A DNA stretch of 35,396 bases from Acidobacteriota bacterium (lineage in GTDB: Bacteria > Acidobacteriota > Terriglobia > Bryobacterales > Bryobacteraceae), in the NCBI GenBank assembly GCA_021787555.1, contig JAJYLS010000015.1, positions 1-35,396 of the forward strand, written 5' to 3'. The notes beneath the pieces were generated by a model that saw nothing but the letters and a program-made list of their open reading frames with translations, was not told where the DNA came from and searched no databases. Made by a program: the position numbers and the translations under genes. Below are positions 1 through 35,396 of this stretch, piece by piece; the stretch's first letter is position 1, and the number at the start of each line of letters is the position of its first letter.

Positions 1-1965
1 CAAGAGATGGCCAAAATCCGGGCTGGCAGGGTTGAGAATGAAATTCCCCATCCTGTTGTCCAACTCGGTGTAGGGGAAGAACATCTCGTACCGCATGCCG
101 AGGTTCAGGGTGAGGGATGGCGTCACCGTCCACTGGTCCTGGAAATAGAAGCCGCTATACTTGCCGCGCTCGATCGAATCCGCCACGGTTCCGGTGCTGA
201 TGCTGTTGGCATCGCCGAGCAGCAAATCGGCGACCGAGCTGCCCGTTCCGGACCGGCCCAGCGGATTCTGCGTGAACACGCCGTTGAAGCCGAGGCTGCC
301 GCGTCCGCCGAGGGCAGCGAAGGTGGAAGGCCGGATGTCCTGGACATCGGCCCCGAATTTCAGCAGGTGCCGGCGGTAGGATTTGGTTACGTTGTCCGAG
401 AGGTCCCAGACGCCCGAACTTTTGATCAGGGGCGAATTGCCCACCGAGCCCGGCTGGCCGCCAATTCCGGCGAAGCCGTTGACGTTGAAAGCGGCCGTTC
501 CGTGCTTGATCGCGGGGTCCAGCATCCCCGGGATGATGTTGTCCAGCGGCGTGATTTCGTCCTGGTTGATGAGCATGCGGGTCCAGGCCAAGCGGAATTC
601 GTTGATCAGCGTCGGCGTGAAGGTCCGGGTGTAGCCGTAACCGACGCCCTCGGAATTGATTAGCCGGTCGGCGGGATCCTGGGCCGGCGGCAGCAGCACC
701 GTATTGGCCAACTCGCTGTAGCGGATGATGTTGGCGCGGACGAACATGCTGTCCTTGTCGCTTACCTGCACGTCGCCGCGGATGACGCTGTTATAGTTGG
801 TCTGCACGTTGGGGACGTTGCGAGTGTAGTTGTTGGCGAGGCCCGGCAGATTGGGGGTCGGATAGAACCCCATCAATTTCTGGCCAATTGGGTCGAACCG
901 CGACGCCGGAATCGTGTTGCCGGGGAATTGCGTGCGGATGTCTCCCTGGCCGTTCGGATTCGGAACGGTCGAGAGCGGATCGTAAATGGGTCCTTGTCCC
1001 GAAAAATTGCCGGCTTGCATGGCGGGCGTGGGGATGGTGGCGAAGCCAACGCCTTCGCTCAGCGTGTGGGTGCCTTCAAATGCGCCGAAAATCCACGCGC
1101 GATTCTTTATGATCGGTGCGCCGGCCGATGCGCCGTACTGGTTCTGGACCAGCAGCGGTTTGGCCCCGGTCGCGAAGAAATTGCGTGCGTCGAGGTTGTC
1201 GTTGCGGAGGAAGTCGTAGGCGGAGCCGTGGATCTGATTGGTGCCGCTCTTGGTAACGGCGCTGATCACCGCGCCGGCGGAAGCGCCGAACTCCGCCGAG
1301 TAGTTGCTGGTCTGCACCTGGAATTCGCTGAGGGCATCGAGCGGCGGACGCAGCATATCGCGCGCGCGGTTGTCCAGGCCGCGAAGGTAATTTTCGTTGC
1401 GCGCGCCGTCCATCAGGAAGGCGTTCTGGAGGCCGGTATTGCCGTAGGCCGAAACGGTCTGATCGCGGGTTCCCCGGGAAGGCACGGCACCCGCCGAAAG
1501 GCGGGCGAGGTCCAGATAATTGCGGCCGTTCAACGGCAGGCTGATCATTTGCTGTGCGTCGACCACCTGACCGAGAGTGTCCGACTTGGTTTCGAGGAGC
1601 GGCGTCTGGCCGACGACGGTTACTTCCTGGGTGGTGGCGCCGGGTGTCAAGGTCAGCCGGAGATCCAGGATGTCACCCACCTGGAGCACGATGTCGTTGC
1701 GAAGCAGTTTTTGAAATCCGGGAGCGGCGACCGCGATGTTGTACGTGCCCGGCGGCAGCAGCGTCGCTTGGGCCAAGCCGGCGCCATTGGTGAACGTGCT
1801 GCGTGCAACATTGCCGGTCTGTGAGCCGGTGATGGTGATAGCGGCTTTAGGGACAACGGCGCCGCTGGGATCCTGGACGGTGATATCGATTTCACCCGTG
1901 GACGTCTGTGCCTGGAGCAGCAGGCAGGCGCCGAGGGCGAGAGCGGCGAATTTTAGCGCAGACAT
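1..1965 (-). CDS. TonB-dependent receptor, Oar-like, with N-terminal carboxypeptidase-regulatory domain (3' end outside window)
   Basis: Partial gene: 655 codons are open from ATG at 1965 to the window edge with no stop. The product starts with a Sec signal (MSALKFAALALGACLLLQAQ), followed by a carboxypeptidase-regulatory-like beta-sandwich (about residues 25-110, with DPSGAVVPKAAITI and LPPGTYNIAVAAPGFQ). A plug domain follows (about 115-240, with LPLNGRNYLDLARLSAG and FLMDGARNENYLRG), then the start of the beta-barrel (YGASAGAPIIKNRAWIFG, LINEFRLAWTRM, FYFQDQWTVTPSLTLNLGMRYE). This is the typical Acidobacteriota Oar-like outer-membrane receptor of about 1,000-1,200 aa, so roughly half is missing. 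It is presumed to take up or bind oligosaccharides or peptides using TonB energy; no ligand can be read from the sequence. The start is one base after the stop of the upstream oxygenase gene. A TATAAT lies inside that gene's 3' end. Confidence 0.9.
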   Translation of the reverse strand, partial: MSALKFAALALGACLLLQAQTSTGEIDITVQDPSGAVVPKAAITITGSQTGNVARSTFTNGAGLAQATLLPPGTYNIAVAAPGFQKLLRNDIVLQVGDILDLRLTLTPGATTQEVTVVGQTPLLETKSDTLGQVVDAQQMISLPLNGRNYLDLARLSAGAVPSRGTRDQTVSAYGNTGLQNAFLMDGARNENYLRGLDNRARDMLRPPLDALSEFQVQTSNYSAEFGASAGAVISAVTKSGTNQIHGSAYDFLRNDNLDARNFFATGAKPLLVQNQYGASAGAPIIKNRAWIFGAFEGTHTLSEGVGFATIPTPAMQAGNFSGQGPIYDPLSTVPNPNGQGDIRTQFPGNTIPASRFDPIGQKLMGFYPTPNLPGLANNYTRNVPNVQTNYNSVIRGDVQVSDKDSMFVRANIIRYSELANTVLLPPAQDPADRLINSEGVGYGYTRTFTPTLINEFRLAWTRMLINQDEITPLDNIIPGMLDPAIKHGTAAFNVNGFAGIGGQPGSVGNSPLIKSSGVWDLSDNVTKSYRRHLLKFGADVQDIRPSTFAALGGRGSLGFNGVFTQNPLGRSGTGSSVADLLLGDANSISTGTVADSIERGKYSGFYFQDQWTVTPSLTLNLGMRYEMFFPYTELDNRMGNFILNPASPDFGHLL

Positions 1966-1966
1966 G

Positions 1967-2809
1967 TCAAAAATGTAACCCCCTGTGATTTGTTAACCAC
2001 CCAACAATACTTTGGGGCATTATACACCCCGAGGTGCCGATGGATAAAGACTGCGAATTCCTTAGCGCGGAACCTAGCCACGGCAGCGGATAGCCGTCGG
2101 GATCTTTCCCGCGGACCCGGCGCCACCAGACCTGGAAGCTCGGCACGTTCACGGTGACGATGAACAGCTTGCGCAAATTACCCGGCGGGCAGCCGAGCGG
2201 GCGCACGCCGTGCCAGGAATGATCGGTGCGTTGGAACAGCAGGCTGCGGTTGCCGCAGGCATCGAGCGAGGCGGCGGTCGCGAGTTGATCGAACCCCGGC
2301 CCGGAATGGGAGCGGAGACGCCGGCCGTCGTCCAGGATGAGGATGTGGCCGCCCCAATCTTCGTGCCAATCGGCATCGGTATTGAAGTAGAAGATGTGGG
2401 TGCCGCGCTTGCGGACGGCGTCGCAGTGCGGCGAGACGCCGCAGCCTTCCCAGGCGTAATACCACTCCATGGTGGGAATGATGGTGGCATCCGGCGCAAG
2501 GCCCAGCATGCGGCGGACGAAAGCGGAGTAAGAGCCGTCCTGCAATTCCGCCAGAAACTCGCGCCAGGGCTGCGCCAGTTTCAGGTCCGGGCGGTAGTGC
2601 AGGATGGCGCGGTCATGATAACCCTGCCCGTGAGCGCGCTTGACGCCCACATGCTTTTTGAACATTCCAATATCGGGCAGGCTCTCGCGCAGGCATTGGA
2701 ACGCCTCGGACGTGAGCGTGTCCGGGATGTCGACCCACGGATAGGGCTGGCGGGTCTGAAACGTCTCGGTGGAAAGCGCATCGAGAGCAGCTTGGTTCAA
2801 ATACGCCAT
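1967..2809 (-). CDS. 2OG-Fe(II) oxygenase (prolyl-hydroxylase-like)
   Basis: 280 aa, cytosolic (no signal peptide). It carries the Fe(II) facial triad of the 2-oxoglutarate/Fe(II) dioxygenase fold: H128-x-D130 in SPHCDAVRKRGTHIFYFN and the distal H200 in DHSWHGV. R213 (NLRKLFIVTV) is placed to bind the 2OG carboxylate. The GHILILDDGRRL segment is the usual beta-strand between the two metal-binding parts. The substrate is unknown; relatives hydroxylate prolyl or asparaginyl residues or small molecules. TGA at 1967 is followed by a single base and then the ATG of the TonB receptor (TGACATG), so the two are probably co-transcribed and perhaps translationally coupled. A CATAAT at 2829-2834 (minus strand) could be its -10. 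Confidence 0.8.
   Translation of the reverse strand: MAYLNQAALDALSTETFQTRQPYPWVDIPDTLTSEAFQCLRESLPDIGMFKKHVGVKRAHGQGYHDRAILHYRPDLKLAQPWREFLAELQDGSYSAFVRRMLGLAPDATIIPTMEWYYAWEGCGVSPHCDAVRKRGTHIFYFNTDADWHEDWGGHILILDDGRRLRSHSGPGFDQLATAASLDACGNRSLLFQRTDHSWHGVRPLGCPPGNLRKLFIVTVNVPSFQVWWRRVRGKDPDGYPLPWLGSALRNSQSLSIGTSGCIMPQSIVGWLTNHRGLHF
2019..2024 (-). promoter_or_regulatory. Candidate -10 element (TATAAT) for the TonB receptor gene
   Basis: A perfect TATAAT on the minus strand lies 53 nt before the receptor ATG, inside the last codons of the oxygenase gene. No good -35 is visible at 17 nt. It could give the receptor its own transcript as well as read-through from upstream. Confidence 0.4.
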
Positions 2810-2847
2810 AATCGGGTCCGTTTCAGCGATTATGACATATGCAAATC

Positions 2848-2886
2848 ACCACAGAGGCACGGAGAGCGCGGAGGAAGCACAGAGAG
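2848..2886. repeat. Purine-rich ACAGAG-type dispersed intergenic repeat
   Basis: The stretch reads as repeated CACAGAGG/CACGGAG/GCGGAGG units upstream of the oxygenase gene. From general experience this 'accacagaggcac' sequence recurs in intergenic DNA of many bacteria. No coding potential is visible. Only one copy is present here, so its repeat status is from memory. Confidence 0.4.
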
Positions 2887-2924
2887 CTAGCACCCCGTGG
2901 TAGAAGTAAGTGCCCTGGAAAACC

Positions 2925-3036
2925 GGGTACAGGCACCGAAATTCCGCGGGGAGGCGTGTTCTGTTTCCAGCGGGTTAGCGGGGGTTAGCGGGGGGTTAGC
3001 GGGGGTTAGCGGCGCGGAATTTCGGAGCCAGTCCCC
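2925..3036. repeat. REP-like imperfect inverted repeat with G-rich tandem core (copy 1)
   Basis: Left arm 2925-2948 (GGGTACAGGCACCGAAATTC...) and right arm 3013-3036 are inverted repeats of 24 nt with three mismatches. The loop contains a tandem TTAGC/G-run array. A second element with the same arms (ACAGGCAC on the left, GAGCCAGTCCCC on the right) is at 10087-10145. It lies between the sugar-isomerase-like gene and the oxygenase gene. The arms resemble 'GGGGACAGGCAC' dispersed palindromes that I associate from memory with REP-type elements mobilised by RAYT transposases; no such transposase is in the window. Confidence 0.65.
2972..3012 (+). repeat. TTAGC-G(3-6) tandem array, potential G-quadruplex
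   Basis: Four G-runs (2972-2974, 2980-2984, 2990-2995, 3001-3005) are each separated by an identical TTAGC spacer, with a fifth short run GG at 3011. Four runs of three or more G with 5-nt loops satisfy the usual G-quadruplex rule on the + strand. It forms the loop of the REP-like element. Confidence 0.7.
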
Positions 3037-3070
3037 GCTTTTCCGACTCGACGAGTTTTGCCACTGGCTG

Positions 3071-4000
3071 CTAGGCTCTTGGCGCTTCCGGCACGAACTG
3101 GCGCACATAGGCGTGGGCGATGCGGAAGCCTTCTTTAAAAGACGTCGTGAAATCCGGGCCGTCGTAGTTGGGATAGTAGAACTGGTCTTCGTTTTCGATG
3201 TTCATGCCGCCTGTGTAGCCGGCGTCGGCGAGGGCGGTGAAGAAACCTCTCCAGTCGATCGAGCCGTTGCCGGGCAGGCGGAAGCGCCACCACTTCTTTT
3301 TGTCGAGCGGTTGAATGCCGCCGCGCCGCACCAGCGGCCAGAGGATCTCGGCGTCTTTCAGATGCACGTTGTAAATGTGAGGGCCGAACTCGCGCGCGGC
3401 TTCCACGGGATCGATCATCTGCCAAGCTAGGTGCGAAGGATCCATCTGGATGCCCACATACGGCGAATTGTTGAAAGCCGTCAGCAGCGCCTCGAAGCCC
3501 ACCGGGCTGGTGGCGATATTGAAGGGGTTGACCCAGGGCTCCCACAGGATGCGCACCTTGTGCTGTTGGCAGGCGGGGAAGTAGCGCGATTCGTAGAGCT
3601 TCACGATGGCCTGCACCTGCTGCTCGAGCGGTTGCCCCGGCACCGCGCCGGAAGAAGTCCCGATGAACGACACGCCCAGGCGCCCCGCCAGTTCGATGGT
3701 CTTGACGAACCGCTCCTGCACCTTCGGTTCGAAATGGTTTCCACCGGCGTTCAGCGCGGCGATGGTGAGGTGTCCGGCGTCGAGCGTGCGTTTGATCTCG
3801 GCGAGTTCCTCGCCGGTGGCATCGGGCGAGATGCCTCCGCCGATTTGCACGCAGGTGAATCCTTCGTTCGCGGCGAAGGCCATGTTGGCGGGCGAGTACT
3901 TGCAATAGATACCCAATTTCGGTTTCCAGTGAGCTGTGGCGGCGCGGACCGCCGGCAGCGCAAGAGCCGATTGAAGAATCGTGCGGCGAGTGGGGTTCAT
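3071..4000 (-). CDS. Secreted sugar phosphate isomerase/epimerase-like TIM barrel
   Basis: 309 aa. I chose ATG at 4000 because it begins a twin-arginine-type signal (NPTRRTILQSALALPAVRA); upstream in-frame starts only add low-quality sequence, and an AGGAG lies about 13 nt before it. The mature part is a xylose-isomerase-like (AP-endonuclease-2 superfamily) TIM barrel: KLGIYCKYSPANMAFAANEG at the first strand, LGVSFIGTSSG, VRILWEPWVNPFN, VGIQMDPSHLAWQ (acidic and histidine metal ligands), YNVHLKDAEI and the terminal MNIENEDQF. The family isomerises or epimerises sugars or inositols using a divalent metal; the substrate is unknown. It is divergent from a Tat sulfatase, consistent with a glycan-degradation locus. 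Confidence 0.8.
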   Translation of the reverse strand: MNPTRRTILQSALALPAVRAATAHWKPKLGIYCKYSPANMAFAANEGFTCVQIGGGISPDATGEELAEIKRTLDAGHLTIAALNAGGNHFEPKVQERFVKTIELAGRLGVSFIGTSSGAVPGQPLEQQVQAIVKLYESRYFPACQQHKVRILWEPWVNPFNIATSPVGFEALLTAFNNSPYVGIQMDPSHLAWQMIDPVEAAREFGPHIYNVHLKDAEILWPLVRRGGIQPLDKKKWWRFRLPGNGSIDWRGFFTALADAGYTGGMNIENEDQFYYPNYDGPDFTTSFKEGFRIAHAYVRQFVPEAPRA

Positions 4001-4072
4001 AGGATTTGGTGTGATCTCCTCTCCTGTGAGCTTATTCCAGCCGGCCCTGCTCGCGCTACACCGGTGGTGCGT

Positions 4073-4078
4073 TACTAT
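4073..4078 (+). promoter_or_regulatory. -10-like TACTAT, predicts leaderless sulfatase mRNA
   Basis: TACTAT ends 7 nt before the ATG at 4086, so transcription starting 6-8 nt after it would begin at the start codon. This decides the start in favour of 4086 over the ATG at 4077, which overlaps the hexamer. Confidence 0.5.
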
Positions 4079-4085
4079 GTTTGGC

Positions 4086-5465
4086 ATGTTCTCCCGAAGA
4101 GAGTTTTTGACATCGGCAGCGACGGCGGCGGCCACGGCGGGCGCAATGGCGCAGACGCGCGGCACGGGCCGAAAGCCGAATTTCATCATTTTCCTCTGCG
4201 ACGATCTGGGCTGCCACGATTGGGGGGCGCTGGGCGCCACCGATCTGAAGACGCCCAACATCGATGGCATCGCCACGTCCGGCGCGCGGTTCACGAACTG
4301 GTATTCAGCCGCGCCGGTCTGCGCGCCCTCGCGCGGTGCGCTGAATACGGGGCGCTATCCGCAGCGCAACGGCCTTACCGGAAACGGCCGGCCGCTGCCG
4401 CCGAGCGAGGAGACCACCGCCGCGCTGCTCAAGCCGGCGGGTTACGCCACGGGCGCTTTCGGGAAATGGCATATGGGCTCGACGGAGGACACGGTTCCCA
4501 ACGCGCACGGTTTCGACCAGTATTTCGGATTCCACTCCGGGTGCTTCGATTACTATTCGCACCGCTACTACTGGGGCGAGCGGGCCAATCCGCCGATCGT
4601 GAATTACCACGACCTGTGGCGCAACCGCACGGAGATTTTTGAAGACGGGCAATATTCGACCGAGCTGTTCGCGCGGGAGGCGACGCAGTTTATCCGCGAC
4701 AACCACACGCGGCCGTTCTTCGCCTACGTGCCGTTCAACGGAGTGCACTATCCCATGCACGCGCCCAAGAAATACGTAGACCGGTTCCTGAACCTGGAAC
4801 CCGAGCGGCGCACGTACGCGGCGATGCTTTCGGCGGTGGACGACGGCATCGGACAGGTGATGCGCACGCTACGCGAGTATCACTTGACCGACAACACGCT
4901 GGTGGTGGTGACCGGCGACAATGGCGCCACGCGCGAGACGCGGGCGGGATTGGACCAGAAACCGGCCACGGCGGGCGATAACCGGCCGTTCCGCGGGAAT
5001 AAGTTCAGCTTGTTCGACGGCGGCATGCACGTGCCGTTCTGCATGAGCTGGCCGGGGACGATTCCGAAGGGACAGGTGCTGCACCAGATGGGCTGCCATG
5101 TGGACCTGCTGCCGACGTTCCTCACGGCGGCGGGCGTGCCTCTGCCCACCGACCGCACGCTGGACGGCTTCGACGCGCTGCCCATGGCGGTTTCGGGTGC
5201 GCCATCCAAGCACGACGCCATCTTCTGGGAATCGGCCGGGCAGCTTGCCGTGCGGCGCGGGAAATGGAAGCTGGTGAAGAACGGCAAGACGTTCGATGGC
5301 ACGCCGGAAGGCAACCGGCCGCTCCCGGGCGACGACGCGATCTTCCTTTCGAACCTGGAGGAAGATCCCGGCGAATCGAAGAACCTGCGGCACGAGAATG
5401 CGGCGCTGACGGATGAACTGCTGACGCTGGCGGAGAAGTGGACGGAGGACGTCAAGAAGCCGTGA
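4086..5465 (+). CDS. Tat-exported sulfatase (arylsulfatase A family)
   Basis: 459 aa. The N-terminus SRREFLTSAATAAATAGAMA is a classical Tat signal. The mature protein opens with NFIIFLCDDLG (calcium-binding acidic pair D39-D40). It has the formylglycine motif C79-A-P-S-R followed by GALNTGRYPQRNG, so it needs oxidation of C79 by a formylglycine-generating enzyme or anSME. Further family blocks are FGKWHMG, VVTGDNGATRETR (metal-binding D-N) and GGMHVPFCMSWPG. It should hydrolyse sulfate esters, probably on sulfated sugars, outside the cytoplasm. The first ATG at 4077 lies within the putative -10 hexamer, so 4086 is preferred. It is convergent with the MFS gene, only 10 nt away. Confidence 0.9.
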   Translation: MFSRREFLTSAATAAATAGAMAQTRGTGRKPNFIIFLCDDLGCHDWGALGATDLKTPNIDGIATSGARFTNWYSAAPVCAPSRGALNTGRYPQRNGLTGNGRPLPPSEETTAALLKPAGYATGAFGKWHMGSTEDTVPNAHGFDQYFGFHSGCFDYYSHRYYWGERANPPIVNYHDLWRNRTEIFEDGQYSTELFAREATQFIRDNHTRPFFAYVPFNGVHYPMHAPKKYVDRFLNLEPERRTYAAMLSAVDDGIGQVMRTLREYHLTDNTLVVVTGDNGATRETRAGLDQKPATAGDNRPFRGNKFSLFDGGMHVPFCMSWPGTIPKGQVLHQMGCHVDLLPTFLTAAGVPLPTDRTLDGFDALPMAVSGAPSKHDAIFWESAGQLAVRRGKWKLVKNGKTFDGTPEGNRPLPGDDAIFLSNLEEDPGESKNLRHENAALTDELLTLAEKWTEDVKKP

Positions 5466-5471
5466 GAGCTG

Positions 5472-5492
5472 TTGGTTATTGGCTATTGGCTA
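5472..5492. repeat. Three tandem heptamers TTGGYTA
   Basis: TTGGTTA-TTGGCTA-TTGGCTA sits in the gap between convergent genes and supplies the last codons and stop of the MFS gene. Flanking GCTGTT (5469-5474) and AACAGC (5492-5497) form a weak stem. Confidence 0.6.
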
Positions 5493-6690
5493 ACAGCACT
5501 ACGGCACCCGAGGCCATCAATGCGCCGGCAGCGGCAAACGCGATAGCCGGGGAAACGGCGGTCCAGAGCATGCCGACGAGCACGCTGGCGATGAAATCGC
5601 CGATGCCGTTCACCGCGCCCATCAGACCGTAGGCGGTGCCGCGATCCTCGGGCGGCACCATGCCGGCGGGGATGGCGCCTTCGAGCGCGTCCTCGACTCC
5701 GATGTAGATGCCGGCGAGCAGGAAGACGCCGGCGAGGGGCGCAAGTCCGGTGGAATTTCCGGCGAACAGGGCCGCGGTGGCGAAGGCGGTGAGCGCGCCC
5801 AGGGCGTATCCAATGGCGAGCAGCCGCGTCTTGCTCATGCGGTCGCCGAGCGCGCCGGCGGGGAAGGCGGTGGCGGCGTAGACCGCGTTGCGCAGCACGT
5901 AGAGCCCTGCCGCGGCGATGCCGGCATAGGCCAGGCCGCGCGCGGGAGCCAGCAGGTGCGTGGCGGCGAGCACCAGCAGGGTGGGTGCGAAATCGCCCGC
6001 ACCGAACACGCCGACTCCGATCAGGAAGCGCCGATACGGCCGCGGCAGTTCGCGGACCGAAACCCACAGGCGCCGCTGGCGATTGCCCGGCGCGCGCTGC
6101 TCGCGCACCAGGAAAACCATCGAAGCGACGGAGAGCAGGCCGGGGACGAGAGAGATCAGGAAAATGACGCGGTAGGGCGCGGAAGGATTCGGCCGCGGCA
6201 GCACGGAAAGCAGCGCGGCGCCGAGCAGGGGACCCAGGACGGCGCCGGCGGTGTCGCCCGCGCGATGCAGGCCGAAGACCTTGCCGCGCGTGCCGGGCGC
6301 GGTGGATTCGGAGAGCATGGCATCGCGCAGCGGGCCGCGGATGCCCTTGCCGAACCACGCCAGAAGCCGGCCCACGAGGACCAGCGGCCACGAGACCGCG
6401 GCGGCGAAAATCGAGAGCGCCGTGCCGGAAAGGAAGTAGCCGACGGTGACGATGGGCTTGCGATGGCCGACACGGTCGGAATACCAGCCGGAGCCGAGCT
6501 TGACGAAGCTCGAAAGCGCGTCGGCCGAGCCTTCGATCCAGCCGAGCGCGGCGGCGGCCACCCCGATGGATGCAAGAAACGCGGGCAGTACGGCATTGAT
6601 CATCTCGTAGCCCACGTCGGCGCAGAAACTGGTGACGGTCATGCCGAGAACATTGCGATTGAGCCAATGGGTTTTCGCGTCCTGCGGCAT
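5476..6690 (-). CDS. MFS transporter
   Basis: 404 aa, highly hydrophobic throughout with about 12 predicted membrane helices. MFS motif A is present in the loop after helix 2 (GWYSDRVGHRKP), and a motif-C-like helix is GDTAGAVLGPLLGAAL. The second half begins near FLIGVGVFGAGDFAPTLL and repeats the pattern (FPAGALGDRMSKTRLL). The substrate is unknown; general resemblance is to drug or metabolite efflux MFS proteins. The last residues (LANSQ) and stop codon come from a heptamer repeat, so the native C-terminus may have been altered. A GACAAT 7 nt before the ATG suggests a leaderless transcript. It is divergent from trxB. Confidence 0.85.
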   Translation of the reverse strand: MPQDAKTHWLNRNVLGMTVTSFCADVGYEMINAVLPAFLASIGVAAAALGWIEGSADALSSFVKLGSGWYSDRVGHRKPIVTVGYFLSGTALSIFAAAVSWPLVLVGRLLAWFGKGIRGPLRDAMLSESTAPGTRGKVFGLHRAGDTAGAVLGPLLGAALLSVLPRPNPSAPYRVIFLISLVPGLLSVASMVFLVREQRAPGNRQRRLWVSVRELPRPYRRFLIGVGVFGAGDFAPTLLVLAATHLLAPARGLAYAGIAAAGLYVLRNAVYAATAFPAGALGDRMSKTRLLAIGYALGALTAFATAALFAGNSTGLAPLAGVFLLAGIYIGVEDALEGAIPAGMVPPEDRGTAYGLMGAVNGIGDFIASVLVGMLWTAVSPAIAFAAAGALMASGAVVLLANSQ

Positions 6691-6697
6691 CTTCCGG

Positions 6698-6703
6698 ATT
6701 GTC
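6698..6703 (-). promoter_or_regulatory. -10-like GACAAT upstream of MFS gene
   Basis: The minus-strand GACAAT ends 7 nt before the ATG at 6690; no Shine-Dalgarno site is visible. It fits the short-leader pattern seen for other genes in the window. Confidence 0.35.
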
Positions 6704-6770
6704 GCAAATTCCGGGATTCTTTCGCGCGCGGCCTTGTGTTCTCTGCTACTCTGATGTTCTACTCACATCC

Positions 6771-7694
6771 ATGCGAAACGTGGTGATTATCGGATCGGGC
6801 TGCGCCGGGAATACGGCGGCGATCTATACGGCGCGGGCGAATCTCAAGCCGCTGGTGGTGAGCGGGTACGAAGCCGGCGGGCAGCTTTCGCTCACTACGC
6901 TGGTAGAGAATTTCCCCGGGTTTCCGGAAGGCATCAATGGGCCGGACCTGGTGGAGAACATCAAGAAACAGGCGCAGTCGTTTGGCGCCGAATACGTGCA
7001 CGGCGCCGTGACGGAAGCCGATTTGTCGGCGCGGCCCTTGCGCCTGCGGATCGAAGGCGAGTGGGTCGAGACGCGCACGGCAATCATCGCCTCGGGCGCT
7101 TCGGCGCGCTGGCTGGGGCTCGAGTCGGAACAGAAGCTGATCGGCCACGGCGTGAGCTCGTGCGCCACCTGCGACGGGTTTTTCTACCGCGACAAGAAGA
7201 TCATGGTGATCGGCGGCGGCGATTCGGCCATGGAAGAGGCCAATTTCCTGACCCGCTTCGGGCGCGAGGTGACGCTGGTGCACCGGCGCGATGAGTTCCG
7301 CGCGTCGAAAATCATGCTCGACCGGGCGCACCACAATCCCAAAATCAAGTTCCTCACCAACACGGTGGTGGAAGAGGTGTACGACGTTTCAAAGAACCTG
7401 GTGAGCGGCGTGCGGCTGCGGAACGTGAAGACCGGGGAGGTGTGGGAGCAGGAAGTGGACGGATTCTTCCTGGCGATCGGGCACATTCCCAACACCGCGG
7501 TTTTCCGCGGCCAGATCGAGACCGATGCCGACGGTTATGTGATATCCAAAGGCGGCGCGCGCACGAGCGTGGCGGGCGTATTCCATGCGGGGGACGTGCA
7601 GGACCGGGTCTACCGGCAGGCGATCACAGCGGCGGGCGGCGGCTGCATGGCGGCCATTGAAGTGGAACGTTATCTGGAAGCGGAAGGGCACTGA
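6771..7694 (+). CDS. trxB: Thioredoxin-disulfide reductase
   Basis: 307 aa, close to the usual length of bacterial TrxR. FAD-binding GSGCAGNTAAIYTARANL at the N-terminus, redox pair C131-A-T-C134 followed by DGFFYRDKKIMVIGGGDSAMEEA (NADPH-binding GGGDSA), and the terminal FAD block GVFHAGDVQDRVYRQ. It transfers electrons from NADPH to thioredoxin in the cytosol. ATG at 6771 is chosen because MRNVVIIGSG is the normal family start. The active-site motif CATCDG matches typical TrxR; the related ferredoxin-NADP reductases lack the CxxC. It is followed 3 nt later by ridA, so they are likely an operon. Confidence 0.92.
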   Translation: MRNVVIIGSGCAGNTAAIYTARANLKPLVVSGYEAGGQLSLTTLVENFPGFPEGINGPDLVENIKKQAQSFGAEYVHGAVTEADLSARPLRLRIEGEWVETRTAIIASGASARWLGLESEQKLIGHGVSSCATCDGFFYRDKKIMVIGGGDSAMEEANFLTRFGREVTLVHRRDEFRASKIMLDRAHHNPKIKFLTNTVVEEVYDVSKNLVSGVRLRNVKTGEVWEQEVDGFFLAIGHIPNTAVFRGQIETDADGYVISKGGARTSVAGVFHAGDVQDRVYRQAITAAGGGCMAAIEVERYLEAEGH

Positions 7695-7697
7695 CGC

Positions 7698-8084
7698 ATG
7701 ATCGAGCGAATTACACCGCCGGGGGCGCCCGCGCCCGCTGGCCCTTACTCCCCGGCAGTGCGCGCCGGCGATTGCATCTACGTGGCCGGGCAGGTTTCCA
7801 TTGAGCCCATGACCGGGCGCGTGATCGCCGGCGATATCCGAACCGAGACGCGCCAGGTGCTGAGCAACATCCAGAAGATACTGGAGGGCTGCGGCTCGTC
7901 GATGGCGGCGGTGGTGCGCTGCGGGGTATACCTGACGGACGCCGCGGATTTCAAACCGATGAACGAGGTCTACGCGGAGTTTTTTGGCGAGGCCAAGCCC
8001 GCGAGGACCACGATCATTGTGGCGGCGCTGCCGCTGAAAGGCGCCAAGGTCGAAATTGACGCCGTCGCGTACGTGGGGAAGTAA
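7698..8084 (+). CDS. ridA: RidA family enamine/imine deaminase
   Basis: 128 aa, full family length. YVAGQVSIEPMTG, the catalytic arginine R103 in PARTTIIVAALP and the terminal E119 in VEIDAVAYV are the RidA signature, placing it in the deaminating subgroup. It releases ammonia from reactive 2-aminoacrylate-type enamines made by PLP enzymes such as threonine or serine dehydratases. The gene starts 3 nt after the trxB stop and ends 18 nt from the stop of a convergent small gene. Confidence 0.92.
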   Translation: MIERITPPGAPAPAGPYSPAVRAGDCIYVAGQVSIEPMTGRVIAGDIRTETRQVLSNIQKILEGCGSSMAAVVRCGVYLTDAADFKPMNEVYAEFFGEAKPARTTIIVAALPLKGAKVEIDAVAYVGK

Positions 8085-8102
8085 CCCAGGACGCGCGAGC
8101 AC

Positions 8103-8444
8103 CTACACCACAGCCGCGGCGCCGGCGTCGATCGGCTGTGCCATGAGCAGAGCGATCCGCTCCAGGCGCACCTCTTCCGCCGGGTTCGACAGCAGATGGA
8201 TGAGGCGGGTGGCCAGTTCTTGCGGACAGATGCAGTCGGCCTCCTTCACGCTTTCGGGCCGGCGCTGACGCTGCCAGGCGAACTCGATTTGCACCGGTTC
8301 GCAATCGTCCGAGACCCAGGTCCCGTTTACGATGGCGAACTCGATCGCATCCTCGGCATGGGGAACGGCGGCGCGCAAGGTGTTGACATCACGCGAGAGG
8401 AGCATTGCTTCAATGGTCTTTCCGTTGGCGTATCGGATGGTCAT
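8103..8444 (-). CDS. Conserved-looking hypothetical protein, 113 aa
   Basis: ATG at 8444 is preceded by GGAAGA at good Shine-Dalgarno distance; upstream in-frame codons look non-native. The product has a compact beta-rich first half (RYANGKTIEAMLLSRDVNTL, AIEFAIVNGTWVSDDCEPVQ) that could be a small barrel, and a helical C-terminal half (CPQELATRLIHLLSN). It has no signal peptide and no catalytic motif I can name. It is convergent with ridA. Similar short proteins are, in my recollection, present in Solibacter-type genomes, but I do not know a function. Confidence 0.7.
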   Translation of the reverse strand: MTIRYANGKTIEAMLLSRDVNTLRAAVPHAEDAIEFAIVNGTWVSDDCEPVQIEFAWQRQRRPESVKEADCICPQELATRLIHLLSNPAEEVRLERIALLMAQPIDAGAAAVV

Positions 8445-8573
8445 AAAATCTTCCGCTTGCAACCTTATGATGCGGGAGTTCGGCGCTGAGAACAAGTTCT
8501 GGCCGTACCAGAGGCAGGCCACGGGTCCCTTAACGGTGGTTATGAGCAGATAGTTGTAGAGGGCGTATGCCGC

Positions 8574-9599
8574 CTAGTCCCAGCTCAGGACGACCTTGCC
8601 GGAGCAACCCGAGAGGATCGCTTCGAAGCCGCGCTCGAACTGGGTATACGGATAGCGGTGGGTAATGACCGGGCTGATATCCAGGCCGGATTGCAGCATC
8701 ACCGTCATCTTATACCAGGTTTCGTACATCTCGCGGCCGTAGATGCCCTTGATGGTCAGCATGTTGAAGATGACGGTGTTCCAGTCGATGGCCATGGGCT
8801 CGGCGGGAATGCCCAGCATGGCGATTTTGGCGCCATGGCTCATGTTGGCCAGCATGTCGCGGAAGGCCGCCGGATTGCCGGACATCTCCAGGCCCACGTC
8901 GAAGCCTTCGGTCATGCCGAGTTGCTTCTGCACATCCTTGAGGCTGGTTTGGCGCACGTCGACCGCCATGGTGACGCCGGTTTTGCGCGCCAGGTCGAGG
9001 CGGTAAGGATTGACGTCGGTGATGACGGTGTAGCGCGCACCGGCATGCCTGGCGACCGCGGCGGCCATAATGCCGATAGGGCCGGCGCCGGTCACGAGCA
9101 CGTCCTCGCCGAGCACGGGGAACGAAAGAGCGGTGTGGACGGCGTTACCGAAGGGATCGAAGATCGCGGCGATGTCCAGCGGGACGGACTCGTGGTGCCG
9201 CCAGATGTTGGTCATGGGCAGGGCGATGTATTCGGCGAACGCGCCCGGGCGGTTCACGCCGACGCCTTTGGTGTGAGCGCAGAGATGGCGCCGCCCGGCG
9301 AGACAGTTGCGGCAGCGTCCGCAGACCACGTGGCCCTCGCCGCTGACCAGGTCGCCAGGAAAAAAGTCGGCCACGTTGGAGCCGGTCTCGACGATGCGCC
9401 CGATGAATTCGTGCCCGACAGCCATGGGCACGGGAATGGTCTTCCGCGCCCACTCGTCCCAGCGGTAGATGTGCACGTCGGTGCCGCAGATGCCGGTGCG
9501 CAGAACCCTAATGAGGACGTCGTTGATACCGATTTTGGGCTTTTCGATTTCTTCGAGCCACAGCCCCGGTTCACGCTTGCTCTTCACCAGTGCTTTCAT
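8574..9599 (-). CDS. tdh: L-threonine 3-dehydrogenase
   Basis: 341 aa, the same length as the E. coli enzyme as I recall it. Catalytic zinc ligands are in [10 protein letters not shown] (C38) and GHEFIGRIV. The structural zinc lobe is [18 protein letters not shown]-binding [13 protein letters not shown] is followed by [15 protein letters not shown]. The family-specific [28 protein letters not shown] and [14 protein letters not shown] blocks make it Tdh rather than a generic alcohol dehydrogenase. It oxidises L-threonine to 2-amino-3-ketobutyrate with NAD+. No kbl ligase gene is adjacent. Its ATG overlaps the stop of a truncated upstream hydrolase ORF (ATGA). Confidence 0.95.
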
Positions 9600-10045
9600 A
9601 AAGCACACGATAGCAGGTATCTGGAGCCGGCCTTACGCGTGCTTTCGTCGATGTCCTTCGGGCCGTTCTTCACCGCCTTCACCGGCCGGATGAGCACGTA
9701 TTTTCCTTCGCTCATGTACCGTCCGCGGATGTCCTGGTAGGCGAAGATGAATTTTTCCCGCAGGAACAGCGCCGAGGGACCGAGCGACGCGCGGTACCGG
9801 TCGATGCCGTACGGCGCCACGCTGTAGCCCGTACGCTCGATCATGATCGGATAGCGCTTACCGTCCGCAAAGACCTCCTTGGGAATGTACACCGAGGTGA
9901 ACAGCCGGACGCCGTCGCGCATCGGGATGCGGTATTCGAACTTGGTGTAGTTCGCCCGCACCTCGTCGACCGTCGGCCCGCCGAGGTCGCTCTGGCCGAA
10001 GGCCGGCAAACCGGAGCACAGAACCAGGCAGATAAGAATGCGCAT
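9596..10045 (-). pseudogene. Truncated CocE/NonD hydrolase (N-terminal remnant)
   Basis: About 149 codons remain of what is normally a protein of more than 550 aa. The part present has a Sec signal (MRILICLVLCSGLPAFGQ) and the first strands of the X-Pro dipeptidyl-peptidase/CocE alpha/beta hydrolase (IPMRDGVRLFTSVYIPK, YPIMIERTGYS, KFIFAYQDIRGRYMSEGKY, DIDES). After that the family sequence stops near 9637 and an unrelated tail leads to a TGA overlapping the tdh start. The nucleophile serine, acid and histidine are all missing, so it cannot be an active hydrolase. ATG at 10045 is preferred because a TACAAT lies 7 nt upstream. The break probably reflects a deletion that fused this gene's 5' end to tdh. 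Confidence 0.75.
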
Positions 10046-10052
10046 GGACCGC

Positions 10053-10058
10053 ATTGTA
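10053..10058 (-). promoter_or_regulatory. -10-like TACAAT before the CocE remnant (and possibly tdh)
   Basis: TACAAT on the minus strand ends 7 nt before ATG 10045. Because the remnant ORF runs into tdh, this promoter may now drive tdh. Confidence 0.45.
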
Positions 10059-10086
10059 TCGGGGTGCGCAGGCAAAAAGGGGCAAG

Positions 10087-10145
10087 GCAAAAAGGGGACA
10101 GGCACGAAATCCAAAAGGCGAATTTCGAGCCAGTCCCCTTTTTGC
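10087..10145. repeat. REP-like inverted repeat (copy 2)
   Basis: Arms 10087-10110 (GCAAAAAGGGGACAGGCAC...) and 10122-10145 form a 24-nt inverted repeat with two mismatches and an 11-nt loop. Arm cores match the element at 2925-3036, including the same left/right asymmetry (ACAGGCAC versus ACTGGCTC when both are read the same way). A partial extra copy of GGCAAAAAGGGG precedes it at about 10071. It lies between the bicupin gene and the CocE remnant. Confidence 0.7.
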
Positions 10146-10212
10146 ACCGAGCGGGCAGCTTGCCGGGAACCTGGATCGTTGTAAGAGACACGTGAGCACG
10201 CCTTGCTGGCGC

Positions 10213-11079
10213 CTATTCTCTCCTCTGCGGGAAGGGGAACCGAGAACGGACCACAAGCACTTCGTCGTGAGGTCCGCTTTGGGAGCCGCTGTAAAAGCCC
10301 ACCGTCGCATTCAGGCGGATGAAGTAGGCATCGCCCTCGTGCGCCGGGTGGCGGCCTTCATTGCCATCCTGGCCCCCGCCCGCTACCATGTCGCCGTGGC
10401 CGTGGAGAACATAGTAGATTTCCTCTTCCATTGGATGGTGGTGGGGGTTGTTGGTGCCGCCGTGAGAGAAATCGATGATGAACAGGCTCACCATCTGGCT
10501 CGCCGCCGCCAGGCGGTCGCGCTTGCTCTGGGTGGTCCCCATCAACAGCTTGAACTCCGAAGTCGGCCCATGCCCACCCACGTGCTGGGGCGGCACGTCT
10601 TTGGAGTTTGCCAGCATCAGCCCGGGTGTGGGTGCGACTTCCGTCCCGCGCGGGATCCTGAAACCCATCACCATCACGCGCACCGGCCGGCTCGATTCAT
10701 TGGCCATGCCATGCTTGAGGCCCACCGGGAGGTACATGTAATCATCCTTCTTCACAGGCACGCGCTGGTCTCCGTAAAGCAGGATGCCGTTGCCGTCGAG
10801 GACATAGTAAATCTGCTCCTCGGCGGGGTAGCTCACCAGGGCGGTCGAACCACCCTGCGCCACCGTCAGTTCGCTATACCGGGCGACTCCTTTGCATTGT
10901 CTGGCCAGGACATCACCGATGCCGAAGGCCGGCCGATAGGTCGCACCGGCCGCGTTGGCCGTGAGGTCGTCCGGGACCGGCTGAATATCCGGCAGGTAGC
11001 GGTGGATAAAAGTGGGATCGGCCGCCAGCATCAGCGGCGCGGCGGCCAGACCCAAGGAGACCAATTTCAGCAAGCGCAC
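10213..11079 (-). CDS. Secreted bicupin protein
   Basis: 288 aa with a GTG start at 11079, fixed by a strong AAGGAGGG 4-5 nt upstream. Sec signal MRLLKLVSLGLAAAPLMLAA. Two cupin domains: the first about residues 65-150 (SYPAEEQIYYVLDGNG, LPVGLKHGMANES) and the second about 200-285 (NPHHHPMEEEIYYVLHGHG, EGDAYFIRLNATVGFYSG). The second keeps the HxHx(3-4)E-type metal site; the first has lost the leading histidines. Function is unknown, perhaps a periplasmic dioxygenase or sugar-binding cupin. It follows the enolase-superfamily gene by 15 nt, so they are almost certainly co-expressed. Confidence 0.82.
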   Translation of the reverse strand: MRLLKLVSLGLAAAPLMLAADPTFIHRYLPDIQPVPDDLTANAAGATYRPAFGIGDVLARQCKGVARYSELTVAQGGSTALVSYPAEEQIYYVLDGNGILLYGDQRVPVKKDDYMYLPVGLKHGMANESSRPVRVMVMGFRIPRGTEVAPTPGLMLANSKDVPPQHVGGHGPTSEFKLLMGTTQSKRDRLAAASQMVSLFIIDFSHGGTNNPHHHPMEEEIYYVLHGHGDMVAGGGQDGNEGRHPAHEGDAYFIRLNATVGFYSGSQSGPHDEVLVVRSRFPFPQRRE

Positions 11080-11094
11080 GGGTCCCTCCTTGGG

Positions 11095-12492
11095 CTACTC
11101 GTAGGTTACACAATTGCACCACTTGCCGGTTTCATCGTAGTGCGGCCACGGGCCGCCGGTGTGGAAGCCGGAAACGATGAACTCGTCGTACATCGGCGTG
11201 GGCTCGAAGTAGCCGGGGTGGCGCAGGTGCTCCTTGACCACGGCGTCGTTGAGTTCCAGGCCGAGACCGGGGCGGTCGTCCGGTACATTTACGTGACCTT
11301 TATCGATGATGGGCTTGCGAACGCCGGTAACGAGATCCTGCCACCACGGCATATCGAGAGCGTGGTTTTCCATCGCCAGAAAGTGATTGCCGAAGGTAGC
11401 GGCGCAGTGATAGCCGGCGAAGCCGCCGATAGGCGATCCGGCATGGTGCATGGCAATGGCAACGCCGCACAGTTCGGCGTGGTCGGCGATGCGCTTGGTT
11501 TCGAGCAGCCCGCCGGAAGTTGCGATATCCGGATGAATGGCATCCACGGCGCGATTGTCGAGCAAGTCCTTGAAACCGCCCTCCAGACCGAAGATATCTT
11601 CCCCCGTCAGGACGGGGGTCTGGGTGGCTTCGGAGATGGTCTTGTAGGCCCGCCAATTGAGGTAGGGATACTGATTGCGCTCACCGACTTGCAGCAGGTC
11701 TTCGGCCCAGGAAAGCTGGTATGGTTCGAAGGCTTTGGCGTATTGGATTGAATCGTTGATATTGAGCCGTCCGAAGTGGTCGGCGGCCAGCGGCGTGCCC
11801 GGCCCGATCACGTCGCGGATGGCGGCGATATATTCGCAGAGATAGCCCAGGCCCTTGGCGGTGCAGACGCCACGCTCGTTGAGCGCGCCAGCGCGGTTGC
11901 GCAGCATGCTGGATTGCAGGTCCATCTTGAAAAAAGTCAGCCCCATTTCCTTGCGCTTGCGCATGCGTTCCGCGTAGACCTTGGGATCGGGATGGCTGGT
12001 GGTGTCGGCGTAGATGCGGATGCGATCGCGGTTCTTGCTGCCGATCAGGCGCCAGGCGGGAACGCCGTAGACCTTGCCGGCGATATCGTGGAGAGCCATA
12101 TCGACGGCGCTATAGCCACCGCCCATGCGGCCGTGATTGGCGAACATGCGGATCAGGCGCAAGTTCTGCTCGATGTTGAGCGGGTTCTTGCCGACCAGGT
12201 GGGGCTTGAGAACGAGGGCAATGCCTTCCACCCCGGCATCGCGCACATCGCCCAGGCCGTAGACGCCCTGGTTGGTATAAATCCTGATGATCGGATAGTC
12301 GTAATTTGCAGCCACGCGGCAGGCGCGCATATCGGTAATTTTGAGGGTGCTAGGCGCGGAGTTGCGGTTCACCGTCTGCTGCCCGCTGACGGTTCCTTCG
12401 GTGGCCTGGAATAATGGGCCGAACATCGCCGCAGTTGCCGCCCTGCGAAACACCGAGCGGCGTGTCAAGCCGGCTCTTTGTCGTCTGTTCAT
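11095..12492 (-). CDS. Tat-exported enolase-superfamily protein (mandelate racemase/muconate lactonizing type)
   Basis: 465 aa. The N-terminus has a twin-arginine signal (LTRRSVFRRAATAAMFG). The capping domain runs to about residue 150. In the barrel, metal ligands are D238 (LAADHFG), E264 (SWAEDLL) and E298 (LTGEDIFG). The second-strand base is K189 in FFKMDL (KxD rather than the usual KxK), and the acid-histidine dyad is D322 (HPDIA) and H349/H350 (AMHHAGSP). This points to a sugar-acid dehydratase or epimerase of the mandelate racemase subgroup; the substrate is not predictable. Such enzymes are usually cytosolic, so the Tat signal is noteworthy. I chose ATG 12492 over a TTG at 12510 as the more natural start. 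Confidence 0.85.
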   Translation of the reverse strand: MNRRQRAGLTRRSVFRRAATAAMFGPLFQATEGTVSGQQTVNRNSAPSTLKITDMRACRVAANYDYPIIRIYTNQGVYGLGDVRDAGVEGIALVLKPHLVGKNPLNIEQNLRLIRMFANHGRMGGGYSAVDMALHDIAGKVYGVPAWRLIGSKNRDRIRIYADTTSHPDPKVYAERMRKRKEMGLTFFKMDLQSSMLRNRAGALNERGVCTAKGLGYLCEYIAAIRDVIGPGTPLAADHFGRLNINDSIQYAKAFEPYQLSWAEDLLQVGERNQYPYLNWRAYKTISEATQTPVLTGEDIFGLEGGFKDLLDNRAVDAIHPDIATSGGLLETKRIADHAELCGVAIAMHHAGSPIGGFAGYHCAATFGNHFLAMENHALDMPWWQDLVTGVRKPIIDKGHVNVPDDRPGLGLELNDAVVKEHLRHPGYFEPTPMYDEFIVSGFHTGGPWPHYDETGKWCNCVTYE

Positions 12493-12922
12493 CGCTCTAT
12501 CTTCTCTCAATCAGGCGGTGCCGGCATATCTCAGAACTCACTTTTGCCGGCACCCCGTCCGCATCAGACGAGTTCGCCGCTGTCGAAAGCTGAAAAACCG
12601 CTCCCCGAGAAGAACAAATGTGCAGCCGGCGAGTTTCAGCAAACCGGCGAAGTATGGCTGGACGCAGCTAACCGCGGGGTACGTAGTCGGACATGCTATT
12701 GGCTAAGTACGTCGTTTCGCAAATACGGCTACGTACCGGAAGACCGCTCTGATCGGAGCCGCGAGCGTAAGTGAGCATTGGCGACGGAATACATCACCGT
12801 AATTCCGAACGGCGGTACTAAGGAGCCCACGGTTAAGGATTCACGCGGTCCTATCACGTGCGACTCGCCCTCTGGCGGTGACGATGGCGGCGGAGTACTG
12901 GTGCGCACGCACGGAATGCCGG
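12493..12922. other. Gene-free 430-nt stretch with inverted repeats
   Basis: No convincing gene is present. It contains a perfect 10-nt inverted repeat near the start of the enolase-superfamily gene (12517-12554) and a perfect 9-nt inverted repeat GGTACGTAG/CTACGTACC (12678-12686 and 12729-12737). A segment near 12745-12780 (GATCGGAGCCGCGAGCG) resembles a dispersed 'ccgctcc..tcgcggctcc' sequence from memory. A 55-codon open frame near 12780-12955 has no good start. Confidence 0.5.
12517..12554. promoter_or_regulatory. Perfect 10-nt inverted repeat GGTGCCGGCA, candidate operator
   Basis: GGTGCCGGCA (12517-12526) and TGCCGGCACC (12545-12554) are separated by 18 nt and begin 25 nt upstream of the enolase-superfamily start codon. 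The position suits a repressor site or a 5' UTR hairpin. There is no U-tract, so it is not a typical terminator. Confidence 0.4.
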
Positions 12923-14311
12923 TCAGGGCATGGTGGTCTTCACGGCGCTGAAGTCAAGCTTGGTTGAAGACCGGATGGCGAGCGGCGGCAGGGGCTTCTG
13001 CCGGAAGTTGAAACAATCCAGCATGTCGTGAGCGTCGCGGTCGCGGGCGGTGAGCGGCTTGATGTGGAACTTCACTTCCATGAACTTCAGCGGCGAGGTG
13101 AAATCGAAATGCGTGTGGTCTATAAAGCCCGGCCTGGCGTACGCGGAGATGACCAGCGCGGGCACGCGAGGGCCAAAACCGTATTTATCTACCTGGCTCG
13201 GCGGCACGTGGTCGTAGAAGCCGCCGAAATCGTCCCAAGTCACGATGATCATGGTGTCCTTCCAGTAGTACGGGCTATCCATGATGGCGTTGATCAAGTG
13301 GGTGACGTGCCACATGCCCTGGGCCGAATCGGCCGGCGGGTGCTCGCTGTCCTCGCCGGTCGGCACAATCCAGGCCACCTGGGGCAACTTGTGATCGCGG
13401 ACGTCGGTGTAGAAGTTTCCCAGCGGTACCAGGTGGTCCATGAGCGCCGGGTTGTTTTGAAAAGCCACGAAGCCGGGCAGGGGGTTCCAGAGGCTGTGCT
13501 GGTGGGGATTGGTTTTCTGATCGTAGTAAGCCCAGGTGACGCCAGAATCCTGAAGCAACTCGGCCATGGTTTTAAATGTGTAGACCCCGGGTTCCCCGGC
13601 AACGCCGGGCCGGGGGTTGTTGACCATGCCGCCGGACTGCGCTGCCACGGTGTAGAGGTGATTGGGCTCGCTGGGTCCCATCAGGGACGAGAAGAAATTG
13701 TCGCAGAGCGTGAAGTGGCGCGCATAAGCCCAATAGTTGGGGATTTCGTGCCAATCGTAGTAGGACATGGTGTTCAGCACCCAATCGGGGGGCGGGCCTT
13801 CGGGCGCTTTGGCCGGCCGCTTGCCGCTGAACTGGCCGGCGCGGGTGGCGGCGCCTTCGGCCGCTTGCATGCGGCGCTGGCGCGGCCCCAGCCGGTCACG
13901 GTTCACGGGCTTGGGATGGATCAGGTTGGGGTCGGGTTCGGGCACATCCTCATTCCAGTAATAGAGCAACGCTTCCGGCCATTCGGCCCACAGGAAACCA
14001 TCCATTTTGCCGCCGTTGTAAGCGGCGCGGGCCGCCTGGTAACTGTGGCTCAGGTCATGCGGGATGGCGGTGCTGTGCAGGTGGAACGGCGCCACCTGGG
14101 GAGAACCGCCGGGTTTGGACGGCACCTTGGTTCCGAGGGGGATACCGTTGGCGCCGGGATAGGTGCCGAAGTAATGGTCGAAAGTGATGTTCTCCTGGAC
14201 GATGTAAATGATGTGTTGGATGGGGATGGGTTGGTGTGCCGGCTGCGGGGCCGCGAAGAGCAGCGCGGGCAGGCACATTCCAGAAGCGATTTTCCATATT
14301 GGGGACTGCAT
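12923..14311 (-). CDS. Secreted phosphoesterase (phospholipase C / acid phosphatase AcpA superfamily)
   Basis: 462 aa. ATG 14311 is chosen because AAGGAG lies about 9 nt upstream and the product starts with a Sec signal ([20 protein letters not shown]). The alkaline-phosphatase-fold motif is [17 protein letters not shown] near the mature N-terminus (family ENxxFDxxFG). Further motifs are [27 protein letters not shown] (metal-binding D and H) and [13 protein letters not shown] at the C-terminus. Relatives are phosphatidylcholine-type phospholipases C and acid phosphatases that hydrolyse phosphate mono- or diesters outside the cytoplasm. Whether this one acts on phospholipids cannot be told. 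Confidence 0.88.
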
Positions 14312-14465
14312 CTCTAAAATCTCCTTACCAGAGTTTACTCCAGCGCGGGTTTCGAGCGCGACCAGCTCCTTTCGCATGCGGGGGGAAGAACTCCAGGTGC
14401 TGGGGCGACTTGACAGCAGCCAGCTCCGGCTTCGACTCGAGCGTGGGTGGGGGTGTAACTGAAGA

Positions 14466-14530
14466 AGTCAGGAGTCAGAAGTCAGAATGCACGGCGCGCG
14501 GAGCCATTCTGATCCTGCCTTCTGACTCCT
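14466..14530. repeat. Heptamer repeat AGTCAGR x3 forming an inverted repeat
   Basis: AGTCAGG-AGTCAGA-AGTCAGA occupies 14466-14486. The left arm 14470-14488 pairs with 14506-14530: a 12-nt perfect block AGGAGTCAGAAG plus TCAGAAT, the right arm carrying a 6-nt insertion. It lies in the 217-nt gap just after the rhaM stop, so it could act as a transcription stop or be a dispersed element. The gap holds nothing else I recognise. Confidence 0.6.
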
Positions 14531-14846
14531 ACTCCAAATAAAAAACCTCTCTCATCATGGCGAACCGCTCCCCGCTCTCCTTATCCGGTACCGGCTCGAA
14601 CAGCGGCGCCATGGCCCGCTGCCACGCCTGGTTCACCGGATCCCGGTCCAGTTGCTCCCAGGCGTGCTCGAAATCGTCCACCCGCAGGCACAGCACCAGG
14701 TCCTGGCCACGGCGGAAAATCGAGTACTCCGAAATCCCCACGGCCCTCAGTTTCTCCAGCAACTCGGGCCAAACGGCCTTATGAGCGCGCTCGTACTCCT
14801 CGATCTTGTCCGCGCGGATGCGCAGCTTGAATGCGTAGCGGGGCAT
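14529..14846 (-). CDS. rhaM: L-rhamnose mutarotase
   Basis: 105 aa, the usual family length. Conserved blocks are AFKLRIRADKIEEYERAHKAVWPELLEKLR (read here as two adjoining motifs, with H22 as the likely catalytic histidine and WPEL conserved), the ISEYSIFRRG strand, and the terminal REVFYLE, which matches the E. coli RhaM ending EVFYLP. It interconverts alpha and beta anomers of L-rhamnose in the cytosol. GGAG 8 nt before the ATG serves as ribosome site. No other rhamnose catabolic gene is in the window. It is divergent from the glutaminase-like gene. Confidence 0.9.
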   Translation of the reverse strand: MPRYAFKLRIRADKIEEYERAHKAVWPELLEKLRAVGISEYSIFRRGQDLVLCLRVDDFEHAWEQLDRDPVNQAWQRAMAPLFEPVPDKESGERFAMMREVFYLE

Positions 14847-14900
14847 TGTGGTCGCTCCATATCAAGAATACAGCTTTCGGCGTCCTCCCCCGCATCGCGT

Positions 14901-14906
14901 TACTAT
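14901..14906 (+). promoter_or_regulatory. -10-like TACTAT, predicts leaderless glutaminase-like mRNA
   Basis: TACTAT ends 6 nt before ATG 14913. The surrounding GCGTTACTAT is identical to the stretch before the sulfatase start (4069-4078), 10.8 kb away. Confidence 0.5.
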
Positions 14907-14912
14907 ACCGGA

Positions 14913-17024
14913 ATGCGCCTTTGCGTTGGACTTTTTGTCGCGATCGCCGCCGTCGCGCAGCCGCTCGCTCCCTTCCGTCCCCCCGCCGTCCCCCTGGTCG
15001 CCCACGATCCTTATTTCAGCATCTGGTCGATGGCCGACCGCCTCACCGGCGACGTCACGCGCCACTGGACCGGCAAGCCCAACACCCTCACCGGCCTCGT
15101 CCGCATCGATGGCCAAACCTACCGCGTCATGGGCCACGGAGCCCGCCGCGTCCCGCTACCCGCGGCCGTGCTCGAACAGACGCGCCTCGAAGTCCTCCCC
15201 ACCCGCACCATCTATGAATTCGCCGGCCACGGCGTGAAAATCAGCCTGACCTTCTTCACCCCCGCCCTCCCCGACGATCTCGATGTCCTCTCCCGCCCCC
15301 TCACCTATCTCGAATGGACCGCCGCTTCCACCGATGGCGCGCCGCACGCCGTGTCCATCTACTTCGACGCCGGCGCCGACCTCGTGGTCAACACGCCCGA
15401 TGAGCCCGTCGAGTGGGCGCGCTTCGATCTCGACGGCCATCCCGTCCTCCGCATGGGTTCCCGCGAGCAACCCATCCTTGCCAAGCGCGGAGACGACCTG
15501 CGCATCGATTGGGGCTACCTCTACCTCGCACCCGATAAATCGGAAGGCGTTGCGCTGGCCGCCGGCAGCGGCAACGACGTGCGCGCCGCGTTCGAATCCT
15601 CCGGCCGCATGCCCGATTCCGACGACCTCTCGGAAGGCAGCGCGCGCGAAGTCCTCGCCGCGGCCCTCGATCTTGGCCGCGTGGGCGCCACGCCCGTCTC
15701 GCGCTACCTCATGCTGGCCTACGACGATCTCTACTCCATCGAATTCTTCCAGCGCCGCGAGCGCGCCTGGTGGCGCCGCAACGGCGCCGAAGCCGGCGAC
15801 CTGCTCCGCGACGCCCGCCGCGATCACGACTCGCTCCTCGCCCGCGCCCGCCGCTTCGATGATGAACTCGTCTCCGACCTCCGCCGCGCCGGCGGCGAAG
15901 AGTACGCCCGCCTCGCCACCCTCGCCTACCGCCAGACCCTCGCCGCCCACAAGCTTGCCGCCGATGCCGATGGCACCGCCATGTATTTCCCCAAAGAGAA
16001 TTTCTCCAACGGCTGCATCTCCACGGTGGATGTGATTTATCCCAGCGCGCCCTTCACCCTCCTCTTCAATCCCAGGCTCATCGAGGCGCAGCTTGCGCCG
16101 GTCATGGAATACGCCGCCATGCCCCGCTGGCATTGGCCCTTCGCCCCGCATGACCTCGGCACCTACCCGCAGGCCAACGGCCAAGTCTACGGCGGCGGCG
16201 AGCGCACCGAGACCAACCAGATGCCGGTCGAAGAAAGCGGCAACATGCTCATCCTCACCGCCGCCCTGGCGCACATCGAAGGCAATGCCGCCTTTGCCGA
16301 AAAGTATTGGCCGCAGCTCACCAAGTGGGCCGAGTACCTGAAGGCCAAGGGCCTGGACCCCGAAAACCAGCTCTCCACCGACGATTTCGCCGGCCACCTC
16401 GCGCACAATGCCAATCTCTCCATCAAGGCCATCCTGGCGCTCGGCGCCTACGGCGTCCTCTGCGATATGACCGGCCGAAAAGAGCAGGGCGCGAGCTATC
16501 GCAAAACCGCCGAGGAGTTCGCCGCCAAGTGGCAGCAGCTTGCCGCCGAAGGCGACCACTACCGTCTGGCTTTCGACCAGCCGGGCACCTGGAGCCAGAA
16601 ATACAACCTGGTTTGGGACAAGGTGCTCGGCCTGCACCTCTTCCCGCCGGAAGTGGCGCGCCGCGAAACGGCGTTTTATACGACGCACCAGAACAAGTAC
16701 GGCCTGCCGCTCGACAATCGCAAGACCTACACCAAGCTCGATTGGATTCTCTGGACCGCCACCCTGGCCAACGACCGCGCCGAATTCGAAAAGCTGGTCG
16801 GGCCCGCCTACCGCTTCGCCGCCGAATCGCCCAGCCGCGTGCCCCTGACGGATTGGTACGACACCGTCACCGCGCAGCAGCAGCACTTCCAGGCGCGCTC
16901 GGTGGTCGGCGGCCTCTTTATGAAGATGCTGGCCGATCCGGCCATCTGGAAGAAGTATGCCGGCCGCGCGCTTTCGGCACCGCAGCCGGTACCAGCCGCG
17001 CGTAATGCGGCAGCGGCCCGGTGA
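14913..17024 (+). CDS. Secreted glutaminase A-like protein (DUF5127/DUF4965/DUF1793 architecture)
   Basis: 703 aa. Sec signal MRLCVGLFVAIAAVAQ. The order matches glutaminase-A-type proteins: an N-terminal beta-sandwich (PPAVPLVAHDPYFSIWSMAD to about residue 330) followed by an alpha/alpha six-barrel (LATLAYRQTLAAHKLA, FPKENFSNGCISTVDVIYP, PHDLGTYPQANGQVYGGG, QMPVEESGNMLILTAALAH, DDFAGHLAHNANLSIKAI, YNLVWDKVLGLHLFP, DWYDTVTAQQQHFQARSVVGG). Family members were named from fungal extracellular glutaminase, but the fold is that of glycosidases, so the real substrate is open. The start is chosen at the signal peptide with TACTAT 6 nt upstream. Its 3' end overlaps the convergent phosphofructokinase gene by 107 nt. 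Confidence 0.85.
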   Translation: MRLCVGLFVAIAAVAQPLAPFRPPAVPLVAHDPYFSIWSMADRLTGDVTRHWTGKPNTLTGLVRIDGQTYRVMGHGARRVPLPAAVLEQTRLEVLPTRTIYEFAGHGVKISLTFFTPALPDDLDVLSRPLTYLEWTAASTDGAPHAVSIYFDAGADLVVNTPDEPVEWARFDLDGHPVLRMGSREQPILAKRGDDLRIDWGYLYLAPDKSEGVALAAGSGNDVRAAFESSGRMPDSDDLSEGSAREVLAAALDLGRVGATPVSRYLMLAYDDLYSIEFFQRRERAWWRRNGAEAGDLLRDARRDHDSLLARARRFDDELVSDLRRAGGEEYARLATLAYRQTLAAHKLAADADGTAMYFPKENFSNGCISTVDVIYPSAPFTLLFNPRLIEAQLAPVMEYAAMPRWHWPFAPHDLGTYPQANGQVYGGGERTETNQMPVEESGNMLILTAALAHIEGNAAFAEKYWPQLTKWAEYLKAKGLDPENQLSTDDFAGHLAHNANLSIKAILALGAYGVLCDMTGRKEQGASYRKTAEEFAAKWQQLAAEGDHYRLAFDQPGTWSQKYNLVWDKVLGLHLFPPEVARRETAFYTTHQNKYGLPLDNRKTYTKLDWILWTATLANDRAEFEKLVGPAYRFAAESPSRVPLTDWYDTVTAQQQHFQARSVVGGLFMKMLADPAIWKKYAGRALSAPQPVPAARNAAAAR

Positions 17025-18162
17025 GCGGCAGCAGGTAATCCGTAAACCCGCGCTCGACGTCGTTGCCACCCGCGCTCCGCCACTCCGCCGGAAACGGCCG
17101 CTCGTGGAGCGCCACGCGCTCGAACGGCGCCAGGCCGGTCGACGACCGGTACACGGGCCCCGGCTCGCGCACGATCGTCACCATCTGCCCCGATACTCCT
17201 TCGCACGCAGCGCGCACCGCCGCCGCCCCGCACATCTTCGACTCTTCCCAATCGAGCCTCGGCCGCTGCCAGCCGCTCACCCGCGCCAGCAGTCCCGGCT
17301 TCTCCGCGCGCGCTTTCACCTTCAGCCGCTCCGCCACGGTCGTCGCCAGCCGGTGCCCCAGGTTCGCCGCCAGCGTCCCACGCGACGCCACCATCCCGTC
17401 CGCGCCGAATCGCCCGCCGTGCTCGTCCTTCTGCCCTTCGCAGATCGCTACCAGGCAGCGCCCCAGCCGCCGGTGGACCGCCGCGATGTCGTCCAGCAAT
17501 TTTTCCAGCGGCAGCGGCCAATCGGGCAGGTAGATCAAATGCGGTGCGTCGTCCGGATCCTTCCGCGCCAGCACCGTCGCGGCCACAATCCATCCCGTGT
17601 TTCGCCCCAGCGTTTCGACGAATTCCACCTGCCCCGGCAGCGCGCGGTTGTCCTCGCCGATGTCCCGCACCGCCGCCGCAAAAAATCGCGCCGTGGTCGG
17701 ATAGCCGGGCGTGTGGTCGGTCTCGGCCAGGTCGTTGTCGATGGTTTTCGGAATCCCCACCACCTGCAACTCGTAGCCCGACTCCAGCGCCATTTTCTCG
17801 ATCGCCCGGGCCGTGCCCATGGAGCCGTTGCCGCCGGTATAGAAGAAGTAGCGCACGTCGTGCGCGCGCATCGCCGCGAGCGCGCGCTCCAGTTCCGCCG
17901 GTCCCGCCGCCAGCCGCGACGTTCCCAGCGCCGACGCGATGCCTTCGGCGGCGGCTTCGAGGACGGTCTGCGGCTGCGCGAACAGGTCGACCAGTTCATC
18001 CCGGAGGATGCCGTCCAGCCCGAACGCCGCGCCGTAGAGCGCGCCAATCTCCTTGTGCCGCCGCGCCTCCTCCACCACTCCCAGCAGGCTGGCATTCAGC
18101 ACCGCCGTGGGTCCGCCGCTGTGCGCCACCAGGGACACACCGCCTGATTTCCCCATGCTCAT
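16918..18162 (-). CDS. 6-phosphofructokinase, PPi-type-like
   Basis: 414 aa. ATG 18162 overlaps the stop of the upstream permease gene (ATGA), which supports this start. Motifs are SGGPTAVLNASLLGVV (phosphoryl donor loop), GGNGSMGTA at 110-118, PKTIDNDLAETDHTPGYPTTA at 138 onward (catalytic TIDND) and ETLGRNTGWIVAATVLA. The PKTIDND pattern and length suit the pyrophosphate-type or long group-III PFKs. At the GGDGS/GGDD position the sequence is GGNGS, with no acidic residue, which is odd because this acid helps hold Mg-phosphoryl donor. After PLPHYARL, where homologs usually end, an extra tail of about 28 residues is encoded antisense to the glutaminase-like gene. Confidence 0.85.
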   Translation of the reverse strand: MSMGKSGGVSLVAHSGGPTAVLNASLLGVVEEARRHKEIGALYGAAFGLDGILRDELVDLFAQPQTVLEAAAEGIASALGTSRLAAGPAELERALAAMRAHDVRYFFYTGGNGSMGTARAIEKMALESGYELQVVGIPKTIDNDLAETDHTPGYPTTARFFAAAVRDIGEDNRALPGQVEFVETLGRNTGWIVAATVLARKDPDDAPHLIYLPDWPLPLEKLLDDIAAVHRRLGRCLVAICEGQKDEHGGRFGADGMVASRGTLAANLGHRLATTVAERLKVKARAEKPGLLARVSGWQRPRLDWEESKMCGAAAVRAACEGVSGQMVTIVREPGPVYRSSTGLAPFERVALHERPFPAEWRSAGGNDVERGFTDYLLPLTGPLPHYARLVPAAVPKARGRHTSSRWPDRPASS

Positions 18163-18980
18163 TTCATCTTCAGAAACAGGGATACCGCCATCCCCAGCCC
18201 GATCAGAATCACGATCCGCCGCACCGCCGTCCGGCCCACGCGCCGCGCCGCGCCCGCGCCGCCGTATCCTCCGGCAATCGCCCCGATTGCCATGATCAGC
18301 ACGTCCGGCCAGTACACCATCCCCGCCCAGATGAAGTACACCGCCGCAATCCCGTTCACGCATCCGGCGAAAATCACCTTCAGGCTGTTCATCTCGTGGA
18401 TGTCTTTCAGCCCCAGGATGCTCAGCGCCGCCAGCATCAGGATGCCAATGCCTGCGCCGAAATAGCCGCCGTAGAGTCCCACCGCGAGTTGAAACAGCAG
18501 GGCGCCCGCCAGCCACCGGCCCGCGCTCCGCGTGCCGGCCTTCCCCGTGCCGAGGCGGCGCTGCACCGGTTCCTGCACGATGAATAGCAGCGTCGCGAAC
18601 AGGATCAGGAACGGCACCAGGCGGTCGAAAATGGCCGTCGGCGTCCAGCGCAACAGCACGGCTCCGGCCAGTCCGCCCACCAGGCTCGGCACGATCAGCC
18701 AGCGGAAGCGCGGCTCGGCCCTGCGCAGTTCCCGCCGGTAGCCCCAGGTGCTGCCCACCGTCCCCGGCCAAATGGCTACCGTGCTGGTGGCGTTCGCCGT
18801 CACGCCGCCAAGCCCCAGCCAGATGAGCGTCGGAAACGAAACCAGCGTACCACCGCCGGCGACCGAATTGATCGCGCCCGCCAGGAACGCCGCGGCAAAC
18901 GCCACGGCGCCGCGCCAGAGGTTCAGCGGGGCCTGTGCGCCGAGCACCGCGGCCGGGTAGAGATCCAGTAAATTGTGCAA
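18159..18980 (-). CDS. TauE/SafE (TSUP) family membrane permease
   Basis: 273 aa, about eight hydrophobic segments. The duplicated TSUP signature is present: GAINSVAGGGTLVSFPTLIWLG with ANATSTVAIWPGTVGS in the first half, and GLYGGYFGAGIGILMLAALS with MNSLKVIFAGCVNG in the second. The family exports or moves sulfite, sulfonates or other small organosulfur anions, and the assignment to a substrate is not possible. The start is a TTG at 18980, supported by TATGCT 6 nt upstream and by lack of a better in-frame ATG. It overlaps the phosphofructokinase start by 4 nt (ATGA), so the two are co-translated. Confidence 0.85.
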   Translation of the reverse strand: MHNLLDLYPAAVLGAQAPLNLWRGAVAFAAAFLAGAINSVAGGGTLVSFPTLIWLGLGGVTANATSTVAIWPGTVGSTWGYRRELRRAEPRFRWLIVPSLVGGLAGAVLLRWTPTAIFDRLVPFLILFATLLFIVQEPVQRRLGTGKAGTRSAGRWLAGALLFQLAVGLYGGYFGAGIGILMLAALSILGLKDIHEMNSLKVIFAGCVNGIAAVYFIWAGMVYWPDVLIMAIGAIAGGYGGAGAARRVGRTAVRRIVILIGLGMAVSLFLKMK

Positions 18981-18986
18981 CTTTCG

Positions 18987-18992
18987 AGCATA
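18987..18992 (-). promoter_or_regulatory. -10-like TATGCT before the TauE/SafE gene
   Basis: TATGCT on the minus strand ends 6 nt before TTG 18980. A possible -35 TTGGGA is 19 nt upstream. Confidence 0.35.
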
Positions 18993-19085
18993 ACGCGATT
19001 CCCGCTCGGAGTCCCAATCGCACCGTCGGATGGTCTATTTTTGCACTTTAGCCTCGGTTTATGGCAATTCAACCCGGCCTCCCCG

Positions 19086-19091
19086 TATACT
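19086..19091 (+). promoter_or_regulatory. -10-like TATACT before the Tes-like radical SAM gene
   Basis: TATACT ends 9 nt before ATG 19101, predicting a leader of about 2-3 nt. No clear -35 or Shine-Dalgarno site is visible. Confidence 0.4.
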
Positions 19092-19100
19092 CGTCGCATC

Positions 19101-20729
19101 ATGGCCGAATTCCAGGTAATACAGCCTGAAACTACCTATACAGGCTCCCCTATCCCCGTCGTCCCCAAAGGGTTGCCCAAGACCACGCGCTCGATGTGCC
19201 CCGAATGCAGCCAGCTCATCGATGCCCTCATTCGCGAGGACGCCGGCAAGGTCGTGATGGAAAAGCGCTGCCCCGAGCACGGCGAGTTTCGCGACATCGT
19301 CTATTCCGACGCCCGCCTGTACCTCAAGATGGAGGAGTGGACCTTCGGCGATAACCGCGGCCTGGAAAACCCCGCGGTCGCCAACGCCGCCCGCTGCCCC
19401 GACGATTGCGGCCTCTGCAACCTCCACACCAGCCACACCGGCCTCGCCAACGTCGATCTCACCAACCGCTGCAATCTCACCTGCCCGGTCTGCTTTGCCA
19501 ACGCCAACGCCGCCGGCTATGTCTACGAGCCGGATTTCGAGACCGTCCGCAAGATGCTCCAGGCGCTGCGCGACGAGCGCCCCGTGGCCTGCCGCATCGT
19601 GCAGTTCTCCGGCGGCGAGCCGACCATCTACCCGCGCTTCCTCGACGTCCTGCGCATGTCCCGCGAACTGGGCTTTTCCCACATCCAGGCGGCCACCAAC
19701 GGCCTCAAGTTCACCGACCTCGAATTCGCCGAGCAGTGCAAGGAAGCCGGCCTGCACACCCTCTACCTCCAGTTCGACGGCGTCTCCGACGAGGTCTACC
19801 GCCGCACCCGCGGCGAGCGCCTCTGGGAGCAGAAGCTGAAGTGCATCGAGAACGTCAAGCGCGCCGGCCTGAAAATCGTCTTCGTCCCCACCATCGTCAA
19901 GGGCCTGAACGACCACGAGATCGGCGACATCCTCCGCATCGCGCTCGAATATATCGAGTGCACCAGCGGCATCAGCTTCCAGCCGGTGGCCTTCACCGGC
20001 CGCATTGCGCGCCACGAGCTCGAAGCCAAGCGCTTCACCCTCTCCGATTTCGCCCACGCCGTCCAGCAGCAGACCGGCATCGCCGACCCGTACGAGGATT
20101 GGTTCCCGCTCTCCTGCGTCACGCCGTTCTCCAAGCTCCTCAGCGCCCTGCGCGGCGACGAGACCACCATGCTGAGCTGTCATCCGCACTGCTCGCTCGG
20201 CACCTACCTGTTCGTCGATCAGAACCGCCACGCCGTGCCGGTGACCCGTTTCATCGAGGTCGGTCCGATGCTCCGCGAGATGGATATCCTGGCGCGCAAA
20301 GCCGGCAAGCGCCGCGTCCAGTTCTTCACCAAGATTCAGGCGTGGAATAATCTCCGGAAATTTTTCCACGAGGAGAAAGCGCCCGCGGGCCTGACCTTTG
20401 ATAAATTCCTGCAAACCCTCCAGGGCATGACCGACAAACGCTACGGCCGCGGCGAGCGCGAGCAGGATGGCTTCACCTACCGCACCCTCATGGTGGCCGG
20501 CATGCACTTCATGGATTCGTATAACTACGACGTGGAGCGCGTGAAGCGCTGCGTGATCCACTACGCCGCGCCCAACGGCCGCATCTACCCTTTCTGTGCC
20601 TACAACTCCGGCCCGGTGTTCCGCGAGCGCATCGAGAAGGAATTCTCGATTCCCATGGACAACCGCGAGGAGTATCACCGCCTCGTCTGCGCCGCCAGAA
20701 AGGACCGCGGCTGCGTGACCGTGGGATGA
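19101..20729 (+). CDS. Radical SAM protein of the tetraether lipid synthase (Tes)-like family
   Basis: 542 aa, cytosolic. Cysteine sites in order: C33-x2-C36 with C57-x2-H60-G (rubredoxin-like N-terminal site), C99-x3-C103-x2-C106 (CPDDCGLCNLH), radical SAM cluster C124-x3-C128-x2-C131 (TNRCNLTCPVCFA), GGEPT at 171-175, then C339, C360-x2-x-C364 (CHPHCSLGTYLFV), and C-terminal C484, C499 (YPFCAYN), C530 and C538. Blocks ANVDLTNRCNL, YVYEPDF, QFSGGEPT, SHIQAATNGLK, YLQFDGV, FQPVAFTGRI and CHPHC are, from memory, shared with archaeal Tes (MJ0619), which joins two lipid tails by C-C coupling and has three 4Fe-4S clusters plus a rubredoxin-type iron. I infer a role in membrane-spanning lipid synthesis; another radical SAM reaction is possible. 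A TATACT precedes the start. Confidence 0.85.
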   Translation: MAEFQVIQPETTYTGSPIPVVPKGLPKTTRSMCPECSQLIDALIREDAGKVVMEKRCPEHGEFRDIVYSDARLYLKMEEWTFGDNRGLENPAVANAARCPDDCGLCNLHTSHTGLANVDLTNRCNLTCPVCFANANAAGYVYEPDFETVRKMLQALRDERPVACRIVQFSGGEPTIYPRFLDVLRMSRELGFSHIQAATNGLKFTDLEFAEQCKEAGLHTLYLQFDGVSDEVYRRTRGERLWEQKLKCIENVKRAGLKIVFVPTIVKGLNDHEIGDILRIALEYIECTSGISFQPVAFTGRIARHELEAKRFTLSDFAHAVQQQTGIADPYEDWFPLSCVTPFSKLLSALRGDETTMLSCHPHCSLGTYLFVDQNRHAVPVTRFIEVGPMLREMDILARKAGKRRVQFFTKIQAWNNLRKFFHEEKAPAGLTFDKFLQTLQGMTDKRYGRGEREQDGFTYRTLMVAGMHFMDSYNYDVERVKRCVIHYAAPNGRIYPFCAYNSGPVFRERIEKEFSIPMDNREEYHRLVCAARKDRGCVTVG

Positions 20730-20748
20730 GCGCGCCGCTGGCCTCGGT

Positions 20749-20754
20749 ACAATC
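20749..20754 (+). promoter_or_regulatory. -10-like TACAAT before hemW
   Basis: TACAAT ends 6 nt before the GTG at 20761, predicting a leaderless mRNA separate from the upstream radical SAM gene. Confidence 0.45.
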
Positions 20755-20760
20755 GTAGAG

Positions 20761-21840
20761 GTGGCCGGCGTTTATCTTTCCTATCCCTTCTGCGCGCAGA
20801 AGTGCACGTACTGCAACTTCGCCTCGGGCGTTTTTCCGCGCGCGCTGGAAGCCCGGTACCTCGACGCCTTGGCCGCGGAAATCCGCGTGCACCGCTGGGA
20901 ATGGAGGCCGGAGACCGTTTATCTCGGCGGCGGCACGCCGGGAAACATGGACCTGGATGCGCTCCGCTCGATCCTCGCTTTGATTCCCGGCGCGCCCTGG
21001 CTGGAAGCCACCATCGAAGCCGCGCCCGGCGCCATCGCGGCGGAGAAGGCGCGGGCGTGGGCCGCCGCGGGAATCAACCGCGTGAGCCTCGGCGTGCAGT
21101 CCTTCGTCGAAGCCGAGATTCGCCGCACCGGCCGCCGGCACACCGCCGAAACCGTCGCGCGCGATGTTGCGGCGCTGCGCGCAGCCGGCATCGCCAACTT
21201 CAATATCGACCTGATCGCCGGGCTTTCCGCGCAGACCGAAGCAAGCTGGCGCGAATCGCTCGATTGGATCGAGCGCCTAGCGCCGCCGCACGTTTCCGTC
21301 TACATGCTCGAAGTGGACGAGGACAGCCGCCTCGGCCGCGAGATGCTGCTCGGCGGCGTGCGCTACGGCGCGGCCGATACGCCCGGCGACGACCGCATCG
21401 CCGCGTTCTACGAGTTCGCCGTAGAGCGTCTCACGGCCATGGGCATCGCGCGCTACGAAATTTCCAACTTCGCGCGGCCGGGATTCGAATCGCACCACAA
21501 TCTGAAATATTGGCGGATCGAGCCGTACGCCGGCTTCGGCGCCGACGCCCATTCGTTCGATGGCACCGCGCGCCGGGCCAATCCGGAAACGGTCGAAGAG
21601 TACCTGCAAAACGCCCCGCCGCCGGCCGCCAGCCCCACCGGTCCCGACGAGCGCTTCTTCGTCGGTCTGCGCCTGATGGAGGGCATCCGGCCGGAGCCGG
21701 ACGAATGGCGGCGCTTCGCCGCGCCCATCCGGCGGTTCGTGGATGCCGGGCTGCTCGAATCCGCCGGCGGCGTGCTCAAGCTGACTTCGCGCGGCATTCT
21801 CTTATCCAACGAAGTTTTCCAGGAGTTCCTCCTCTCATGA
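20761..21840 (+). CDS. hemW: HemW-like radical SAM protein (heme chaperone family)
   Basis: 359 aa with a GTG start at 20761, chosen because [11 protein letters not shown] is the normal start of the family and TACAAT lies 6 nt before it. Radical SAM cluster C11-x3-C15-x2-C18 ([10 protein letters not shown]), then [34 protein letters not shown] and the C-terminal HemW domain ending in [13 protein letters not shown]. The family was once called oxygen-independent coproporphyrinogen oxidase (HemN-like), but the fourth cysteine of the true HemN CxxxCxxCxC is absent here (CNF), pointing to heme trafficking rather than decarboxylation. Its TGA overlaps the threonine aldolase ATG. Confidence 0.88.
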
Positions 21841-22886
21841 TCGATCTGCGCAGCGATACCGTTACCAAGCCAACGCCGGCCATGCGGCGCGCGATGGCGG
21901 AAGCCGAAGTCGGAGATGACGTCTACGGTGAAGATCCCACGGTCAACCGGTTGGAAACCCGCGCGGCGGAAATCGCCGGCAAGGAAGCCGCTCTGTTCGT
22001 GCCAACTGGAACGATGGGCAACACTATTGCCGTCAAACTGCTCACCACGCACGGCCAGGAAGTGATCTGCGACGCTCGCGCGCACGTGACGGACTACGAA
22101 CTCGCCATGATGGCGTGGTTTTCCGGCTGCGTGCCGCGCACCGTTCCCACCGCCGACGGCATCCTCTCCTGGGAGCAGGTGGCGCGGCTGGCCAAGCCGG
22201 TGAACCCCTACTCCGCGCCCACCGGAATGATCGAGATTGAAAACACCCACAACATGTGCGGCGGTACGGTGTATCCAATCGAAACCATCCGCGAGATCTG
22301 CGATGGCGCGCACGAGCGCGGGCTCAAGGTCCACATGGATGGCGCGCGCATCTTCAACGCCGCGGCGGCCAGCGGCCTGACAGTCGCCGAGATCGCCGCG
22401 CCGGCCGATACGGTGATGTTCTGCCTCTCGAAGGCCCTGGGCGCGCCGGTGGGCTCGATGCTCGCCGGACCGGCGGAACTCATCGCCAAGGGGCGCCTCT
22501 ATCGCAAGCGCCTCGGCGGCGGCATGCGGCAGGCCGGCGTGCTCGCGGCGGCGGGGTTGGTGGCGATCGAGGAAACTCCGCTCAAGCTCGTGGAGGATCA
22601 CCGCAACGCTAGATTTCTGGCTGAAGGCCTCGCGCGCATTCCGGGCATCCGCATCGATCCGAAAAAAGTGGTCACCAACATCGTGATCTTCGACGCTGCC
22701 GGGACCGGCATTCCCACCGCCGAGATCAGCGCGCGGCTCAAGCAGAGCGGTGTGCTGCTCAACCCGATCAACGACCGCGAGATGCGCGCCGTCACGCATT
22801 ACGACGTGGACCGCGCCGGCTGCGCGCTCGCTCTCGATGCACTGGCGGAGGCGGTGCCTGCCCGCGCCGCGGCTTCACAGTTGTAG
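21837..22886 (+). CDS. ltaE: Low-specificity L-threonine aldolase
   Basis: 349 aa. [20 protein letters not shown] is the typical family start, and the ATG overlaps the hemW stop (ATGA), so translation is coupled. PLP enzyme of fold type [10 protein letters not shown] (phosphate binding), [11 protein letters not shown] with D168 contacting the PLP ring nitrogen, and [13 protein letters not shown] with K199 as the Schiff-base lysine. [16 protein letters not shown] is a strong family block. It cleaves L-threonine or L-allo-threonine to glycine and acetaldehyde. It is one of three threonine-related enzymes in the window, with tdh and thrC. Confidence 0.94.
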
Positions 22887-22940
22887 CCAAACTTATACAT
22901 CCTGGCGTGGCCTTGTGCCTTGTTAGACTAGCGTATATCC

Positions 22941-25589
22941 ATGAGGAATTTCATTCTGCTGCTGGCGGCGAGCGGCGCCGCGCTGGCGCAGCAGTTTACC
23001 ATTTCGACCGTCGCGGGAGGCGCGCCTCCCCCGACCCCGGTGGTGGCCACCAGCGCGTCGATCGGCCAGCCCGCGCGCGTCGCCGTGGATAGCGCCGGCA
23101 ACGTTTATTTCAGCAGCGCGAACACGGTCTTCAAGATGGACGGCAGCGGCGTGCTGACGGTGGTCGCGGGGAACTCGCGCGCCGGGTTCTCCGGCGACGG
23201 CGGCCCGGCGGTCAGCGCGCAGTTGAATGCGCCGCGCGGCATCGCTATCGACAAGGCCGGCGACATCTTCATCGCCGATTCCGGCAACAACCGCGTGCGC
23301 GAAGTGACGCCCGACGGAATCATCAACACCTTCGCCGGCAGCGGCCTGCCCAATCCCGGCGGCCTCGGCTCCTATGGCGACGGCGGCCCGGCGGTCAACG
23401 CGCTGCTGCGCCTGCCGGCCGGCGTGGCACTGGACAACTCCGGCGACCTCTTCATCGCCGATACCGGCGACAACCTCATCCGCAAAGTCACGCCCGATGG
23501 CGTGATCAACAGCGTGGCCGGCGATGGCTATCCCAGCTATTACGGCGACGGCGGACCGGCCACCCAGGCCGAACTATACAATCCGCAGGACGTGGCGGTG
23601 GATTCCTCCGGCAACATCTACATCGCGGATACCACCAACGCTTACATCCGCAAGGTGACCACCGATGGCGCGATCAATGCCATTGCCGGCAGCGGCAGCA
23701 TCGGCTCCACCGGCGACGGCGGCCCGGCCACCAAGGCCTCACTGAACGCGCCCATGGCGCTGGCGCTCGATTCGTCCGGCGATATTTACTTCGTGGAAAA
23801 CGGCGACAGCAAGATCCGCGAGATTGACACCAAGGGCAACATCAACACCGTCGCCGGGACCGGCACCGCCGGTTTCGCCGGCGACGGCGGCAAGGCCACT
23901 TCCGCGCAATTCAACTCGCCGACCGGCATCGCGCTCGATTCCTCCGGCAACATGTATATAGCGGATTCGCTGAATGAACGCATCCGCAAGATCGCCGGCT
24001 CGAACGTTTCTACGGTCGCGGGCAACGGCATCCTGAGCTACTCGGGCGACGGCGGTCCGGCCACGCGCGCGCAGCTCAACGCGCCGCAGGGCGTGGCGGT
24101 GGATCCCTCCGGCGACCTTTATATTTCCGACACGGCGAACAACGTGGTGCGGATGGTCGGCAAGGACGGCAACATCAGCACCGTGGTAAGCAGCAGCGCC
24201 AAGCTGAACGGGCCGCAGGGCCTCGCCGCCGACAGTGCCGGCAACCTTTATATCGCCGATTCGCTGAACGGGCGCGTGCTTCAACTGACGCCCGGCGGAT
24301 CGCTGAACACGGTGGCCGGCAATTCGCAATTGATCCTGCCGACCGCCGTGGCGGTGGACAAGGCCGGCGATGTCTACATCGCCGATTTCAGCGGCAACCG
24401 GATTTACAAAGTGGCCCCGGGCGGCGGCGTCTCGACCGTGGCCGGCACCGGCGGCATGGGCTACGGCGGCGATGGCGGTCCCGCGGCCAACGCGCAACTG
24501 ACCACGCCGGCGGCCGTGGCGGTGGACGCGTCGGGCCGGCTCTACATCGCCGACACCGGCAACAACGCCGTGCGGGTGGTGGATTCCGCCGGCCAGATCA
24601 GCACCCTGGCGCAGGTCGACTCGCCGGAGGCCATCGCGGTGGATGCCAAGAGCAACGTGTACGTGGCCGACGGCAGCGCGCAGGTGTTCCAGGTTTATCC
24701 TTCCGGGCTGGTGGTGGCGATCGCCGGCACGGGCGCGCGCGGATATTCGGGCGATGGCGGCGCGGCCCTGAGCGCACTGCTGAGCGCCCCCTCGGCGCTG
24801 GCGGTGGATTCGAGCGGCCGGATCTACGTTGCCGATACGGCCAACAACGCCGTGCGGCTGCTCCAGTTCAGCGGATACGGCCTGAGCGTGAGCTCGGTGA
24901 CGAGTGCCGCCAGCAATGCCACGGGGCCGATCGCGCCGGGCGAAGCGGTGGTGCTGTACGGCTCCGGACTCGGACCTTCCCAGCTTGCCACCTTCCAACT
25001 CGATTCGTCCGGCCTGGTGCCCGCGGCGCTGGCGGGGACTTCGGTCTACTTCAACGGCGCGGCGGGGCCGATGCTCTACACCTCCAATGGCCAGGTCGCG
25101 GCGATGGTTCCATATTCGATCACCGGCAACAGCGCGCAGGTGATGGTGAAGTATCAAGGGCAAGTGACCGGCACGATCACGGTGCCGGTGGCCGCCGCCG
25201 CGCCGGCGCTGTTCACACTGAACTCGTCGGGGTCGGGGGAGGCTTCGGCCATCAACCAGGATGGCACGCTGAACGGGCCGTCGAATCCGGCCAACGCCGG
25301 CACGGTGGTTTCGCTCTACGGCACGGGCTTCGGCCAGACCACGCCTCCGGGAGTGGACGGGCAGCCCAATGCCGTGCCGCTGCCGCTGCCGCTGTTCGAC
25401 GTCAAGGCCACGGTCGGCGGCCAGCCGGCCACGGTGCAATTTGCCGGCGGCGCGCCGGGGATCGTGGCGGGCGTCATGCAGGTGAACATCGTGATCCCCA
25501 ACGGGGTCGCGGCGGGCAATGCGCCGGTGGTGGTGGCGGTCGGCGGCGCAAACACGCAATCGGGAGTCACAATCGCGGTGCAACCATGA
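22941..25589 (+). CDS. Secreted NHL-repeat protein with Solibacter-type C-terminal domain
   Basis: 882 aa. Sec signal MRNFILLLAASGAALAQ. Residues about 20-640 are roughly ten NHL repeats, seen as recurring GDGGPA..A.LN.P.GVAVD.SGNLYIADT.NN.IRKV...G.I.TVAG units of 50-60 residues, which should fold as one or two beta-propellers. From about 650 there is a second domain (APGEAVVLYGSGLGP, TSVYFNGAAGPMLYTSNGQ, APALFTLNSSGSGEASAINQ, VSLYGTGFGQTTPPGVDGQ) that I recognise as the TIGR03437 type, typical of Solibacter-group secreted proteins. It is likely cell-surface or extracellular, with a binding role; no catalytic site is visible. It has a possible -10 TAGACT at 22924-22929. Its stop overlaps the next gene's ATG. 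Confidence 0.9.
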   Translation: MRNFILLLAASGAALAQQFTISTVAGGAPPPTPVVATSASIGQPARVAVDSAGNVYFSSANTVFKMDGSGVLTVVAGNSRAGFSGDGGPAVSAQLNAPRGIAIDKAGDIFIADSGNNRVREVTPDGIINTFAGSGLPNPGGLGSYGDGGPAVNALLRLPAGVALDNSGDLFIADTGDNLIRKVTPDGVINSVAGDGYPSYYGDGGPATQAELYNPQDVAVDSSGNIYIADTTNAYIRKVTTDGAINAIAGSGSIGSTGDGGPATKASLNAPMALALDSSGDIYFVENGDSKIREIDTKGNINTVAGTGTAGFAGDGGKATSAQFNSPTGIALDSSGNMYIADSLNERIRKIAGSNVSTVAGNGILSYSGDGGPATRAQLNAPQGVAVDPSGDLYISDTANNVVRMVGKDGNISTVVSSSAKLNGPQGLAADSAGNLYIADSLNGRVLQLTPGGSLNTVAGNSQLILPTAVAVDKAGDVYIADFSGNRIYKVAPGGGVSTVAGTGGMGYGGDGGPAANAQLTTPAAVAVDASGRLYIADTGNNAVRVVDSAGQISTLAQVDSPEAIAVDAKSNVYVADGSAQVFQVYPSGLVVAIAGTGARGYSGDGGAALSALLSAPSALAVDSSGRIYVADTANNAVRLLQFSGYGLSVSSVTSAASNATGPIAPGEAVVLYGSGLGPSQLATFQLDSSGLVPAALAGTSVYFNGAAGPMLYTSNGQVAAMVPYSITGNSAQVMVKYQGQVTGTITVPVAAAAPALFTLNSSGSGEASAINQDGTLNGPSNPANAGTVVSLYGTGFGQTTPPGVDGQPNAVPLPLPLFDVKATVGGQPATVQFAGGAPGIVAGVMQVNIVIPNGVAAGNAPVVVAVGGANTQSGVTIAVQP

Positions 25590-26554
25590 AATATCGCAAA
25601 CTCGGACGCACAAATTTCGAAGTCAGCGAGATCGGCTACGGCGCCTGGGGTATCGGCGGCAAGCAATGGCTCGGCGGGCAGGACGACGAATCGCTGGCGG
25701 CCCTGCGCCGGGCCATCGAGCTCGGGGTGAACCTGATCGATTCCGCGCTGGCGTACGGCGACGGACACAGCGAGAAGCTGGTCGGGCAGGTCGTGCGCGA
25801 GCAGCGTGGGCGGCGGATTTACGTCGCCACCAAGGTCCCGCCCAAGAACCTCATCTGGCCGGCGCAGCGGGGCACGCCCATCGGCGAAGTATTCCCCTAC
25901 GACTACATCATGCGATGTGCCGAGGAGAGCCTGCGCAATTTAGGGCTCCCCGCCATCGACCTGCTCCAGTTGCACGTCTGGACACCGGAGTTTCTCAAGG
26001 CGGACGACTGGCGGCGCGCCTTCGACGAGCTCAAGCGCTCGGGCAAGGTGCGGGCGGTCGGCGTGTCGCTGAACGATCACGATCCCGATTCCGGGCTGGG
26101 CGTGATCGATACGGAGCTGATCGATTCCGTGCAGGTGATCTATAACATCTTCGACCAGACACCCGAGCGGAACCTCTTCCCGCTGTGCCAAAAGCAGAAC
26201 ATCGGCGTCCTGGCGCGGGTGCCGCTGGACGAAGGCGCGCTCACCGGGAATGTCCGCGAGGACACCACCTTTCCGCCGGGCGATTTCCGCGAGTTTTATT
26301 TCCGCGGCGGCCGCAAGAAGCAGGTCGTCGAGCATGTCAACGCGCTCCGCAAGGATCTTGGTGACGGCGTCAACCTCCCCGAAACCGCGCTGCGCTTCTG
26401 CCTGTCGCATCCGGCGGTTTCGACGGTGATCCCCGGCATGCGGACGCAGCGGCACGCCGAGGCGAACGCCGCGCTTTCCGACCAGGGCCCGCTGCCGCAG
26501 GAGACGCTCGCGGTGCTGAAGCGCCACGCCTGGGACCGCAATTTCTATTCTTAG
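25586..26554 (+). CDS. Aldo/keto reductase
   Basis: 322 aa, cytosolic. The catalytic tetrad is complete: D52 and Y57 (NLIDSALAYGDGHSE), K83 (VATKVPP) and H130 (LLQLHVW). VSTVIPGMRTQRHAEAN near the C-terminus is the NADP-binding block of the AKR5/AKR13-like or MocA-type reductases. It reduces or oxidises carbonyls on sugars or related compounds with NAD(P)H; the substrate is unknown. The ATG overlaps the NHL protein's TGA by 4 nt, so translation is coupled to a secreted protein, an unusual pairing. Confidence 0.9.
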   Translation: MKYRKLGRTNFEVSEIGYGAWGIGGKQWLGGQDDESLAALRRAIELGVNLIDSALAYGDGHSEKLVGQVVREQRGRRIYVATKVPPKNLIWPAQRGTPIGEVFPYDYIMRCAEESLRNLGLPAIDLLQLHVWTPEFLKADDWRRAFDELKRSGKVRAVGVSLNDHDPDSGLGVIDTELIDSVQVIYNIFDQTPERNLFPLCQKQNIGVLARVPLDEGALTGNVREDTTFPPGDFREFYFRGGRKKQVVEHVNALRKDLGDGVNLPETALRFCLSHPAVSTVIPGMRTQRHAEANAALSDQGPLPQETLAVLKRHAWDRNFYS

Positions 26555-26579
26555 ACCTCTCGCCGGTTGCCCGTGACGT

Positions 26580-26585
26580 TACAAT
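26580..26585 (+). promoter_or_regulatory. -10-like TACAAT before the GH-like gene
   Basis: TACAAT ends 11 nt before ATG 26597, predicting a leader of about 4-5 nt. There is no Shine-Dalgarno site. Confidence 0.4.
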
Positions 26586-26596
26586 GAAACCGGCTT

Positions 26597-28702
26597 ATGG
26601 AAATCTCCCGCCGGAATTGGCTGCTCACGTCCGCGGCCCTACCGCTCCTGGACGCCGCGCAAACTTCCGGCGCCGCCGAGGCGTGGTATCGCCGGATGCG
26701 GCGCTGCGGCCAGGTCAACTTCAATGAGGAAGATCCGCAAAAGCTGAATATCGGCCAGTGGCTGGACTACTGGACCAGCCTGAAGATCGATGCGCTGCTC
26801 TTGAACGGCGGCGGCATCATGGCGTTCTATCCCACTGCGGTGCCGTATCAACGCCGCAGCCGCTTCCTGGGCGATCGCGACCTGTTCGGCGATTTCACTA
26901 AAGCCGCCAAGGCGCGCGGGATTCGCGTGGTAGCGCGCATGGATTGCAACTGGGCCTTCGAGGAAGCTCTGAAGGCCCATCCCGAATGGTTTCGGCGGCA
27001 GGCGGACGGGCAGCCGGTGCGGCATCCGGAATCCCCCGAGCTGTACGCCACCTGCATGTACACCACCTACTTCAGCCAGCAGATGCCCGCCATCTTTCGC
27101 GAGATCAACTCGCGCTACCCGATCGACGGCTTCTTTACCAACGGCTGGCCCGGCACCGGTCTTTCGCCGGAGTGCCATTGCGATGTATGCCGGCGGCTCG
27201 CGGCCCGGCACTCGCTGGCCTACGCCGAACAGCATCTCGCCCGGGTGATGGAAATCTGGGGCATGTGGGACGCCATCGCCAAGGAGAGGAAGCTGGAGAA
27301 CGTCTACGTGGGCAACCTGGGCGGCGGCATCCACGCCACCACCGATCTGCGCAAGCTGGCCGGCGTGGCCGGGTGGTTCAATGCCGATCACCAGGGGCGG
27401 TCGGGCGATACGCCGATCTGGGATTGCGCGCAACAGGGGCGCGTGGCCCAGTCGGTCATGAAGGGGCGCACCATCACCAACGTGACCGGCTCTTACGCCA
27501 ATTCCCACCCGCTGTGGCGGCATACGTCCAAAGCGCCGCTCGAAGCAACCATGTGGATGGCCCAAACCACCGCCAGTGGAATGGTGCCGTGGTATCACTG
27601 GCTGGGCGGCGCGCCCGAAGACCTGCGGTGGCGCGCCACCGGGCGCGAGTTTTACCAGTGGCTGGCGGCCAACCAGGCGCATTTCGTGAATCGTCGGCCC
27701 ATCGCCAATCTCGCGGTGGTGTTCAGCCAGCGGATGAACCACGGATATCGGCCGCCCGGCGGCGGCGCGGCGAGCGATTTCTTGCAAGGCATGTACCAGG
27801 CGCTGGTCGAGGGGCGTTTCCTCTTCGATTTCGTGCACGAAGACGACCTGGCGCCGGACCTGCTCAAGAAATACGTCGCGGTGATTCTGCCGAACGTGGC
27901 GCTGCTCTCGGATGAGCAGTGCGCGGCTTTGCGGCAATACGCAAAGAATGGCGGCGGCCTGCTGGCCACCTTCGAAACGGCGCGCTTCGACCGCTCGGGC
28001 GCGCGGCGCGGCGAGTGCGGGCTGGCGGATGTTTTCGACATTCAGACCGCGGGCGAGATGCAAGGGCCGCGCGGCAACTCCTATTACGCGCGCATCGAGC
28101 AGCGGCATCCCATCCTGGCGCCGTTCGCCGGCACGAATATATTGCCCGGAGCGGAATATCGCGTGCCGGTGAAGACGCACCTGTCGCAGATTATGACCGT
28201 GGTGCCTCCTTATCCGGCCTTTCCGCCGGAGATGGTTTACCCGCGCATCCCCAAGACCGAGGAGCCCGCGATCGTCATGCTCGATCAGGGCACGGGCCGG
28301 CGGGTGTGGTTTCCGGGAGATCTGGAGCGCAGCTTCTGGCGCTCGGGCGACGGCGACCTGAGCCGGTTGCTTCAGGAGGCCATCCGCTGGGTCAGCTACG
28401 GTCGTGCGCCCGTGCAGGTCTCGGGGCCCGGCCTGGTCGAGCTTTTCGCCTGGGAGACCGAACCCGGCTTCGCACTGCACCTCCTCAACTACACCAACCC
28501 GAGCTTCGCCAAAGGCTGGTTCCGCGAAGCCTACCTGGTAGGGCCGCAAGCCGTGCGGATGAACCTCGCGGAGGATGTCGGGGTGCGGCGCGTGGTGGCG
28601 CTGCGGGCTGGAATCGAGCTGAAGCACAAGCTGACGGACGGCGTGCTCGAATTCAGCGTCCCCGCCGTGCGGGATTACGAAGTGGCGGCTGTCCTGACGT
28701 AA
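26597..28702 (+). CDS. Tat-exported glycoside-hydrolase-like protein (GHL6 / beta-galactosidase-trimerisation type)
   Basis: 701 aa. Tat signal EISRRNWLLTSAALPLLDAA. Residues about 45-370 form a TIM barrel of the 'hypothetical glycosyl hydrolase' type (NIGQWLDYWTSLKIDALLLNGGG, GIRVVARMDCNWAFEEALKAHPEW, YPIDGFFTNGWPGTG, CHCDVCRRLAARHS). Then comes a class-I-amidotransferase-like/GH42-trimerisation domain (about 400-600, VILPNVALLSDEQCAALRQYAKNGGGLLATFET) and a C-terminal beta-sandwich. The acid D in PIDGFFTNGW is a candidate catalytic residue. The exact substrate is unknown; exported and located among other glycan enzymes, it is probably a glycosidase. Confidence 0.82.
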   Translation: MEISRRNWLLTSAALPLLDAAQTSGAAEAWYRRMRRCGQVNFNEEDPQKLNIGQWLDYWTSLKIDALLLNGGGIMAFYPTAVPYQRRSRFLGDRDLFGDFTKAAKARGIRVVARMDCNWAFEEALKAHPEWFRRQADGQPVRHPESPELYATCMYTTYFSQQMPAIFREINSRYPIDGFFTNGWPGTGLSPECHCDVCRRLAARHSLAYAEQHLARVMEIWGMWDAIAKERKLENVYVGNLGGGIHATTDLRKLAGVAGWFNADHQGRSGDTPIWDCAQQGRVAQSVMKGRTITNVTGSYANSHPLWRHTSKAPLEATMWMAQTTASGMVPWYHWLGGAPEDLRWRATGREFYQWLAANQAHFVNRRPIANLAVVFSQRMNHGYRPPGGGAASDFLQGMYQALVEGRFLFDFVHEDDLAPDLLKKYVAVILPNVALLSDEQCAALRQYAKNGGGLLATFETARFDRSGARRGECGLADVFDIQTAGEMQGPRGNSYYARIEQRHPILAPFAGTNILPGAEYRVPVKTHLSQIMTVVPPYPAFPPEMVYPRIPKTEEPAIVMLDQGTGRRVWFPGDLERSFWRSGDGDLSRLLQEAIRWVSYGRAPVQVSGPGLVELFAWETEPGFALHLLNYTNPSFAKGWFREAYLVGPQAVRMNLAEDVGVRRVVALRAGIELKHKLTDGVLEFSVPAVRDYEVAAVLT

Positions 28703-28711
28703 GACTGCTGG

Positions 28712-28717
28712 CACAAT
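28712..28717 (+). promoter_or_regulatory. -10-like CACAAT before the thioredoxin-fold gene
   Basis: CACAAT ends 7 nt before ATG 28725; this is another short-leader arrangement, although GAAGAG could also serve as a weak ribosome site. Confidence 0.3.
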
Positions 28718-28724
28718 AGAAGAG

Positions 28725-29615
28725 ATGATCCCGGCCCTCCTGCTTTACGCTTCCCTCGTCAACGACGTGCGCACGCTCGTGGCGCATCGCGATTTCGCCG
28801 CGGCCGAGCGTGCCCTGCGTGGCTGCCGGACGCCGGGCGGCGCGACGCCGGAGTGCGCCGCGGCGCTTTCCTGGATGGCGCGCGGGGAACTGGATGCGCG
28901 CCGCCTCGATCGCGCGGACGCTTATGCGGAAGAAGCGCGCAAGACGGCGCTGGCGCAGCTTGGCGCGCGGCGCCTGGATGCAGACCCGTGGCTGCCCATG
29001 GCGCTGGGCGCCGCCATCGAGGTGCATGCCCAGGTGCTCGCGGCGCGCGGCGAGCGGGCCGAGGCCGTCGCGTTCTTGAAGCAACAGGCCGCGGAGTTCG
29101 GCGCGACTTCTCTCGGCGAGCGCATCCGCAAAAACCTGAACGTGCTGAACCTGGAGGGCAAACCCGCTCCGCCGCTCGACGAAGCGGTGTGGCTGGGACC
29201 CAAGCCGCAGCCGCTCTCCGCGCTGCGCGGCCATGCGGTGCTGCTGTTTTTCTGGGCGCACTGGTGCCCCGACTGCAAAGCGGAAGCGCCGATCCTCGCA
29301 TCGCTCATGAAAACCTACGGTCCGAAGGGGCTGGTGCTGATCGGGCCAACCAAGTTGTACGGGTTTGCGGCGCAGGGCGAGGAGGCGCCCCCGGCAGCCG
29401 AAGAGCGCTACACGCTCCAGGTGCGGCAGCGGTTCTATCCGGGGCTGGCGGAGATGCCCGTCCCGCTGAGTGCGGCCAATTTCCTGGCGTATGGCGCCAG
29501 CACCACGCCGACGCTGGCCCTCATCGACCGCAAAGGGGTCGTACGGTTCTATCATCCGGGCGCGGTGCCGGAAGCGGAGTTAGCCGCCCGGATTCAGAGA
29601 GTGCTCGGCGAATAA
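28725..29615 (+). CDS. Thioredoxin-fold protein (TlpA/ResA-like) with helical N-terminal region
   Basis: 296 aa. Residues about 1-140 are helical and TPR-like (FAAAERALRGC, RLDRADAYAEEARKTALAQ, ERAEAVAFLKQQAAEFG). The thioredoxin domain follows (145-295) with the redox pair C181-P-D-C184 in LFFWAHWCPDCKAEAPIL, and the cis-proline region is ASTTPTLALIDRKG. It is probably a thiol-disulfide oxidoreductase. The N-terminus is only weakly hydrophobic (MIPALLLYASLV), so export by a short signal is possible but not certain. Confidence 0.82.
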   Translation: MIPALLLYASLVNDVRTLVAHRDFAAAERALRGCRTPGGATPECAAALSWMARGELDARRLDRADAYAEEARKTALAQLGARRLDADPWLPMALGAAIEVHAQVLAARGERAEAVAFLKQQAAEFGATSLGERIRKNLNVLNLEGKPAPPLDEAVWLGPKPQPLSALRGHAVLLFFWAHWCPDCKAEAPILASLMKTYGPKGLVLIGPTKLYGFAAQGEEAPPAAEERYTLQVRQRFYPGLAEMPVPLSAANFLAYGASTTPTLALIDRKGVVRFYHPGAVPEAELAARIQRVLGE

Positions 29616-29629
29616 GTTGGAAAACAGGA

Positions 29630-29803
29630 TTACGCAGTTTTGCGGGCGCTCTCTCGTTCGTCCCGCTCACGGGAGCGGGCGTATTTCTCGAGAGAACGGA
29701 TCAGCGCGTCAACCGTCGAGCGCCGGGCGTACAGGAGTTCGAGTTCTTTCTTGAATGCGGGGCTGGAGGCAACTTCCACGGATATCTTTCTTCCGGCGAC
29801 CAT
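29630..29803 (-). CDS. Small hypothetical protein, 57 aa
   Basis: ATG 29803 to TAA 29630. The product is strongly charged: MVAGRKISVEVASSPAFKK at the N-terminus, then a helix-forming half (STVDALIRSLEKYARSRERD). It has no membrane segment. A good promoter is visible: -35 TTGTAA (29833-29838), 17-bp spacer, -10 TACAAC (29810-29815), ending 6 nt before the ATG, which supports a real leaderless gene. It could be a small DNA-binding or antitoxin-like protein; I do not recognise a family and no toxin partner is adjacent. Confidence 0.6.
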   Translation of the reverse strand: MVAGRKISVEVASSPAFKKELELLYARRSTVDALIRSLEKYARSRERDERESARKTA

Positions 29804-29809
29804 AGTACC

Positions 29810-29838
29810 GTTGTACCAGAAGATCTAATCAATTACAA
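29810..29838 (-). promoter_or_regulatory. Promoter of the small hypothetical gene (-35 TTGTAA, 17 bp, -10 TACAAC)
   Basis: This is the most complete sigma70-like promoter seen in the window; the -10 ends 6 nt before the start codon. It lies in an AT-rich 100-nt gap between the small gene and thrC. Confidence 0.5.
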
Positions 29839-29904
29839 TAGGAAATCAAGGACCAACCCTATTCTAAATTGTGGGGGTTGTATTACCCGCAAATGTGGTT
29901 ATTT

Positions 29905-31218
29905 TCAGCCCAGCCCTTTCAAGAACCTTTCAATTCCAGAGAAATCCAGCGGCAATACACGGGGTGCGTTGCCTAAATTGGAAGCGATGGGGTGGCCGTC
30001 CGGGCCCCATAATTTACCAGTATGGTACTGGTATATATAATCCTGGTCCTTGAGCACATTACCGGTCAGTACTGCAACCACGTCGGCATCCCGCCGAATC
30101 GTTCCGGCGGAAGTCAGCTTGCGGATGCCGGCGAGGGTGGCGGCGGACGCGGGCTCGCAGCCGATGCCGCAGCGGCCGATGACGGCTTTGGCATCGGCGA
30201 TCTCCTGCTCCGTCACTTTTTCGGCCACCCCGCCGGAAGTAGTAACTTCGTGGAGTGCTTTCGGCCAGGAAACCGGCGCGCCGATCTTGATGGCGGTCGC
30301 GAGAGTGTGCGGGTCCTCGACGGGGGTGAGGTGCGAACGGTCGTCCGCGCGCATCAGGTCGTAGAAGGGCGCGGACCCCTCTGCCTGGATAACGGCGAGG
30401 TGCGGCAGGCGCGGAATGAGACCCCATTCCTTCATTTCCCGAAGGGCCTTGCCGAATGCCGATGTATTGCCGAGATTGCCGCCGGGCAGCACGATCCAAT
30501 CCGGAACCCGCCAATCGCGCTGGTCCATGAGTTCGACCATGATGGTCTTCTGGCCCTCGATGCGGAAGGGATTGATGGAGTTTAGAAGATAGATGCCGAG
30601 GCTTTCCGCGAGGTCGCGCACCAGCGCGAGGATCTGGTCGAAATTGCCTTCGATCTGGAGCGTGAGCGCGCCGTATTCGAGCGCCTGGGCGAGCTTGCCG
30701 AAAGCGATGTTGCCGTGCGGCAGGAAAACGATCGGCTGGAGGCCGGCGGCACTGGCGTAGGCGGCCATCGATGCCGACGTGTTGCCGGTGGAGACGCAGG
30801 CCACGCGCTTCATTTCCAGGGCGATGGCCTGGGCGGCGCCGCAGGTCATGCCGTTGTCCTTGAACGACCCGGTCGGGTTGAACCCCTGGTGTTTGAAGGC
30901 GAGGCGGTCGAGGCCGCCGTATTCGGCCGCGCGCGGAGCATCCAGCACGGGCGTATTACCTTCGCGCAGCGAAACCACCCGCGCGTCGTCGGGGAGGAAG
31001 GGGATGAACTCGCGGTAGCGCCACACGCCGCTTTGATCGAGGGGCGCGTTGGAGGTGCGGCGGGCGCGCCACACGGATTTCATCTCGGCGGCGGGACGGG
31101 TCGGAGGATCGTAGACGGCTTCGAGCAGGCCCCCGCACTTAGGGCAATTGTAGATGACCTCGGCGATGGAGAAGCGCGCTCGGCAGCGCTCGTTGAAACA
31201 GGCAAGCTGGGCTGGCAT
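29905..31218 (-). CDS. thrC: Threonine synthase
   Basis: 437 aa. An N-terminal zinc-ribbon-like lobe has C7, C12, C25 and C28 (CFNERC, CPKC). The PLP fold-type-II core contains LREGNTP and FNPTGSFKDNG with K120 as the Schiff-base lysine, CVSTGNTSASMAAYASAAG and VLPGGNLGNTSAFGKAL (PLP phosphate loop). It converts O-phosphohomoserine to L-threonine. This is the plant/archaeal-like class with the CxxC lobe. TATAAT on the minus strand 8 nt before the ATG suggests a leaderless mRNA. Its start codon overlaps the zone shared with the divergent dehydrogenase. Confidence 0.93.
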   Translation of the reverse strand: MPAQLACFNERCRARFSIAEVIYNCPKCGGLLEAVYDPPTRPAAEMKSVWRARRTSNAPLDQSGVWRYREFIPFLPDDARVVSLREGNTPVLDAPRAAEYGGLDRLAFKHQGFNPTGSFKDNGMTCGAAQAIALEMKRVACVSTGNTSASMAAYASAAGLQPIVFLPHGNIAFGKLAQALEYGALTLQIEGNFDQILALVRDLAESLGIYLLNSINPFRIEGQKTIMVELMDQRDWRVPDWIVLPGGNLGNTSAFGKALREMKEWGLIPRLPHLAVIQAEGSAPFYDLMRADDRSHLTPVEDPHTLATAIKIGAPVSWPKALHEVTTSGGVAEKVTEQEIADAKAVIGRCGIGCEPASAATLAGIRKLTSAGTIRRDADVVAVLTGNVLKDQDYIYQYHTGKLWGPDGHPIASNLGNAPRVLPLDFSGIERFLKGLG

Positions 31219-31225
31219 GAAGCTT

Positions 31226-31232
31226 TATTATA
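31226..31232. promoter_or_regulatory. Bidirectional -10 (TATTAT + strand / TATAAT - strand)
   Basis: The 7 bases TATTATA contain TATTAT (31226-31231), 6 nt before the dehydrogenase ATG at 31238. Its complement over 31227-31232 is TATAAT, 8 nt before the thrC ATG at 31218. The two start codons are thus only 19 nt apart, with one shared AT core. Confidence 0.5.
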
Positions 31233-31237
31233 AGTGC

Positions 31238-32194
31238 ATGATCTCGGTCCACCTGGAAGACGGCGAAGTCACGGTGCGGCAGGCCGCGCCGTCCGCGCGG
31301 CCGGAAGGATTCGCCCTGCTGAAACTGTTGGTGGCCGGCATCTGTAACACCGATCTGGAGCTTCAGCGCGGGTATTACGGTTTCGCCGGCACCCCCGGCC
31401 ACGAATTCGTGGCGGAGGTGGTGGCAGCGGATGATCCCGCGCTGCGCGGGCGCCGGGTGGTGGGGGAGATCAACCTGGCCTGCGGCCACTGCGACTGGTG
31501 CCACCGGGGGCTCGGGCGGCATTGCCCCAACCGCAGCGTGCTGGGTATTGTGAAGCATCCGGGCGCGTTCCAGGAATTCTTCACGCTGCCGGAGCGCAAC
31601 CTGCATCTCGTGCCGGACCGCATTTCCACCGAGCGCGCCTCGTTCACCGAGCCGCTGGCGGCGGCGTGCGAAATCCTGGACCAGGCGGCGATTCCGCCGG
31701 GCGATGCGGTTGCCGTGCTGGGCGATGGCAAACTCGGGCTGCTGATCGCCCTGGTGCTGAACGCGCGAGGGCTCCGGGTGCGGCTTTTCGGGCACCACCG
31801 CGAAAAGCTGCGGATTGCCGCCGAGGTAGGCGTGGCGGTGGAGATCGCCGGTCCGTCGCTCCCCGCGGCGACGTACGGTTGGGTGGTGGATGCCACCGGG
31901 AGCGCGGAGGGGTTGCGGCTGGCGGCATCGATGGTTCGGCCCCGCGGAACGCTGATTCTGAAATCCACGGTGCACGGAACGGTCGAAATCGACACGGCGC
32001 CGATCATCGTCAACGAGATCACCCTGATCGGCTCGCGCTGCGGGCGGTTCGAAGCGGCGCTGCCCCTGCTCGCCGGCGGTGCGGTACCGGTGGAGAAACT
32101 CATCGCCGACCGCTTTCCGCTGGCGCAGGCGCCGGCGGCCTTCGCGCGCGCCGCCCAGCGCGGCGTGCTGAAAGTTTTGCTGGAGTGTAGTTGA
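31238..32194 (+). CDS. Zinc-dependent alcohol dehydrogenase family (MDR) protein
   Basis: 318 aa. Catalytic zinc ligands C36 (GICNTDLEL) and H55-E56 (GTPGHEFVAE); structural zinc lobe C82-x2-C85-x2-C88-x7-C96 (CGHCDWCHRGLGRHC); dinucleotide-binding VLGDGKLGLLIALVL. It resembles sorbitol/threonine/galactitol-type polyol dehydrogenases, and the substrate is unknown. It is slightly shorter than usual (340-350 aa) because the N-terminus is compact. ATG 31238 is chosen over 31217 because TATTAT lies 6 nt upstream of it and ISVHLEDGEV begins the family's first strand. The polyol type fits the other sugar genes here. Confidence 0.85.
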   Translation: MISVHLEDGEVTVRQAAPSARPEGFALLKLLVAGICNTDLELQRGYYGFAGTPGHEFVAEVVAADDPALRGRRVVGEINLACGHCDWCHRGLGRHCPNRSVLGIVKHPGAFQEFFTLPERNLHLVPDRISTERASFTEPLAAACEILDQAAIPPGDAVAVLGDGKLGLLIALVLNARGLRVRLFGHHREKLRIAAEVGVAVEIAGPSLPAATYGWVVDATGSAEGLRLAASMVRPRGTLILKSTVHGTVEIDTAPIIVNEITLIGSRCGRFEAALPLLAGGAVPVEKLIADRFPLAQAPAAFARAAQRGVLKVLLECS

Positions 32195-32272
32195 TTTGGC
32201 CCGCCGCGGGTCTTTGAGATAGCAGGCCGCCGATCGCGCCGATGATTACGCGGGGACCTGCTTCCGCTCCAT

Positions 32273-33775
32273 ATGCGACTTCCTTTCGCGCGGTCGCGGT
32301 GTGCCCTGGCGGGCACCGCTGCGTTCGCCATGTTGTGGCTGGTGGCCAGGGCCGCCGTGCAGTCGATGACCATCGACGAGGCGGACACGTATCTCGCCTT
32401 CGTCGCGCCGCCGTTTGCGACGCAATGGAGCGCCGCGGCCAACAACCAGTTGCTCAATTCCCTGCTCATGCGGCTGTTCACCGGAATTTTCGGCGCAGGG
32501 CACCTGGCGCTGCGCGCGCCCGCGCTGATCGGCGCGGCCATCTATATTGCGGCGGCGTACCGCATTTGCGCGCTGCTCACCCCCGATGCGGTGCTTCAGT
32601 GGGGAACCTTCGTCGGGCTGGTCTACAACCCGTTCGTGATGGACTACCTGGTGGCGGCGCGTGGATACAGCCTCGCGCTGGGGTTTTGGCTGGCGGCCGT
32701 GGCGATTCTGGCGCACGGCGCGGCGGAATCGAGGATATCGCCGAAGCTTTGTGTATGTGCTTCGGTCTATGCGGGTCTTTCCTTCGTGGCGAATTTTTCG
32801 TTTACGTTTGTGGATGCGGCGACCATCCTGGCGCTGTGGTGGTCGCCGGGGCGGCGCGACCCGAAACTGCTGGCGCGCTGCGTGCTGCCGGGGATGGGAA
32901 TCACACTGCTTCTGGCGGGCTCGATGTTGTTCAAGTGGCCCAGCGGGCAACTCACTGCCGGCGCGCACGCCGTAGGGGAAGCGGCGCGCAGCATCCTGGC
33001 TTCGTCGCTCTACGAGCCGAACGATTTTCTGGTGAGCCCGCCTCTCTACAAGCTCCTAAGAAATTTCGGGAAATGGCTGCCAGTGGCACTGGCGGCGGCA
33101 TGCCTGTTCCAGCTTGTGCTGATGCTCCGGAAACGGCGGGAGCTTCCAAAATTCCCGGTGGCGCTCGCGGCGGTGGCGGCCGGAATTCTGGCAATCGCCG
33201 CGGCGGCCCACTGGCTGATGTTTCGTCTGGCGGACATCCCGCTCCCCGAAGATCGGACCGCGGTGTTCTTCGCGCCGCTCATCGTTGTGCTGGCCGCGGC
33301 GCTGGCGGCGGTGCCCGTGCCTTCGCGCGTGTTGAAGATCGTTCTGCTGGCCACCGGCGCTTATTTTCTGTGCTGCCTCCGGCTGACGTATATTCGCGAT
33401 TGGAAGTTCGATGCCGACACTGAGGACCTTTACTGGGTGCTGGCTTATTACAACCACCAGTACGGCGTCCAGGACGTGATGACGGAGTGGCGCTATGTGG
33501 CCGCGCTGAATTATTACCGGACGCGGTCGGGACAGGAAAGCCTCCATGAATTCGAGGGCGTGATTCCACCGTTCCGCGGCGAGCAGGACGTGAACGTGCT
33601 GTACTATCCGGACGAGCAGGATTTTATCCGCGCGCATGGTCTGAAGATCGTGTATTACGGGCGGCGCAGCGATGCGGTGGTGGCGATCAGGCCGGAGGTG
33701 GAGAGGCGGGCGGCCGGCGCCGCGTACCGCGGAGGGCGGGCAGGTCCGGGTGAACGGGTCCAGGCCCCCGATTAA
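32273..33775 (+). CDS. GT-C type membrane glycosyltransferase-like protein
   Basis: 500 aa with about 9-11 membrane helices. The first helix is followed by SMTIDEADTYLAF, an acidic DE-type motif in the first outer loop, as in the PMT/ArnT-like GT-C superfamily that uses polyprenyl-phosphate sugars. The C-terminal 150 residues are soluble (WKFDADTEDLYWVLAYYN, DVMTEWRYVAALNYYRT, EQDVNVLYYPDEQDF) and probably periplasmic. It may transfer a sugar to lipid, protein or glycan. The start ATG follows the dehydrogenase gene by 78 nt. Confidence 0.75.
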   Translation: MRLPFARSRCALAGTAAFAMLWLVARAAVQSMTIDEADTYLAFVAPPFATQWSAAANNQLLNSLLMRLFTGIFGAGHLALRAPALIGAAIYIAAAYRICALLTPDAVLQWGTFVGLVYNPFVMDYLVAARGYSLALGFWLAAVAILAHGAAESRISPKLCVCASVYAGLSFVANFSFTFVDAATILALWWSPGRRDPKLLARCVLPGMGITLLLAGSMLFKWPSGQLTAGAHAVGEAARSILASSLYEPNDFLVSPPLYKLLRNFGKWLPVALAAACLFQLVLMLRKRRELPKFPVALAAVAAGILAIAAAAHWLMFRLADIPLPEDRTAVFFAPLIVVLAAALAAVPVPSRVLKIVLLATGAYFLCCLRLTYIRDWKFDADTEDLYWVLAYYNHQYGVQDVMTEWRYVAALNYYRTRSGQESLHEFEGVIPPFRGEQDVNVLYYPDEQDFIRAHGLKIVYYGRRSDAVVAIRPEVERRAAGAAYRGGRAGPGERVQAPD

Positions 33776-33944
33776 TGGCTAATGGGTCAATTCTGAAGGC
33801 CGGGCGAAGCATTTTCGACGGGTTGGCGACACGTCAAGGTGATCACTTCCGGATACCCGCAACGCGCTGGACACCAACCCGCTCTAACGAATGCTGCGGA
33901 GTCTGATTCCTACTGAAGGATCCAGCAGGTCTTGTCCTCCGTTC

Positions 33945-34257
33945 TTACTTCGGTATCGGCAGATGACTGTTCCATATGTCGCGCGTGATCTTCCACGAAG
34001 ATCCGACCTCGCGCTCGTAGAGGGTTATGTATTTGCCGATGTCATCCATCGCAGGGCCGCCACCGCTCGGCGTGAGCTTGATGGCGTAGCGACCGCGTTC
34101 CATGGCCCAGTCGCCGGCCACGCGAACCTCATCCACATCGAGCGAGAAATGGCACCGGAACATGCTTAGGAAGCCATGGCTCCATCCTTGGATCGCTTCC
34201 ACCCATGTTCGCGGGAAAGTGTGGAGGCATCTGCACGGCGTGGTTGGCCGTGAACAT
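33945..34257 (-). pseudogene. SnoaL/DUF4440-like remnant, 5' end replaced and frameshifted
   Basis: The minus strand encodes the C-terminal half of a small ketosteroid-isomerase-like protein (FLSMFRCHFSLDVDEV, VAGDWAMERGRYAIKLTP, MDDIGKYITLYEREVG, SWKITRDIWNSHLP). The preceding piece (AVQMPPHFPAN) is in another frame, with the shift near 34204. Upstream of that the sequence becomes the C-terminal end of an unrelated gene (FRPAMAMFTANHAV, junction about 34236-34257). It therefore has no start of its own and cannot make a normal protein. The fold family includes many small enzymes and stress proteins. Confidence 0.65.
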
Positions 34258-35037
34258 CGCCATGGCGGGGCGGAAGACGGCGATTCCAGCCGCGAGCATA
34301 GGCGCGCCACCTTCCAGCCGTACGGCGTGACGAAGTAACGGTTGGTCCGCGGCGGCCGAAAGATCAGCCCTTTCAGTATGTTGGAATAGCGTTAGTGCCA
34401 GCAGCAGCGCCATGACTCGAGGATGGCCGAACTTCAACGAGGGCGCTTTCTCGCCGTCTTCGGTGACGGTCGGTTGCACCACGCGTTGGATGCTGTCGCC
34501 GCTCAGTCCGCTGTTGTGGCTGACGCGTTCGACTTCCAGCAAGCGCCGATTGATTTGCCGGCCAATCTTCTGCAGGTAGGGTAGATTCACCAGTCCTTTG
34601 TTGATGTCGAAGTCGTTGGGGTTGCGGAAGGTCCCTTCCGTCCGGCAGCCGCGTCCTTCCTTGAAGTACTGTTTGAGATCGAAGTTCTTGTATTGGATGT
34701 GCAGGCTGGGGTGAACGCCTTGCTGGATGACCCGCGTGCGAAACTCGCCGGGAGTCTTCTTGGTCACCACCCGGTCGAAAATCAGTTGCACCCGGTCGGG
34801 CCGCCCCAAGTCCAGGTTGTCGCGGATGATCTCCTCGAAGAACTCACGGCCTCGCAGTGGCTGGTCGAAGATCTGCGTGAGGCTCACTTCCATTTGCCAG
34901 ATCGACAGTGCCCAGTCGTAGCCGGCCTCGCGATCTTGCTGCCGCAGTGGCAGCGGCACCCGCTTCAGCCACTTACGGAAGACCCGGTCGATCTGCTCGG
35001 GTCCCAGCGAATCGCAGGTCTCCTGCAACTTCTCCGG
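34258..35037 (-). pseudogene. C-terminal part of an uncharacterised repeated gene, degenerate
   Basis: Minus-strand frame from PEKLQETCDSLGPEQIDRVF (35037) through RVPLPLRQQDREAGYDW, QPLRGREFFEEIIRDNLDL, RVQLIFDRVVTKKTPGEF, YFKEGRGCRTEGTFRNPNDF, RLLEVERVSHNSGLSG and LLLALTLFQH. An internal deletion with frameshift follows near 34380, after which a second frame reads LKGLIFRPPRTNRYFVTPYG, and another 1-nt loss near 34285. In-frame TAG lies at 35038-35040, directly where the homology begins. From memory this is a widespread, uncharacterised protein of about 450-500 aa in soil metagenome genomes, found in many copies; I cannot verify that. An ORF of 299 codons starts at an internal ATG (35028) but lacks the N-terminal third. 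Confidence 0.55.
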
Positions 35038-35038
35038 C

Positions 35039-35396
35039 TACGCACCGAACATCCCCGAATTGCTGAGCAGACAGTTGGAGGTCAAATGCCTGGACCGGCT
35101 GTACTTGAATGGGTACATCGGCAAACTGGCGACGTCGGGCGGGCTGGTGACCTTCATGCGGGAGCAATTGGGCAAACCCATTCCATCGCCGGTGGTACTG
35201 GGGCAGGTGACGGAGAGGTTCCGGGAAGCGGTGCGGATCAAGGCGGAACGGGACAAGATCCCGATCTATCAGTTCGACCACAAGGAGCGGAAAGACGATG
35301 TCGCCGACCAGATGCGCCGGCAACGGGGCGTGCGGGACGGGATCGTCTTCATCGGCGTGGCACAGGAAAAGGCGCACGCCTTCAGCGGCAAAAAGA
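35039..35396 (+). pseudogene. N-terminal part of the same uncharacterised repeated gene, in opposite orientation (runs off window)
   Basis: The + strand frame from about 35039 reads YAPNIPELLSRQLEVKCLDR, then LYLNGYIGKLATSGGLVTFM, REQLGKPIPSPVVLGQVTER, PIYQFDHKERKDDVADQM, RRQRGVRDGIVFIGVAQEKA. It is open to the window end with no start codon at its beginning. In my recollection these blocks form the N-terminal third of the same protein whose C-terminal part is on the minus strand next door. The pieces meet head to head at 35037-35041, as an inversion inside the gene would produce. Confidence 0.5.

Follow-up and report, generated by a model that had tools for sequence, protein, structure and literature searches.

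A short Tes-type radical SAM protein from a Bryobacteraceae genome and its PlsA/Ger-like companion, with a predicted role in branched tetraether lipids

Introduction

Branched GDGTs (brGDGTs) are widely used for the reconstruction of past temperature and pH, and their producers as well as the enzymes that make them are poorly known. The occurrence of Tes in Acidobacteria, together with a proposed role in brGDGT formation, has already been published (PMC8941075, PMC10087280, PMC11868695). No bacterial Tes has confirmed activity according to PMC11868695, and some Tes carriers, such as Halobacteria, have no known GDGTs (PMC8941075). In this study, we asked whether a 542-aa radical SAM protein encoded in an acidobacterial genome of 5.9 Mb (516 contigs) belongs to this family, and which role it is likely to play in its host. 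The window, that is, the whole stretch of DNA analysed, comprises 35,396 nucleotides. As a family member the tes gene comes as no surprise, and the locus owes its value to the split into subfamilies and to the partner described below. Our main reference is MJ0619 (GDGT-MAS, Tes) from Methanocaldococcus jannaschii (structures 7tol and 7tom), the ligands, labile Met and coupling mechanism of which were taken from PMC9433317.

The tes gene and its metal sites

The gene is a single open frame from ATG to stop, and the ATG is supported because relatives align from residue 1. The gene and its metal sites are as follows.

19101-20729, + strand: tes, short four-metal-site type, radical SAM protein of 542 aa (NF045702, 7tol match, tree and fold)
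19197-19280, + strand: rubredoxin-type site C33, C36, C57, H60 (CPEC...CPEHG), equivalent to MJ0619 C9, C12, C33, H36; PF23545
19395-19427, + strand: N-terminal auxiliary 4Fe-4S site C99, C103, C106 (CPDDCGLC) plus H109, equivalent to MJ0619 C73, C77, C80, H83
19470-19493, + strand: radical SAM cluster CX3CX2C, C124, C128, C131 (CNLTCPVC), equivalent to MJ0619 C98, C102, C105; PF04055
20190-20192, + strand: C364 (in CHPHC), putative C-terminal auxiliary cluster ligand, equivalent to MJ0619 C338; invariant
20502-20504, + strand: M468 (GMHFMD), labile Met ligand by its described role (PMC9433317), equivalent to MJ0619 M439
20550-20552, + strand: C484 (RCVIHYA), putative C-terminal auxiliary cluster ligand, equivalent to MJ0619 C455; invariant
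20595-20597, + strand: C499 (YPFCAYN), putative C-terminal auxiliary cluster ligand, equivalent to MJ0619 C470; invariant

The first-pass annotation had described the product as Tes-like and noted a resemblance to archaeal MJ0619, and both statements were borne out. The NCBIfam equivalog for Tes, NF045702, scored 574.6 bits over residues 29-518 (cut-off 450, E 1.5e-172), well over every other radical SAM family among the NCBIfam profiles; the TrsS family reached 338 bits, under its cut-off of 490. The top solved structure by sequence was MJ0619 (7tol, E 9.7e-138), and with these two E values the match is not a chance one. The best matches thus did not fall in another radical SAM group, the result that had been named as refuting. 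No NF045702 match at E<=1e-20 was obtained from the control genome of Thermotoga maritima.

The joint alignment shows that the short Tes has the full set of ligands described for MJ0619 (PMC9433317), and the SAM-binding Gly corresponds to G172. From the alignment we infer that C364, C484 and C499 hold the C-terminal cluster. The cysteine sites listed earlier for the protein all align with MJ0619 ligands, with the correction that the CHPHC motif contributes only C364. The AlphaFold model (pLDDT 86.8, pTM 0.88) superposed on 7tol over 483 residues with an rmsd of 2.0 A and Z 46.1, the next-best folds being MoaA structures with Z 20.6. The fold around the two long hydrophobic lipid pockets of MJ0619 superposes with the model at the level of the overall alignment. 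Membership of the Tes family is supported by the curated HMM, the metal ligands, the tree and the fold.

The role under which the family was first named, pterin methyltransferase, survives in Pfam as the HMPTM zinc ribbon. Structure and assays of MJ0619 did not support that role (PMC9433317) and the current NCBI equivalog is Tes, so we regard such an activity of the 542-aa protein as highly improbable.

Surroundings of the gene in the window

Two neighbours flank tes within the window.

18159-18980, - strand: TauE/TSUP-family transporter, divergent from tes across a gap of 120 nt (PF01925)
20761-21840, + strand: hemW-like radical SAM gene (TIGR00539, 213.5 bits, cut-off 205.4)

The gene had been described as standing alone with its own promoter, and both points turned out weaker. 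No sigma-70-like promoter was matched upstream of tes, and Acidobacteria may use other promoters; the same-strand hemW-like gene starts only 31 nt after the tes stop and is possibly co-transcribed with it, so that tes does not clearly stand by itself. This tight spacing is not conserved, since five relatives with the same locus keep hemW 0.8-2.9 kb from tes, and hemW was rejected as an operon partner on that basis. About ten close relatives have the divergent TauE/TSUP-tes arrangement as well, with differing genes downstream. No recurrent lipid gene was seen near short tes in Bryobacteraceae neighbourhoods, and no Rfam element was found in the window. The GC skew goes negative at 14001-24000 of the window, where the genes change their strand mix.

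Short and long Tes types

A second Tes-family homologue, P0002, was found in the window's genome on contig C19. It has 699 aa and an NF045702 score of 311 bits, below the Tes cut-off. The long type (~700 aa) and the short type are alike in the residues of the rubredoxin, radical SAM and C-terminal cluster sites, whereas they are only about 34% identical and the cysteine triad of the N-terminal cluster is absent in 95 of the 95 long-type proteins, all three other sites being retained. The long type likely couples tails as well. It is a core gene of the Bryobacteraceae-type family, with matches at E<=1e-40 in 219 of 237 family genomes, a few of them through the short type alone. The short type occurs in 43 of the 237, or 45 when two fragments are included. 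Several near-complete genomes (G037, G065, G095 and G017) carry the short type without the long, so the short type can stand alone. Long and short tes lie in tandem, 159-170 nt apart, at L050 and L188 (G056:C84), and within about 2-3.5 kb at L058 (about 2.2 kb) and L186; these loci come from different genera.

Among named sequences, the close relatives share 84-86% identity with the short type and come from Bryobacterales, Solibacteraceae and Candidatus Solibacter MAGs, in keeping with the Solibacter-type genome that the first-pass annotation had recognized. All the named short-type carriers that a peptide-pattern search revealed in Bryobacteraceae are MAGs.

A tree had also been proposed as a check, and we built one of 86 rows by a quick method with a limited archaeal sample. 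The sample of archaeal and other-phylum Tes came from the same peptide-pattern search, which leans towards relatives of the 542-aa protein and recovers 21 of 30 known short-type proteins of the family. In this tree the long type forms one group (support 100), the 542-aa protein groups with all the short-type bacterial and all the sampled archaeal Tes (support 100), the archaeal Tes form one group (support 99), and the Bryobacteraceae short types sit with other acidobacterial short types. Rooting on the long type nests the archaeal Tes within the bacterial ones, and no direction of transfer is drawn from this. The long type is not alone in lacking the triad. The N-terminal cluster cysteines are also missing from ten archaeal Tes of Methanomassiliicoccales type (L099-L108) and from one of DHVE2 (L109), so this cluster may be dispensable for coupling.

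Co-occurrence with a PlsA/Ger-like system

Partners were searched for by the PlsA/Ger signature domain PF09989, with T. maritima as the control genome, which also matches; a 'modified plsA' of this species has been proposed for ether bonds (PMC8788747). Two classes, A and B, were assigned by hit length. Type A has ~1035 aa, with two BcrAD_BadFG domains and DUF2229, and is followed by an overlapping partner ORF of ~435 aa; type B has ~1200 aa, is about 25% identical to type A and is more widespread. From its family, the type A system likely makes ether bonds (ester-to-ether).

Type A is present in 45 of the 237 family genomes, namely in 41 of the 45 with short Tes (fragments counted) versus 4 of the 192 others (Fisher 1e-36, ignoring shared ancestry). 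At genus level it was recorded in 28 of 29 short-Tes genera versus 2 of 47 others (p 2e-17, likewise ignoring shared ancestry). The odds ratio with short Tes was 305 for type A and 3.9 for type B, the latter a weak link. Strictly independent pairs on the long-type tree numbered five, of which three to four pointed in the same direction and on average 0.1 in the opposite one; after this correction the link between type A and short Tes is suggestive and not significant, the pairs being too few.

In the window's genome, contig C475 holds type A together with the partner ORF, at about 519-4786, and in the Bryobacteraceae genomes examined short tes and type A lie on different contigs. Outside this family, 13 further short-Tes genomes of Acidobacteriota, from families f2, f7, f8, f17, f19, f28, f35 and f37, contain full-length type A proteins (51-65% identity). 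Among the short-type groups, type A is absent from the deep f4 group and several others.

Physical linkage of tes and PlsA-like genes

Adjacency of tes and type A was observed in four lineages, which belong to Acidobacteriota, Gemmatimonadota and Planctomycetota. In the acidobacterial family f28 (L270) tes, A and partner follow each other on one strand; a Gemmatimonadales MAG (L074) has tes, one NrnA-like gene, A and partner; a Planctomycetales MAG (L094) has A, partner, tes and a radical SAM/SPASM protein; and in a Sedimentisphaerales MAG (L095) a fused A/partner gene precedes tes.

The long type has a comparable neighbour. At L182 (G010:C22, 2272-9540) a type B PlsA-like gene, a partner and long tes lie in this order on the same strand, and type B is found about 1-7 kb from long tes in G047, G080 and G114. 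The order in G010 raises the possibility that the two Tes subtypes work with separate PlsA-like partners.

Predicted function and alternative explanations

The 542-aa protein is a bacterial Tes, and we consider it probable that, as a pair with type A, it makes ether-linked, tail-coupled membrane-spanning lipids of the brGDGT type. Judged by its homology to MJ0619, the enzyme would use its radical SAM cluster to generate a 5'-deoxyadenosyl radical, and this radical would abstract hydrogen from the end carbon of an alkyl tail held in a hydrophobic pocket. The tail carbon would then be parked on one of the sulfurs in the C-terminal 4Fe-4S cluster, and a second abstraction, on another tail, would allow the two saturated ends to join into a membrane-spanning chain. 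The expected substrates are iso-branched (iso-C15-like) glycerolipids. Their ester bonds would be converted to ether bonds by the PlsA/Ger-like type A system, either ahead of the coupling step or following it, and we would expect the reaction to yield iso-diabolic-type chains, as part of branched GDGTs or of mixed ether/ester relatives.

Compared with MJ0619, the short Tes shares the full-length fold, the four metal sites and the HMM equivalog, at about 42% identity. It differs in its bacterial host, in chains that are presumably iso-branched and fatty-acid derived instead of phytanyl, in having no GGR neighbour, and in an N-terminal tail of about 24 aa. The replacement of Ser271 of MJ0619, a ribose contact, by Ala297 counts against the proposed function. 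The bacterial Mss, compared here by description only, has been published as coupling fatty-acid tails and has a Tes-like modelled architecture (PMC13274423).

Two lines of evidence strengthen the lipid role: tes is linked in genomes to an enzyme of the ester-to-ether type, and brGDGTs have been published for Solibacter usitatus. According to PMC10087280, the lipids of this species include brGDGTs, trialkyl tetraethers and iso-C15 diethers, whereas iso-diabolic acid was not detected; its genome encodes two Tes homologues along with PlsAR homologues, and a diether route has been proposed for it. It belongs to the same order of bacteria as the window's host, which likewise has two Tes homologues and, in type A, a PlsA/Ger-like system, and the combination of type A and short Tes would fit that route. 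The earlier suggestion that the gene is a concrete brGDGT candidate is thus a supported reading, and it had overlooked the long Tes-family protein of the same genome and the publications on acidobacterial Tes.

It could be argued that the short Tes does not act on membrane glycerolipids but couples or alkylates some different hydrophobic compound, for instance a quinone, a hopanoid or a wax, by the same radical chemistry. A shift of substrate is conceivable because MJ0619 holds lipid head groups loosely (PMC9433317). The close match to this lipid-specific enzyme extends over the full length, however, tes is linked in operons to an ester-to-ether type enzyme, and brGDGTs are known from S. usitatus (PMC10087280), all of which makes this explanation very unlikely.

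Another explanation would see the long paralogue as the tail coupler of the family and the short type as an isoenzyme for the same ester lipids that is kept in reserve or used under particular conditions, the PlsA/Ger-like link reflecting shared ancestry only. The core distribution of the long type, its three retained metal sites, the type B genes beside or near long tes, and the close placement of both tes genes in L050, G056 and L058 are in line with it. Against it stand the near-complete genomes that carry the short type without the long, the far weaker association of type B than type A with the short type, and the Tes-A operons in phyla beyond Acidobacteriota. On balance, we find this second explanation unlikely, and glycerolipid tail coupling together with type A is retained as the preferred reading.

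Extending this reading, we tentatively put forward, as a possibility and with some reserve, that Acidobacteria have two parallel tail couplers. The core three-site long type would yield ester-linked iso-diabolic-type lipids, and the optional four-site Tes with the two-subunit PlsA/Ger-like enzyme would yield true branched tetraethers; short Tes plus type A would then serve as a genomic marker for the makers of brGDGTs in three or more bacterial phyla. Neither the split into a four-site short and a three-site long type nor the pairing of short Tes with type A was found in the literature searched, the scope of which did not extend to supplements, the Mss paper or subscription journals, and an earlier report of either is possible. 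A pair that separates likely tetraether makers from makers of iso-diabolic acid only would let metagenomes reveal brGDGT sources, and short Tes with type A constitutes a concrete gene pair for testing the origin of branched tetraethers.

Other radical SAM neighbours

Directly after tes, a radical SAM/SPASM protein of 500-551 aa, NirJ/AhbD-like and with an N-terminal extension, was observed in an acidobacterium (L064:7664-9319) and in the planctomycete (L094:7654-9159). From its SPASM make-up and the company it keeps, this protein may be a candidate Gms-type (tetraether bridging) enzyme. No orthologue at >=50% identity was detected in the window's genome; at the same threshold, orthologues occur in 12 family genomes, and short Tes is present in 11 of these.

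Follow-up and report, generated by a model that had tools for sequence, protein, structure and literature searches.

The end of the contig

The window, that is the whole stretch of DNA analysed here, is the complete contig C118 of 35,396 bp, from a genome of 5.9 Mb in 516 contigs. At its right end two pieces of one protein type lie head to head (Table 1). As the initial annotation had stated, the C-terminal part is encoded on the minus strand, left of about 35040, and the N-terminal part on the plus strand, right of about 35046. A single full-length protein covers both: P0001, a relative of 534 aa from genome G052, aligned by blastp with the N-piece over residues 18-117 (39% identity, E 1e-20) and with the C-piece over residues 208-421 (50% identity, E 5e-73), both being single-comparison E-values. 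The pieces are nevertheless not the two halves that had been proposed. They are not complementary, and residues ~118-200 are missing from the window because the contig ends, stopping inside the N-piece at 35396.

The profile built for the family matches the C-piece between 34372 and 35046, corresponding to aa 200-423 with one TAG inside, and DNA homology to a copy in genome G035 extends from 34779 down to 34250. By blastn the C-piece is 82% identical to locus L011 over 401 bp and 80% over a further 126 bp. It carries a net deletion of ~112 bp near 34373-34379, with a frameshift, and thus has itself decayed, independently of the join. No right end of the element described below was found at the C-terminal fragment. 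Neither the start codon nor the 5' leader nor the element's left end is present in the N-terminal fragment, which is 96% identical over 357 bp to contig C42 of the same genome bin and 87% identical over 323 bp to contig C318. Beside the C-terminal fragment, at 33987-34196 within the wider span given in Table 1, lies a gene remnant with matches to PF14534 (E 0.0019) and PF13577 (E 0.0095), both below the cut-off. Two other Pfam identities were rejected, DUF5682 for the C-piece (E 1.6e-4, sub-cut-off) and EZH2_N for a window piece (E 0.09); both are absent from the Pfam matches of full-length members.

Table 1. Features at the right end of the window, and loci with a second gene in subfamily 2
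Feature	Position or loci	Strand	Basis
DUF4440/SnoaL-like gene remnant beside the C-terminal fragment, 5' part apparently missing	about 33945-34310	-	weak Pfam
C-terminal fragment of the element's main gene, from ~aa 200, decayed, with frameshift	34250..35046	-	blastn, blastp, profile
KQYFKEGRGCRTE: putative catalytic tyrosine Y327 (family numbering), flanking lysines, RxE (E337)	34636..34674	-	
QME: putative metal ligand E253 in invariant QxE	34888..34896	-	
Head-to-head junction zone; minus-strand TAG at 35040-35038	35038..35046		
N-terminal fragment, codon 2 to ~aa 118, runs off the contig	35046..35396	+	
CLDR: contains putative metal ligand D23	35087..35098	+	
Final 127 bp of the contig, equal to the C318 end; not assignable to one copy	35270..35396	+	
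Divergent four-helix-bundle-motif gene in the subfamily-2 leader	L075, L076, L080, L081, L084, L086, L089, L090, L093, L097, L100, L103		

The join and its origin

The join had been described as base-tight, with an in-frame TAG created by it. It is indeed narrow, but it can be placed only within about 8 bases because no close intact relative covers its C side; on the N side the match to the C42 copy begins within codon 2. The TAG is present, but the join need not have created it. The family profile continues through it up to 35046, and to judge from the sequence it may therefore be an ordinary nonsense mutation inside the C-piece rather than a product of the join. The letters at 35038-35040 read CTA, which is the target sequence of the element. 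This may be coincidence; a comparable join at locus L056 has no CTA.

With a threshold of E 0.01 the family profile finds eight matches in the genome bin; the window accounts for two, and there is no full-length family member among the eight. A DNA search of the bin likewise found eight places, several at contig ends, and a pattern search found three left ends of the element (C42, C318 and C369). The window and C318 end in the same 127 bp, without a mismatch, and in alignment the N-piece is C42-like upstream and then C318-like at its end. A k-mer length of 127 is in common use. A contig end of this kind is left by a de Bruijn assembler where it meets a repeat node. Elsewhere in the bin a 133-bp piece (L004; G000:C46:119-251) that is 98.5% identical to the C-fragment of the window stands beside a transposase-like frame and, by eye, between the inverted sequences GCTAATTTGGAC ... 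GTCCAAATTAGC; it is perhaps a captured fragment.

Pieces of the gene in mixed orientation were seen at two of the 88 related loci scanned, both in metagenome-assembled genomes (MAGs). L056 has the head-to-head topology of the window at positions 1-1919, at the start of its contig, with a base-tight join at 470 and arms that are 96.6% identical. L083 has mixed-orientation pieces of the same gene at 5001-6059, in the middle of its contig. The topology of L056 is that of an inverted partial duplication and not of a broken gene, so that a head-to-head topology need not mean that a gene was broken.

These loci bear on the initial reading of the join, which was that a gene had been broken by inversion or that two copies had recombined. 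That the pieces belong to one family stands, but one inverted gene and two joined copies are indistinguishable here, because the contig ends inside the N-piece and in a repeat. Breakage by inversion was not established: the second breakpoint lies off the contig, none was found among the contigs of the bin, and no match in the bin is full-length. A single inversion inside one gene copy would account for the absence of overlap between the N- and C-pieces in the window and for their orientation, which fits one inversion of the N-to-middle segment. It is unlikely all the same. The window contains neither residues ~118-200 nor the second breakpoint, and for this copy they are not supplied by any of the other matches in the bin; the join also lacks start codon, leader and left end, a loss greater than a clean internal inversion would produce; and the same topology at L056 goes with arms of near identity, as in a duplication.

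The join might also be an artefact, in which a chimeric read or library molecule fused two copies near the end of the contig. The join lies 350 bp from the contig end, in a repeat that also occurs at the very ends of contigs C318, C336, C369, C333 and C81 of the bin; the last 127 bp are exactly common to C318; and by eye the 59-bp piece in C336 is fused to a transporter-like gene. The overlap with C318, however, accounts for the end of the contig and not for the join, which is internal to the contig, so that, we infer, its k-mers should have been in the reads. Mixed-orientation pieces also occur at the two other loci, one of them mid-contig. We regard an artefact as a serious possibility, yet one with less than an even chance. 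Most likely the join is a real, functionless product of secondary rearrangement, in which dead material underwent inversion or fold-back within one copy or between copies. Rearranged pieces are unsurprising given that the gene belongs to a mobile element, as described next. By itself the join is a relic of low interest, and possibly an artefact.

Ends, target and mobility of the element

In the subfamily of the window an intact element is about 1.8 kb long. It begins with a CTA at its left border and a hairpin 2-3 bases inward, contains a single gene of about 535 codons and ends on the right in CTA. Beyond the gene, the DNA similarity between loci breaks off abruptly. The clearest set of copies is in Bradyrhizobium erythrophlei GAS478, which has eight copies of 2.07-2.28 kb that are 97.5-99.9% identical in their main blast segments. 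They are dispersed at sites with unrelated flanks and all eight have CTA at both ends, followed on the right by no fixed base (G, G, A, T, G, A, G, G). Among these copies (L184-L191), five are ~2,283 bp long with a tandem duplication of 195 bp at the right end; the other three, of ~2,070-2,087 bp, are without it.

Unoccupied sites were also searched for, and one was found. It corresponds to the subfamily-2 copy L079 and lies in Bradyrhizobium genome G211, where a single CTA joins the two flanks, next to one substitution. Matches to the element of L079 occur in 7 of 195 Bradyrhizobium genomes, with full copies in one of them. A right end for L078/L079 at 6577 was discarded, the empty site showing that L079 continues for ~40 bp. 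A search of plasmids for the unoccupied sites of two copies found no place that spans the flank-to-flank join. The left flank of L110 is the end of an annotated IS110 copy, and other copies of that IS110 are not clean empty sites. L108, L109 and L046 by eye have repeated left flanks, such as CTGTAGTA, before the CTA and likewise look to be inserted at the end of another insertion sequence.

In 32 of 36 copies the left-end CTA is followed after 2-3 bases by a hairpin with a perfect 5-bp stem and a loop of 3 bases; of 1800 mononucleotide shuffles 13 had such a hairpin. The 36 loci were a selected set, those of the window's subfamily and of plasmids with an assigned start. The stems are GAGGC/GCCTC in 21 copies, GGGGC/GCCCC in 10 and GGGGT/ACCCC in one, so that the groups differ on both sides of the stem. 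A hairpin at the right end was seen by eye. The right-end pattern, which is biased in that it requires a CTAG-like end, matched 20 of 28 loci with CTAG; four more were recognised by eye and four were without it. Terminal inverted repeats were found in none of six elements tested, and Rfam gave no match in L184. There is no target duplication beyond CTA, a 3-bp duplication of CTA being indistinguishable from a CTA carried at the right end. As judged from these copies, the element inserts at CTA, without terminal inverted repeats and without duplication beyond the CTA itself. At L031 the right end of one copy runs straight into a second left end with one CTA common to both, a tandem junction that would fit a circular intermediate. 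In a replication-strand test of B. erythrophlei (40 sampled stretches, weak GC skew) 6 of 9 copies agreed by eye with a bias, one of the ten copies being left out of the count at a place where the skew is unclear.

The family is almost certainly mobile, judging by the near-identical copies at unrelated sites, the precise ends and the unoccupied site. An ordinary host gene family with paralogues could account for annotations that mostly read "hypothetical protein" and for two divergent copies in tandem at L080, L081, L084 and L094. It would not be expected to give almost identical copies whose sites are unrelated and whose non-coding ends are conserved, matches in 24 plasmid records, an unoccupied site for L079, or a presence as scattered as that of L079's element in Bradyrhizobium, and we consider such a family highly improbable. 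On the loci compared, the protein family is the main gene of an insertion-sequence-like element of 1.8-2.3 kb, carried by numerous environmental bacteria of several phyla. The end of the window consists of rearranged, decayed pieces of this undescribed element.

Distribution

A scan of 84,980 species genomes confirmed 103 relatives. The best 80 of these 103 carry the labels Acidobacteria, Gamma-, Beta- and Alphaproteobacteria, Actinobacteria, Chloroflexi, Planctomycetes and others; many relatives are MAGs, whose labels can be wrong. Isolates among the best 80 belong to Rhodococcus, Dactylosporangium, Pseudonocardia and Bradyrhizobium. Protein identity reaches 71-82% between records labelled as different phyla, again with the reservation that the labels of MAGs may be wrong. 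Of 72,556 plasmid records 24 had a match, and no relative was found in the viral contigs and phage records scanned. When the genome of the window was considered along with 60 related genomes, 10 of the 61, its own included, had a match. In genome G267, the source of L093, at least 13 contigs begin no more than 3 bases from where a match to the protein's last 47-67 residues starts, a sign of many copies collapsed in the assembly.

Subfamilies and accompanying genes

In the subfamily of the window (subfamily 1) the leader before the main gene is 137-224 bp long and no other gene was recognised; in L079 the leader is 164 bp. Subfamily 2 often has a second small gene, divergent from the main gene and bearing an IPANIAEG or VPANIAEG motif, in its leader: it was found in 12 of the 18 copies with enough upstream sequence. 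The one at L084, which was the one searched against Pfam and NCBIfam, encodes a 23S rRNA-intervening-sequence/four-helix-bundle protein (PF05635, E 6e-38; TIGR02436, E 4e-36). Such a mobile carrier may help to explain the scattered presence of the PF05635 protein, the function of which is unclear. The B. erythrophlei copy L184 has a divergent frame of 132 codons, for which Pfam and NCBIfam gave no match. All three subfamilies share the transposase candidate, which is not always the sole gene. At L080, L081, L084 and L094 the two divergent family members in tandem are ~26% identical and ~180-220 bp apart, possibly a paired version of the element.

The predicted enzyme

The initial annotation had called the protein family apparently undescribed, and the searches agree with this: full-length members had no significant match in Pfam, NCBIfam or PHROGs, searched with four members, or among PDB sequences, searched with one member and a profile. 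Where the plasmid records are annotated the protein is mostly named hypothetical, and in one case an ArsR family regulator. In an alignment of 38 proteins, D23, R24, Q251, E253, R335 and E337 were kept in all 38, Y327 and K325 in 37 each, and position 329 was K or R in every protein. The resulting motifs are an invariant D, QxE and RxE, and a near-invariant KxYx(K/R). H177 is the only histidine among the invariant or nearly invariant columns of these proteins.

The AF2 model (pLDDT 85.8 for the whole; pLDDT 92.1 and pTM 0.90 for the N-domain) predicts a TBP-like N-domain followed by a C-terminal winged helix. In this model D23, E253, Y327 and E337 each lie on a strand of their own (15-30, 246-260, 322-329 and 333-340). 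VIA-align of the N-domain placed a TATA-binding protein first (Z 9.3). It also listed three structures of Rep_trans proteins, a group of rolling-circle nickases: 4cwe and 4cwc (RepDE) at Z 7.3 and 7.0 and 4cij at 6.9, over 176-182 residues, Z values within the range that VIA-align calls common for unrelated folds. The aligned ranges place D23 at D46 of RepDE and at D9 of the Geobacillus stearothermophilus protein, if the first residues align without gaps. With Foldseek the best match of the whole model was 4cij, the Rep_trans protein of G. stearothermophilus (E 4e-3); for the N-domain alone no match reached E 0.001, and the 50 matches listed included no Rep_trans chain. A search of viral models gave A0A2N9QVX7 as top match. 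At the sequence level PF02486 was absent from the Pfam matches of four members at an E limit of 10, and hhalign of the family alignment gave a probability of 0.2% against 14 Rep_trans proteins, namely those over the cut-off among 19 PF02486 places found.

We think it likely that the enzyme is Rep_trans-like, since the structural scores, modest as they are, agree with the residue conservation; the protein would then be a Rep_trans-like tyrosine nickase acting as transposase. The protein might instead be a passenger or a regulator, or a transposase of another chemistry. Its transposase role is assigned from sequence and predicted structure, Foldseek matches are clearer for its winged helix (MarR-like, probability up to 1.00) than for its catalytic part, and a second small gene is frequent in subfamily 2. 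Against this, the gene is common to three subfamilies; the leaders in subfamily 1 and in L079 are short; and a plain regulator would not be expected to have invariant acidic residues and a tyrosine that is nearly invariant. We hold these alternatives to be improbable and take the protein to be a putative Rep_trans-like transposase.

A proposed model for transposition

In the mechanism that we propose, the enzyme would combine a tyrosine endonuclease of TBP fold, similar to Rep_trans, with a DNA-binding domain of the winged-helix type. The winged helix would bind the element and the ends would be recognised. The catalytic domain could then nick one strand behind the CTA at each end, with D23, E253 and E337 binding a metal and tyrosine 327 holding the 5' end. 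The element would then move as a single strand into another CTA, by a logic like that of IS200/IS605 and with an unrelated enzyme. Taken together, an undescribed CTA-inserting element, a predicted Rep_trans-like enzyme and a join that arose by secondary rearrangement offer a reasonably probable joint explanation of what is seen in the window.

Known transposase classes are few: DDE, HUH, serine and tyrosine recombinases, Cas1-type and reverse-transcriptase based. What would be new here is the transposase class, the element being an insertion sequence in the wide sense; the class assignment draws on the predicted fold and the conserved residues. Among the titles and abstract openings listed from the open PMC literature, to which the word undescribed is limited here, there was neither a Rep_trans-type transposase nor this element. 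We put at about even the chance that these transposons are the first to have a non-HUH, TBP-fold tyrosine endonuclease of the Rep_trans type as their driving enzyme. It would form a separate transposase class, unannotated and found in many bacterial phyla, and move one strand between CTA sites, with ends marked by hairpins. If so, a replication-type nickase fold unrelated to HUH and with an insertion sequence of its own would be an additional class, and the single-strand style of transposition could be suggested to have arisen more than once. A recurrent "hypothetical protein" of soil genomes would become an annotated mobile element, one that would also explain broken contigs and relics like that in the window.

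Comparison with known systems

The element differs from DDE insertion sequences in that all six elements tested are without terminal inverted repeats; not all DDE families have both such repeats and a target duplication. IS91/ISCR elements and Helitrons have a hairpin near one end, and their targets differ from that of the element. These HUH Y2 systems have neither terminal inverted repeats nor target duplication (PMC5714925). The element resembles them in both respects, whereas their enzymes are of the HUH type.

IS200/IS605 elements are small, with a hairpin near the end, no terminal inverted repeats, a short fixed target and a similar closing sequence at the right end (in part after the abstract of PMC6006769). 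The element shares all of these features, with its left hairpin in 32/36 copies, inverted repeats in 0/6, the fixed short target CTA in 8/8 and a similar right end. It differs in that its target is CTA, in its protein of ~535 aa with a TBP-like predicted fold, and in that the histidine pair of HUH enzymes is not present, H177 being the sole conserved histidine in the 38 proteins. IS200/IS605 elements also pass through a single-strand circular intermediate and insert into the lagging strand; on the side of the element, the tandem junction at L031 would fit a circle, and the orientation of copies against the weak GC skew shows no decisive preference.

Rep-Arvir, an archaeal protein described in 2026, is a replication initiator of archaeal viruses and plasmids, with a winged helix and conserved hairpin DNA near its gene; its TBP-like fold was tied to Rep_trans by structure only, with no sequence similarity, and A0A2N9QVX7 was named among its TBP-fold matches (PMC13107129). 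It has in common with the element a TBP-like fold (predicted for the element), a winged helix, a hairpin near the gene and the match to A0A2N9QVX7. The passages cited give no description of its insertion at multiple sites within a genome (PMC13107129).

The roles named for Rep_trans proteins in the cited passages are plasmid and phage replication and conjugation, and not transposition (PMC5714925, PMC13107129). The element protein has no sequence-level similarity to this group (PF02486; RepDE, RepSTK1 and the MOBT relaxases). Its winged helix is C-terminal, it has QxE where Rep_trans has RxD, and its RxE follows the tyrosine by 10 residues rather than by 23 as in RepDE. It may resemble the group in its TBP-like predicted fold, and it likewise has a separate DNA-binding part. 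Rep_trans active sites have the order D, D, Y, E (PMC4797284, PMC5714925). The RepDE site has its ligands D46, D142 and E214 on separate strands and its nucleophile Y191, between R189 and K193, on another; the spacing reported there puts the tyrosine hydroxyl about 5 A from the point around which the ligand carboxylates gather (PMC4797284). The order in the element protein, D, an acidic residue, basic-x-Y-x-basic and RxE, with each on its own predicted strand, is similar to that reported for Rep_trans.
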